From positions 1 through 47,289 of IMG/VR virus record IMGVR_UViG_3300042691_001185: a stretch of DNA of 47,289 nucleotides. One strand, given 5' to 3'. Below the pieces are notes generated by a model that searched no databases, was not told where the DNA came from, and was given only the letters and a program-made list of their open reading frames with translations. This document shows positions 1-47,289 of this stretch, in pieces (the stretch's first letter is position 1; each line of letters begins with the position of its first letter). Made by a program: the position numbers and the translations under genes. This DNA comes from a virus.

Positions 1-11
1 TGGGGTACATA

Positions 12-464
12 ATGTTAAAGAAATTTATAAAAAAGATTACAGGCATTCAAGCAATTGAAGACATGAAAATCGAAGCTGAGGCAGAGGCCGTAAAGGCTGT
101 TAAAGAAGCTGCCACAGCCAAAGCAGAAGCAGAAGCTGCCAAGGCAGCAGAGGAGGCAGCTAAACTGAGCCCAAAAGATCGTGCAACTGCCCAAGGGATG
201 CCTTATGTCACTGTTTTAGATACGCACGTAAATAAAGACAACATTAAAAATGGCTTTTTTGAGCTTGACTGGAATGACCTTTTTATAGTACAATTGAAGC
301 AAGCTGGTTATGGCTTTGACGGTGATCCTGATGAAGAGATTGTAGATCGTTGGTTTAGGGACATTGTAAAAGGTATGCTAGAAGAAGAAGGTCTGGACAC
401 TAACAGGGGTGCAGGTTATATTAACGTGATTCCGATCACAAAAGATAAATCAGAGGTTTCATGA
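12..464 (+). CDS. Hypothetical protein with Ala/Glu-rich coiled coil
   Basis: Function not recognised; 150 residues. Residues 1-12 are Lys-rich and amphipathic, about 20-55 is an Ala/Glu/Lys run expected to form one long helix or coiled coil, and about 60-150 looks globular with acidic and aromatic residues (for example DPDEEIVDRWFRDIVKG). There is no signal peptide or clear membrane span, though the basic N-terminal helix could touch a membrane or nucleic acid. A GGGG run lies six bases before the ATG. Its stop overlaps the start of the 5' nuclease gene in an ATGA junction, so the two are probably translated together. Similar small proteins occur in marine T4-like phages, but I know no function for them. 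The gene is real judging by length, overlap and start site; the role is open. Confidence 0.75.
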   Translation: MLKKFIKKITGIQAIEDMKIEAEAEAVKAVKEAATAKAEAEAAKAAEEAAKLSPKDRATAQGMPYVTVLDTHVNKDNIKNGFFELDWNDLFIVQLKQAGYGFDGDPDEEIVDRWFRDIVKGMLEEEGLDTNRGAGYINVIPITKDKSEVS

Positions 465-1447
465 GCTATATCCTAGTTGATACTGCTAATACATTCTTTC
501 GTGCAAGACACGTAGTGCGAGGAGATGCTGACATTAAGTTGGGCATGGCTCTACACATTACTTTTAATAGTGTTAAAAAAGCATGGCAAGACTTTGAGGG
601 GAAACATGTAGTGTTCTGCCTCGAAGGTCGTAGCTGGCGCAAAGACTTTTATAAGCCTTACAAAGCCAATCGTGCAGAAACTCGTGCGGCAATGACTGTT
701 AAAGAACAAGAAGAAGATAAGTTGTTCTGGGAAACATTTGATGCGTTCAAAGAGTTTATTGAAACAAAGACTAACTGCACAGTTTTACAACATCCTAACT
801 TAGAAGCAGATGATTTGATTGCAGGCTGGATTCAAAGTCATCCTAATGATGATCATGTTATTATCTCGACAGATAGTGATTTTCACCAGTTGTTAGCCCC
901 TAACGTGAAGCAGTATAATGGTGTGAGTGAAGAGACGCATACACTAGAAGGTATCTTTGACAAAAAAGGTAAATTGGTCATTGATAAGAAAACTAACTTA
1001 CCTAAGACTATTCCTGCACCTAAATGGATTCTATTTGAAAAATGTATTCGAGGCGACTCTAGTGATAATGTCTTTAGTGCATATCCCGGAGTGCGTACTA
1101 AAGGCACAAAAAACAAAGTTGGCTTACAGGAAGCGTTTGAGGATCGTAACAGCAAAGGATGGGCGTGGAACAATCTCATGCTTCAGCGTTGGGCCGACCA
1201 TGAAGGCAAAGAACATCGTGTGTTAGATGACTATGAACGCAATGTTAAACTTATCGACTTGACTGCACAGCCAGAAGATATTAAAATTAAAATTGACGAA
1301 ACAATTAATTCAAAAATATCAGATCCTAAGAATATTAGTCAAGTAGGAATACGCCTACTAAAGTTTTGTCAACTGTATGACATGAAAAGAATGATGGACA
1401 CTATACAAACGTATGCAGAGCCATTTCAAGCAAGATACATTAAATGA
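461..1447 (+). CDS. rnh: 5'-3' exonuclease / RNase H-like flap nuclease (T4 Rnh type)
   Basis: 328 residues with the PIN/FEN layout of T4 RNase H, which removes RNA primers and flaps from the lagging strand at the phage fork. Visible acidic metal-binding positions are D7 (VDTAN), the EADD cluster at 115-118, STDSDF at 136-141 and GDSSDN at 198-203; the last begins the helix-hairpin-helix region that binds DNA. R14 and the RSWRKDFYKPYKANR stretch near 57-71 match the basic arch region of the family. Length is close to T4 Rnh (305 aa). The start is the ATG overlapping the previous stop (ATGA), with GAGG just upstream. It sits in the early/middle + strand block, consistent with a replication role. 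Family assignment is firm; the choice between strict RNase H and general flap exonuclease cannot be made from sequence. Confidence 0.93.
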   Translation: MSYILVDTANTFFRARHVVRGDADIKLGMALHITFNSVKKAWQDFEGKHVVFCLEGRSWRKDFYKPYKANRAETRAAMTVKEQEEDKLFWETFDAFKEFIETKTNCTVLQHPNLEADDLIAGWIQSHPNDDHVIISTDSDFHQLLAPNVKQYNGVSEETHTLEGIFDKKGKLVIDKKTNLPKTIPAPKWILFEKCIRGDSSDNVFSAYPGVRTKGTKNKVGLQEAFEDRNSKGWAWNNLMLQRWADHEGKEHRVLDDYERNVKLIDLTAQPEDIKIKIDETINSKISDPKNISQVGIRLLKFCQLYDMKRMMDTIQTYAEPFQARYIK

Positions 1448-1451
1448 GAAT

Positions 1452-1940
1452 ATGGAAACACAGATGAACTTAAAAGCTAAACCTATTGTAGATGGAAAAT
1501 TTTGGATTGTTGAAGAGAATGGAGAAAAGGTAGCTATTTTACATAAAAAAGAAAATAACAAATTTATGTTAAGTTCAAAAGATGGTGAAGCATACTTCAG
1601 TAAAAAAGATGATTTAACAAAACGATTTGGTAAAGACTTCTTTCTAGTAAGTGACAAAGTAAAAATTACACATGAAGAAGTGCGAGATGTATACGAATAT
1701 CCCACTAGCTGTAAGCCGTATAATCCTGTATTTAATGTACAAAGAAAATTACCATTGTTTACAAAATCAGATGCAAGTAAGAGTTTGTACTGTGCAGGAT
1801 ATTACACAATTAAATTTGATAAAGGATGGGTTAAATCTTTCTGTCCTAAACTAATTACTATTGAACGATATCCATATAAAGGTCCGTTTAAAAGTGAATT
1901 AGAAATGAAGCAGGTAATGTCAAATGTCAAATCCGATTAA
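1452..1940 (+). CDS. Hypothetical protein
   Basis: Function not recognised. The frame is open from 1413, but the ATG at 1452 is preferred because it begins just after the nuclease stop (1445-1447); an earlier start would overlap that gene by 35 bases. This gives 162 residues. The N-terminal half is Lys/Glu-rich with a beta-like pattern (KFWIVEENGEKVAILHKKE); the C-terminal half holds paired aromatic and Cys residues (SLYCAGYYTIKF, KSFCPKLITIERYPY). No membrane span or known motif is seen. The last 17 bases overlap the next gene, and the junction contains a tandem ATGTCAA repeat. Probably a small phage accessory protein co-transcribed with the nuclease. Confidence 0.7.
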   Translation: METQMNLKAKPIVDGKFWIVEENGEKVAILHKKENNKFMLSSKDGEAYFSKKDDLTKRFGKDFFLVSDKVKITHEEVRDVYEYPTSCKPYNPVFNVQRKLPLFTKSDASKSLYCAGYYTIKFDKGWVKSFCPKLITIERYPYKGPFKSELEMKQVMSNVKSD

Positions 1941-2166
1941 TACTATTCCTATTCAACAATTCTTACAACAGGTAAAGGCTGCTGATCTTACACAACAACG
2001 TGAGATTAAATTAGACATCAAAACTGCTAAAGCGTTAGCATTTTGTCTAGGTGAAGTTAGTTCTAAATTACTTGAAGATTACGATACTATTATTAAGCGT
2101 TTAGAATCTAGTGCAGGTGGTGCTGTTACAGTACAAATGGATGGTGGCGGGTTTTCTACTAATTAA
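1924..2166 (+). CDS. Small conserved phage hypothetical protein
   Basis: 80 residues, function not recognised. The body (about 8-65) is predicted largely helical with regularly spaced hydrophobics (FLQQVKAADLTQQ, TAKALAFCLGEVSSKLLED), followed by a short Gly-rich tail (SSAGGAVTVQMDGGGF). The pattern fits a small helical bundle or a partner protein rather than an enzyme. The start is the second ATG of a tandem ATGTCAA repeat, within the tail of the preceding gene, with CAGG upstream as a modest ribosome site. It ends immediately before a late-promoter-like box and hairpin that precede the next gene. Confidence 0.7.
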   Translation: MSNPINTIPIQQFLQQVKAADLTQQREIKLDIKTAKALAFCLGEVSSKLLEDYDTIIKRLESSAGGAVTVQMDGGGFSTN

Positions 2167-2168
2167 TT

Positions 2169-2176
2169 GATAAATA
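2169..2176 (+). promoter_or_regulatory. Late-promoter-like box GATAAATA
   Basis: GATAAATA differs from the T4 late consensus TATAAATA at one position. It lies 23 bases before the ATG at 2200, the same spacing seen for similar boxes upstream of the structural genes on the other strand. It could let gp55 polymerase re-express the gene at 2200 late. AT-rich octamers arise by chance in such DNA, so this is tentative. Confidence 0.35.
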
Positions 2177-2201
2177 TATGCGTACATAATAGGACGCATA
2201 T
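2176..2201 (+). promoter_or_regulatory. Hairpin covering the start codon of the gene at 2200
   Basis: A perfect 8-base inverted repeat, ATATGCGT (2176-2183) and ACGCATAT (2194-2201), encloses a 10-base loop, ACATAATAGG. The AGGA ribosome site sits at the loop/stem edge (2191-2194) and the A and T of the ATG start codon (2200-2202) lie in the 3' arm. Folding of the mRNA would hide the start codon, giving a possible translational switch. Confidence 0.45.
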
Positions 2202-2484
2202 GAGTAGACCAAAGCCAAAAGTTCTTTTAGAAAATATTAATAAGAAGAACTATAAGAGTGAACAGATCTTAGAAGCCGATGCAATTTGGGCTGTGTTCTA
2301 TAAGAACGAGCCTTTTAATTTAAAATCTTCTAATAGTATTACAAATTATCCAGGTCCCAAGTATAAAAAAGTATCTTTTAGTAATCCTGGACATGCACAT
2401 AACTTAGCTAAAAAGCTAAATCGAATGTTTAACTGCGATGACTTCCAAGTAGTTAAACTAACTTCTGGCGAAATCATCAAATGA
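2200..2484 (+). CDS. Hypothetical protein
   Basis: The frame is open from a TTG at 2167, but the ATG at 2200 has AGGA six bases upstream and yields a normal N-terminus (MSRPKPKVLLENINKKNYK), so 94 residues are annotated. The protein is basic. Its middle and C-terminal parts contain FNCDDFQVVKLTSGEIIK and a GHAHNLAKKLNRMF helix, which resemble a small alpha/beta fold, but no family is recognised. The ATG is embedded in an 8-base hairpin. The stop overlaps the next start as ATGA, so translation of the next gene is likely coupled. Confidence 0.7.
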   Translation: MSRPKPKVLLENINKKNYKSEQILEADAIWAVFYKNEPFNLKSSNSITNYPGPKYKKVSFSNPGHAHNLAKKLNRMFNCDDFQVVKLTSGEIIK

Positions 2485-2888
2485 TTACAAAAGAGACTTT
2501 TACCAAAATCTTTTTGCAACAGAAAGATAAAAGCATAGACAGTGCTAATATTAAGCATCATATGTACAAATGGTGGCAAAGTCATAGAAGTAAAGAATCA
2601 GGCGGGTTGCGTCTTAGCGATGAAGGACTTGACTATTTGCTAAACGAATTGGAATTACGTAGTTACGAGATTCCATTTACAGAACCAATCGAATTAAGTC
2701 CCCAAACCATTATCTTTTTTGATAGGACTATGGATTTTCCATATTACCTTACAAACCAAAGTATTACTGTATTTTCGGAAAGAAAATCATTTGAGCTTTA
2801 CATGTTTTCGGATGATATTCGAAAATACGGACTAGTTAAAGCAATGAATAATCAAAACAAAAATAGCCAAACGGACGAAAACTCCTAA
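2481..2888 (+). CDS. Hypothetical protein
   Basis: 135 residues, not recognised. The start ATG overlaps the previous stop (ATGA). The N-terminal third is basic and helical with KHHMYKWWQSHRSKESGG, followed by LRLSDEGLDYLLNELELRSYEI, which has the look of a small helical DNA-binding or regulatory segment, though no clear helix-turn-helix can be assigned. The centre has an aromatic, strand-like IIFFDRTMDFPYYLT. The C-terminus is polar and probably disordered (NNQNKNSQTDENS). This is the last gene of the first + strand run; a strong sigma70-like promoter begins eight bases after its stop. Confidence 0.7.
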   Translation: MITKETFTKIFLQQKDKSIDSANIKHHMYKWWQSHRSKESGGLRLSDEGLDYLLNELELRSYEIPFTEPIELSPQTIIFFDRTMDFPYYLTNQSITVFSERKSFELYMFSDDIRKYGLVKAMNNQNKNSQTDENS

Positions 2889-2895
2889 AAAGAAG

Positions 2896-2924
2896 TTGAC
2901 GTGACGACTGTTAGGCAGTATAAT
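2896..2924 (+). promoter_or_regulatory. Sigma70-type promoter for the MoxR-like gene
   Basis: TTGACG (2896-2901), a 17-base spacer, then TATAAT (2919-2924). Five of six -35 bases and all -10 bases match the bacterial consensus. Expected transcription start is near 2931, leaving a 44-base leader with AGGAG at 2965-2969 before the ATG at 2975. The bases just after the -10 (ATACATA then CAGT) recur after the next promoter at 4107, suggesting a duplicated control region. Confidence 0.85.
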
Positions 2925-2974
2925 AGATACATAGACAGTTAAACTTCAACGCTTTTTTTAACCCAGGAGTATTT

Positions 2975-4066
2975 ATGAGCGAGATCCTTTCACGTACAGT
3001 TGGCCCTAAAGCCGCTAAGAAATCCCTTCGTCGTGCTTTCAAAGCCAATCGTCCTTTGTTCCTCTGGGGTCCCCCAGGTATCGGCAAGTCTGATATTGTT
3101 AAACAAATGGGCGAAGAATTAAACGCTCATGTTATTGACATTCGCTTGTCACTGTGGGATCCTACAGATATTAAAGGTATTCCATTCTTTAATGCTACCT
3201 CTAACAAGATGGAATGGGCTCCTCCAGTTGAATTGCCCGACGAGGCTATGGCTGCTCAACATAGCAAGATCATCTTGTTTATGGATGAAATGAACAGTGC
3301 GGCTCCTGCTGTACAGGCAGCGGCTTATCAGTTGGTTTTGAATCGTCGTGTTGGTACTTATAAGTTGCCAGACAATGTACATATTGTTGCCGCTGGTAAC
3401 CGTGAAACTGACAAGGGTGTTACTTATCGTATGCCTGCTCCTTTGGCTAACCGTTTTGTTCACTTGGAAATGAAAGTTGACTGGGAAGATTATTTTGGCT
3501 GGGCTGTTGACAACAAGATCCATAAGGACGTAGTTGGCTTCTTGACCTTCTCTAAGAAGGACTTGTATGACTTTGATCCTAAGTCAGCGTCACGTGCCTT
3601 TGCTACTCCACGTAGCTGGTCATTTGTATCTGAGTTATTGTTTGATGACGAGGAAGATACAGACACATTGACTGACTTGATTTCGGGTGCAGTTGGTGAA
3701 GGTCTGGCTGTTAAGTTTATGGCTCATCGTAAGATTAGCTCAAAGTTGCCTGATCCTACAGACATCTTAAACGGCAAGGTTAAGAAGATGGACACTAAAG
3801 AAATCAGTGCCATGTATTCATTGACTGTGTCATTGTGCTACGAATTGAAAGATGCTAGCGATAAAAACGACAAGAAGTTTAACGACAAGGTTAACTACTT
3901 CTTCCAGTTTATGATGGACAATTTTGAAACTGAATTAGTTGTTATGGGTACTAAACTTGCTCTTACACAATATCAGTTGCCGCTAGATCCAGATGAGATC
4001 AAGTGTTTTGATGACTTCCATGCCAAATATGGTAAGTACATTGCGGCCGCTACAGAAAAGCGTTAA
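2975..4066 (+). CDS. MoxR-type AAA+ ATPase
   Basis: 363 residues. The AAA+ core is clear: Walker A GPPGIGKS at 32-39, Walker B ILFMDE at 100-105, sensor 1 AAGNRE at 139-144 and a candidate arginine finger in PLANRF at about 157-162. The sensor/insert arrangement and the adjacent VWA gene fit the MoxR class. Such ATPases form hexamers that work with VWA proteins to remodel or load cofactors into target complexes. The C-terminal half (about 200-363) is helical and acidic and probably forms the lid and target interface. It has its own strong promoter and AGGAG. An 80-base gap with a second promoter separates it from its partner. Similar MoxR/VWA pairs occur in other T4-like environmental phages; the phage target is unknown. 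Confidence 0.9.
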   Translation: MSEILSRTVGPKAAKKSLRRAFKANRPLFLWGPPGIGKSDIVKQMGEELNAHVIDIRLSLWDPTDIKGIPFFNATSNKMEWAPPVELPDEAMAAQHSKIILFMDEMNSAAPAVQAAAYQLVLNRRVGTYKLPDNVHIVAAGNRETDKGVTYRMPAPLANRFVHLEMKVDWEDYFGWAVDNKIHKDVVGFLTFSKKDLYDFDPKSASRAFATPRSWSFVSELLFDDEEDTDTLTDLISGAVGEGLAVKFMAHRKISSKLPDPTDILNGKVKKMDTKEISAMYSLTVSLCYELKDASDKNDKKFNDKVNYFFQFMMDNFETELVVMGTKLALTQYQLPLDPDEIKCFDDFHAKYGKYIAAATEKR

Positions 4067-4083
4067 TTAGTAGCCAAATCCAA

Positions 4084-4112
4084 TTGACAGGACCTACGGG
4101 TCCTGTTATAAT
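4084..4112 (+). promoter_or_regulatory. Consensus sigma70 promoter with built-in hairpin
   Basis: Perfect TTGACA (4084-4089), a 17-base spacer and perfect TATAAT (4107-4112). Expected start is near 4119, giving a leader of about 27 bases to the ATG at 4146. The spacer is almost entirely an inverted repeat (4087-4106), so the -35 edge, spacer and -10 edge lie in one cruciform-capable element. A GTAAATA box at 4124-4130 just downstream resembles the late boxes seen elsewhere. Confidence 0.88.
4087..4106 (+). terminator. Hairpin between the moxR-like and VWA genes (weak terminator or operator)
   Basis: ACAGGACC (4087-4094), loop TACG, GGTCCTGT (4099-4106): eight perfect pairs, extendable by G-U and U-A, starting 20 bases after the MoxR-like stop. 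The GC-rich stem would halt or slow read-through, but what follows is TATAATATATA rather than a T run, so classic intrinsic termination is doubtful. As DNA it fills the promoter spacer and may be a protein-binding site instead. Confidence 0.5.
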
Positions 4113-4145
4113 ATATACATACAGTAAATACTTAGGAGCAGAAAA

Positions 4146-5318
4146 ATGTCAAATTATCTAGACCCAATTGTTGATAAAATTGTAGTGGCTCGTGTCGGAT
4201 TGCTACTACGTCATCCGTTCTTTGGCAATATGGCTACTCGTCTTAAAATTGAAGACGCTACAGACTGGTGTGCTACTGCCGCTACAGACGGACGTCATTT
4301 ATATTACAATAAAAACTTTTTTGCAGACTTGTCAACTAAGCAGGTTGAGTTTGTTGTTGCACACGAAATTCTGCACAACGTTTTTGAGCACATGCTTCGT
4401 GTAGAAGGTCGTGAACGTAAAATATGGAATATTGCCGCTGACTACTCAGTTAACGGTACGTTAGTCCGCGATCGAATTGGTGAAGTTCCGCCTAAGATTA
4501 AAATCTTCCACGACACTGCTCACTACGGCAAAAGCTCAGAACAGATCTATGATGAAATTTATGAGCAGTATGACGATGAAGAATTGCAGGCTCTCGGTGA
4601 ATTGTTAGACGAACACATTGACTGGGAGAAAGAAGGCAAAAATGGTCAGCCTGCTTACTCTAAAGAAGAGCTCAAGCAAATCCGTGATGAGATCAAAGAA
4701 GCTATGATGACTGCGGCTCAGGCAGCGGGTGCGGGAAATGTACCGGCTGAAATTGGTCGAATGATTAAAGAGCTTACAGAGCCAAAGATGAACTGGCGTG
4801 AAATTTTGCGTCAACAAATTCAAAGTACAATTAAAAACGACTATACTTTTATGCGTCCTAACCGTAAGGGTTGGCACATGTCAGCTATCTTGCCAGGCAC
4901 TAATTACGACGAAACTATTGATATCTGCATTGGTATTGACATGTCTGGGTCAATCGGTGATGATCAAGCTAAAGACTTTATCTCAGAAGTTAAAGGCATT
5001 ATGGATGAGTACAAAGAGTACAAGATTAAACTCTGGTGTTTTGATACTAAGGTCTACAACGAACAAGACTTTGACGGCTACGGCGCTGACATTATGGAAT
5101 ATGAAGTAATGGGTGGTGGCGGAACCGAGTTTGACGTTAACTGGGATTACATGAAGACACATGATATTATGCCTAAAAAGTTTATCATGTTTACAGACGG
5201 TTATCCTTACGGCAGTTGGGGTGATGAAAACTACTGTGACACGTTCTTTGTGATCCACGGTAACAATACTATTGTTCCTCCATTTGGTGCTCACGCATAC
5301 TATGAATTTAAAAATTGA
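4146..5318 (+). CDS. Metallopeptidase-like / VWA domain protein, partner of the MoxR-type ATPase
   Basis: 390 residues in two parts. The N-terminal domain (about 1-130) carries HEILH at 73-77, a zincin HExxH motif like the putative metallopeptidase domain found ahead of VWA-like domains in bacterial proteins. A charged helical linker (about 135-230) follows. The C-terminal VWA domain (about 255-390) has a complete MIDAS metal site: DMSGS at 265-269, the threonine in GGGGTEFD at 323-330, and FTDG at 349-352. In known systems MoxR ATPases act on or with such VWA proteins. The start is the ATG with AGGAG at 4134-4138. The stop overlaps the following methyltransferase-like gene. Whether HExxH is an active protease site or structural cannot be told. 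Confidence 0.88.
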   Translation: MSNYLDPIVDKIVVARVGLLLRHPFFGNMATRLKIEDATDWCATAATDGRHLYYNKNFFADLSTKQVEFVVAHEILHNVFEHMLRVEGRERKIWNIAADYSVNGTLVRDRIGEVPPKIKIFHDTAHYGKSSEQIYDEIYEQYDDEELQALGELLDEHIDWEKEGKNGQPAYSKEELKQIRDEIKEAMMTAAQAAGAGNVPAEIGRMIKELTEPKMNWREILRQQIQSTIKNDYTFMRPNRKGWHMSAILPGTNYDETIDICIGIDMSGSIGDDQAKDFISEVKGIMDEYKEYKIKLWCFDTKVYNEQDFDGYGADIMEYEVMGGGGTEFDVNWDYMKTHDIMPKKFIMFTDGYPYGSWGDENYCDTFFVIHGNNTIVPPFGAHAYYEFKN

Positions 5319-5862
5319 CAGTGATGCATTTTCAGCGGGCCAAGTTGAAAGTAAGATTTGGGCCGCTGAGGAATTAGAAAAAATAGCGGCTCATATTCAT
5401 ATCCTTAGGATTACAATCTTAGGAGGATGGTATGGGCTTCTTCATTTTATTCTCAAGTCACGTGGCAGGCAAATGATCGAATGGTGCCGTAGTTACGATT
5501 TTGATGCGAGTGCGTGTTCTGTAGCAAATGCGGTTAATAACACTTGGGAAATGGACGACTGGAAGTTCAAAGCAATTCCTAAAGATGCTAACACACTAGC
5601 ATATGATGACGGTACTAACTGTGTTGTAAATACTGCAACAGAACATTTTAACAGTCAAGAATGGTTTAATAATATACATGAAGGTATGCTATGCATACTT
5701 CAAGGTAACGATTTAGACATTGACGATCACGTAAATAAACCCACTAGTTTAGAACACTTTAAAAAAATGTACCCGCTTTCGGTGCCGCTATTTGAAGGCA
5801 CTAAAGAATTTAATTTCCCAAGCGGGTCATTTACTAGATACATGATTATAGGTCATAAGTAA
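5302..5862 (+). CDS. SAM-methyltransferase-like protein
   Basis: The frame opens at 5272, but the ATG at 5302 gives the N-terminus MNLKIDSDAFSAGQ, typical of related phage proteins, and a 17-base overlap with the VWA gene; 186 residues. A Rossmann-like segment is visible: strand plus glycine loop ITILGGWYG (37-45), then an acidic strand end in RSYDFDASAC (63-72), a later WKFKAIPKDANTL (87-99), and VVNTATEHFNS (108-118) where class I methyltransferases have motif IV. From memory, this family is common in T4-like cyanophages and is annotated as hypothetical or methyltransferase. No substrate can be assigned. Its tight coupling to the MoxR/VWA pair suggests a shared job, but this is inference. 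Confidence 0.72.
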   Translation: MNLKIDSDAFSAGQVESKIWAAEELEKIAAHIHILRITILGGWYGLLHFILKSRGRQMIEWCRSYDFDASACSVANAVNNTWEMDDWKFKAIPKDANTLAYDDGTNCVVNTATEHFNSQEWFNNIHEGMLCILQGNDLDIDDHVNKPTSLEHFKKMYPLSVPLFEGTKEFNFPSGSFTRYMIIGHK

Positions 5863-6140
5863 TGGCATTAAAGAACGGAAAAGTTAATGCACTTAACGCA
5901 TTAGGATTAAGAAAAGTAGCATTTCCTGCTCATCATTTTCACTATACCTTATTGCCTAAATATACACCAACTTATCATAAAAGTATAGAGTCTTGGATTT
6001 ATAATAATCTTAACAGTAGATACTATGTAGGACAAAGTGTAGATTTAGTCGATAATGTTATTGTATATGTTACTAAAATTGGGTTTGAAGCAGAAAAAGA
6101 ACTTAGCTTCTTCAAACTTGCCTGTCCACATCTTGCCTAA
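5862..6140 (+). CDS. Hypothetical protein
   Basis: 92 residues. The start overlaps the previous stop by one base (TAATG), so it is probably translated by re-initiation after the methyltransferase-like gene. No motif is recognised. The N-terminal 40 residues are basic with a His/aromatic patch (FPAHHFHYTLLPKY); the centre KSIESWIYNNLNSRYYV is helical and aromatic; the end contains EAEKELSFFKLACPHLA. It is the last gene of the MoxR/VWA transcription run before the next promoter-like element. Confidence 0.68.
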   Translation: MALKNGKVNALNALGLRKVAFPAHHFHYTLLPKYTPTYHKSIESWIYNNLNSRYYVGQSVDLVDNVIVYVTKIGFEAEKELSFFKLACPHLA

Positions 6141-6165
6141 CAGATAATTAATAAGCATATATAAT
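6137..6165 (+). promoter_or_regulatory. Possible sigma70-type promoter (weak -35)
   Basis: TATAAT at 6160-6165 is perfect. At exactly 17 bases upstream lies CTAACA (6137-6142), four of six matches to TTGACA and overlapping the preceding stop codon. The strong AAGGAGGT ribosome site begins at 6172, so the leader would be only about 10 bases. The spacing agrees with five better promoters in the window. Confidence 0.45.
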
Positions 6166-6182
6166 TTATATAAGGAGGTCTT

Positions 6183-6410
6183 ATGACTGAAGAAACTAAA
6201 TCACAAACTGCACCGGAAGCAGAAGCACCCACTGCACAAGACAATACTGAGCTTACTATCAGTGATCTTGCAGCAATGAAAACTATTATCGATATTGCCA
6301 GTTCAAGAGGTTCATTTAAACCAAATGAAATGATGGCTGTCGGTCAAACATACAACAAACTAACTGCATTTTTAGATACAGTAGCAAAGCAACCTAAGCA
6401 AGGAGCTTAA
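6183..6410 (+). CDS. Small conserved T4-like phage hypothetical protein
   Basis: 75 residues, acidic. The first 25 are Glu/Ala/Thr/Pro-rich and probably disordered; the rest (LTISDLAAMKTIIDIASSRG onward) is a compact helical domain ending in a low-complexity tail. The helical part, with the pattern SDLAAMK, IIDIAS and YNKLTAFLD, resembles a short protein common in marine T4-like phages, for which I know no function. It has the best ribosome site in the window (AAGGAGGT, 6172-6179), suggesting abundant expression. It begins a coupled run that ends with thyX. Confidence 0.75.
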   Translation: MTEETKSQTAPEAEAPTAQDNTELTISDLAAMKTIIDIASSRGSFKPNEMMAVGQTYNKLTAFLDTVAKQPKQGA

Positions 6411-6411
6411 T

Positions 6412-7059
6412 ATGCAATCCTTAAAACATGTAGGAAGAATTAAAAAGACAGGCCGTAGATGTATGGTAGTGTTTAGATCACTACCTAACGATGCATTTAA
6501 TTGCCTAATTATTCAAACAGAGAGTTTAGAACCCGATTATCACGATCAACTTGTTAGTTTAGTTGAATCTCCAGCGGCGCAAAATGCAAATGAATTTAGC
6601 GAAGTGTTAGCAAGAGGCATGTTCTCTGATGGTAGCACGATGTTACCTAGCTTATATGTTAAAGGACTTTTAACTAAAATGCCAACTGATACAATTGAGA
6701 TGGTGCCAACTATGCAATCTACAATTATGCTATCAGATTTAAATCAGTTGATTGCAGAACAACAAGGTATCAGTGTGCAAGATCTTGCTGTTAAACGTGA
6801 TCCAAAATATAATGTAGAAGTACAAGAATTAGCAAAGATCAGCAAACTACCAGCAGACACTGAAATGTTATCAGATGATCTTACTAGAACAACTAGTGCT
6901 AGTGTAAATCAAACTGAGTTGTCTGCTAGTGCTAGCCCGGAAGAAGCTGCAAAGCATTATCGTAGTCAGGCAGATAAGTTAGCCAAAGAAGCTGCAAAGT
7001 TTCGCAGACTTGCAGAAGACCTAGTACCAACTAAGAAAAAAGTAGCTGAGAAAGAGTGA
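6412..7059 (+). CDS. Conserved phage hypothetical protein
   Basis: 215 residues, not assigned. The N-terminal half (about 1-115) looks globular: GRIKKTGRRCMVVFRSLPND and a later GLLTKMPTDTIEMVPT. The C-terminal part (about 150-215) is Ala/Lys/Glu-rich and helical, with EEAAKHYRSQADKLAKEAAK suggesting a coiled coil. AGGAG at 6401-6405 lies six bases before the ATG, inside the tail of the preceding gene. The stop overlaps the next gene as GTGA. The globular-plus-coil layout could suit a scaffold or oligomeric adaptor, but there is no direct evidence. Confidence 0.75.
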   Translation: MQSLKHVGRIKKTGRRCMVVFRSLPNDAFNCLIIQTESLEPDYHDQLVSLVESPAAQNANEFSEVLARGMFSDGSTMLPSLYVKGLLTKMPTDTIEMVPTMQSTIMLSDLNQLIAEQQGISVQDLAVKRDPKYNVEVQELAKISKLPADTEMLSDDLTRTTSASVNQTELSASASPEEAAKHYRSQADKLAKEAAKFRRLAEDLVPTKKKVAEKE

Positions 7060-7376
7060 CTAAAGGGAAACAGTTTCCCAAAGACGTAGTTGAACACTGG
7101 CCTGAAGTATTCGGGGAAATTACACTAAATGTAGTTCCCCTGCAATATCTTGACTCAATAACCGTTACTTTTAAAAATTCAAAAGTTTGGGAAATAAAAA
7201 TAGGTTCTAAACAGGCTTTAGATAATTGGGATTCTTTTGAAGAGAATCTCAAGGAAATGCTGTCATCATACGAAAGTGATATCGAAAATGTTGATTTTAA
7301 ATTAGACACAGAGAGAGTTAAAAAAGACATGATCAAAAATACAAATAAATTTTTAAGAAAGCGAAAACTAAAATGA
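7056..7376 (+). CDS. Hypothetical protein
   Basis: 106 residues beginning with GTG, chosen because GTGA overlaps the upstream stop and the N-terminus MTKGKQFPKDVVEHWPEVFG reads naturally. A beta-rich centre (ITLNVVPLQYLDSITVTF, KVWEIKIG) is followed by an acidic helix (WDSFEENLKEMLSSYES) and a strongly basic C-terminus (KKDMIKNTNKFLRKRKLK). The separation of charge suggests nucleic-acid or protein binding. Its stop overlaps the thyX start (ATGA), so the two are translated together. Confidence 0.72.
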   Translation: MTKGKQFPKDVVEHWPEVFGEITLNVVPLQYLDSITVTFKNSKVWEIKIGSKQALDNWDSFEENLKEMLSSYESDIENVDFKLDTERVKKDMIKNTNKFLRKRKLK

Positions 7377-8041
7377 ATGTCAAATTACTTAGCTTCAGTC
7401 AACCCACTAAAGAATTTGCAGATATGGGAATTGCAGATGCTCAAGAATTAATTGCATATTGTGCAAGAGTAAGTAATCCTAGTAATCAATTTAATACTGA
7501 AACTAGCGAGAAATTAATCAAGTATCTAGTTAAACACCAGCACTGGAGTCCATTAGAAATGGTTAGTGCTTGTATTGAAATCACAACAACACGTGATATT
7601 GCTCGTCAAATTCTAAGACACAGAAGTTTTAGTTTTCAAGAGTTTAGCCAACGTTACGCTGATCCAACAAAGGATCTCAACTTTGTTACTAGAGAAGCTA
7701 GACTGCAAGACACTAAGAATAGACAAAACAGTGTAGAAACAGATGACACGTTGCTACAGAACGAATGGTTCCGTGCGCAACAACGAGTTATCTATGCGGC
7801 ACAACGTGAGTATGAATGGGCAATTAAAAACGGTATTGCCAAAGAACAAGCCCGAGCTGTTTTACCAGAAGGGCTTATTGAAAGTAGAATTTATATGAAC
7901 GGAACACTACGCTCTTGGATTCACTTTATTGAATTACGTAGTGCTAACGGCACACAGAAAGAGCATCAGGAAGTTGCTAAGGCGTGTGCATCTGTAATTG
8001 CAACAGTATTTCCTATGATGTCAGGTTTAGTTTCTTCTTGA
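7373..8041 (+). CDS. thyX: Flavin-dependent thymidylate synthase ThyX
   Basis: Makes dTMP from dUMP using methylene-tetrahydrofolate, FAD and NADPH, supplying thymidine for phage DNA synthesis. The signature RHRX7S is present: RHRSFSFQEFS at 82-92, followed by QRY. The second half contains the expected substrate-site region around ESRIYMNGTLRSWIHFIELR. Length (222 aa) is typical for the family, so the gene appears complete. The start ATG overlaps the previous stop. Its last 76 bases run into the 3' end of a convergent glycosyltransferase-like gene, and a terminator for this strand lies about 85 bases after the stop. ThyX is common in environmental T4-like phages, whereas T4 itself has the unrelated Td enzyme. 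Confidence 0.96.
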   Translation: MNVKLLSFSQPTKEFADMGIADAQELIAYCARVSNPSNQFNTETSEKLIKYLVKHQHWSPLEMVSACIEITTTRDIARQILRHRSFSFQEFSQRYADPTKDLNFVTREARLQDTKNRQNSVETDDTLLQNEWFRAQQRVIYAAQREYEWAIKNGIAKEQARAVLPEGLIESRIYMNGTLRSWIHFIELRSANGTQKEHQEVAKACASVIATVFPMMSGLVSS

Positions 8042-9099
8042 TCTTTATCTAAAAACATTTCTGGAGGGAACAATTTGATATGTGCTTCAAATTGTTCTCT
8101 TAGCCATTCATAATCATTAATCATAGCAAGGGCGATTTTATCGCCCTTGTATGTTTTTCCGTACCATTCCCCTGCACTAGCACCACCTTTTACATATTCG
8201 CCCAAAGGTCGGCTTCCACCTTTCGAAGTCCAAGCTAGTAGACGCTCGTTAGTTTCTTCTTGCACTTGTCTATCAATGACGCCCGATGCTAGTTTAGCAC
8301 ACTCTCTAAATGCACCTCTCCATGCATTAAATGGGTTAGTTGCAAAATTGTTAATGTTAGATATCTCATCTATTATTTTGATCTTTGCTCCAATACTGGT
8401 AGTAACGTCTACCGCAGTATCTTCATCAGCCATTAGAATTAAGTGTTTAGGAATTAACTTAATACCACTGTGACCATATTCTAAATGATTGATAGGATTT
8501 ATACTTTTCCAAATATGCACTACATCAAAATCCCATTCTGGAACTGTATAATGAAAATCAAATGCGTCTATTACTGTAGCATCTGCGTCTACTACCCAGA
8601 AAAAGTCAGTAACTGATTGTTTAGCTGCGGCTAAGTGTGCATTAAAAATGCCTTTAACACCTGAGATAAGTTTTACATCAGATCGCTTTTCTTTTAAATA
8701 TCTCAAATTTTTATTAGCATTATTTTCATCGTACTGAATAAAAAATACATCGTATGCAAGGTACGATATAATATCAGTATAAACAAACTTTTTATCTAAC
8801 TGCTCACCGGATGTATTTTTAGGGACTAGATAAATTTTAGCAGTTTTAGACTCGAATACATGAAAATATTGTTTATCCCACTCTTCAACTTTATAGTCAA
8901 TCAATTTTTCCCAACCTTGAACTTCTATATCAATTAACCATGCCATCGAGGTTATAAAAGTTACCTGTTTAGATAGAGAATCTACAGAACCACTATGCTG
9001 TTTAAATTTTGCATAAGGATATGTAACTGTTAGAGTATCAATTAATTTTCTAACATTTTCGGTTTTATTTTTGTAATAAAAAATAATATCATTATTCAT
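7966..9099 (-). CDS. Glycosyltransferase-like protein (GT-A fold suspected)
   Basis: 377 residues. A central FFWVVDADATVIDAF (about 166-180) places a DxD motif at the end of a strand, as in nucleotide-sugar-dependent GT-A glycosyltransferases. Downstream WDFDVVHIWKSINP and the GHSGIKLIPK segment parallel the neighbouring paralogue (GNGGLKLWPK). The first 110 residues are additional to that paralogue and resemble a degenerate first domain. The start overlaps the previous gene as ATGA. The C-terminal 25 codons overlap the 3' end of thyX on the other strand, and an internal hairpin at codons near 320 acts as a + strand terminator. Enzyme class is inferred; donor and acceptor are unknown. Confidence 0.72.
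   Translation of the reverse strand: MNNDIIFYYKNKTENVRKLIDTLTVTYPYAKFKQHSGSVDSLSKQVTFITSMAWLIDIEVQGWEKLIDYKVEEWDKQYFHVFESKTAKIYLVPKNTSGEQLDKKFVYTDIISYLAYDVFFIQYDENNANKNLRYLKEKRSDVKLISGVKGIFNAHLAAAKQSVTDFFWVVDADATVIDAFDFHYTVPEWDFDVVHIWKSINPINHLEYGHSGIKLIPKHLILMADEDTAVDVTTSIGAKIKIIDEISNINNFATNPFNAWRGAFRECAKLASGVIDRQVQEETNERLLAWTSKGGSRPLGEYVKGGASAGEWYGKTYKGDKIALAMINDYEWLREQFEAHIKLFPPEMFLDKDQEETKPDIIGNTVAITDAHALATS
8127..8158 (+). terminator. Intrinsic terminator for the thyX transcript, inside the opposing gene
   Basis: CAAGGGCGA (8127-8135), loop TTTTA, TCGCCCTTG (8141-8149): nine perfect pairs with a GC-rich core, followed by TATGTTTTT (8150-8158). The T run exists only on the + strand side, so termination should act on transcripts coming from thyX. 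On the other strand the same bases encode KGDKIAL of the glycosyltransferase-like protein and would not terminate its mRNA. Confidence 0.75.
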
Positions 9100-10013
9100 T
9101 CTTTGTCTAAGAAACCAGTTCCTGTCCTATATTGTTGTATGTGTACTTCTTTGAAAAATTTACTAGCATCTGCATCAAGATTTGCAATTTCTAAATCAAG
9201 TGCATTTTTTAATTCTGTTCCTAACCAGTTAATTCGATACTCTAAATCAGTTGCAGGTCCATGTCCTTTATCTCGCCAATAACTTTCTAGCCAATCAAAA
9301 TCTCTAACATTAACATAGTCCCAGTCAGTACAGTTTGTCATATAACAGCCTTCTCGGGCTCCCATTATTGCCCAATCACCGTTTAACACATCTCTACCAA
9401 CATTAAGCCATACTAGTAATCGTTGTAGATTTTTCCAGTGTATTTCTTTTTTAAATTCTTTGTTAGCAGTCTTGACTCCGCGATCTAATGACATTTTAAC
9501 ACCTTCACGGAATCCTGCACGCCATGCCTGGAATGGAGTTGCATTATTATATACGTCACTGTAACAGCTATTCATCTGAATATATTCTGCATCCCAACAA
9601 AAATCTACTTGTGCATTAGGATCATCAGCGGGTGCGTTTTCATGCGTTTTCATGTCTAGCACATACTGTTTAGGCCATAATTTTAAGCCGCCATTGCCGT
9701 ACATGAGTCCGTTGACTACGTTATAGCCCGCCCATGAAATAACGCACTTGGATAAATCTTTGTGTTCTTCAAAGTTGACTTCTTGATTTAGAAAATCTTC
9801 ACGGACAATATTGTCACCATCTACTGTAACAAAACGATCTGTGTCACTTAGTCTAGCACATGCCTTGTGTGCTTCATCGCTACCTTTAACGCCATGGACA
9901 CGTTTTGCCCAAGGCACTTTAGTTAATAAGTCAGCGTAATTCTTTTCCGCGTTAGGCTCGTCGTAACTAAGATAGATAATATCGTAGTCTAAAATTTTAA
10001 CTGTTTGTGTCAT
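9096..10013 (-). CDS. Glycosyltransferase-like protein
   Basis: The frame is open from a TTG at 10031, but the ATG at 10013 is preferred because the protein then begins MTQTVKILDYDIIYLSYDE, like its neighbours that begin MTQG or MTRG; 305 residues. A DGD motif in RFVTVDGDNIV (about residues 61-71) follows a helix in the way GT-A nucleotide-sugar enzymes place their metal-binding DxD. It is a paralogue of the next gene downstream: both contain a YDE.NA.KN segment and a G.GG.KL/G.SGIKL pattern. From memory, related proteins occur in uncultured aquatic T4-like phages. It overlaps its upstream neighbour by 17 bases and its downstream one by 4. No acceptor can be assigned. Confidence 0.75.
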   Translation of the reverse strand: MTQTVKILDYDIIYLSYDEPNAEKNYADLLTKVPWAKRVHGVKGSDEAHKACARLSDTDRFVTVDGDNIVREDFLNQEVNFEEHKDLSKCVISWAGYNVVNGLMYGNGGLKLWPKQYVLDMKTHENAPADDPNAQVDFCWDAEYIQMNSCYSDVYNNATPFQAWRAGFREGVKMSLDRGVKTANKEFKKEIHWKNLQRLLVWLNVGRDVLNGDWAIMGAREGCYMTNCTDWDYVNVRDFDWLESYWRDKGHGPATDLEYRINWLGTELKNALDLEIANLDADASKFFKEVHIQQYRTGTGFLDKE

Positions 10014-10623
10014 ATAATATTTGATACCCAATTGTTGAAAAAAACTTTCTTACAAAGATTCTGTTTTCAACATCTGCCTCCTTGTGTAATTTGTGTTCAA
10101 TATAAATTCTATCATCGTCAAGCAAATCTTTTAACAATATTTTAATAGATCTAATCAACATATTATTATAATCTTTATCTACTATAAAAATTTCAAATGC
10201 TGTATTAAGATTGTGTTGTTTTAATATTGATCGCTGATCAGGGCGTAACTGAAATCCCCATTGTTTTAGCAATGGATAATTTTCAATTGTAAACATACTG
10301 TTCCAATGATCAACATTAGGAACTTCGTCTATATTAATAAGATTAACATCTGTATCATTTTTAGAAATAATTACAGGAGTAGTTTGATCAACAAACATAA
10401 CTTTGTAGTTTGAAGAAATTTTCTTTCCATTAAAAAATTCTTTTACAATGTCATATTCTACTTCAAAAAAGTTTGCAAGATCAGAGCGAGGCTCATTTGT
10501 AATTGCTAAAATGTTTCCTGTATCTTTATCGTAATATACATTATAAAGAGAATTAATTCTACTATTCATTAGAGCTTTTTCTAAAAGCTCATAAGGAATA
10601 ATGTCTTCTTCTGGATTATACAT
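9997..10623 (-). CDS. Hypothetical protein in the glycosyltransferase cassette
   Basis: 208 residues, not recognised. It is acidic in the N-terminal half and richer in Lys in the C-terminal third. Segments such as YKVMFVDQTTPVIISKND and FEIFIVDKDYNNMLIRSIK suggest alternating strands and helices, but no DxD-type or other catalytic motif stands out. It overlaps the genes on both sides (8 and 17 bases), so it is an obligate member of the coupled cassette. It could be a partner or a specificity subunit for the flanking enzymes; this rests only on position. Confidence 0.7.
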   Translation of the reverse strand: MYNPEEDIIPYELLEKALMNSRINSLYNVYYDKDTGNILAITNEPRSDLANFFEVEYDIVKEFFNGKKISSNYKVMFVDQTTPVIISKNDTDVNLINIDEVPNVDHWNSMFTIENYPLLKQWGFQLRPDQRSILKQHNLNTAFEIFIVDKDYNNMLIRSIKILLKDLLDDDRIYIEHKLHKEADVENRIFVRKFFSTIGYQILYDTNS

Positions 10624-11440
10624 TTAATTTCCTTAAAATGTTATCAGTAAGAAATGCATCTTCTACATAATGAAACACGCCTGTTTGTTTAAAATTGTTT
10701 ACAAATAATTCACGTTTAGAATTAAAATTAACAATGGCCTGACTTAAAAATGATTCAGGTGTAGGATCCCAACTTTGAAGTGCAGGTTTCATGTGTGTAA
10801 ATGTAAAGGGACTGTTAGTGCTAATAATTTGATCGTCTATTCCTAACAGTTTTGCGGCAATAGAAAATGTTACATCCATACTAAAAAACTTTTGTGTTTG
10901 TTTTGGTGCAACTTCATAGAAAATTCGTTGCCAGTTGTAAGTGATAAATTCTACCAGTTTAAAGAACTCTAACGATTCAGCAGACTTTTTAAAGTAATAC
11001 ATTCCAGAATATAAATCTGGTAAATCATTTTCTTCAAATGTTTTTCTATAAGTTCTGTCAGTAATTACACGCCCTTTGTAATCACGCACATTTGACGAGA
11101 AGAATAAATTTCGTTCTTTGGTAAATTTCCAGATGCGTTCAATGTTTTCTAAAATTAAAACATCTGCGTCCAGTGCAATAGTTTCATCATATGGACTAGC
11201 GTGATATAACTTCCAACGATTTTCAACTTTCCATTCACTTGCCTCAGCTTGATCGCCAAATGGAATAGGAATAATTTTATCAAATGCACTAACGTATTCT
11301 TCAGGCACCGTATCATTAGTTACTAGACTAATATTATTGATTGTAGGCTGTGTAGCTTTGATACTTAATGCAAGAGCATAGGCTTGTCTAACATAATCTA
11401 CATCACTGTTTTGTGCAAGTACTATAAAGCCACGTGTCAT
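10616..11440 (-). CDS. Glycosyltransferase-like protein (GT8-like)
   Basis: 274 residues. N-terminal MTRGFIVLAQNSDVDYVRQA leads into an alpha/beta region; TIALDADVLILENI (about 91-104) carries DAD on a strand end, as in GT8 and related GT-A families. Later YSGMYYFKKS and a His-containing FTFTHMKPALQSWDP resemble the acceptor-side and second metal-binding parts of that family. It is a clear paralogue of the adjacent upstream gene (shared MTxG, SPYDET, D-x-D and YYFKK/FYFKK). The start ATG overlaps the upstream stop (ATGA). The substrate is unknown; tail fibre, baseplate protein, or a modified DNA base are the options suggested by context. Confidence 0.78.
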   Translation of the reverse strand: MTRGFIVLAQNSDVDYVRQAYALALSIKATQPTINNISLVTNDTVPEEYVSAFDKIIPIPFGDQAEASEWKVENRWKLYHASPYDETIALDADVLILENIERIWKFTKERNLFFSSNVRDYKGRVITDRTYRKTFEENDLPDLYSGMYYFKKSAESLEFFKLVEFITYNWQRIFYEVAPKQTQKFFSMDVTFSIAAKLLGIDDQIISTNSPFTFTHMKPALQSWDPTPESFLSQAIVNFNSKRELFVNNFKQTGVFHYVEDAFLTDNILRKLNV

Positions 11441-12273
11441 ACTAGTACCTCATCAAGGCATCGTGTTAGACTGTATTTGTTCATAATGTGCATGTCAAGT
11501 CCGACTGTTTTAGTTGCTACATATTCGCCTGAATAGTTTTTCTTTTCAACTAAGAATTGATATGCGTTATCTTTAATCTTAACTAAGATATCTCTATCTA
11601 ATGTATAATTCATTTTGCCAGGAAGAGGGCCTGCAAATTCATCGCCCATCATAGATACTGCTATACTAAAGGCAAAGTCATTTCTAAATACGCTAGAATC
11701 AATATTATAAAGTGCTCTATAATAACTCCAGTTAGATTTAATGTTTTTTATAATATCAAAGAATGCTTGATTAGCAGTTGTCTTTTTAAAATAAAATGCT
11801 GTAGCCCAATAGAAAGGTATTGACAATTGATTTAAGTATCTAAAACTTCGATCATCTCTCCACTGTGCTAGATCAAAACTGTCTTGATAAATTAAAAAGT
11901 CTTTTGCATGTCCCCATATTTTAGACAAGTTATTGCTACTAATAATATAGTCACTGTCAATTACCAGTGTCTCGTCATAAGGGCTTAATTCGTAGCAATC
12001 ACTTCTAGTAAGGTTTTTCCACGTTAATGTTTTAGAGGCAAGTGTTCCGTCGTAAAATTTCTTTGTTTGACTAGTATCTGAATTAATAGTTATGATTCTA
12101 TCAAAAACTGTTTTAGCTGTAGGTTGGCTTTGTAGTAGCCAATCTTTACTATCTGTAACTAAACTAACAGGAACATTTAAATATTTTTCTACTCGTTGAG
12201 CAGCATATAGTGAAATCTTTGCATAGTCAATTTCATTATTATTTTGTGCAAAAATTAGTACACCCTGTGTCAT
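11437..12273 (-). CDS. Glycosyltransferase-like protein, paralogue of its neighbour
   Basis: 278 residues. It shares the architecture of the next gene: MTQGVLIFAQNNNEIDYAK at the N-terminus, then ELSPYDETLVIDSDYIISSN (about 99-118) with a DSD motif in the place of DAD, then FYWATAFYFKKTTANQAF. The DSD variant keeps both acidic positions, so metal binding is still plausible. The end (GLDMHIMNKYSLTRCLDEVL) contains a His suited to the second metal-ligand site of GT8-like enzymes. It overlaps its upstream gene by ATGA. Two adjacent paralogues suggest duplication and division of labour, for instance successive sugar additions. Confidence 0.75.
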   Translation of the reverse strand: MTQGVLIFAQNNNEIDYAKISLYAAQRVEKYLNVPVSLVTDSKDWLLQSQPTAKTVFDRIITINSDTSQTKKFYDGTLASKTLTWKNLTRSDCYELSPYDETLVIDSDYIISSNNLSKIWGHAKDFLIYQDSFDLAQWRDDRSFRYLNQLSIPFYWATAFYFKKTTANQAFFDIIKNIKSNWSYYRALYNIDSSVFRNDFAFSIAVSMMGDEFAGPLPGKMNYTLDRDILVKIKDNAYQFLVEKKNYSGEYVATKTVGLDMHIMNKYSLTRCLDEVLV

Positions 12274-12617
12274 AGTTCAACTAAACCTTCAACTCGGCGT
12301 TTTGACTTTATTTCACCATATTTAGCTAGATACGCATTAGTGGCTAGACTGTAGACGTTTAAAATACTGTTAAGGAATTCTTTAAGATTTACCACGTTCA
12401 GTGGTATGTTATTATCATCTAAAATAACTGATTCTGTATTTCCAAGTTCTGTCAATGTATGTACAAAAACAATTAACTCACGAGTTACTGTAAATGTAGA
12501 CCCTTGAAAATAATAAATGAGATTTTGTTTATATTCTTCTAAAGCAACTCGTCGTAAGTTGCTTAAACTTGCCATGTAATTGGCAGTTTGAAATGCTTTT
12601 TCTAATCGTTCGTCCAC
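12270..12617 (-). CDS. Conserved small phage protein heading the glycosyltransferase operon
   Basis: 115 residues starting with GTG at 12617, chosen because GGAGG (12628-12624) lies six bases upstream and a consensus promoter sits just behind. Mostly helical: MDERLEKAFQTANYMASLSN, then LIYYFQGSTFTVTRELIVFV, an acidic VILDDNNIPLNV turn, and a long C-terminal helix. The pattern resembles small proteins next to fibre and glycosyltransferase genes in T4-like marine phages, whose function I do not know. A chaperone or assembly role for fibres is possible but unproven. Stop and next start overlap as ATGA. Confidence 0.75.
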   Translation of the reverse strand: MDERLEKAFQTANYMASLSNLRRVALEEYKQNLIYYFQGSTFTVTRELIVFVHTLTELGNTESVILDDNNIPLNVVNLKEFLNSILNVYSLATNAYLAKYGEIKSKRRVEGLVEL

Positions 12618-12636
12618 AGGCGCCTCCAGAGCTAAT

Positions 12637-12665
12637 ACTATAACTTATAGTAGTTAGCTTGTCAA
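12637..12665 (-). promoter_or_regulatory. Sigma70-type promoter for the glycosyltransferase cassette, with palindrome
   Basis: Read on the - strand: TTGACA (12665-12660), 17-base spacer, TATAGT (12642-12637). The expected start is near 12630, so the leader is only about 13 bases and begins almost at the GGAGG. The -10 lies in the perfect inverted repeat ACTATAA-C-TTATAGT (12637-12651), extended by CTAA/TTAG arms at 12632-12635 and 12654-12657 with one unpaired base, a possible operator. This promoter would let the cassette be read early, apart from the late fibre operon behind it. Confidence 0.82.
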
Positions 12666-12696
12666 GAGGCTTGAGTAGATTAGTCTTGAACAGCTT

Positions 12697-13599
12697 TTAG
12701 GCTGCTGTTGGTGTCAGTACGGAAACGTTTACGCCGGTTGGACGGAATTGTGCAAACACTGAGTTTAGTGTTGGCTGTACATCTTCGTCAAAGTTTGGAT
12801 CGCCAGCATCATTATCTTGGTATTCTGCTGTTAAAATAATTTGAGTAGAGTCTGCACTTTTTCTTGCATATAGATAATATCTATTTTCAGCATACGCACC
12901 AGAAGGTGCTGCTTTTTGTCCAATTAATTGATTGCTAGTTGTTAGATCTTCAAATCCTATAGCTGATCCTGTTGCACTAGCACCTGTGTATGTAGTGGCA
13001 GTATAATTCATTCGAAATTCACCCATTTGAGTGAACATGGTATTCCACGTGTTATTTTTACTAGTGCCTGTAGTAATATTTGCACTAGCACGTAATGATC
13101 CGCCAGCATTAAAGAAATAACGTAGGTTTGCGGCTGCACCGTCTCCGCCTGCATTACCAGTAATAGTAACTGTATGAGTTAGTGTACCGTTCCACGTTGC
13201 AGACTGTGTACGAGTTAATAGACTCTCATCAGTCAATTGACCTCCGCCACTAGTACTATCAACTGCATATCTGTTAGTAGTTATTGTTGTTGCCATTGCT
13301 GCAAATTGTGCTCGCAATGCCTCAGTAATAGAAGCACCGCTTGCAGGAACAACTAAATTTAAACCGTCAGTTGCAGTACCACTGCCAACTGCTGCACCTA
13401 GCTGGTGTTGTCTTGCACTAACCATATCAGTTCTTAAATTTAACCATTGCAATGCTGTTATAACACTACCAGTTGTTACGTCGGATGACGCTAATGTTTG
13501 GCCGTAACCTGCTGTGTTTCTTCCTAATACATTGTTAACTGTAGTTCTAATAGAATTATAGTCTGTATTTTGAATTAATTGTCCTACGCCTGCTGCCAT
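12697..13599 (-). CDS. Tail-fibre-like virion structural protein
   Basis: 300 residues. The N-terminal 75 residues (MAAGVGQLIQNTDYNSIRTT, then NTAGYGQT and ITALQWLNLRTDMV) form a small helical head resembling proteins in the structural region of marine T4-like phages. The remainder is rich in Thr, Ser, Gly, Ala and Asn with a repetitive strand pattern (GNAGGDGAAANLRYFFNAGG; STQIILTAEYQDNDAG), as expected of a beta-rich fibre or decoration protein. No transmembrane or enzymatic motif is present. AAGGAAAG lies ahead of the ATG. It is the last gene of the late fibre group; the next cassette has its own promoter. Exact virion location is unknown. Confidence 0.75.
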   Translation of the reverse strand: MAAGVGQLIQNTDYNSIRTTVNNVLGRNTAGYGQTLASSDVTTGSVITALQWLNLRTDMVSARQHQLGAAVGSGTATDGLNLVVPASGASITEALRAQFAAMATTITTNRYAVDSTSGGGQLTDESLLTRTQSATWNGTLTHTVTITGNAGGDGAAANLRYFFNAGGSLRASANITTGTSKNNTWNTMFTQMGEFRMNYTATTYTGASATGSAIGFEDLTTSNQLIGQKAAPSGAYAENRYYLYARKSADSTQIILTAEYQDNDAGDPNFDEDVQPTLNSVFAQFRPTGVNVSVLTPTAA

Positions 13600-13608
13600 T
13601 TTCTTTCC

Positions 13609-14757
13609 TTACAATATAATTGCTTCTACTAACTTTACACCAGTATCGTTACTAGATTCTAAAGCAATAGCAAACACATCAGTTGAATGCTGCACTCCTA
13701 CACTAGCACAGCCATCGTTAGCTGCAATAAGATTATCACCTTTTTTCACTGCGCCAATAACTCGAACAGGTACACGCCCTTTTAGTGCAACATAAGTACC
13801 GCCTTCTAATTCGCTATTCATCATGTAAGCAGGATTTGTACTTACTGCACCAATTGCACGTTTGCCCCATGAACTAGCAGTTACTTCTTTTTCTCCACCT
13901 ACTACCATAACAGTACCTGGTGCATATTCTGCATCTGCAAGATATTTTTCTGCTAAGTCAGCAAATCTAGCTGTTGAAGCTATACCTTGGAATACATTAG
14001 CAAATAAATCTCCAGACCCGTCTCTAGCTGCAATAGTACTTGCGGTTGCTGCTGTAGCAGCAGTTCTTGCTGTTCCTGCAACATTTATACTATTTGCCTT
14101 TGTTGCATAACTAGCGGTTCCCCAAAATGTATGAGCTGATCCTGTTGTAATACCTGTTATTCCGGTATTAACTAAAGTTAACCCCTGCTTAATAACTGAG
14201 AAACCTGTAAGATCTGTTTCTATTGCAGTGTCAACTGTAAATTCATCTGCTGAAATAATATAAACAGTTTCATCATCGATTACTGCTTCTACAATAGCAT
14301 GAATTCCTCCGCCTGGGGTATCTACTACTGTTCTAGATCTCATCTGTGTAGTGCCAAGACCCGGAGCAGTTTGTGGTCCAATTAACACATAATCGTCTGC
14401 ATCAGTACGTGCATACAATTGATTATTACCATTATCAAACCAAAGATCGCCAGTGCTTAACCCTGCAGGAGCAGTTGTTTTTACTTCTGCACCGCCTGTT
14501 GTACGCCAAACATTGTTTTTATCATAAAACTTTAATTTGTTTTTTTCACTATCAAACCAAAGTTGTCCACTAGTAGGACGTGGAGGTGCGCTAGTGCCTG
14601 AGAAATTCTCCAGCAAATGTAAGAAATTCTCATTTTGTACTTCACCATAACCTGCGTAGTTTTTACCGATAAGTTTAATATCGAGTGTACTGTCGATCGT
14701 ACCGTCTTCTACTACTGTTAGTGTTGTACCATTATACTTGTCAATACTATATGGCAT
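13609..14757 (-). CDS. Tail-fibre-like protein with shared N-terminal and C-terminal modules
   Basis: 382 residues. The N-terminal module (about 1-75) has LIGKNYAGYGEVQNENFLHL followed by SGQLWFDSEKNKLKFYD, and a second GDLWFDNGNNQLY copy near 102-115. This module also begins the 372- and 708-residue neighbours. A linker of small residues (TAATAATAST) leads into a C-terminal domain (about 245-382) starting ADLAEKY and containing PGTVMVVGG, VSTNPAYMMN and LKGRVPVRVIGAVKKGD. The same domain forms most of the 195-residue protein at 18687. Probably a fibre or baseplate-attached spike. A CTAAATA late box lies 24 bases before the ATG and AAGGGG supplies the ribosome site. Confidence 0.82.
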   Translation of the reverse strand: MPYSIDKYNGTTLTVVEDGTIDSTLDIKLIGKNYAGYGEVQNENFLHLLENFSGTSAPPRPTSGQLWFDSEKNKLKFYDKNNVWRTTGGAEVKTTAPAGLSTGDLWFDNGNNQLYARTDADDYVLIGPQTAPGLGTTQMRSRTVVDTPGGGIHAIVEAVIDDETVYIISADEFTVDTAIETDLTGFSVIKQGLTLVNTGITGITTGSAHTFWGTASYATKANSINVAGTARTAATAATASTIAARDGSGDLFANVFQGIASTARFADLAEKYLADAEYAPGTVMVVGGEKEVTASSWGKRAIGAVSTNPAYMMNSELEGGTYVALKGRVPVRVIGAVKKGDNLIAANDGCASVGVQHSTDVFAIALESSNDTGVKLVEAIIL

Positions 14758-14781
14758 TTAGTTCCACCCCTTAACTTTATA

Positions 14782-14788
14782 TATTTAG
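14782..14788 (-). promoter_or_regulatory. Late-promoter-like box CTAAATA
   Basis: CTAAATA on the - strand (14788-14782), followed by TATAAAG, overlapping the stop codon of the upstream fibre gene and 24 bases before the ATG at 14757. It matches boxes before gp6 and before the gene at 43137 in sequence and spacing, and resembles the T4 late consensus TATAAATA read by gp55. Confidence 0.6.
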
Positions 14789-15903
14789 TTCAAATCAGCC
14801 CAAGTGCCTGGTGCGCCTGCAACAGTGCAAACTTGAACTACATTATCTGTTGTGTTATATATTAACTCGCCTTCTTCTGCATCTATTGCATCTCGATCGC
14901 CAGTAGTATATAACGGTAATTTAAATTTTGTACTTGCTCTAAAACTGCCTGCAACATCTAGCGTGTACGCAGGTGATGATTGAAAAATACCAATTCTTTC
15001 GTTTTGACAATCAATCTTAATAGCATCTTTAGTTCCACTACCGTTTTTAACACGGATAGCAAACTCTGTAACACTTGAATTGATTGATTCTATTTTAAAT
15101 TGAGATGTTGAAACATATACTTCAATTTTTCCGCCTAGAAGCATTAACTTTCCTGGAGTTGCAATACCAACAGCATCACCAGGAAGGGACAATGTGCCTC
15201 TCGCATAAATGAAAGGATCAGTCGTACTTAAGAAATCATTAGTAGTTTTTAAGGTTTGTGAACTTACATCAAACAGTGCATCAGATTCTGTAGCTCTTAC
15301 ATTGAATTTCATACCTGCCAAAGTACCTGCATTAAATCCTGGTTTAATTGTTCCAGTAAATCCTGGAATAGCAGTTATTGGTTGAAATGCAACGGTATTT
15401 TTACTAAAAATTCCAAGTAAAGTTTGTGCTACCCACAAATAAACAACTACTCGCAATGCACCATTGCTATCGTAAATAGACTCAACAGTAAATCCAGAAA
15501 GTCCTTGTGTATCTTTGTATATAGGACCTGCTAGTTGTAAATCTGTACCGTCAAAGAAATGTAATTGATTTTCTGCACTATCGATCCACAAATCACCTTG
15601 TACTAGATTTGTTGGTGCTGTACCAGTAACTAGTGGGCCGCTACCTATTCGAAAACCGTTGCCGTCGTATACTTTTAGTCTATTTTCAGCAGTATCAAAC
15701 CATATTTGTCCAGTAATAGGATTGTTAGGTTCACTTGTATTTGCAAAATTTTCTAATAGCTTTACTAAGTTTTCGTTAATAAACTCGCCGTATCCTGAGA
15801 CATTCTTACCAATAAGAGTAAGATCCGTAGCTATCTGATCAATTGCACTATCTACAACTTCTGCTAACAAAGAACCGTCTGTTTTATTAATCTTATAAGT
15901 CAT
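14785..15903 (-). CDS. Tail-fibre-like protein with the GKNxxGYGE N-terminal module
   Basis: 372 residues. N-terminal module: LTLIGKNVSGYGEFINENLV, then ITGQIWFDTAENRLKVYDG and the second VQGDLWIDSAENQLHFFDG copy. The middle (about 140-300) is beta-rich. The C-terminal end (SSPAYTLDVAGSFRASTKFK, then EGELIYNTTDNVVQVCT) has the pattern typical of phage fibre tips and of tail proteins with AYTLDV-type repeats, often followed elsewhere by an intramolecular chaperone, which is absent here. The start overlaps the stop of the 708-residue gene by one base. Likely a virion fibre component; receptor-binding role is inferred only from position. Confidence 0.8.
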   Translation of the reverse strand: MTYKINKTDGSLLAEVVDSAIDQIATDLTLIGKNVSGYGEFINENLVKLLENFANTSEPNNPITGQIWFDTAENRLKVYDGNGFRIGSGPLVTGTAPTNLVQGDLWIDSAENQLHFFDGTDLQLAGPIYKDTQGLSGFTVESIYDSNGALRVVVYLWVAQTLLGIFSKNTVAFQPITAIPGFTGTIKPGFNAGTLAGMKFNVRATESDALFDVSSQTLKTTNDFLSTTDPFIYARGTLSLPGDAVGIATPGKLMLLGGKIEVYVSTSQFKIESINSSVTEFAIRVKNGSGTKDAIKIDCQNERIGIFQSSPAYTLDVAGSFRASTKFKLPLYTTGDRDAIDAEEGELIYNTTDNVVQVCTVAGAPGTWADLN

Positions 15904-18029
15904 TAGATAATCCTACCAGTAAAAATTATGTAGTTTATTGTTAAGTATGGATTCATAACATTTAACGGAACATCAGTTATTACTGAATCTACGCCACCTG
16001 CGGTGGTTAAGAATTTAGTAAAACCTGGAATCATCTGTGCAGTACGGCCAACTGAATCACTATCAGTTATGCTGGCTGCTCCGCCTGTATCATCACTTGG
16101 AGCATAAAACTGTGTGCCGCCTGCTCCAGTTAAATCATGAGTATGATCAGGCAAGTTATTAGTTAATATTGAGCGTTCTTCAACTCCATTTCCTAATCCT
16201 ACTTGATCGGCTGTGATTTCTGTTACTCTATCTGCACTAGATCCAATAGTTGGTCCAGCAGTTACCCCCGATGGTAATAAGGGAACAACTAATCCGTTGT
16301 TCATGTTATCAGCACCTAGCGGGAATCTTCCTCTAAGATCAGGCAACCTAAATGTAGCTAGTCCCAAATAATCAGCAGGACCTTTATAAGTATTACCTAA
16401 AATTGCATACAATTCAGGGTACGAACTAATCTGAACTTCAGCGCCATCGCATAGCAAGTATCCGTTAGGAACAATTGATCCAGCAAATGGCATAATGCAA
16501 CCTGCAGGAACAGTTGCTACTGTCGATAAGAAACTAGTCTTTGATAATTTTCTTACACCAGTTCCAACTCTATTAATTAAAAATTCATCAGTGCCTAATG
16601 ATTCAAAAACTTCAGTTTTAGATGAAATTAAAGTTGGACTTAGTGCTGTGGTAAACACTGCAACGCCTCCTACTTGTTGTCCATTAAAACTAATTGTGTT
16701 ACTAGTAATGTCTCCAGTAATTGAAAAATTTGTTGGGCTAGTTAGTGTAGTGGCTGTACCTGTTACTGATCCATTAAATGCTCCGGAGAATTCTCCGGTA
16801 AACACAGTAGAACCATCTAAGTTTCCAACAGTGTTAGCAAATATTCTTTGATAACGTTTATCTTCAGCACCTAAATCCCAACTATCATCGTCGATAGGTT
16901 TAACAGTATTAGTTAAAGTAGTTCCTTCAATGCTTGCGCCGGTCCCTACTCGCAAAGTTTTACCAATACTAGCACCACCTGTTGTTGTGATACTACCGTT
17001 TGTAAGTGTAGTAGAGTCGTTAATGGCTGTAATTTTAAGGCCGCCAGTAGCTGCAATTTTTCCGATAATGTCCAGTGCTTCAGTCGGTGCTTTGTTTATA
17101 CCAACTTTAGAATCTACAACAGTAATAACATCGGTCGCTGTTCCGCCTTGATTAGTTCTAATAAAAATACTAGAACCTTCATTCTTATTGTACAGAACTG
17201 CTGCACCATTTTTAACAGTTAAAGATGTAGTTAAGTCGGCTCCGATAGTTAGCCCTGCATCATTACGAAGGTTAAGTCCATAATTTGAAGTACCAGTAAC
17301 GTCAGTACGGAGGAAACTATTTGCATCTAACCCGTCTGGATACCCGGACACAATTAATTTAGATGCTCTATCTGCTGTACCCCAAAATTTATTAAGTACA
17401 GTACCATCAAGGTCAAAGTCTTTACTAGACATATTAATACCTTGATTAATTGTAGTAAATCCAGAGATAACTGACTTCGGAGTAAATGCATCTTTACTAA
17501 CAATTGCTATTATTTCTCCACTAACTATAAAATTTAAAATAGTATGATCAATATTAAAAGTATCAGTTGCTATTTCAATTTTTGGTCCGGATTGTGCGCC
17601 TTCACTAAACTGTGGGCCTACTAAAATCCAGCTAGAACCAGACCATAGATATAATTGTTGATTTGCAGTATCGACCCATAGATCGCCAATAACTGCCGTA
17701 GTTGGCTGTAGTGTTTTCTTTGTAACATTGCCGGCAGCTACCCAACTAGTGGCGCCACCGCCATCGACAGTACAAATTTTTAGCTGAGGCTGTGGTGGAT
17801 TATTATCAGAATCTGTATCGTACCATAACTGACCAATTACTGGATTTACAGGTGCTGTAGCACTGGCAAAGTGTTCTAATAAATGTAGGAAATTTTCTGC
17901 TAGAACTTTAGAATAACCTGTATAGTTCTTACCTACAAATCCTAAACTTGTTTCGACATTGATTGTTTGATCTTCTACAGTAATACTACCGTAGTTCGGT
18001 TTGTCTGTGCGGTCTATTTCATATGACAT
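15903..18029 (-). CDS. Tail-fibre / short-fibre-like protein with phage tail collar domain
   Basis: 708 residues. N-terminal module: GFVGKNYTGYSKVLAENFLH and VIGQLWYDTDSD, then a second GDLWVDTANQQLYLW copy. The long centre (about 190-490) is Thr/Ser/Gly/Asn-rich with repeats such as AFNGSVTGTATTLTSPTNFS, typical of fibre shafts. The C-terminal part is a phage tail collar domain, as in T4 gp12 and related proteins: PNGYLLCDGAEVQ near 517, YPELYAILGNTY near 534, FRLPDLRGRFPLG near 558, then LPDHTHDL and a final PYLTINYIIF. GAGG lies seven bases before the ATG, inside the previous gene's end (TAATG). Probably a receptor-contacting fibre; which T4 fibre it replaces is uncertain. Confidence 0.87.
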   Translation of the reverse strand: MSYEIDRTDKPNYGSITVEDQTINVETSLGFVGKNYTGYSKVLAENFLHLLEHFASATAPVNPVIGQLWYDTDSDNNPPQPQLKICTVDGGGATSWVAAGNVTKKTLQPTTAVIGDLWVDTANQQLYLWSGSSWILVGPQFSEGAQSGPKIEIATDTFNIDHTILNFIVSGEIIAIVSKDAFTPKSVISGFTTINQGINMSSKDFDLDGTVLNKFWGTADRASKLIVSGYPDGLDANSFLRTDVTGTSNYGLNLRNDAGLTIGADLTTSLTVKNGAAVLYNKNEGSSIFIRTNQGGTATDVITVVDSKVGINKAPTEALDIIGKIAATGGLKITAINDSTTLTNGSITTTGGASIGKTLRVGTGASIEGTTLTNTVKPIDDDSWDLGAEDKRYQRIFANTVGNLDGSTVFTGEFSGAFNGSVTGTATTLTSPTNFSITGDITSNTISFNGQQVGGVAVFTTALSPTLISSKTEVFESLGTDEFLINRVGTGVRKLSKTSFLSTVATVPAGCIMPFAGSIVPNGYLLCDGAEVQISSYPELYAILGNTYKGPADYLGLATFRLPDLRGRFPLGADNMNNGLVVPLLPSGVTAGPTIGSSADRVTEITADQVGLGNGVEERSILTNNLPDHTHDLTGAGGTQFYAPSDDTGGAASITDSDSVGRTAQMIPGFTKFLTTAGGVDSVITDVPLNVMNPYLTINYIIFTGRII

Positions 18030-18640
18030 TATGCTACCTCACTTAAACCAGTTAAACTTTGAATACGCACAGTATAGTCAATTTGAATTAGACGATTTAA
18101 TGATTTTTGAACTGGGTGAAAAATAACGTGAGTTAACAACCGTCCTGAACCAGTTGGATCATAAGATTTTAATCCTAATTCATCAAATACAAATGTTCCA
18201 TTTGTATTAGTAGAGTTATCAAATGCATCTTGTACGCCGGGCTCGCCGTAGTCAAGTAAACAAGTAATAAAGACATCAGTATAGTTTGTACCAGTAACAT
18301 GACGTGTTTCAATTTTATTACGAATTGGATCAATGTTTATGCTTGACTGATCATCAACAACCTTAGAGTAAGTTTCGTTATATAAACTTGCATTAGTTCC
18401 TGTTGAATTTGGTGTTAAATATGTAATAATACCAGTAGGATCAATTGTTGTCCCGCCGTTACCAAACGCCATTTGATAGATAAATCCTTGTCCAGCATTT
18501 GCAATGCTCTCTGCTAGAGAAATACTCATGTTTTCATAATGAATTGCATTACGCTTATTAATATACACTTCGCCTGTTTCAGGGTTATGTATTTTAATAT
18601 GTCCTTCGATGTGGATTCCTGTTAAGTCTTTACCTTGCAT
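18029..18640 (-). CDS. Virion structural protein (fibre/baseplate associated), function unknown
   Basis: 203 residues. It starts MQGKDLTGIHIEGHIKIHNP, with ETGEVYINKRNAIHYENMS showing a beta pattern, then a helix (ISLAESIANAGQGFIYQMAF) and a GNGG loop; the end KSLNRLIQIDYTVRIQSLTG is strand-like. Proteins with this order occur in the structural cluster of marine T4-like phages next to collar-domain fibres, where they may form an adaptor or sheath around the fibre base, but I cannot name a function. GTAAATA lies 18 bases upstream and AGAG serves as the ribosome site. The stop overlaps the next ATG by one base. Confidence 0.75.
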   Translation of the reverse strand: MQGKDLTGIHIEGHIKIHNPETGEVYINKRNAIHYENMSISLAESIANAGQGFIYQMAFGNGGTTIDPTGIITYLTPNSTGTNASLYNETYSKVVDDQSSINIDPIRNKIETRHVTGTNYTDVFITCLLDYGEPGVQDAFDNSTNTNGTFVFDELGLKSYDPTGSGRLLTHVIFHPVQKSLNRLIQIDYTVRIQSLTGLSEVA

Positions 18641-18657
18641 AGTTGTTCTCTTTTGTG

Positions 18658-18664
18658 TATTTAC
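18658..18664 (-). promoter_or_regulatory. Possible late-promoter-like box GTAAATA
   Basis: On the - strand GTAAATA (18664-18658) lies 17 bases before the ATG at 18640, in one of the few intergenic gaps of the late block. It differs from the CTAAATA boxes at one base. Supporting evidence is position and spacing only. Confidence 0.4.
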
Positions 18665-18686
18665 CTAATAATATTAAGTACGTAGA

Positions 18687-19274
18687 TTATAATACTACTG
18701 CCATTACGATTCCTGCTTCTAAATCATCTTTAGATTCTAAACTTTTTGCAAAAACAGCATTAGCAGAAAAATTAGCCAGTGCAACTTGCGCAAAACCAGG
18801 AACATTACTAGTAACTAATAAATCTCCTTTAGCAACTGAACCTACTACTTTTACAGGAACCTTACCTCTAAGAGCCACTGCTTGTCCGGTACTTTCACTA
18901 TTCATTACATATGCCGGGTTAGTAGAAATAACGCCAGCAACTCTAGTATCTGCAAATTTTTCTGTAATAGTAATTTCATCACTTCCGCCAAATACTACAA
19001 CAGTACCTGGGTCATATGGCATATCACTAATATATTTTTCTGCTAAGTCAGCATATTGTGCCGACGATGCAATTCCTCTAAATACAGTTGCATATATATC
19101 TGCACTACTGTCTCTAACAGGAATAGTATTTGGTATTGCTGCAACTGATGCAGTTCTATTAACCCCAGCAACTCTTAAGCTGTCAGATGTTTCTGCTGTG
19201 CCTGCAAGACTATCTCCTTCTTGCAATTCTTGTATATTTGATCCGTTTAATACTAGAGGATATCGGAGTGTCAT
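18687..19274 (-). CDS. Fibre protein consisting mainly of the DLAEKY C-terminal domain
   Basis: 195 residues. A short N-terminal stretch (about 1-60: MTLRYPLVLNGSNIQELQEG, then SLRVAGVNRTASVAAIPNTI) leads directly into the domain shared with the 382-residue fibre: YADLAEKYISDMPYDPGTVV, DTRVAGVISTNPAYVMNSES, ALRGKVPVKVVGSVAKGDLL and an end rich in hydrophobics. It lacks the GKNxxGYGE head of the other fibres, so it looks like a headless version or a capping subunit. The domain recalls phage fibre tips and perhaps Peptidase_G2-type chaperone domains (DxAEYF and GVVS..PA patterns); that link is a guess needing a profile search. AAGGA precedes the ATG. Confidence 0.78.
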   Translation of the reverse strand: MTLRYPLVLNGSNIQELQEGDSLAGTAETSDSLRVAGVNRTASVAAIPNTIPVRDSSADIYATVFRGIASSAQYADLAEKYISDMPYDPGTVVVFGGSDEITITEKFADTRVAGVISTNPAYVMNSESTGQAVALRGKVPVKVVGSVAKGDLLVTSNVPGFAQVALANFSANAVFAKSLESKDDLEAGIVMAVVL

Positions 19275-19284
19275 GTTGTTGTCC

Positions 19285-19959
19285 TTACGAAATTAAAGTT
19301 ATGTTAGTTATCACTCCGATCCTCGAAGTGACTGGGAGAAATCCTGTAGCAATATTAATGTTAACTACTGTTCCTTGATTCTGTGTGATTGGCAAAAAAT
19401 TATAAATTGTAGACCAAACTGGGGGTCTTGATACAGACCCTGTACCAGTCTGTGCAAGAAATTTCTTAACATTGGTTAAGTTTCCAGGTAATAGTACAGT
19501 TTGGCTTGAGCTTAATTGGTAGGGGATAGAACCTAAACTTCCTCCAGCTATATTCGAAGTTTCTGCTGAAATAACTCCATCGGTTATCGAGATGCCCGCG
19601 CCAATTTTTACGCCACCTAGTACAGTAGAACTAGCTGTTGGCAATGCATAATCTACACTTAAAACACTTGTTTCACTAATATTTAGACCCGAGCCGATTC
19701 TAACGCCACCTAATGCTTCTGCTGTAGCTGGTGGTAAAACGTAATCACTGTAATTTCTTACAGACAATACACCAGTATCGCTAATATTTAGACCGCTGCC
19801 TACTTTAACTGACCCTATAACAGTAGAAGAAGCTTGTTTTACTATAGCAGTCTTTAAATTAGCCAGAGTAATTTTTTTAGTGATAACTCCATCACTGATA
19901 GGAAACACAGCATTTTCTGCAGGCTGTTCAATTTTTGCTAGGTCTGATATTCGTGCCAT
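19285..19959 (-). CDS. Fibre protein with triplicate GGVKxGSGLxI repeats
   Basis: 224 residues. The head is short (MARISDLAKIEQPAENAVFP, a pattern frequent at the start of phage fibre proteins). Three tandem repeats follow: VIGSVKVGSGLNISDTGVLSV (about 47-67), LGGVRIGSGLNISETSVLS (83-101) and LGGVKIGAGISITDGVISA (114-132). Repeats of this type form beta-structured trimeric shafts in tail fibres. The C-terminal 85 residues are Thr/Val/Asn-rich (FLPITQNQGTVVNINIATGF). The ATG follows the giant gene's stop by two bases, with GGAG inside the end of that gene. Likely a late structural protein. Confidence 0.78.
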   Translation of the reverse strand: MARISDLAKIEQPAENAVFPISDGVITKKITLANLKTAIVKQASSTVIGSVKVGSGLNISDTGVLSVRNYSDYVLPPATAEALGGVRIGSGLNISETSVLSVDYALPTASSTVLGGVKIGAGISITDGVISAETSNIAGGSLGSIPYQLSSSQTVLLPGNLTNVKKFLAQTGTGSVSRPPVWSTIYNFLPITQNQGTVVNINIATGFLPVTSRIGVITNITLIS

Positions 19960-19961
19960 GT

Positions 19962-22900
19962 TTAATCAAGCTCCAATGGTTCATTATCGTCTGTTAATAG
20001 TGTTACACCTTCGTCAGTTGCTAACACATATTGATATTTATCAACCAAATACTGTGAGAATATTGTCTCAGTATTTTTAATAAAGTTGGCAATATCAGTG
20101 TTTGCGTAGGTTAAATCTTCATCATTTCTGTTCCAAATGTGTCCAACTTTTTTAACTACTGTTACTTGTGCTTCTTCGTCTGCGGCAGTAGTTAATGTAA
20201 CATTATTTGACGAATTATTGATTGTAAATTCAGCAGCTAGTTTTATATCGCCTTCTTTTGTTGTACCAACAGGGCTAAGTTCTGATATTGGTACTGCTGG
20301 GCTATATGGGTAACCGTTAGATTCTTTAAACAATGTATAATTGTTTTTCTTTAATCTATATCCGCTAGCAAATACTTCCACAGAATTCTTAACAAGAGTA
20401 GTAGTTTCGTTAGCTGTCATTTCTCTACCTTGATATTGATATTCTGTTGTAAATGTGCTCGGTGTAAAGTTTAATGATATTGTTGCATCGACCCCATTAC
20501 TAATCACAGTATCTGATATAATTCTATCTTTATACGGAATAGTTTCAGATGGTCCAATATCAAGTACAATAGTTCTAACTCTATGTAGTGCTGGTGCACC
20601 TGTACCTAATGTTGCTCTACGAAGTTGTCCAAGAACATTACCTACCTTTGTAAAGTATTCAATACGCTCGCCGTTGATTTCAATAATACCGGGCAAGTTT
20701 AATGCAGGATTAGGCGGACTTAGATTATTACCGTCAACTAGATAGATATTAAGATCTTTTTGTTGCAAGTCTCTAGCAAGTCTTGTAGATTTAGCTTTTG
20801 AAATACGTTTGTAATGTACACGATTTAACATGTCTTTAAACTGCATGTATCCATAACTAGCATTAACAATCCTATCACTAAAACAAATAACGTCTAACAT
20901 ATCAGATGTTAGAAGAGCAGTTTTTAACTTAATAGTTACTAGATCAGAATCTAAATAATAATCAATACTATGTGTTAATAATTGATTGTTTTTAATGATC
21001 CAAACATAATCATCAATTGCAACAGTTCTATTCAGTTTAAATCTTTTACCAAGCAAGTTCTCATAACGGTAATAATCGTAAGAACCAGGTACAATTGATC
21101 CTGAAAAACTTGTAAACTCCGCAGTTCTTTGAATTTCCTCAACATCATGATTGAAGAATGAAATAACTTCTGTTGAACTTAAAGTCGGAGGAGCTGTAAC
21201 AAATCTAATAAATCCAGAATCAATCGTATAATCAGCATTGGCAAAAGATGAGACTGTTAATAATGCGCCGTCTTTATATACAGATTTTCTTAAATTTACA
21301 CTCATAACTGCAATGTCAAAAATGTAATCTGAACCATATGCTAACTCAATACCGTCTACATACACCTTATAGTCTGTAGGTGTTGACACATATGGTCGAG
21401 ATTTGTAAGTTGTTAGTGCATAATTTAAAACATCATCTGCAAGAGTAAAATACTCTGTTACAGATGGTTGTAAAATTTGTCCGTCTTGAATAACTAATAC
21501 ATTATTAGCAGCTGGTTCTTTTATACCTACAGGATTTGTCAAAGCAAACTCTTTATTAAGTCCGTTGCCAGCAATAGTTTCACTTCTAATAATAGAAGCT
21601 GCCTGATTTTGATCACTTGTTATCATATAAGTGATTAAAGATCCTTCAGCTATGCTAGATCCAAATCTAATACCTACCTTTCCTGGAGAGTCGTATGAAT
21701 CGTTAGTGTTAAACAATTCATATGATACAGCCAATCCATCAACTAGAACCACTGAGCCTAATCCTTGTAGTTGCCAGGCGGCTGCTGTTATATACTCTGA
21801 TGTTGTGCCGTCAGCTACAAAATAATTAGTATCCATTAGATTATCAGCAGCTACACCAAACGATATTATGCTAACAATCTTCATACTAGCAGGTATTACT
21901 GTTAAAGTAATTGTTTGAGCTTGCCAGTTTACTGTGTAATCAATACCTTGTTTTAATATAACATTATCAATCTTAACAAATATCGATGCAAAGTTATTTA
22001 AAATTTGTCCAATAGTGAATTCATTAGTAACGCCGTTACCGTATTGATTCTTAAAGTAAATTTTTGCAGAACCAGATGTAGGTAACTGATAAACTTTAAT
22101 TGCCACTGCGTCTGTAATGTATCCTGGAACAATTTCTTCAGGAGCAGCACTTGTCATTGGAGTTACAAAGCCGTCACCGTCTAATATAATGTCATCAGGA
22201 GAAATACCTGTTGCGCTTGAATAAGCAAGGTCACCACCACTTAACTGCGTATCATATTCGCCAGGTTGAGGAGCAAAACTTCCATCGCTTGTGCTCTTAC
22301 GGAAAATAATTTTATCTCCGTTATTAATAGTTAAGTTTAAGCTAGGCAAATTAACTATAGAAGTTGTGCCGTTTCCAACAATAGTATCCATAACTACGTT
22401 TGGTTTGTTAGCCATAGGATATGATACAAAATCTGGGTCGTCAATTCTTATAAACGGATCATATGAATAACCAACAACAGCGCCGCCAGTACCTAGTACT
22501 GCAATAGCATCTAATGTGATTGAGAATCTGTTGTCAGCAATTACTTGACGAATTCTGTATGTTCCAGTGTAGTTACCAGTTGTTACTCCTGTAATTCTAA
22601 CAAACATGTTGTCGGTTAAGTTATGAGGTGTAGCTGTAGTAATCCACACAGATGTAGTATCTAACGGAGATACTATTACAGAACTTATATTAACTGATAC
22701 AAGCGGATTGTATCTAGAAATATAAACGTTAATTTTTTCTCCGTTTGACGGAGTATACGGTAATTTGAAGGACTGATACTGAGGTGTAGCTGTTCCAGTA
22801 CCGCCTAGATTCTTAACTACTAACACTTGTGTGCCAACAGTATAAGTTACATTGGTTGTACCTGCAACGGCATTCCAGTCAGTTGTACCAAGTGATACAA

Positions 22901-25900
22901 TAGTATAATATCTGCCTTCAAAGAAGTTTCCAGCTTTTACAACAGTTGTACTTACAACAACAATATAGTCGTCAAGTGCCGAATCAAACCCGTCCCACGA
23001 ATCAGTGAACCAAGGCAAACTATCCCAGCCTCCGCTAATGTTAAATCCTAATCCAGTAACATTTACGCCACCGTAATCAATTCCGGTCATTAGCTGTGCT
23101 AAATCTTTACCATACATTCCGCTTTCTGGACTGTAGTAGAAATTAATTCTGTCAGTAGCTGACAAGTGAACTACGTTTTTCTTATAAGTTATCTCAACTA
23201 CTGCACCAACTTCAGGCGCACTAGTTAATGTTAACAATCCAGAGTAGCTAGTGTACCCTCTTGCTGTTGACGTTTTAGTTGATAGTGCATAGTCGTCTCT
23301 TAACAAGTCAATGCCGTTTACTCTAACATAACAATCTTTGTCAATTTTAATTTCAGGACTAAACTTTAACGGCCACTGCAATCTTGATCCAGTGCCTGTA
23401 AATGATTCAGTTTCTGTAATTTCAGATATAAAGTAAGTTTTAGTAATTCTATCAAACTTAATGCTAATCTTATTGGCCCTTACAACTTCACTTTCAATTA
23501 TTACCGATGCTCTAGCTGCTGTTCCACCGACTGCTAATCCGCCTTCAATTGTTATTGTCGGTGCTTTTAAATAACCAGTACCATTTGATACTAGTTGTAT
23601 TCTATTAACTTTGCCATTGGCAATATATGCGTTAGCAGTTGCACCTTGTCCGAATCCGCCTTCAATTTTAACAACAGGATTTTCAATGTACCCGGCGCCG
23701 CCGTCAACAAGTTCAATACTTTTAACAGTAAAGCCAACATGATCGTACCAATGTTTCCAGGGATATGTAAGAAGCTCAGGTGATTCTGATTCAATTTCTC
23801 CTAAACTATTAATTTTAACATCAATAGGTGTAACTTTAAATCTAAGATCAATTGTAGGTAATAAATCAAAATCTGTTACTGAAGTTTGAGAATTATCTAA
23901 TCCAGTATAAGAACTGACATATTCTCTAACTTGTGTTCTGTATGGTTTAACTTCTTTAATGTAATCTTCAAAGTTTTCTAAATTATCACTATTATAATTT
24001 ACTTTTTGTTTTAAGCTACCAACATTATGAGTAGCTTTTACAAAACTAGTTTTGAACGCCCAGTCAATAAATGTTTGTTCGTGTAGTGCATATCTTACAG
24101 ATGCAAAGAATAGTTTTAAATAATCTACTCTTAATTCGTCAACAAGAATTTTGTCTCGTAGTGTATAGATAATTATTTTTAATTCAGCTTCTGCTAGATT
24201 GTCATAAATTTCAGAATCAAATAGCGCACTATCAAAACCAATAGATCCGTAGTTGTATAAAATATCTGAGAATTGTATTGTTCCGTTATTTCTTCCTATA
24301 ACTTTATAGTTCTGTGTATAATCAATAGTAACCAGAGTGTTATATTTTTCTAACAATAACCATCCACCAGTACCGATGTTATTAACTTTTACAATGCTGT
24401 TAACTGATACATCAAGTGTGGCAAGCTCATATGTGTTTTCAACAACGTAATCAATTTTAGTAAACTGATTGTATCCGGTTGCATACCAATCAATGTATTT
24501 CCAATATCTAGTAACATCATAAGACTGTCCTTTAGAACGATCCCATTTTAATGTATTAGCATTCCAGGTATGTGTACTCCACTTATTAAAAGTATTTGAG
24601 TCACTAATAACTAGAACAGTGAACGGTCTTACAATTAATCGTGTTTCTAAAATACCTTCTAGATATCCTTCTCCAGAATTTACTACTTCCACACTAGCAA
24701 CTTGTCCGTTGGCATTTATTTGTGTGCGCAGAATGGCGTTACGTCCTTGAGTATTAGTCTCAATAGATACATAAGGTGCGTTAACATAACCACGGCCAGC
24801 CTTAATTATATCGGCGCCGACAATTCTACCATTTTCAATGATAGGTATTAATTGAGCCTGTTCTAATGTAGCTACTCCGACAAATCTTAATTCGGCATCG
24901 GTATCAATAGTAATGTCCCATGTACCAGAAGATGCGGTTGGTAAAGCATCAAATTGTTCAAGGTCTGATAAATCATAATCATCAGCAAGCAATTTAGTAG
25001 ACAGTACAGAATTAACACGCTCTATATATTGTTTCAATGCTTCAACACGATTAACAAACATGCTTTGTCTTGGTCTAAATCCTACACCGTATCGTTGTTT
25101 GAAAGGTAGTTTAATGTCAGGCACAACACGATCATTATCGTCTTTTCCAATTAAACTGTGTATCCATTTCTTTTCAATTTCTAAAGGTAATACAGTATTA
25201 GGATGCTCACTTACAATTTTCCATTGATTGTGTGCATTTGTAGTAGTATAATTCATATCTACAGTCCAATATTGAACTGTAAGATTAAAGTTAGTACCGT
25301 CTATTAAGTTAGCTGCATTAACAAGGCTAAAAGAATTAGATCCAGTTAACGCCAAGCAGGTGTATCCTTCAGATATAGGATCTGAAATAAGTCTCGAAAT
25401 GTTATGTGCAGAAAGAGAACGTCCTATAATGTCAGGAGCAACTGTAGGGTTCTTAACCCAGTAATAGTAAGTCTTTTGGAATGATTGCGATATCGAATCG
25501 TACTTTTTCTTAACGCTGTATGCAGAGTTTCCGTATCGACTTTTACCAGTAATGTTTAATGAGTCGCCCTTATCAGTGCCCGATAATGCATCCCACTCAG
25601 AAGGCTTGTATTTTGTCTCTATCCATTCATAGATATCAATGCTAGCAGTTTCATAAAGTTTATTCCATGTACTTGATCTATAAACAATATTACCGCACTG
25701 GTTATCAATAAACTTAGCTCTAGTTAAATCCCACCACAACATTCCTACTTGCGATTTAGTCCAGTTCATACCATCATCATAATTTAATAATGAATTATTA
25801 GGAACAGTTCTATCAGTATCAAAGCTGTATGTTGCAGGGTCAAAGTAAGTTTTGTAACTTAATTCTTGATCAGCCGGGCCTGGAATTTTGCCTTGTATTG

Positions 25901-28900
25901 GATCAACAACATCAATGTAAGATGTTAATTGATTGTTAGTTCTATCATAGATAAAAGATTTTTTAATCTTATATGCATTAGGGCGTAGAGTTTCTTGATA
26001 TAAGACTTGCCAAGATGTTTTTCCAACAGCTCTAGAATATGCATAGATCTTTCCATCTCTTGAGTAATTAACAGATTCGTTAGGAGCACCAACAAGAATT
26101 ATGTTATTAGCTAAAGCAATTGAATGTCCGTAATCATCTTGCGAACTGTTATTCAAGCTAGTAACTAAACTTTCTCCATATACATATTTTGTATTATAGC
26201 AATCGTAAATATCCACTCGGCCAGCATCAACTTGTGTATTTGAAATTCTAGTTGAATTGTTATCAAATGTTGTAGAGAAACCAGTTAACGGCGACAACGG
26301 ATCGTTAATGTATCTAGTTCCATACGTTGCCAATGCGCCGTCGAGTAAATCAGAGTATACATCTAATGTTGCTGTATATTCAACATCACCATTGGCGGAA
26401 AAAATCGCCAACGTATTATTTGCGCAAACTACACTTACACCAAAATGTTCATTTAGTTCTTTTTCATTACTGAATATTACTTGTAATAACTCATAATTAG
26501 TAGAATTAAGAACTAAAACTTTTCCAGAGTTAGCAGTTAATGTATTAGAAAACGGTGCGCTAGCTATTATCTTTGAGCCGTCTGGAGTTACTGCTAGCGA
26601 TTCTCCAAATCTATCTCCGCTTACAATGGATGCATCCGTATTATCAAATACTGTAGAAGTATTAATAGTTGCATCTAAGCTGTATGCAGTGCCGTTTATT
26701 TTGTAAATGTAAACCGCACCAGAATTGGTACTTGTGGCCGGTGCAGATACTGCTAACAAGGCGCCACTACTAGACATGCTAATAGAATAACCAAACTCAT
26801 TACCACTACCTACAGATAACGATGTCCCAAATGATGCCCATCCAGATTCATTATTAGTTGTAATATTTGTAATATTGTTAGAGGTAATTGTTACTGTATT
26901 TTTATAAGTATATACCTTGTTGGCTGCAGAAACTGCCATATAATATACAGTTGTAGTTCCAGTAATAGCTGATGTACTCACATCAGTTACTGTATTTCCA
27001 ATAACAACTTTACTTCCAAATCTTTCATTTGCTTGAGGCGATTGGCTTGTAATGATGCTATCTAGAGAATAAGTGTTATTACCAGTTCTGTTATATATTC
27101 CAACATATCCCTGGGCAGTTAATCCGCTGCCGTCAACATCAGATGCACCGGCTGCTGAAATTGCAATCCATGTACCATCTGGAGAAAATGCAATGTTATT
27201 TCCAAATTCCAATCCAACGCTATCTGAACGAGTAATATCAGGTAGTATCTGTGCATTAGGAATCCAAGTAGTAGATGACGGATCCTTTGTATATGTATAA
27301 ACAATATCGTCAGCTACTGTAATTGCTGCAAACTGTCCGTTTGGTGACAGCGCGACGTGCTGACCAAAATGTGAATTAATACTAGAGTTAAAATTATTAA
27401 ATGTATTTGATTTAAAAACTTTATTGTTTTTATAAACAGTAAATAGCCCTTGACCGTTATCGTCTACCCAAACTTGCTCTCCATCTTTTAATGTAGTAGG
27501 CATTGTTGCATTAATATCGTCAATACTATTTGATCTTACTGATACAAAATTGTAAGTTAACACTTGCGACAAGTATTCAAAAGGACTAACCCAACCTACT
27601 ATGGTTGTATTAATTTTGATTAATCTATCTGAAACTTCTGTAATTTCATAAAAGCCGTTAATGAACGATGCGTTTTCAATCCCAATAACATTGCCAGCTT
27701 GTAATAAAGGTATTCTGTCACATTCAATTGTTAAAACGTTAGCTAAGTATGTTACGTTAACTATTTTAAAATTGTTACTAGTAAATCTGTAAATGTCCCA
27801 ATTCCATACTACCGTAGTTCCGTTAATGTCCACTGGCTTATTTTCAAATGCACACCAAACATAATCACCTTCTGTAAAAGTTGATATGTCTGTCCCGACA
27901 ACATCAGTTAACGTATCAACATTTAATTTAACATCTTCGTATCTAACATATCCCGGTGTTCGTAAATATGGTGCAGTACCAACCATAGGCCAAGGATTAT
28001 TATTGTAACCTACAGGTTTAATATATACATCAGATGGTACTTGTCTATACACAAAATCTACTACAGAAGAATCAATCGCTGATGTTAACTCAAACGGTTG
28101 TGGATTTAATTTAAATTTACTTTCATCAAGTTTAAATTCTATTTCATCAAATATTGCAGTCGATCCGTAGTTGCCTACACGGATTGCCCATTCTTCATTG
28201 AATGTTAGACTTTCTTGATTATCTGCACTCAGTACATCAAACAATTTACTAAAGACATTTTGTGTGCCTTTTTCAATAATCATTCCTTGATAAAATTTAT
28301 ATTGGCTTACATCATCTTGAATAATATTTTCAAGGTATTGACGCTTTTGATATCCAATTAAATGCTGAGCCATTTTTTGCTGACCGGTATCAAAGTTATC
28401 GCTGTCAAGACTATAGAAGTCAGTAAACTGCATAGTCTTATATTCCCAGTTAGGCAATAATTGAGCTTCTGGTTTTTCCTCTAGTCTAATCCAATTAATA
28501 CTTTCAAAATTTTCAGTTCCTACTAAAAATACACTAGCAGAATAATAAAATTCTTTGTATTTGACAATGTCACCTAAATTATAATCTGTCCAAGGTTCCC
28601 AATCTTGTAATCTGGCTTGGTCGTAGATAAATCCAGGAATGTTATATCCTCCAGTCCAGTTAGTAGAAATATATCCTAATACTTTAATGCGCTCTTGCCT
28701 GTATCCAGGTTCTAAGTCATATATTATATCATTGAACAGTGTACTGTTATCTAATAGAACTACATGTTCTTTCTGTACAAGATAGAGAGATGCACCATAA
28801 ATTCCATAGTTAGTATTAGATGGTGTTAATACAAATTTTCCACCTTCTCTAAAAGTGTTAGTAAAATCAGAATCTAATTTTTGACCATCTACTCTAAATA

Positions 28901-31900
28901 TTTTATATTCAAAGAATTTGTCTTTAATATCATTAACTACTGCATCTGTTGTGTTTAACACTAAACTATTTGCAGCAGGACTTAATGAAATGACTGCACC
29001 CACTGACCAGTTTTGTGTTGTCCAGAATAAAAATTCTTTAATTGCACTTTCCCAGTTGTTGATGTTTCTTAGATTATCATTGTATTCATCAAATACAAAT
29101 CCTTGTTTTTCTAAATAAACACCGTAACCTTGTATAAAATCAACAATACTTTGTATTGTTGTAAATTTTGTACCGTAACCAATGTTTAATTCAGTTCCAG
29201 TATCCCATGCACGTCTTAATTCTGCGTCTCGTCCGCCTGTTATTGGCAATTCTGCAATTCGAGTAAAATTAGAAGTATTGAAGGTATCTTCACTTGTATG
29301 AGAAACTTTAACTCTATAATATAATCCAGATGATCTAACTATCTTCCCAACAACATAATACTTGTTAGATTCCCATACAGAATAACTTTCAGACATTCCA
29401 CCAACATTAATTGTTTTGCCAGGTAATGTATAAGGATAGTATGTAAAGTAAGGTTGATCAATATTATATCCTCTCACTTCATATCCATCAGGATATTTGG
29501 TAATTGCTATTCCACTGTAGACAATTTTCTTAATAGGAGATGAAACGTTTGAAACAATTTGATAATTTTCTTCAGGTACAAATACACCACCTGAGCTTGC
29601 AATACTCTTACTATCTAATAACAATTTAAATTTAGGTTTCGATGTAAATCCACCTAGTTTAGAGCCTATATTGTTTGTTAATAGAGACAAGTTACTTGCA
29701 TATTCTGTTACTAATAAAGTAGTGTCGCTAGAAATATAATCAATTATATAATTGATTAATCCAGAAGTAATTGTTCTAGTTGAGCTTAGAGCAGTTGATG
29801 GTAGTTTGATATCGGCTAGTCGAATTCTTAAACCAGTATCGGCATACACTAATTGATTATTAAGATTTCGAACAATCCTACTACGATCTAAACAAGTAGC
29901 TAAAACATGATTAGGTTTTAATAAAAGAGCAGTCTGTATTAAAGCAAACGCATAATACGAACTTCTACGCCATGCAGATTCAACTGGGCCCACATCGCCA
30001 AAAGTATAAAATCCTTCAGCAGTTGGATTAATATAACCTTCAACATGACTTGCATCATAAGGTGCAACTAGTTCACCGCTTTCATTAACAGGGTATCCTG
30101 ATGCTAAAATTGATTTAGCAAATCGAGGTAATGTTCTAATAGGGAAGCCGGGCTCTCTAATAATACCGTTTTTAATATCATCCCATAAAATAAAGTTGTC
30201 TTTTGTATACGGCACTGGTCCGTATACTGAAGTCCACCAACTAGGTTGAATGCTAAATCCTAAACATTCCCAAGGATGTGTGTGAGGGCGATCTGTATCT
30301 AATGTCCAGCGATATATGCCTCTCCAAAAAGCAGGAGTTGATCTACTGTCTGGAAAAGAATTATTTCTATAATTCCACGTAAATGGATTTAATCTATCCC
30401 ATAATGTATTATCTTGTTTTGTATAATCTTGACTAATGTTAGTAGTCCAGTCAAAGAAATATTGACTTAATACTAGATCAAATTCTTCTTTTGAATAATC
30501 TGTTTCTCTACTATATCCTGGAATGAACTCATAGATATCAAATATACTAGCGTCATACTTAATTTTAATATTATTAAAAATTCGTTTTTCTAATTCTAAA
30601 ATTAATTCATCACGATAATCGTTGTATGCAACTGTTATACTGCCATCATGCCCTTGGATGACTTGAGTAGGTTCAAGATATGAGTTGTCAACATAGATGC
30701 TAGGCTCAAACGCAGGATATAAACCTAACTTTGTAGGTGTTGCTGGACAGAATGAACCGTCAGTTGTTTCAAACTCAAATGCTTCAATTATATCACCTTC
30801 AGCAAGTGTTGATTTAATTTCAAAAAAGTTTTCTGAACCAAATATATAATCTCTACCGTGTACTAGCTGTTGTTCGTTTACATAAATGTTTACTGCACGA
30901 TTAGTTAGAGAATTTAAATTAAATGCCGTAATTAACGGATATGTTTTTACTCTTACATCTAATACTACATATTCTGATCGAACAGCTCCCGAATGTGCAA
31001 ACATGTCAGACAGGTAATAAGGTTGTGTTTTTGTTTTATCTTTTGATAATTCTTCTAGAATATAATCAACATGTCGTCTAGGGTCAGTATCTATACCTGA
31101 TTCTGAGGCAAGTGTAATAAATGCTCGTTTAAATTTTCCGTAATCTTGTCTTGATTGATTTAGTCCTTTTAACACGTTTGCAGTTTTAGAACCAAAGTGA
31201 TATAAACTTAAATTTAGCGGACCACTATGCTGTACAAATCTTGTACCATATGCAGTTAAGTTGCCTAAATTTCTAAGATTACTATACCCCGGAAAAGCTC
31301 CGGAAAAACCGTTAATATTTTCTACAATAGAATCAACATGATCTATTACTTCTCCAAGTGTAAATTGAGAAATATCATTGTTCAATGGATTATTTTGTAA
31401 ATTTAAAGGTATTTCGTAATAACCGTTTTCATTTTTAGGTTGTGATGAATAGCATTTTAAAGTTACTATGTCGTCAGCAGTAACCGCAGTTGTTAATACT
31501 ACAGACTTTCTAGCTACACCATCGACAATAGCAAATGTTTCTTTATTTTGTCTGCGTCCATTAATATAAACTTTAATTTCTAGATCATCAAGATTATCTT
31601 TAAAGTCATACATGTCTAGTGGAAAATTATTTAATAATCCGCTTTCTTTAAAAACTCTAACAATAGGTTGCGAATTGGCAATTTCAGAAGTTGTCCATCC
31701 GTTCTGATAATTAAAACTTGCTAAGTCTTTTACAATTTTTAAAAATCCAATATTTGTATTTTTTGTTAAAACTGCTGCAATTTGTTTATAATTGAAACTG
31801 TCATTTAGTAAATTAAATTCAAAAACAATATCGCCAGTGTTACTTACATTCCTGTAACTTAATGGAAATCCTAGAGCAGTATCGTTGCTACCTGTTCCAA

Positions 31901-33923
31901 TTTTGTAAGAAAACAATTTTGTTCCTGCAAAGTTAGATCCATCATATGCTAGTGTATCTCCGTAGCTGTTACCGTTATTGTCAAAAATATCAAAAAGCGG
32001 CGGCTGATTAATTGTAGTTTTACGTTGTCCCAATTTCCAAGTAGTACCATTATACCAATACATAGTACCCTGATTTTCAAAACCTCTATTAACTAATACT
32101 GTTTCGTTTAATAGTGGTTGAGCGTCAGATTCTTCTACTAGATTAATTTGTCTACTAAGTCCTGAGAAAACTTCAAGTTTATGAGCACCGTTGCCAGTGG
32201 CAAATATATCTGCACGAACAGAAAGAGATTTATCTGTAAATAGTCTTAATTGTGTATTGTTAACTACAAATGCATAATAAATTTTTCTATTAACTAAACC
32301 GTCAATAGAATCATTACCATTATTTAAATATGTTATTTGATTGCCTGTAGTTAACCCATGAGGAGTAGTGCAGGTTATAATATCGTTTGCAATGTCAATT
32401 CCTAACAATGCATTAAATTCTATCTGTCGGCCAGGATTTGTAACTGTTAAAAATTTAACTTTATAAATTTTATCATTGACAAATCTATCAGTGTCAGCAG
32501 TAAATAAAATTCGCATACCGTCAGACACATTGACTCCGTCAATGTTGTATCCTGGTGTACCTTCGATAGTAGAAAATACATCAGTAGTAAATGTATCGAT
32601 CAAATCAACATTAAGTTTAGCCTTGTGACCAAAATTAAATAATTTAACGCCAGCTTCAAATTCAATAATTGGTCTGATTGCTCGTTGTGCTTGATCTAAC
32701 TCGGGAACAACTCCTTGAGCTTTTGCCGTTGCAATAACTACATCTTGATGGAACCATCGATTATATCTTGCCCATTGATTTCTATCAGGACTTGCTCTGT
32801 TTACTAGGACATAGTCTTTATCGCGTGGAAACGATGTAAGAGTACTAAACGGTGAAGCATCAAACGGTTCGTCATCAAATAATAGAGATGTCTCTTGAGA
32901 ATAATCACTTATAATTTCAAGGTCATCACTTGATACTAATTTAATTGACGAACCAACTCCCTCTACATACCAGTATCCGGTAGCGTATTGTTCAGGAACA
33001 ACTACGCCTGTGAAGAATAATTTCATTCCATTAGTTAATTCTGTACCACTAGATAAAGTATAAGTTTTTTTGCCAAGTACATCTGCAGTTACATCTAAAA
33101 ATGCGTTTTCATCAATGTCTTTTATTTCAAATACACCTCCAGTGTTTGCGTCTGCTTCACTAACGTAAAATAATACATCAGGAGAATTTAACGGAACTTT
33201 AAAAGTAATCACTCCGTTAGTAACACCTGATGCAGAAACTCCATTTGTATATTTTTCCAACTCACCAGCAACTCTAGTAGTTTTAATTGTAAAAGGATTA
33301 TTATTTGCAGAAATTTCAAAATAATAAGTTTGTCCTCTGTACAAAGTTAATGTAGGATTACGAGACAGGCTATTGAACAAATAAACATAATTGTCGCCTT
33401 GATCTTCAATGGTAATAGTATAAGTGCTCTCAATGTCTTGTTGCTGTCCTTGAACTTCTAATGATGCAGGACCGTAAGGTAACCAGTAGTACTGTTGAAA
33501 GTTTACAAATTTGTCCCAGCAAATATGAGGATTCCATGAATAAAATTCTTGTTTGTTTAATCTTTCGTGATTTGTTACATTGCCACCAGCAACATTTATA
33601 TGATTAATATGATCAACATAATCTTTATAAAAATTTGTATTTCCGAGATAATCTTGAATTACTGCTACAGGTTCTAATTGATAATTTTCTCTGTTGTTAT
33701 CAGTGCCTGAAATAAAAACGTCAGACGCTTTTGCTGCTTTAGAATTTTTTCTTCCAACATAGCCTGTTATTTTTTTAGCTTTACCTGGCTGCAATAACTG
33801 ATCTAACGTAGCTGAAAAGAATTTCTTATTGCTGTCAGTTCTATAAAAACGAGGCAATAGATCAGATGTTTTTCTTTCATCACTATTAGATAGTGGCAAT
33901 TTTGGTTCGTCTTGATTAGCCAT
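19962..33923 (-). CDS. Giant (4653-residue) tail/baseplate structural protein
   Basis: The largest gene, about 30 percent of the window. The N-terminus (DLLPRFYRTDSNKKFFSATL, then GYVGRKNSKAAKASDVF and WDKFVNFQQYYWLPYGP) matches my memory of very large structural proteins of T4-like cyanophages and relatives, placed directly after gp6. Modules seen: TPHGLTTGNQITY-type loops; a region near 1310 (ESAWRRSSYYAFALIQTALL); a probable seven-bladed FG-GAP propeller at about 2180-2640; paired GxGY..P.V.I.GG repeats near 3045 and 3410; a GTTDWNAVAGTTN repeat near 3680; and a conserved C-terminal segment near 4370-4470 (MLNRVHYKRISKAK; GEINGERIEYF-like IIEINGERIEYF; QLRRATLGTG). No membrane span is obvious. 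It probably surrounds the baseplate or forms long fibres. The ATG overlaps the gp6 stop (TAATG), so stoichiometry may follow gp6. Confidence 0.9.
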   Translation of the reverse strand: MANQDEPKLPLSNSDERKTSDLLPRFYRTDSNKKFFSATLDQLLQPGKAKKITGYVGRKNSKAAKASDVFISGTDNNRENYQLEPVAVIQDYLGNTNFYKDYVDHINHINVAGGNVTNHERLNKQEFYSWNPHICWDKFVNFQQYYWLPYGPASLEVQGQQQDIESTYTITIEDQGDNYVYLFNSLSRNPTLTLYRGQTYYFEISANNNPFTIKTTRVAGELEKYTNGVSASGVTNGVITFKVPLNSPDVLFYVSEADANTGGVFEIKDIDENAFLDVTADVLGKKTYTLSSGTELTNGMKLFFTGVVVPEQYATGYWYVEGVGSSIKLVSSDDLEIISDYSQETSLLFDDEPFDASPFSTLTSFPRDKDYVLVNRASPDRNQWARYNRWFHQDVVIATAKAQGVVPELDQAQRAIRPIIEFEAGVKLFNFGHKAKLNVDLIDTFTTDVFSTIEGTPGYNIDGVNVSDGMRILFTADTDRFVNDKIYKVKFLTVTNPGRQIEFNALLGIDIANDIITCTTPHGLTTGNQITYLNNGNDSIDGLVNRKIYYAFVVNNTQLRLFTDKSLSVRADIFATGNGAHKLEVFSGLSRQINLVEESDAQPLLNETVLVNRGFENQGTMYWYNGTTWKLGQRKTTINQPPLFDIFDNNGNSYGDTLAYDGSNFAGTKLFSYKIGTGSNDTALGFPLSYRNVSNTGDIVFEFNLLNDSFNYKQIAAVLTKNTNIGFLKIVKDLASFNYQNGWTTSEIANSQPIVRVFKESGLLNNFPLDMYDFKDNLDDLEIKVYINGRRQNKETFAIVDGVARKSVVLTTAVTADDIVTLKCYSSQPKNENGYYEIPLNLQNNPLNNDISQFTLGEVIDHVDSIVENINGFSGAFPGYSNLRNLGNLTAYGTRFVQHSGPLNLSLYHFGSKTANVLKGLNQSRQDYGKFKRAFITLASESGIDTDPRRHVDYILEELSKDKTKTQPYYLSDMFAHSGAVRSEYVVLDVRVKTYPLITAFNLNSLTNRAVNIYVNEQQLVHGRDYIFGSENFFEIKSTLAEGDIIEAFEFETTDGSFCPATPTKLGLYPAFEPSIYVDNSYLEPTQVIQGHDGSITVAYNDYRDELILELEKRIFNNIKIKYDASIFDIYEFIPGYSRETDYSKEEFDLVLSQYFFDWTTNISQDYTKQDNTLWDRLNPFTWNYRNNSFPDSRSTPAFWRGIYRWTLDTDRPHTHPWECLGFSIQPSWWTSVYGPVPYTKDNFILWDDIKNGIIREPGFPIRTLPRFAKSILASGYPVNESGELVAPYDASHVEGYINPTAEGFYTFGDVGPVESAWRRSSYYAFALIQTALLLKPNHVLATCLDRSRIVRNLNNQLVYADTGLRIRLADIKLPSTALSSTRTITSGLINYIIDYISSDTTLLVTEYASNLSLLTNNIGSKLGGFTSKPKFKLLLDSKSIASSGGVFVPEENYQIVSNVSSPIKKIVYSGIAITKYPDGYEVRGYNIDQPYFTYYPYTLPGKTINVGGMSESYSVWESNKYYVVGKIVRSSGLYYRVKVSHTSEDTFNTSNFTRIAELPITGGRDAELRRAWDTGTELNIGYGTKFTTIQSIVDFIQGYGVYLEKQGFVFDEYNDNLRNINNWESAIKEFLFWTTQNWSVGAVISLSPAANSLVLNTTDAVVNDIKDKFFEYKIFRVDGQKLDSDFTNTFREGGKFVLTPSNTNYGIYGASLYLVQKEHVVLLDNSTLFNDIIYDLEPGYRQERIKVLGYISTNWTGGYNIPGFIYDQARLQDWEPWTDYNLGDIVKYKEFYYSASVFLVGTENFESINWIRLEEKPEAQLLPNWEYKTMQFTDFYSLDSDNFDTGQQKMAQHLIGYQKRQYLENIIQDDVSQYKFYQGMIIEKGTQNVFSKLFDVLSADNQESLTFNEEWAIRVGNYGSTAIFDEIEFKLDESKFKLNPQPFELTSAIDSSVVDFVYRQVPSDVYIKPVGYNNNPWPMVGTAPYLRTPGYVRYEDVKLNVDTLTDVVGTDISTFTEGDYVWCAFENKPVDINGTTVVWNWDIYRFTSNNFKIVNVTYLANVLTIECDRIPLLQAGNVIGIENASFINGFYEITEVSDRLIKINTTIVGWVSPFEYLSQVLTYNFVSVRSNSIDDINATMPTTLKDGEQVWVDDNGQGLFTVYKNNKVFKSNTFNNFNSSINSHFGQHVALSPNGQFAAITVADDIVYTYTKDPSSTTWIPNAQILPDITRSDSVGLEFGNNIAFSPDGTWIAISAAGASDVDGSGLTAQGYVGIYNRTGNNTYSLDSIITSQSPQANERFGSKVVIGNTVTDVSTSAITGTTTVYYMAVSAANKVYTYKNTVTITSNNITNITTNNESGWASFGTSLSVGSGNEFGYSISMSSSGALLAVSAPATSTNSGAVYIYKINGTAYSLDATINTSTVFDNTDASIVSGDRFGESLAVTPDGSKIIASAPFSNTLTANSGKVLVLNSTNYELLQVIFSNEKELNEHFGVSVVCANNTLAIFSANGDVEYTATLDVYSDLLDGALATYGTRYINDPLSPLTGFSTTFDNNSTRISNTQVDAGRVDIYDCYNTKYVYGESLVTSLNNSSQDDYGHSIALANNIILVGAPNESVNYSRDGKIYAYSRAVGKTSWQVLYQETLRPNAYKIKKSFIYDRTNNQLTSYIDVVDPIQGKIPGPADQELSYKTYFDPATYSFDTDRTVPNNSLLNYDDGMNWTKSQVGMLWWDLTRAKFIDNQCGNIVYRSSTWNKLYETASIDIYEWIETKYKPSEWDALSGTDKGDSLNITGKSRYGNSAYSVKKKYDSISQSFQKTYYYWVKNPTVAPDIIGRSLSAHNISRLISDPISEGYTCLALTGSNSFSLVNAANLIDGTNFNLTVQYWTVDMNYTTTNAHNQWKIVSEHPNTVLPLEIEKKWIHSLIGKDDNDRVVPDIKLPFKQRYGVGFRPRQSMFVNRVEALKQYIERVNSVLSTKLLADDYDLSDLEQFDALPTASSGTWDITIDTDAELRFVGVATLEQAQLIPIIENGRIVGADIIKAGRGYVNAPYVSIETNTQGRNAILRTQINANGQVASVEVVNSGEGYLEGILETRLIVRPFTVLVISDSNTFNKWSTHTWNANTLKWDRSKGQSYDVTRYWKYIDWYATGYNQFTKIDYVVENTYELATLDVSVNSIVKVNNIGTGGWLLLEKYNTLVTIDYTQNYKVIGRNNGTIQFSDILYNYGSIGFDSALFDSEIYDNLAEAELKIIIYTLRDKILVDELRVDYLKLFFASVRYALHEQTFIDWAFKTSFVKATHNVGSLKQKVNYNSDNLENFEDYIKEVKPYRTQVREYVSSYTGLDNSQTSVTDFDLLPTIDLRFKVTPIDVKINSLGEIESESPELLTYPWKHWYDHVGFTVKSIELVDGGAGYIENPVVKIEGGFGQGATANAYIANGKVNRIQLVSNGTGYLKAPTITIEGGLAVGGTAARASVIIESEVVRANKISIKFDRITKTYFISEITETESFTGTGSRLQWPLKFSPEIKIDKDCYVRVNGIDLLRDDYALSTKTSTARGYTSYSGLLTLTSAPEVGAVVEITYKKNVVHLSATDRINFYYSPESGMYGKDLAQLMTGIDYGGVNVTGLGFNISGGWDSLPWFTDSWDGFDSALDDYIVVVSTTVVKAGNFFEGRYYTIVSLGTTDWNAVAGTTNVTYTVGTQVLVVKNLGGTGTATPQYQSFKLPYTPSNGEKINVYISRYNPLVSVNISSVIVSPLDTTSVWITTATPHNLTDNMFVRITGVTTGNYTGTYRIRQVIADNRFSITLDAIAVLGTGGAVVGYSYDPFIRIDDPDFVSYPMANKPNVVMDTIVGNGTTSIVNLPSLNLTINNGDKIIFRKSTSDGSFAPQPGEYDTQLSGGDLAYSSATGISPDDIILDGDGFVTPMTSAAPEEIVPGYITDAVAIKVYQLPTSGSAKIYFKNQYGNGVTNEFTIGQILNNFASIFVKIDNVILKQGIDYTVNWQAQTITLTVIPASMKIVSIISFGVAADNLMDTNYFVADGTTSEYITAAAWQLQGLGSVVLVDGLAVSYELFNTNDSYDSPGKVGIRFGSSIAEGSLITYMITSDQNQAASIIRSETIAGNGLNKEFALTNPVGIKEPAANNVLVIQDGQILQPSVTEYFTLADDVLNYALTTYKSRPYVSTPTDYKVYVDGIELAYGSDYIFDIAVMSVNLRKSVYKDGALLTVSSFANADYTIDSGFIRFVTAPPTLSSTEVISFFNHDVEEIQRTAEFTSFSGSIVPGSYDYYRYENLLGKRFKLNRTVAIDDYVWIIKNNQLLTHSIDYYLDSDLVTIKLKTALLTSDMLDVICFSDRIVNASYGYMQFKDMLNRVHYKRISKAKSTRLARDLQQKDLNIYLVDGNNLSPPNPALNLPGIIEINGERIEYFTKVGNVLGQLRRATLGTGAPALHRVRTIVLDIGPSETIPYKDRIISDTVISNGVDATISLNFTPSTFTTEYQYQGREMTANETTTLVKNSVEVFASGYRLKKNNYTLFKESNGYPYSPAVPISELSPVGTTKEGDIKLAAEFTINNSSNNVTLTTAADEEAQVTVVKKVGHIWNRNDEDLTYANTDIANFIKNTETIFSQYLVDKYQYVLATDEGVTLLTDDNEPLELD

Positions 33924-36900
33924 TAGTTATTTCCTGCACTTGTTATTGTTTGTTGACTTGTTATTCTTGCGGTAGTTGTAATTAATCCGGAACTCTTTAT
34001 CTTACTAGCTGTGATTGCAGTAATAACTTCAATGTCATCTACTGTTGCACCGTTAATAAAAATTTGATCTTTTTCAGCTCTTATTTCGTACAAACTACCA
34101 AATGTAAGAGTTGACTGTTTAGGAACTATGATAAAATTTACTATGTTAGGCGCTAGTCTATTCATAACATACGCTGAAAGCTCTGTAAAGTAAAAGTTGC
34201 CGCCAAAATCCCAATTTTCTAATGCAAAAAATTCGTTGATTGCAGATAAAACTTTCGACTTAGCATCGTTGTCGCTGATAACAACTTCTGCATTTTTAAC
34301 AATTTTAAAAACTGCTTGCACATCTGGACTAGCTTTTGATCCAAATAATACTTTATATTTTACTGGATGATAAATGATCTCATCTGAAATTGATTTAATT
34401 TTATTCAAATCAGTTGATAACATATTGTATAGAAAATCAGAACTAGGTGCTAGAGGCTCTGTTGCAATAGTGTCATCTAACCATTCTCTAAATGTCTTGT
34501 CATAGTCTTTAGTTAAAATAAACACATCGACCATATTAGTCAATCCTGGATCAATTCTTGACTCATAGTCTGCATTATGAATATATTGGAATTTAATATT
34601 TGCTCGGCCGAAGTACACTCGATAATTTAAAGACACTACAAATCCATTTACTAGACTATATTGTTTAACAACATTTGTATCTATAAAATAATAATACTGT
34701 CCGTCAACTCCACTTAAAGGTTGTGTGTTTAAAATTAATACAGTGTTATTAGAATTATCAATCCAGCGGTAGTCTTCTTGTCCTTGCTCAATTATATACA
34801 ATTCAAGTACTACATATTTTTCATTGTTTGCAACAGGATTTAAAGGATCTGCAGGATCAACAATTTCATCAAAGATATTAGGATCGTCAACAATGCTGTC
34901 ATCGTCAGTATCTGCAAAGGTTACTTCAATTTTTTTAGTATCAACATAACCGTCAAGTCCTTTGAACTCTTCAGTAATTTCCCATTCTCTATCATAGGTA
35001 AAAGGTATAGTGTCACTTGGCTGTGTGTTAATGCTTAAAATTTTAATTTTATCTTTAACAATTGTATTTGTTCTAGTATCATAAATTTTATCACTAGCAT
35101 CAAAATAGAAACGTATTTGCTGATCACTTTCAAATATAAATCTTAGTAGTCTAGATTTAACAGTATAAAATTCAGTATCAGTAGTAAACAATATCATCCA
35201 ACTAGAATCTGATTGTTGGTTACTGTTGCTTCCTTGATTACCTAGGTTAAAATTACTAGCAGTGTCTAAATTAACTTCAAAGATAATTTTCCAGACTCTG
35301 CTCTCAACATCATATCGAAGTCCAAACGGCTTGTTCGAAAATACTAGGTCGACCATTGTAGCAACTGTACTGTCATCGATCGTTGTTCTCCATGCAGGTA
35401 CAATCTGTGCAAGTCTAGCCAATGTTGGTACTATATCATTTAATATAATTGTGCCTGACCCGTCAGCTAATATGCCAGTGCCATTGTTTGTTCCGTCGCC
35501 ACTAATTGATACAATCTTACACCATATAGTAGTTGCAGCATTAAGAGGAAACTGTGTTCCTGATAAGACTGTTACTATCTGATTATTATTACTTCTATCA
35601 AAGTATTGGGTAGTAGGATCAGCAACTGTAAATTTAACCAATGCGCCAGGTGTAGCAAATCTTAATAATGTACTTGTGTATACTCCTGTTTTGTAAGGAG
35701 TATTTGGTTCAGGTGCGGTGCCACCAATATAACCAGTTGATTGATTAACATCTGTTGTTTTATTATACCAAGAAACACTTAGTGACTCGGTTGCAATTTT
35801 AGTAAATTTTGAATAATAGAAATCTCTAAGTTGTTTTGATTTTAAAGTTTCCAACAGTTGATTATAGATTACTGCTTGTATATCTGTACGAGTAGCATAA
35901 CTGAATCTAAAACTGTCAGTGTATTCTTCTTTATACAGGGCACCATCGTCAGCAAATAAGTTTGTTTTAGAGTATTTTCCAGTTGGGTCAACTAGATCAA
36001 AATAACGACTAATACCGCTAGATGTGCGATTAATTGCTTTAACTTTGACTACTTGTTGATTAACACTTAAGGGAGTAATGTTGTAATCTTCCCCAGTAAT
36101 CATACGATTCTGCGTGTAATACGTTGCAGGTGCATTAGCTTTAATGCTGTCGTTTGATTCTGTAGCTGCCGAATTTGCTACAGATGTTTGAAGGCTTACA
36201 GTTACTGATAATGTTTCTACTTGATTAAAATTAGAAACATAAGGTATTTCAATTGTTACATTTCTAATGTCTTTAGGATTAATAGTAAACGCAATTCCAG
36301 TGCTTTGTCTGTAATATGTACGGAATGTGCCTCTTGGTAGATTACCAAAAGTACCGTCACTAAAAGACAAACTAACTTTGTCTTCGGCTTTTGTAATAAC
36401 AGAATAAATGTTTCTTATAGATTTTTTTAGACTGTTATAGATTGTATTGTTGCCTTCTAAAGACGAAATTTTAGCCCAATATTCCGACTCTTGGCCTTGA
36501 CTATCAAGTTTGTATAACCAGACGTCATCATTATTAATATTAATTGCATCAATATCAACAATTTCGTTCGTGCTAGGCTGGTCAATGGTAAATGTGCCTT
36601 GATTTAAAATGCCCTGACGGAAATGTATAAAGAATCCAGTATTAGTGCTACCGTTTCCTTTTCCGTCATTTCGGTAGATAAATGCCAGTCTATTTCCTAC
36701 AGCAGGTGGTTCTTCATACAAATAAGTCTGATCCTTAAATGTTGTTGATACGATTTCAAAAGGTAAATTCCTGCCGTCTACTGATTTGTTAAATCCATAA
36801 ACAGGAACATCAAGATTGCTGGCTTGAAAACGATATTGTTCTGTAGGAATACCGTAAATTTCATTTTTATCGTCTGGATTACCAAATTGACGATTAACTG

Positions 36901-37393
36901 GCAATGCTGCATTAATTACTTTAATAAATTGATCGTACCAATTGGCATTTGAAGGATCGTTCCACGATACTGTCTGTCCTGAAAGATTTCTTCCGTTAGA
37001 ATCGTATATAATTTGCGTGGTAGAAACTGTAGTAAACTTTAATAATCCGCTAGCTGCAATATTTCGCTTGGCATTATAGCTTAATAGACGGGCAAGACGT
37101 ATAATACTTTCTCTACGTTCAGATAACTCTAAAAAGTTATCTCTAGCATTCATGTCAATACGGAATGCAATACTTTGTCCAAGGAATGCGATAAGATCAA
37201 TTAGAGCAAGATATTCGCTAGATTCAATATAATCGTTAAAATCTTCAGGATAATTTTCACGGATATACTGAACCATTACCCTACGTAGGTTCTCAAAGTC
37301 GTAGCTTTGAAAGTCTGCATTGCGGAAACTTTGGTAGATACGTTTCCAATCTTCCGCTACTAGTAATCTATTTTGTCTATCAGTTGTTGACAT
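33923..37393 (-). CDS. gp6: Baseplate wedge protein gp6
   Basis: Forms the dimeric clamp of the baseplate wedge in T4. The conserved N-terminal region is clear: RIYQSFRNADFQSYDFENLR, IRENYPEDFNDYIESSEY, LIDLIAFLGQSIAFRIDMNA and RESIIRLARLLSYNAKRNIA. The C-terminal part holds the typical IVPKQSTLTFGSLYEIRAEK. At 1156 residues it is much longer than T4 gp6 (660), as usual for the aquatic T4-like group, with extra beta-rich inserts between about 400 and 900. The frame opens at a TTG (37405), but the ATG at 37393 with GGAAGG upstream is the better start. A CTAAATA box lies 20 bases ahead. It is followed with one-base overlap by the giant protein. Confidence 0.93.
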   Translation of the reverse strand: MSTTDRQNRLLVAEDWKRIYQSFRNADFQSYDFENLRRVMVQYIRENYPEDFNDYIESSEYLALIDLIAFLGQSIAFRIDMNARDNFLELSERRESIIRLARLLSYNAKRNIAASGLLKFTTVSTTQIIYDSNGRNLSGQTVSWNDPSNANWYDQFIKVINAALPVNRQFGNPDDKNEIYGIPTEQYRFQASNLDVPVYGFNKSVDGRNLPFEIVSTTFKDQTYLYEEPPAVGNRLAFIYRNDGKGNGSTNTGFFIHFRQGILNQGTFTIDQPSTNEIVDIDAININNDDVWLYKLDSQGQESEYWAKISSLEGNNTIYNSLKKSIRNIYSVITKAEDKVSLSFSDGTFGNLPRGTFRTYYRQSTGIAFTINPKDIRNVTIEIPYVSNFNQVETLSVTVSLQTSVANSAATESNDSIKANAPATYYTQNRMITGEDYNITPLSVNQQVVKVKAINRTSSGISRYFDLVDPTGKYSKTNLFADDGALYKEEYTDSFRFSYATRTDIQAVIYNQLLETLKSKQLRDFYYSKFTKIATESLSVSWYNKTTDVNQSTGYIGGTAPEPNTPYKTGVYTSTLLRFATPGALVKFTVADPTTQYFDRSNNNQIVTVLSGTQFPLNAATTIWCKIVSISGDGTNNGTGILADGSGTIILNDIVPTLARLAQIVPAWRTTIDDSTVATMVDLVFSNKPFGLRYDVESRVWKIIFEVNLDTASNFNLGNQGSNSNQQSDSSWMILFTTDTEFYTVKSRLLRFIFESDQQIRFYFDASDKIYDTRTNTIVKDKIKILSINTQPSDTIPFTYDREWEITEEFKGLDGYVDTKKIEVTFADTDDDSIVDDPNIFDEIVDPADPLNPVANNEKYVVLELYIIEQGQEDYRWIDNSNNTVLILNTQPLSGVDGQYYYFIDTNVVKQYSLVNGFVVSLNYRVYFGRANIKFQYIHNADYESRIDPGLTNMVDVFILTKDYDKTFREWLDDTIATEPLAPSSDFLYNMLSTDLNKIKSISDEIIYHPVKYKVLFGSKASPDVQAVFKIVKNAEVVISDNDAKSKVLSAINEFFALENWDFGGNFYFTELSAYVMNRLAPNIVNFIIVPKQSTLTFGSLYEIRAEKDQIFINGATVDDIEVITAITASKIKSSGLITTTARITSQQTITSAGNN

Positions 37394-37413
37394 ACGCCTT
37401 CCCAATTATTGAG

Positions 37414-37420
37414 TATTTAG
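37414..37420 (-). promoter_or_regulatory. Late-promoter-like box CTAAATA before gp6
   Basis: CTAAATA on the - strand (37420-37414), in the 55-base gap between gp25 and gp6, 20 bases from the gp6 ATG. Same sequence and similar spacing as the boxes at 43166 and 14788. A late start for gp6 and the giant protein is the natural reading. Confidence 0.62.
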
Positions 37421-37448
37421 CGTATATTATTATGTGTGTAGTTAATTA

Positions 37449-37892
37449 TTAAGCAATTAAACCGTTATCTTGATCGAATTTAAACTGTATTGACTCTTGT
37501 ATGTTGTAAGGAAAATAGACTAAGGTACACTCAACTTGTAAACCTGTTTCGTAAGGTGTTACTATAATTTTTTCTGCACGTACTCTGGGATCATAGTTAA
37601 TAACTGTTTCTACATCTTTTGTAATCATTTCTACCATTTCATTTGTTAACGGTTCAAAGATAACGTCCCAAATAATAGTTCCAAATGTAGGTTGCTCTAA
37701 TCTTTCACCCAATCGTATGTGAAAATGATTTATAATATCCTGTTTGATTAAGAATAAATCATACAGCGCAAAGCTCTCAGTAGCCGTAGATACTGTGCTA
37801 AAACCTTTGTAAGTCTTAGATCCTGTAATAACTTGCTGTTGAATAGAACCTCTTAATGTGATTCTATCATATAGTTGAGAACTTGTTGCCAT
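37449..37892 (-). CDS. gp25: Baseplate wedge protein gp25 (GPW/gp25 family)
   Basis: 147 residues, close to T4 gp25 (132). The conserved core is present: HFHIRLGERLEQPTFGTIIW at about 57-76, then DVIFEPLTNEMVE, and the C-terminal YDPRVRAEKIIVTPYETG. In contractile tails this protein sits at the sheath initiation site and nucleates sheath assembly; the EPR-type core of the family is represented by the EQPTFG/FEPLT region. AAGG lies 11 bases before the ATG, a rather long spacing. It follows gp5 by seven bases and precedes gp6, a gene order common in aquatic T4-like phages. Confidence 0.93.
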   Translation of the reverse strand: MATSSQLYDRITLRGSIQQQVITGSKTYKGFSTVSTATESFALYDLFLIKQDIINHFHIRLGERLEQPTFGTIIWDVIFEPLTNEMVEMITKDVETVINYDPRVRAEKIIVTPYETGLQVECTLVYFPYNIQESIQFKFDQDNGLIA

Positions 37893-37899
37893 ACTTTAT

Positions 37900-39747
37900 T
37901 TAACCTTGTTGAGACGGGCCAACTTTAGAGAACGTATCAGTTGATGTAGAATATGTTCTCCAAGCGCCTGCTGGTTCTTTCATATCTAATGTAAAATCGC
38001 CTTGTGCGTTTAATTCTTCGCCGTCTGTAGACTCGTACCTACCTTCTTTATCTCTATCAAGTTTATCTGGCTTATAGTTTAACGGATCTAAATTTTCATG
38101 ATGCGGGTAAGGTTCTGGAGTAGGCATTCTACGTACTATCGCTTCTGTACTAATTAAAGATTGCCATTCATCTTGACTGGTTAAATCTACTATTGTATGC
38201 AACTTTAATCTCTGTGGTAAGCCTGCTTCAGCAGCATCAGGGCCGCCAGCGGCAGCGGCAGCCGGTTGTGCTGGGTTGCCACTACTGTTCATATGAATCT
38301 GACTAGCAGTTTCCAAATGATTTCCTGTAGTTTTGATATGATGCGTTCCGCCAGTTGTAACCTTCCTATCTCCAGTAACTGTGTGATCAAATGTGCCGTT
38401 GTGTGTTATCTTAATGTTTCCATTGATAATAACATCTGTATTTCCACCAGTAGTAGTTTTTACAGTTCCGCTTTGTGTAACAAAATTTTCAATTACACTG
38501 TTATAAACAGTGTGTAAGAAATCTTTTTCGTACAATTTATCTACTTGCAACTTTACATGATGTTTGTAATTTTGTTCGTAAGTTTTATCTACATCTTGTT
38601 TGATTTGTATTTTTTGATTGCCGTCTACAATTAAAATTTGATCGCCTATAACATGGGTGTGCTTTTCACCTTTAACTTTTGTATTAAAGTTTCTACCTGC
38701 TTCCATGTTGATATCGCGGTCTGCATAAAAATTAAAGTCTTGCTTGGTCCTAAAACTGATGCTGTCTTCTGCATAGACTTCCATCTTACCGTCACTGGTT
38801 AATTCAATCCATGCTGTGCCGCGGCTGTTACTAATATAAATCAAATCTTCACTATTATGCATTAAAATTTGATGCCCTGTACGTGTACGCAGTCTAATCA
38901 GTTCATTGTGCAAGATATCTTTTATACCTGACTCACCTTGTTCAACTGCACCGTATTCTGGCGGACCTTCGTGTGCTTTAGTTTTACGCAGAAACTTGTC
39001 GTCACCGTCATCCATGACAAAACTTGAGCCGCCTAATCGACTAACATAAGCATTAGGAATCTTATGTTCGTGTTTTCCTACTTTTCCTTGTTTGCCTGTT
39101 TTATCTACCGGGCCCGGAGTACTGATGCCAAATACCATGCTAGGTACTTCTCGACGAGCACTTGAGGTTGTAATACCTCTAATGTCGTCTTTTAACAATC
39201 CTTGTGCTTCTAACTTCTTAGCACTTGGATGTTCAGGTTTTAATTTTTTAGTAGTGTCAGATTGCGTTTCACTGTGTATAATTTTATTATATTCAGTAAC
39301 TGGTACTCTAGTTTTTTCAGTATCAGTTTCTCTACTACTGTCAACAACATACTGTGTAGCAGCATATCCCGGCAGGCTAAAATTTATATCTTCGTTTTGT
39401 ACACAACCAAACCAAAAACCTTTTCTAGTGTCGCCGCCAATGAAAATACAAGCAACAATTTGCCCTACATCTGGCGGAACAAACCACATGCCGTAGGACT
39501 TCTGTGTATTATTATGAGTATCTGGATCTTCACTTACATAATCAATACTAGTAGATCCGTAGAAAGGATTAAGATACTTTACAGTCCTTAATTGTCCTTC
39601 ACGATCCTCGTCATTACCTGATTCAAGTAAGAGTTGTACTTCAAGTGTTCCCATATAACTAGGATCAAGATGACTAACAACTTTTGCAAGAAACGGTCCT
39701 GCGTCGGGTGTAGTGGCGTTTGCGCCTTTTCTAAAATTTTCTGCCAT
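37900..39747 (-). CDS. gp5: Baseplate hub spike protein gp5 without lysozyme domain
   Basis: 615 residues. The N-terminal OB-fold (about 18-118: FLAKVVSHLDPSYMGTLEVQ, then YGMWFVPPDVGQIVACIFIG and GFWFGCVQ) is that of T4 gp5 and related spike proteins. A charged linker (about 150-260) follows where T4 carries its tail lysozyme; no lysozyme catalytic pattern is visible there. A gp5-C-like domain (RTRTGHQILMHNSEDLIYIS, WIELTSDGKMEVYAED) leads into a repetitive beta-helix (about 335-480; KVKGEKHTHVIGDQILIVDG, NTDVIINGNIKITHNG) that should form the trimeric needle. The C-terminal 100 residues are Pro/Asp-rich. The ATG has no Shine-Dalgarno; AAATCAAATAAACT precedes it. Confidence 0.92.
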   Translation of the reverse strand: MAENFRKGANATTPDAGPFLAKVVSHLDPSYMGTLEVQLLLESGNDEDREGQLRTVKYLNPFYGSTSIDYVSEDPDTHNNTQKSYGMWFVPPDVGQIVACIFIGGDTRKGFWFGCVQNEDINFSLPGYAATQYVVDSSRETDTEKTRVPVTEYNKIIHSETQSDTTKKLKPEHPSAKKLEAQGLLKDDIRGITTSSARREVPSMVFGISTPGPVDKTGKQGKVGKHEHKIPNAYVSRLGGSSFVMDDGDDKFLRKTKAHEGPPEYGAVEQGESGIKDILHNELIRLRTRTGHQILMHNSEDLIYISNSRGTAWIELTSDGKMEVYAEDSISFRTKQDFNFYADRDINMEAGRNFNTKVKGEKHTHVIGDQILIVDGNQKIQIKQDVDKTYEQNYKHHVKLQVDKLYEKDFLHTVYNSVIENFVTQSGTVKTTTGGNTDVIINGNIKITHNGTFDHTVTGDRKVTTGGTHHIKTTGNHLETASQIHMNSSGNPAQPAAAAAGGPDAAEAGLPQRLKLHTIVDLTSQDEWQSLISTEAIVRRMPTPEPYPHHENLDPLNYKPDKLDRDKEGRYESTDGEELNAQGDFTLDMKEPAGAWRTYSTSTDTFSKVGPSQQG

Positions 39748-39759
39748 AGTTTATTTGAT

Positions 39760-42018
39760 TTAAGGATCTGGTGGTTGATCCGGCATAGGATTCTTATCAG
39801 GATAGTTACCAGATGACGGGGTGGATACAGCTGACGGTTGTCCTGGAATTCTATACAATGTTATTCGTTGGGTAAATTTACCTCTGTTAAATGTGCTTTC
39901 AACTTCTTGGACCCTGTACTTACCTGTAAACTCTCTTACAATTTTTCCACCAGCAAAGTCATAAAATCCAGTGTCAGTATTAGCATCTTCTGGAGTTCTA
40001 AAAGTTACTTTTACAATAATCTGCCCTTCTTGCCAGTTCATTGAACCTTCTGAATTGATAGGACCGCTTCCTGGAATTGTAAAGTTGCCCATACCACTAT
40101 TTCCTATGAAGTACGGGTCTCCTAGTATAGTTAAATCAAGCTTCATTAAGTCGTTACCATTAGTGGCCAAATCGTGAAACTGTCTAGCTGCTTGAGTCGC
40201 ATAGTCGTCAGGTACGCCAGCGCCGCCAAATTTAGCTGTTGAAGTTCCTGTTTTATCTCTACGAACTACTTCTGCACCAGTTCCGCCCGATGGTTGCTCT
40301 GATGGCGGGGATCCACCAGCTGGAGGTGGTACAGCATTTCCAGTAGCAGGAGATAGCACAGTAGTTTCAGAATTCCTGCCGCCGTCAGCATTAAATGCTC
40401 TATAAAAATCAGTATTATAGTTAATCTGAAAATCTAATATATCGTAATTTTTACCAGTGTAGATATAATTAAATTCTCTAGCAACAGGAGGATCATCTGG
40501 GGCTTTAGATTTTGTGTTTGGAGGCAAAAAGATTGTTGCGTCTACTTCGTAAGGCACAACTCTAAAAATTACTTTCTTAGCTTTTTCTCCGGTTTTTGGA
40601 TCTTCGTCGGATATATTATGAAAATGCGTTTCAATACGCCACCAAATAACTTTACCCTGTGCGGTTTGATTAGCTTCTTCTAACGCCTTTCTACCATAGT
40701 CACTTGTTAAAATAACCTGATTAATAATATCTTGAACTGTAGATCCTTGAGCAAATTTAAAATCAGCATTTCTTGTATTAATTTTTATTTCGCCTCGAGT
40801 ATAAACTCCTGAAGCTGGATCATAAGTTGCGCCATCTTTAGCAAATTGACTATCTGCTTTATTGTACTGATTTAACCCTAATTCTGATTCTCCAATTAAA
40901 TTGCCGTCACTGTTGCTAGTGTACGGTGCTGGAGGAAATACTATATCAATTTCATGTGCATAAGTGACATTCTTTTTTCTGTCTTTGTCATCTTTAAGTT
41001 TATCATTAATAATTTTCTTTAAGCTCTTAGCAGAATCTTTCAATAGTGCCTTAACTGTTTTTGGGCCGCCATCGTCGCAACTAAAACTAGCATCTGTTTT
41101 TATTTCTGCAAAACTAGTTGACATGCCACCTTCATTCCAAGGAGATGCAGCAATTTCATATTCAGAACCTTTTGCAGTAACTTTCATTGCAACATCTCGT
41201 ATCTTTATATGAATAGCTTTATTAGTATTAGGTATAGTTTGAGATAGACTGTCTGCGTCAAAGTGTCCTGTAAACTCAATCTTTAACATGTATGACGCAG
41301 CGGCATAATTTTTGTTGCCTGCTTGTAGTGCCGCTGTTTGTAAACTTTCCCAAAATTTACCCATACTGTAGGGCTCAATTACTTTAAAAGTAATATCATG
41401 TACATTAGAATTTCCAGCTTGTTGATCTAATCCAACAGTTCCGCTTAGTCGTACATTGTCAATAAATGTAGTTGCACCAACTACAGGTTGACTGTGTTTT
41501 TCGCTAATGATACAGATTGATCCGCCTCTATCTCCGCCATTTACTTCACCGTCAGTTAATGCCCATAAAGAAAATAGATAGTTATATGATGCGTAGGCAT
41601 GTAAGGGGTTAGACATGGCACTACCAGTAAATCCTGCCATACCTATACCAGAGCCGCTGCCGCCAAACAAATTAGCAATATTATTAACTGCACTTGTAAT
41701 TGCTCCAACGGCTGCACCTGCTGCGGCAACTGCTCCTACGGCACCCATAATTTTTCCAGCAGCATTTGTTAAGCCTGCATTGCCTGTTAGTGCTCCTAGA
41801 GCACCTACTGCGGCTGCGGCAGATCCTGCTCCGGCAACTACTCCTGGAATTGAACCAACTATTCCAGTGCCAACATTAGTTAACCCGTTAACCGCAGAAT
41901 TACGTATATCGGCAGCTGAACGACCAATTGAACTTAATCCAGCGGCAGTCTGTTGAACTCCACTTACTACTCTTGAAGTAGTGGCGGCTGCTGTAGTTGC
42001 GGCATTTAATAACCCCAT
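39760..42018 (-). CDS. Baseplate hub-like structural protein with hydrophobic Ala/Gly N-terminus
   Basis: 752 residues. Residues 1-118 are Ala/Gly-rich, apolar and low in charge, ending in a FGGSGSG linker (118-124). The body follows: HAYASYNYLFSLWALTDGEV, NVHDITFKVIEPYSMGKFWE and ASYMLKIEFTGHFDADS. The last part has GKYRVQEVESTFNRGKFTQR, a pattern seen at the end of contractile-tail hub proteins of the gp27/gpD type. Adjacent to gp5, it is a good candidate for the gp27-equivalent hub, but I do not recognise strict gp27 homology. The start is two bases after gp53. Region 555-595 is Pro/Gly-rich and flexible. Role inferred from position and C-terminal pattern. Confidence 0.75.
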   Translation of the reverse strand: MGLLNAATTAAATTSRVVSGVQQTAAGLSSIGRSAADIRNSAVNGLTNVGTGIVGSIPGVVAGAGSAAAAVGALGALTGNAGLTNAAGKIMGAVGAVAAAGAAVGAITSAVNNIANLFGGSGSGIGMAGFTGSAMSNPLHAYASYNYLFSLWALTDGEVNGGDRGGSICIISEKHSQPVVGATTFIDNVRLSGTVGLDQQAGNSNVHDITFKVIEPYSMGKFWESLQTAALQAGNKNYAAASYMLKIEFTGHFDADSLSQTIPNTNKAIHIKIRDVAMKVTAKGSEYEIAASPWNEGGMSTSFAEIKTDASFSCDDGGPKTVKALLKDSAKSLKKIINDKLKDDKDRKKNVTYAHEIDIVFPPAPYTSNSDGNLIGESELGLNQYNKADSQFAKDGATYDPASGVYTRGEIKINTRNADFKFAQGSTVQDIINQVILTSDYGRKALEEANQTAQGKVIWWRIETHFHNISDEDPKTGEKAKKVIFRVVPYEVDATIFLPPNTKSKAPDDPPVAREFNYIYTGKNYDILDFQINYNTDFYRAFNADGGRNSETTVLSPATGNAVPPPAGGSPPSEQPSGGTGAEVVRRDKTGTSTAKFGGAGVPDDYATQAARQFHDLATNGNDLMKLDLTILGDPYFIGNSGMGNFTIPGSGPINSEGSMNWQEGQIIVKVTFRTPEDANTDTGFYDFAGGKIVREFTGKYRVQEVESTFNRGKFTQRITLYRIPGQPSAVSTPSSGNYPDKNPMPDQPPDP

Positions 42019-42019
42019 T

Positions 42020-42325
42020 TTATAATCCTAATACTTTCATTAACCTATCGCCTTTAGGAATATAAATCTGTGTACCTGGTATAAAATCGTAGATAGGATC
42101 TTGTAGTACATCAAGATTTCTCTGCATAAACACCCACCATAATTTAGAATTTTTATACAAGTCAAATGCTAGTAAATCTGGACGGTGATTATATTGTGAC
42201 TCAATAGTATAAAGAAAATCGTCAGGCTCTGCAGGCACAGGGCGAATCTTTAAAAAGTCTAGATAGCCTTCTTTTATAGAAGTTTCTTTCCAAAGACTTG
42301 TAGGTTTATATGTTGCTGTTGTCAT
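42020..42325 (-). CDS. gp53: Baseplate wedge protein gp53
   Basis: 101 residues. The core RPDLLAFDLYKNSKLWWVFM, followed by QRNLDVLQDPIYDFIPGTQI and YIPKGDRLMKVLGL, is the conserved gp53 pattern of aquatic T4-like phages; the last part resembles a LysM-like PGTxIxIP motif. T4 gp53 is longer (196 residues), so this is the short form. In T4, gp53 joins wedges to one another. The ATG overlaps the upstream stop (TAATG) and the next gene begins two bases after its stop, so expression is tied to its neighbours. Confidence 0.9.
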   Translation of the reverse strand: MTTATYKPTSLWKETSIKEGYLDFLKIRPVPAEPDDFLYTIESQYNHRPDLLAFDLYKNSKLWWVFMQRNLDVLQDPIYDFIPGTQIYIPKGDRLMKVLGL

Positions 42326-43137
42326 TATACGAATCCTGCACTTCCGCCATTAATAAAAGATTGTAAATTAAATGTTTTGATTTTTTCTCTACTATAGATA
42401 GGTTGTAAACTTACACTAAAGTTACTCTTAATAGGTACATGACTTGATCCTGTACTAATGTAATCTACGCCACTTGGTAAATCAACACTATAAGATTTAA
42501 TAATTACTGGGATGTCTTTAAAAACATAATTACCGTAAGCATTAAATTTTAAAATAATAGGCGGATTGCCGTCTGAAAACATTTTAGTGGTAGCTCTTAA
42601 AAAATTAACTGCTTTGATCCAAACATCTGCTTGCATTGCATCTTCAACATAAAATGGTGCTGAAATTGATATACTTTCAGCTTTGCTATTTTGATAAGAG
42701 AAAAAACTGTAATTCTGGTGTGTAATTGGTTGCTCGTCATAAGTAGCACCACCCTGAATTTGAATTGTTGGAGTATAGGGGAATACTAGTTCACCTAGGG
42801 GGCAAGTTAATCTTGCTCTCCAGTCGCCACTACCGCCACCTCCACCAAATATACTAGCGATTGCGCCCAAAGCTCCGGCGGCTTGGCCGATAGCTCCGTT
42901 AAATAGTGCTGCTCCGGCTGCAAACTTAGCAACTGGATTTCCGCCCGGGGGAAGACTAATACTTCTTAACGCACTAACAGACGCAACTGCACCTTGTGCA
43001 GAATTAATTGCACCTGAAATTCTTCCTGCGGTACCGGCGATCGTACCTAATGTACCCATGGCTTGTGTACCAATTGAACCTATTGTTGATGAGGCTTGGC
43101 CTACTGCTCCGGAAAAACTATCAAATGGACCTGGCAT
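42325..43137 (-). CDS. Baseplate/tail-tube-associated structural protein
   Basis: 270 residues. Residues 1-96 are Ala/Gly/Ser/Ile-rich and apolar, closing with a FGGGGGSG linker at 97-104, very like the N-terminus of the 752-residue neighbour. The conserved body starts GDWRARLTCPLGELVFPYTP, continues with ITHQNYSFFSYQNSKAESIS, WIKAVNFLRATTKMFSDGNP and IIKSYSVDLPSGVDYIST, and resembles a widespread virion protein of marine T4-like phages that may correspond to gp48 or gp54 (tube cap/initiator). That assignment is uncertain. It is the first gene of the long - strand late block, with AAAGGAG before the ATG and a CTAAATA box 22 bases ahead. Confidence 0.8.
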   Translation of the reverse strand: MPGPFDSFSGAVGQASSTIGSIGTQAMGTLGTIAGTAGRISGAINSAQGAVASVSALRSISLPPGGNPVAKFAAGAALFNGAIGQAAGALGAIASIFGGGGGSGDWRARLTCPLGELVFPYTPTIQIQGGATYDEQPITHQNYSFFSYQNSKAESISISAPFYVEDAMQADVWIKAVNFLRATTKMFSDGNPPIILKFNAYGNYVFKDIPVIIKSYSVDLPSGVDYISTGSSHVPIKSNFSVSLQPIYSREKIKTFNLQSFINGGSAGFV

Positions 43138-43159
43138 TATTTGGACTCCTTTGTCATAC

Positions 43160-43166
43160 TATTTAG
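43160..43166 (-). promoter_or_regulatory. Late-promoter-like box CTAAATA at the head of the structural block
   Basis: CTAAATA on the - strand (43166-43160), 22 bases before the ATG at 43137 with AAAGGAG between. It directly abuts the -35 box (43167) of the gp55 promoter on the other strand, so the two promoters are back to back with no spare bases. Confidence 0.65.
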
Positions 43167-43195
43167 TTGACAAAATTAAGTACATAGTTTATAAT
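43167..43195 (+). promoter_or_regulatory. Consensus sigma70 promoter for gp55
   Basis: Perfect TTGACA (43167-43172), 17-base spacer, perfect TATAAT (43190-43195). Expected start near 43202, only about 13 bases before the ATG at 43215, so the leader is almost absent and the ribosome site is weak (TTGGA or AGGAA). This points to early transcription of gp55 by host polymerase. Confidence 0.88.
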
Positions 43196-43214
43196 TATAG
43201 GAACTTGGACTATT

Positions 43215-44039
43215 ATGACAAAAGTTAATTACTTAAACAACAAAGATTTACTAGAAGAAATACACAAAAGCAAAAATACATTCTGCTCATTTACGCAACC
43301 AGAGTATCATCGTTATGATTTGATATTGCCAAGTGTAGATAAAATTAATATTCGAACTATTGCTGAAGCTAAACGAGCGCAGGCAAAACGACAAAGCCAA
43401 GAAGCATATGTTGCCCGTAAGGCAGCTGGTGAAAAAGTTAAACAGGCAGATTGCGAAGTAGATTATAAAAAGATTCAAAAGACTGATGTTGTGTTTCGCA
43501 TTATGACGTTTGATCATATTCCCCTGAACAATACCCGTAAAAAGAATCCTAAGACACTTGCTGACCATAGAGATAAAGTTAACTTTCCTCCGTTTCAACA
43601 CTGGAAGTTTGATGATAAAGACATACTAGTGTGTGTTGGAAAAAGTCATTGGAAGGGTGATTTAGAAAAAGGCAAGTTTAATAAAGATCACGGGCAAATC
43701 ACCAATACGCTAGCCCGCATGTATATTAAACTATGCGAACGCTATGCTACCCGTGGTAATGTTCGTGGCTACACTTACAACGATGAGATGCGTGGGCAGG
43801 CTATTCTACAGCTAACACAGATTGGCCTACAATTTGACGAATCAAAGTCAGATAATCCATTTGCTTATTTTACTGCCGCAGTTACTAACAGCTTTGTTAG
43901 GATTATTAACTTAGAAAAACGTAATCAAAACATCCGTGATGACTTGTTAGAAATTAATGGCATGAACCCGAGCTATTCTAGAACTGGTTCTGGAGAACAT
44001 GCTGCCGCTGTTAAGCGTTTCGACGAAACAACTGATTGA
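43215..44039 (+). CDS. gp55: Late transcription sigma factor gp55
   Basis: Directs host RNA polymerase to late promoters. The conserved region is in the second half: ITNTLARMYIKLCERYATRG (about 157-176), then YNDEMRGQAILQLTQIGLQF and DNPFAYFTAAVTNSFVRIIN, corresponding to sigma region 2 in gp55, followed by LEKRNQNIRDDLLEINGM. At 274 residues it is longer than T4 gp55 (185). The added N-terminal 150 residues (LNNKDLLEEIHKSKNTFCSF; a basic KRAQAKRQSQEAYVARKA; VVFRIMTFDHIPL; FPPFQHWKF) agree with my memory of the aquatic T4-like form. It starts a + strand group with gp47 and gp46, the order also found near these genes in T4. Driven by a consensus promoter with a near-leaderless start. Confidence 0.93.
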   Translation: MTKVNYLNNKDLLEEIHKSKNTFCSFTQPEYHRYDLILPSVDKINIRTIAEAKRAQAKRQSQEAYVARKAAGEKVKQADCEVDYKKIQKTDVVFRIMTFDHIPLNNTRKKNPKTLADHRDKVNFPPFQHWKFDDKDILVCVGKSHWKGDLEKGKFNKDHGQITNTLARMYIKLCERYATRGNVRGYTYNDEMRGQAILQLTQIGLQFDESKSDNPFAYFTAAVTNSFVRIINLEKRNQNIRDDLLEINGMNPSYSRTGSGEHAAAVKRFDETTD

Positions 44040-44064
44040 CCTGTAGCCTTAAAACAACTATAAT
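44036..44064 (+). promoter_or_regulatory. Sigma70-type promoter for gp47-gp46
   Basis: TTGACC (44036-44041) overlaps the gp55 stop codon; after 17 bases comes perfect TATAAT (44059-44064). Start expected near 44071, directly at the GGAG (44073-44076) that serves the TTG start of gp47. Confidence 0.83.
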
Positions 44065-44084
44065 AGTGCAACGGAGATACTATA

Positions 44085-45098
44085 TTGAGTAACCTTTTTA
44101 AACGAGTAGCCTGCTTTACTGACATTCATTTTGGATTGAAGTCAAATAGTCAAGTACACAACCAAGACTGCGAAGATTTTGTAGATTGGTATATTGCTAA
44201 AGCCAAGGAGCAAGGATGTGACACAGGTATTTTTATGGGCGATTGGCATCACAACCGCAATAGTCTTAACATTACTACTATGGACTACTCACTTCGAGCA
44301 CTGGAGAAACTTGGACAGGCTTTTGATCAGTTTTTCTTTTTTCCAGGTAATCACGATCTTTATTATAAGGATAAGCGTGATATTCATTCAGTAGAGTTTG
44401 GCAAGTATATTCCTGGAATTACTGTAGTTCACGAACCCACTACTATTGGCGACGTTACCTTATGTCCGTGGCTTGTAGGAGACGAATGGCGATCAGTAGG
44501 CAAAAAAGGCGGAAAATATATCTTTGGTCACTTTGAATTGCCTAGCTTTTTCATGAACGCAATGATACAGATGCCAGATCACGGTGAAATTAATCTCGAC
44601 AGCTTTAAAGGTTACGAAATGGGATTTAGTGGACACTTTCACAAGCGTCAGAGACAGCGTAATATGATCTATATTGGAAATGCATTTCCGCATAACTATG
44701 CAGATAATTGGGATGACGATCGTGGCATGATGATCTTAGAGTGGGACGGTGAGCCTGAATATCATACTTGGCCTATGCAGCCTACATTCCGCACAGTTAA
44801 ATTAAGCGAACTAATTGACAATGCCGATACTATTATTAAACCTAATCAGCATCTACGTGTCAGTCTCGATATTGATATTAGTTATGAAGAAGCTAGCTTT
44901 ATTAAAGAGAAGTTTATGGCAGACTATACCATACGTGAACTTACGCTAATTCCAGAAAAGAAAGAAATTGAAATCAACACAGACATTGACATTCAAGCGT
45001 TTGAAAGTGTAGATCAAATTGTCAGCAATCAATTGATTAATATTGAAAGTGATACATTTGACAAAAAAGTACTGTTGGAGATTTATAACAGCTTATGA
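44085..45098 (+). CDS. gp47: Recombination endonuclease subunit gp47 (Mre11/SbcD-like)
   Basis: Nuclease partner of gp46 in end resection, recombination-dependent replication and host DNA degradation. Metallophosphoesterase motifs are complete: FTDIHFG (11-17), GDWHHN (52-57), GNHD (88-91), GHFE (148-151) and GHFHKRQ (183-189). 337 residues, the same as T4 gp47 within a few residues. The start codon is TTG; no ATG is available nearby, motif I begins at residue 11, and GGAG lies eight bases upstream. The stop overlaps the gp46 start (ATGA), consistent with equal synthesis of the complex. Confidence 0.95.
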   Translation: MSNLFKRVACFTDIHFGLKSNSQVHNQDCEDFVDWYIAKAKEQGCDTGIFMGDWHHNRNSLNITTMDYSLRALEKLGQAFDQFFFFPGNHDLYYKDKRDIHSVEFGKYIPGITVVHEPTTIGDVTLCPWLVGDEWRSVGKKGGKYIFGHFELPSFFMNAMIQMPDHGEINLDSFKGYEMGFSGHFHKRQRQRNMIYIGNAFPHNYADNWDDDRGMMILEWDGEPEYHTWPMQPTFRTVKLSELIDNADTIIKPNQHLRVSLDIDISYEEASFIKEKFMADYTIRELTLIPEKKEIEINTDIDIQAFESVDQIVSNQLINIESDTFDKKVLLEIYNSL

Positions 45099-46873
45099 TA
45101 AAAATTAAAGATTTAACAGTAAAAAACTTTATGAGTGTGGGCAATCAAACTCAGGCAGTAGATTTTGGTCGAGAGCAATTAACCCTTGTGTTAGGTGAAA
45201 ACTTAGATCAAGGCGGGGATGACAGCGGCTCGAGAAACGGAACTGGTAAAACTACCATTGTTAATGCACTAAGTTTTGCATTATTCGGCACTGCACTAAC
45301 TAACATTAAAAAAGACAATCTGATTAATAAGATAAACAACAGGAACATGTTAGTTACCTTAACGTTTGAAAAAGACGGTAACAAATATAAGATCGAGCGT
45401 GGGCGTAAACCTACAATCATGAAGTTCTATGTTAACAATCAAGAGCAGAGTGCAGAGTCTACTGATGATAGTCAGGGTGACATGCGTGAAACGCAAAAGG
45501 ATATTGACGAGTTGTTAGGAATGAGTCACGATATGTTTAAACACATTGTAGCTCTTAACACCTATACAGAACCGTTTCTCAGCTTGAAAGCTAATGAGCA
45601 ACGTGAGATCATTGAGCAGTTGTTGGGCATTACTCTGTTATCAGAGAAAGCAGACACGCTTAAAGAACAGATTAGACAGACTAAAGAAAATATCTTTCAA
45701 GAAACAGCAGATATTGAAGCTGCTAAAAAGTCTAACGAAAAAATACAAGTAAGTATTACTGGTTTAGAAACTAGGCAATCAGCCTGGTATGCTCAACAGA
45801 AGACAGACTGTGCAAAAATTGAACAGAGCATTGCAGAACTGCAAAGTGTTGATATTGAAAAAGAGCTTGTGCAACATGCTAAGTTAAAACAATATGACGA
45901 ACATGCGGCTAAGATTAAAAGCCTTAACAAAGAAAAGGCCACACTAGAAACTGCTGTTATACAAGCTGACAAGACTGTAGCAAAATATACTAAAGAAGTA
46001 GAGCAGTTAAAAAATAAAACTTGTCCTGCGTGTGAGCAAGGGTTACATAGCCACAAGCACGAAGAAATGACTACCGGTGCTGAAAAGAACTTAGCAGATG
46101 CTGTTGCATATTTAGAAAGTATTAGTGATAGCTATGCAACTGTGCTTCAAGAGTTAGAGACTATAGGTGATATCAACGGCAGACCGCAGACTTACTACGA
46201 CACTGTCGAAGAAGCATTAAAGCATCAAAACAATCTAACAAGTCTAGAAGAAGCATTGACTAGGAGACATACAGAAACTGATCCTTATCAAGAACAAATT
46301 GATGATCTTAAGCATACTGCTATGCAAGATATCTCATGGGATAATGTTAATTTGTTGAATAGTATGAAGGATCATCAAGAGTTCTTGTTAAAATTACTAA
46401 CAAACAAAGATAGTTTTATCCGTAAAAAGATCATAGATCAGAACCTTGCCTATTTGAATAACAGGCTTACGTACTATCTTGACAAGATGGGATTACCGCA
46501 TCAAGTTAGTTTCTTAAACGACTTAAACGTTGAGATTACACAGTTAGGACAGGATCTAGATTTTGATAACTTGTCTCGTGGCGAACGCAATCGTTTAATC
46601 TTAGGATTAAGCTGGGCGTTCCGTGATGTGTGGGAAAGTCTGTATCAAAGCATTAACTTATTGTTTGTTGACGAGCTTATCGACAACGGATTAGATGCAA
46701 ACGGTGTAGAAAATGCGTTAGGTGTACTTAAGAAGATGGCACGTGAACGTAAGAAGAACATTTTCTTAATCTCACACAAAGATGAATTGATTGGTCGTGT
46801 TAATAATGTACTTAAAGTTGTTAAGGAAAACGGCTTTACCAGCTATGCAAACGATATTGAGGTTACAGAATAA
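45095..46873 (+). CDS. gp46: Recombination endonuclease subunit gp46 (Rad50/SbcC-like ATPase)
   Basis: 592 residues with SMC/Rad50 order: N-terminal strand and Walker A GSRNGTGKTT (45-54), Q-loop region around LNTYTEPFLSLKANEQRE, coiled coils on either side of a CPAC zinc hook (310-313), ABC signature LSRGERNR (493-500), Walker B NLLFVDEL (521-528), and an H-loop in FLISHKDEL near the end. The coils are short, as in T4 gp46 (560 residues). It works with gp47 to resect DNA ends. ATGA overlap with gp47; the next gene begins directly after its stop. Confidence 0.96.
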   Translation: MIKIKDLTVKNFMSVGNQTQAVDFGREQLTLVLGENLDQGGDDSGSRNGTGKTTIVNALSFALFGTALTNIKKDNLINKINNRNMLVTLTFEKDGNKYKIERGRKPTIMKFYVNNQEQSAESTDDSQGDMRETQKDIDELLGMSHDMFKHIVALNTYTEPFLSLKANEQREIIEQLLGITLLSEKADTLKEQIRQTKENIFQETADIEAAKKSNEKIQVSITGLETRQSAWYAQQKTDCAKIEQSIAELQSVDIEKELVQHAKLKQYDEHAAKIKSLNKEKATLETAVIQADKTVAKYTKEVEQLKNKTCPACEQGLHSHKHEEMTTGAEKNLADAVAYLESISDSYATVLQELETIGDINGRPQTYYDTVEEALKHQNNLTSLEEALTRRHTETDPYQEQIDDLKHTAMQDISWDNVNLLNSMKDHQEFLLKLLTNKDSFIRKKIIDQNLAYLNNRLTYYLDKMGLPHQVSFLNDLNVEITQLGQDLDFDNLSRGERNRLILGLSWAFRDVWESLYQSINLLFVDELIDNGLDANGVENALGVLKKMARERKKNIFLISHKDELIGRVNNVLKVVKENGFTSYANDIEVTE

Positions 46874-47146
46874 ATGAGCGAGAGTCTGCATGATCAGTTA
46901 ATGAAAGAGTTTCGAAAGTATTTTGAAAATTATCAAGACTGGGCTATGAATCAGACTCACGCAGCAGGCATGAGAACTAGGGCAAACTTATTAGAAATTA
47001 GACGACTTTCTAGAGAACTTAGAATAGATATTCTAGAAACTCGCAGAACGTTTCCAAAAATTAAATCACCAAAATATAGAGAAGCAAAGTTAAAAGAACA
47101 GCTCGCTCAAAAACAACAGGCACAAGGCGACAGCGGCACTAACTAA
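46874..47146 (+). CDS. Small basic phage protein, function unknown
   Basis: 90 residues beginning immediately after the gp46 stop. Helical and basic throughout: EFRKYFENYQDWAMNQTHAA, then a segment TRANLLEIRRLSRELRIDIL with regular Arg spacing, ending in a Lys/Gln-rich tail. Similar short proteins follow gp46 in marine T4-like phages, as I remember them, but no role is known. Basic helices downstream of recombination genes could bind DNA or the gp46/47 complex, a guess from context. Confidence 0.72.
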   Translation: MSESLHDQLMKEFRKYFENYQDWAMNQTHAAGMRTRANLLEIRRLSRELRIDILETRRTFPKIKSPKYREAKLKEQLAQKQQAQGDSGTN

Positions 47147-47150
47147 GTGC

Positions 47151-47289
47151 ATGTCATGGTATTATCAAGGAACTTTAATCGAAGCTTTACCCGAAGAGTG
47201 TATTGGCTTTGTTTATTGCATCACTAATAACATAACTGGTCGCAAATATATAGGCAAGAAATTAGCAAAATTCTCTAAAACAACTTATA
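47151..47289 (+). CDS. Partial GIY-YIG-like nuclease-family protein (cut by window end)
   Basis: Open from an ATG at 47151 to the window edge, 46 codons visible and no stop. It reads MSWYYQGTLIEALPEECIGF then VYCITNNITGRKYIGKKL: a F-V-Y strand and a K-Y-I-G strand spaced as in the GIY-YIG nuclease domain. Related small proteins of T4-like cyanophages share this beginning, as I recall. GIY-YIG proteins in phages include homing endonucleases and T4 Seg-type enzymes, but a domesticated or packaging role is also possible. The 3' part is needed to see the catalytic Arg and Glu. Confidence 0.65.
   Translation, partial: MSWYYQGTLIEALPEECIGFVYCITNNITGRKYIGKKLAKFSKTTY

Follow-up and report, generated by a model that had tools for sequence, protein, structure and literature searches.

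A conserved six-gene cassette with four glycosyltransferase-like proteins linked to a fiber-module gene in a large freshwater phage

Several features of a 47,289-base IMG/VR virus record, the whole of which is hereafter called the window, indicate that it carries a real and conserved cassette of six genes, four of which encode predicted glycosyltransferases. What is new is the fixed six-gene core linked to one gene of the fiber module; glycosyltransferase cassettes as a kind are already known. The carrier is a large freshwater phage of a jumbo lineage that has PA5oct and Atu_ph07 as distant relatives. The window encodes a T4-like baseplate, a late sigma factor, and gp46/47, and its gp46 is nearest, at less than 50% identity, to those of the jumbo phages PA5oct/Paride of Pseudomonas (287 kb), Phosso of Sinorhizobium (469 kb), and Atu_ph07 of Agrobacterium (490 kb). 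Based on this kinship the record is probably a fragment of a jumbo-phage genome, so the absence of a DNA-modifying gene from the window carries little weight by itself.

The cassette consists of six minus-strand open reading frames from 12617 to 7966, transcribed in the order g6, g5, g4, g3, g2, g1. These coordinates agree with the original prediction, as do the overlaps of 4–17 nt, which measure 4, 17, 8, 4, and 4 nt in turn if g2 starts at ATG 10013; a start at TTG 10031 instead would lengthen the g2/g3 overlap to 35 nt. The early-type promoter that had been proposed for the cassette is a sigma-70-like site, TTGACA-17-TATAGT (12637..12665, minus strand), 19 nt upstream of g6. It is the top site of the region (11/12), and its class, which also precedes the 4146 gene and gp55 (43215), has three exact matches within the window, this site included. 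A comparable site at a similar distance before g6 exceeds shuffled sequences in roughly 20 of the 34 family members tested, the window and distant members included. This promoter is presumably used early. The T4 late box TATAAATA, sought as a sign of late fiber expression, returned 0 sites. At the other end of the cassette, thyX (7373..8041, plus strand; Pfam Thy1, 9e-45) converges on g1, overlaps its end, and marks the replication-side flank.

Four of the six proteins carry a DxD motif, and the predicted DAD, DGD, DAD, and DSD could be located to the base in g1 (8581–8589), g2 (9813–9821), g4 (11162–11170), and g5 (11950–11958). These motifs are not due to chance, because both aspartates are invariant in every homolog sampled: D171 and D173 in 36/36 homologs of g1, D71 and D73 in 34/34 of g2, D91 and D93 in 38/38 of g4, and D106 and D108 in 34/34 of g5. 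In the AF2 models of g1 and g4 the motif comes immediately after a strand (E166–171, then D171–D173, in g1; E86–90, then D91–D93, in g4), the strand-end position that had been suggested. The division into two paralogous pairs was likewise recovered when profiles were compared with hhalign, which gave a probability of 100% for g1 with g2, 99.8% for g4 with g5, and less than 5% for every cross-pair.

A GT8 or other GT-A fold had been expected for these enzymes. The predicted folds of g4 and g1 are indeed related to GT-A, and their paralogs follow by homology, but the GT8 assignment fits only the g4/g5 pair. The g4 profile (274 aa; 10616..11440, minus strand) matches glycogenin in the PDB (E 4e-6) with its DxD columns aligned with the glycogenin DxD, and the g4 AF2 model (mean pLDDT 94.5) finds glycogenin by Foldseek at 3e-9. 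A whole-length comparison with glycogenin gives a VIA Z of 15.8 over 207 residues (rmsd 3.5, about 15% identity), and the top structural matches of the model are glycogenin, LARGE1, and LgtC. On this modeling g4 has a predicted GT8-like fold, which g5 (278 aa; 11437..12273, minus strand) probably shares as its paralog. We term both proteins GT8-like rather than members of GT8 because the Pfam cut-off for PF01501 is missed, with 13.5 versus 24.3 bits for g4 of the window and no match for g5. The g4 family matches PHROG 1903 (30 of 37 members, best 2.5e-11), which itself has no assigned function. A sequence search of the PDB with the g5 and g2 profiles returned nothing credible. The divergence of g4 and g5 tracks that of the fiber protein at 13609 (rho 0.76–0.77); that of g1 does not track the fibers (rho 0.02).

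The second pair is more unusual. In g1 (377 aa; 7966..9099, minus strand) a GT-A-like catalytic domain (residues ~113–252) is predicted to be followed by a helical C-terminal part, in a model of mean pLDDT 84.4. Residues 113–252 give a VIA Z of 9.6–11.2 (the maximum over 136 residues) with B4GALNT1, SpsA, and WrtF; nucleotidyltransferases are about as close, and the enzyme class of g1 and g2 therefore rests on the DxD, the fold, and the context. A fold match of g1 to a glycosyltransferase of mycobacteriophage Che8 is weak (E 8e-3). As modeled, g1 is GT-A-like, with a nucleotide-sugar-binding half that bears the DxD, and homology suggests the same fold for g2 (about 305 aa from ATG 10013 or 311 aa from TTG 10031; 9096..10013, minus strand), the best conserved of the six cassette genes. 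None of the curated families searched reaches its threshold with g1 or g2; Glycos_transf_2 appears in 7 of 31 members at a best E of only 0.009, and NTP_transferase was sought in 12 relatives and found in none, with a good control. Judged by the libraries used here, g1 and g2 constitute an undescribed family.

Residues 1–110 of g1 (8770..9099, minus strand) repeat, in degenerate form, the catalytic Rossmann half of the same protein (hhalign 99.3%, E 2.5e-20, 100 columns), whereas the profiles of g3–g6 and w12697, used as controls, each gave less than 1%. The DxD columns of this copy are variable and the motif is lost. Distant g1 relatives of about 225 aa lack the degenerate copy; one relative, L072, has three degenerate units ahead of one catalytic domain, and another, L054, has seven units, along with a tandem repeat of 321 bp present in 5.9 copies. 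The L054 array may be an assembly artifact, although the same principle is visible in L072 and in the window. Our guess is that the degenerate units have a binding or measuring role. The two remaining proteins are g6, a small conserved protein (115 aa; 12270..12617, minus strand) with a GTG start whose relatives begin MDERLEKAF, and g3, a fast-evolving protein (208 aa; 9997..10623, minus strand) that reaches 434–444 aa in some relatives. Family searches gave no significant match for g6 and none better than 1e-3 for g3.

A search of IMG/VR for g1 and g4 yielded about 90 contigs, and in most of those that are long enough the order g6-g5-g4-g3-g2 is kept, with small overlaps and after the same fiber genes. 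The g1 gene lies next to g2 or a few genes beyond it, and in some contigs it is beyond reach. Among cultured phages, tblastn with g1, g2, g4, g5, g6, or diverged members found no credible match, and HMM profiles of g4, g6, and g1/g2 found no homolog in nine phages (four cyanophages, HTVC008M, PA5oct, Paride, Phosso, and Atu_ph07). A profile scan of genome contigs for cellular relatives of g2 gave nine loci, all on MAG contigs, and no clear cellular homolog; several of these contigs look phage-derived, and those of 335 and 108 kb bear the cassette.

A clue to function comes from the neighborhood upstream of the cassette. The fiber module (13609..18640, minus strand) comprises genes at 13609–14757, 14785–15903, 15903–18029 (fiber-like), and 18029–18640 (w18029), with PHROG tail-fiber matches and synteny with PA5oct, Atu_ph07, and Phosso. 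Next to the cassette is w12697 (12697..13599, minus strand), which encodes a 300-aa fiber-module protein. Because the first contigs had been chosen by the enzymes themselves, a second set was selected via w18029, a gene with more than 561 relatives, independently of the enzymes. In 32 of the 33 contigs of this set in which w12697 has at least 1.5 kb downstream, g6/g5 come after it. The lone exception, L188, keeps w12697 and continues with a mannose-6-phosphate-isomerase-like cupin and another GT8 gene, which lies above the Pfam cut-off. Where w12697 is missing and the contig offers 3 kb or more of space, the cassette is present in 0 of 12 contigs, and in ten of these the fiber genes run directly into the same replication flank as in the window, that is, thyA (often with DHFR), w6412, a phrog_1314 gene, and an ATPase on the opposite strand. 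The joint loss of w12697 and g6–g1 from these ten contigs is an apparent empty site. The association gives a Fisher p of 5e-10 if kinship is ignored; on the w18029 tree the joint absences trace to two events, so that the contigs, which agree with one another, are not independent observations in the statistical sense. Joint presence and absence with w12697 suggests, short of proof, that the phage puts sugars on its own attachment apparatus.

Several relatives have from one to more than ten genes inserted between g2 and g1 or after g2. We sampled 76 extension ORFs, including a few fusions of g1 and of g3 and genes just past g1, and found Radical_SAM in 30; the twitch radical-SAM family NF033640 likewise has 30 matches. 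Further families are UDP-glucose dehydrogenase, epimerase, aminotransferase, carbamoyltransferase, hexapeptide transferase, and FkbM methyltransferase, and the sugar-nucleotide genes among them fit a real sugar pathway. None of the 76 has two or more TM-like segments, and no flippase or polymerase was seen; the cassette enzymes are mostly acidic and without TM segments, and the glycosyltransferases of the window have no basic C-terminal tail.

We favor the hypothesis that the cassette glycosylates the w12697 protein or nearby fibers, and give it about an even chance with w12697 as the putative acceptor. Besides the linkage, it is favored by the w12697 homolog of PA5oct, gp360, which its record describes as a virion protein by MS, by the sugar-nucleotide genes of the extended operons, by the mostly acidic enzymes without TM segments, by the divergence of g4 and g5 in parallel with a fiber protein, and by the Ser+Thr content of w12697 (23%), the highest among the window proteins tested. 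This last hint is weak, as a high content of these residues is common in structural proteins. Against it, g1 does not diverge in parallel with the fibers, and PA5oct and Paride are a counter-example, with a w12697-like virion gene and no cassette. A co-occupied slot is no proof that w12697 is the substrate of the enzymes. The genes, their conserved DxD motifs, the g4 and g1 folds, the paralogy, the promoter sequence, and the w12697 linkage are directly supported, and around them we propose the following sequence of events. The genes g1–g6 would be expressed, presumably early, from their own host-type promoter; the GT8-type g4 and g5 and the undescribed GT-A-type g1 and g2 would act with the small partners g3 and g6 and, drawing on nucleotide sugars of the host, assemble a glycan in the cytoplasm, the donors, catalysis, and order of transfer being conjectural; and this glycan would be added before virion assembly to a newly made fiber-module protein, most likely the adjacent w12697.

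The main rival is that early-made enzymes glycosylate the LPS core or O-antigen of the host and so bring about superinfection exclusion, which we regard as possible but doubtful. The cassette has its own host-type promoter, g4 resembles LgtC, one of the LPS enzymes in GT8, and the extended operons carry sugar-nucleotide genes; an early promoter and such genes suit a change of the host surface at least equally. Moreover, this reading has been given to the GT8 genes that pelagimyophages carry in their host-recognition clusters (PMC7029224) and to the glycosyltransferase clusters of jumbo cyanophages (PMC7824862). However, the six-gene core keeps a constant order across diverse contigs, unlike the sporadic, polymorphic clusters for which surface diversification has been argued, and its presence or absence tracks a fiber-module gene. 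The lack of flippase- or polymerase-like membrane proteins, the mostly acidic enzymes, and the missing basic tail in the window copies also speak against it. Of the acceptors listed in the original prediction, DNA is disfavored and linkage favors a fiber-module protein (w12697), whereas similar published loci have been read as host-surface modification. New relative to that prediction are the place of the cassette in the core of a jumbo-phage lineage, the empty sites, the operon extensions with radical-SAM and sugar-nucleotide genes, and the degenerate half-domain of g1.

Phage glycosyltransferases are often directed at DNA, as is established for T4-type phages, and early expression would be compatible with such a role. 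Modification of phage DNA bases by the cassette is nonetheless highly improbable in our judgment, in keeping with the earlier view that a DNA base was the less likely acceptor. The family PF00303 (thymidylate synthase/pyrimidine hydroxymethylase) is found in 0 of 16 long cassette-bearing contigs, whose completeness is uncertified and which include contigs of 365, 328, 262, and 201 kb, versus 7 of 7 relatives without the cassette. In the latter we read the gene as thymidylate synthase because it often adjoins DHFR. Base modification by some other route is conceivable. The folds of g4 and g1, which match GT8 and GT-A, also argue against this role. A search for Tet_JBP found nothing and has little weight, as the positive control was silent too.

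The radical-SAM genes raise the prospect of another product, either a peptide or small molecule modified by glycosyltransferases and radical-SAM enzymes together or a fiber-region protein that receives non-sugar groups, with sugars minor. They are frequent in the extensions, and at the equivalent position behind the fiber gene Phosso and Atu_ph07 have a radical-SAM cassette instead, which in Phosso includes a 306-aa protein with a Cys/His-rich tail at its end; g1–g6 show no homology to this cassette. We consider such a product improbable, since the stretch from g2 to thyX is free of radical-SAM genes in the window and in its closest relatives, and the core must therefore function without one. 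In the openly accessible literature, nothing relevant on fiber loci with radical-SAM and glycosyltransferase genes came up beyond PMC7029224. More speculatively, and with rather low confidence, the place after the fibers could be an exchangeable modification slot, in which glycosyltransferases, glycosyltransferases with radical-SAM enzymes, another GT8 set, or radical-SAM enzymes by themselves replace one another. The chemistry of a fiber-region protein would then be varied by cassette exchange rather than by fiber mutation alone, and the tandem arrays of inactive glycosyltransferase half-domains in g1 would help to hold or measure the acceptor.

Glycosyltransferases near phage fibers are usually ascribed to host-surface change without a test. 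With this cassette, both the enzyme set and the candidate acceptor are defined, and empty sites and replacements serve as natural negatives. If fibers are glycosylated, receptor binding by lake and sea phages may depend on enzyme-made chemistry, which host-range prediction from sequence would miss. The GT-A-like g1/g2 family with its degenerate tandem half-domains is a new component beside the fixed core.

Among known enzymes, g4 resembles the GT8 proteins glycogenin, LgtC, and LARGE1 in fold, and glycogenin also in the aligned DxD, but differs in its ~15% identity and in falling under the Pfam GT8 cut-off. Similarly, residues 113–252 of g1 share the nucleotide-sugar half and the DxD with the GT2/GT12-type GT-A enzymes SpsA, B4GALNT1, and WrtF, but g1 belongs to no significant sequence family and has a helical C-terminal part. 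Among loci, the host-recognition cluster of pelagimyophages, which are aquatic and T4-like, likewise combines GT8 genes, radical-SAM cassettes, and fibers in one island (PMC7029224); it is described as hypervariable and non-syntenic, in contrast to the fixed order of the six-gene core, and the cultured pelagiphage HTVC008M lacks g4, g6, and g1/g2. The polysaccharide clusters of jumbo cyanophages likewise have paralogous glycosyltransferases and sugar-nucleotide genes (PMC7824862) but no described tie to one fiber-module gene, and HMM searches found no homolog of g4, g6, or g1/g2 in P-SSM2 and the other cyanophages tested. The Moraphages, an aquatic jumbo lineage with mostly Bacteroidota hosts, offer a possible parallel, with four putative glycosyltransferase groups in their core genome (PMC12619734). 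Finally, mycobacteriophage virion proteins carry glycans on the capsid and tail tube, as cited in PMC12619734; going by that citation, the mode of action would be the same as we propose, with the capsid and tail tube as targets in place of fibers.

The cassette was found on three contigs of 335, 108 and 153 kb (L099, L102 and L105, respectively) that are filed under marine bacterial MAGs and that are probably phage DNA mis-binned into them. In a further contig, L054, the glycosyltransferase-like gene g1 of the cassette contains a tandem repeat (12681-14552; 321-bp unit, 5.9 copies, 87%), an array of glycosyltransferase half-domains without DxD. Within the empty-site clade, in which the cassette is missing and the fibre genes directly abut the replication flank, the position of the window's ThyX gene is taken by ThyA with DHFR (L152:14638-15995, and similarly in L151, L184 and L180).

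Other genomes carry different genes distal to the fibres. One such cassette (L176:13398-17953) encodes glycosyltransferase-like proteins with DQD and DID motifs together with methyltransferase-like and fatty-acid-desaturase-like proteins, all assigned by eye except the methyltransferase. Past the fibre gene, Sinorhizobium phage Phosso (L097:17609-24742) and Atu_ph07 (L098:17811-24549) each have a cassette with at least three radical-SAM proteins. The Phosso cassette also encodes a cupin and a 306-aa protein whose C-terminal end is YCHTSCHASCHSSRSRR; this protein resembles a modified substrate of the RiPP type.

The window contains a gp55-type late sigma factor gene (43215-44039) despite having no T4 late-promoter box TATAAATA across positions 1-47289 (7.9 expected). 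Its 4653-aa gene (19962-33923) has homologues in Atu_ph07, Phosso and PA5oct, where they are annotated as virion structural proteins.
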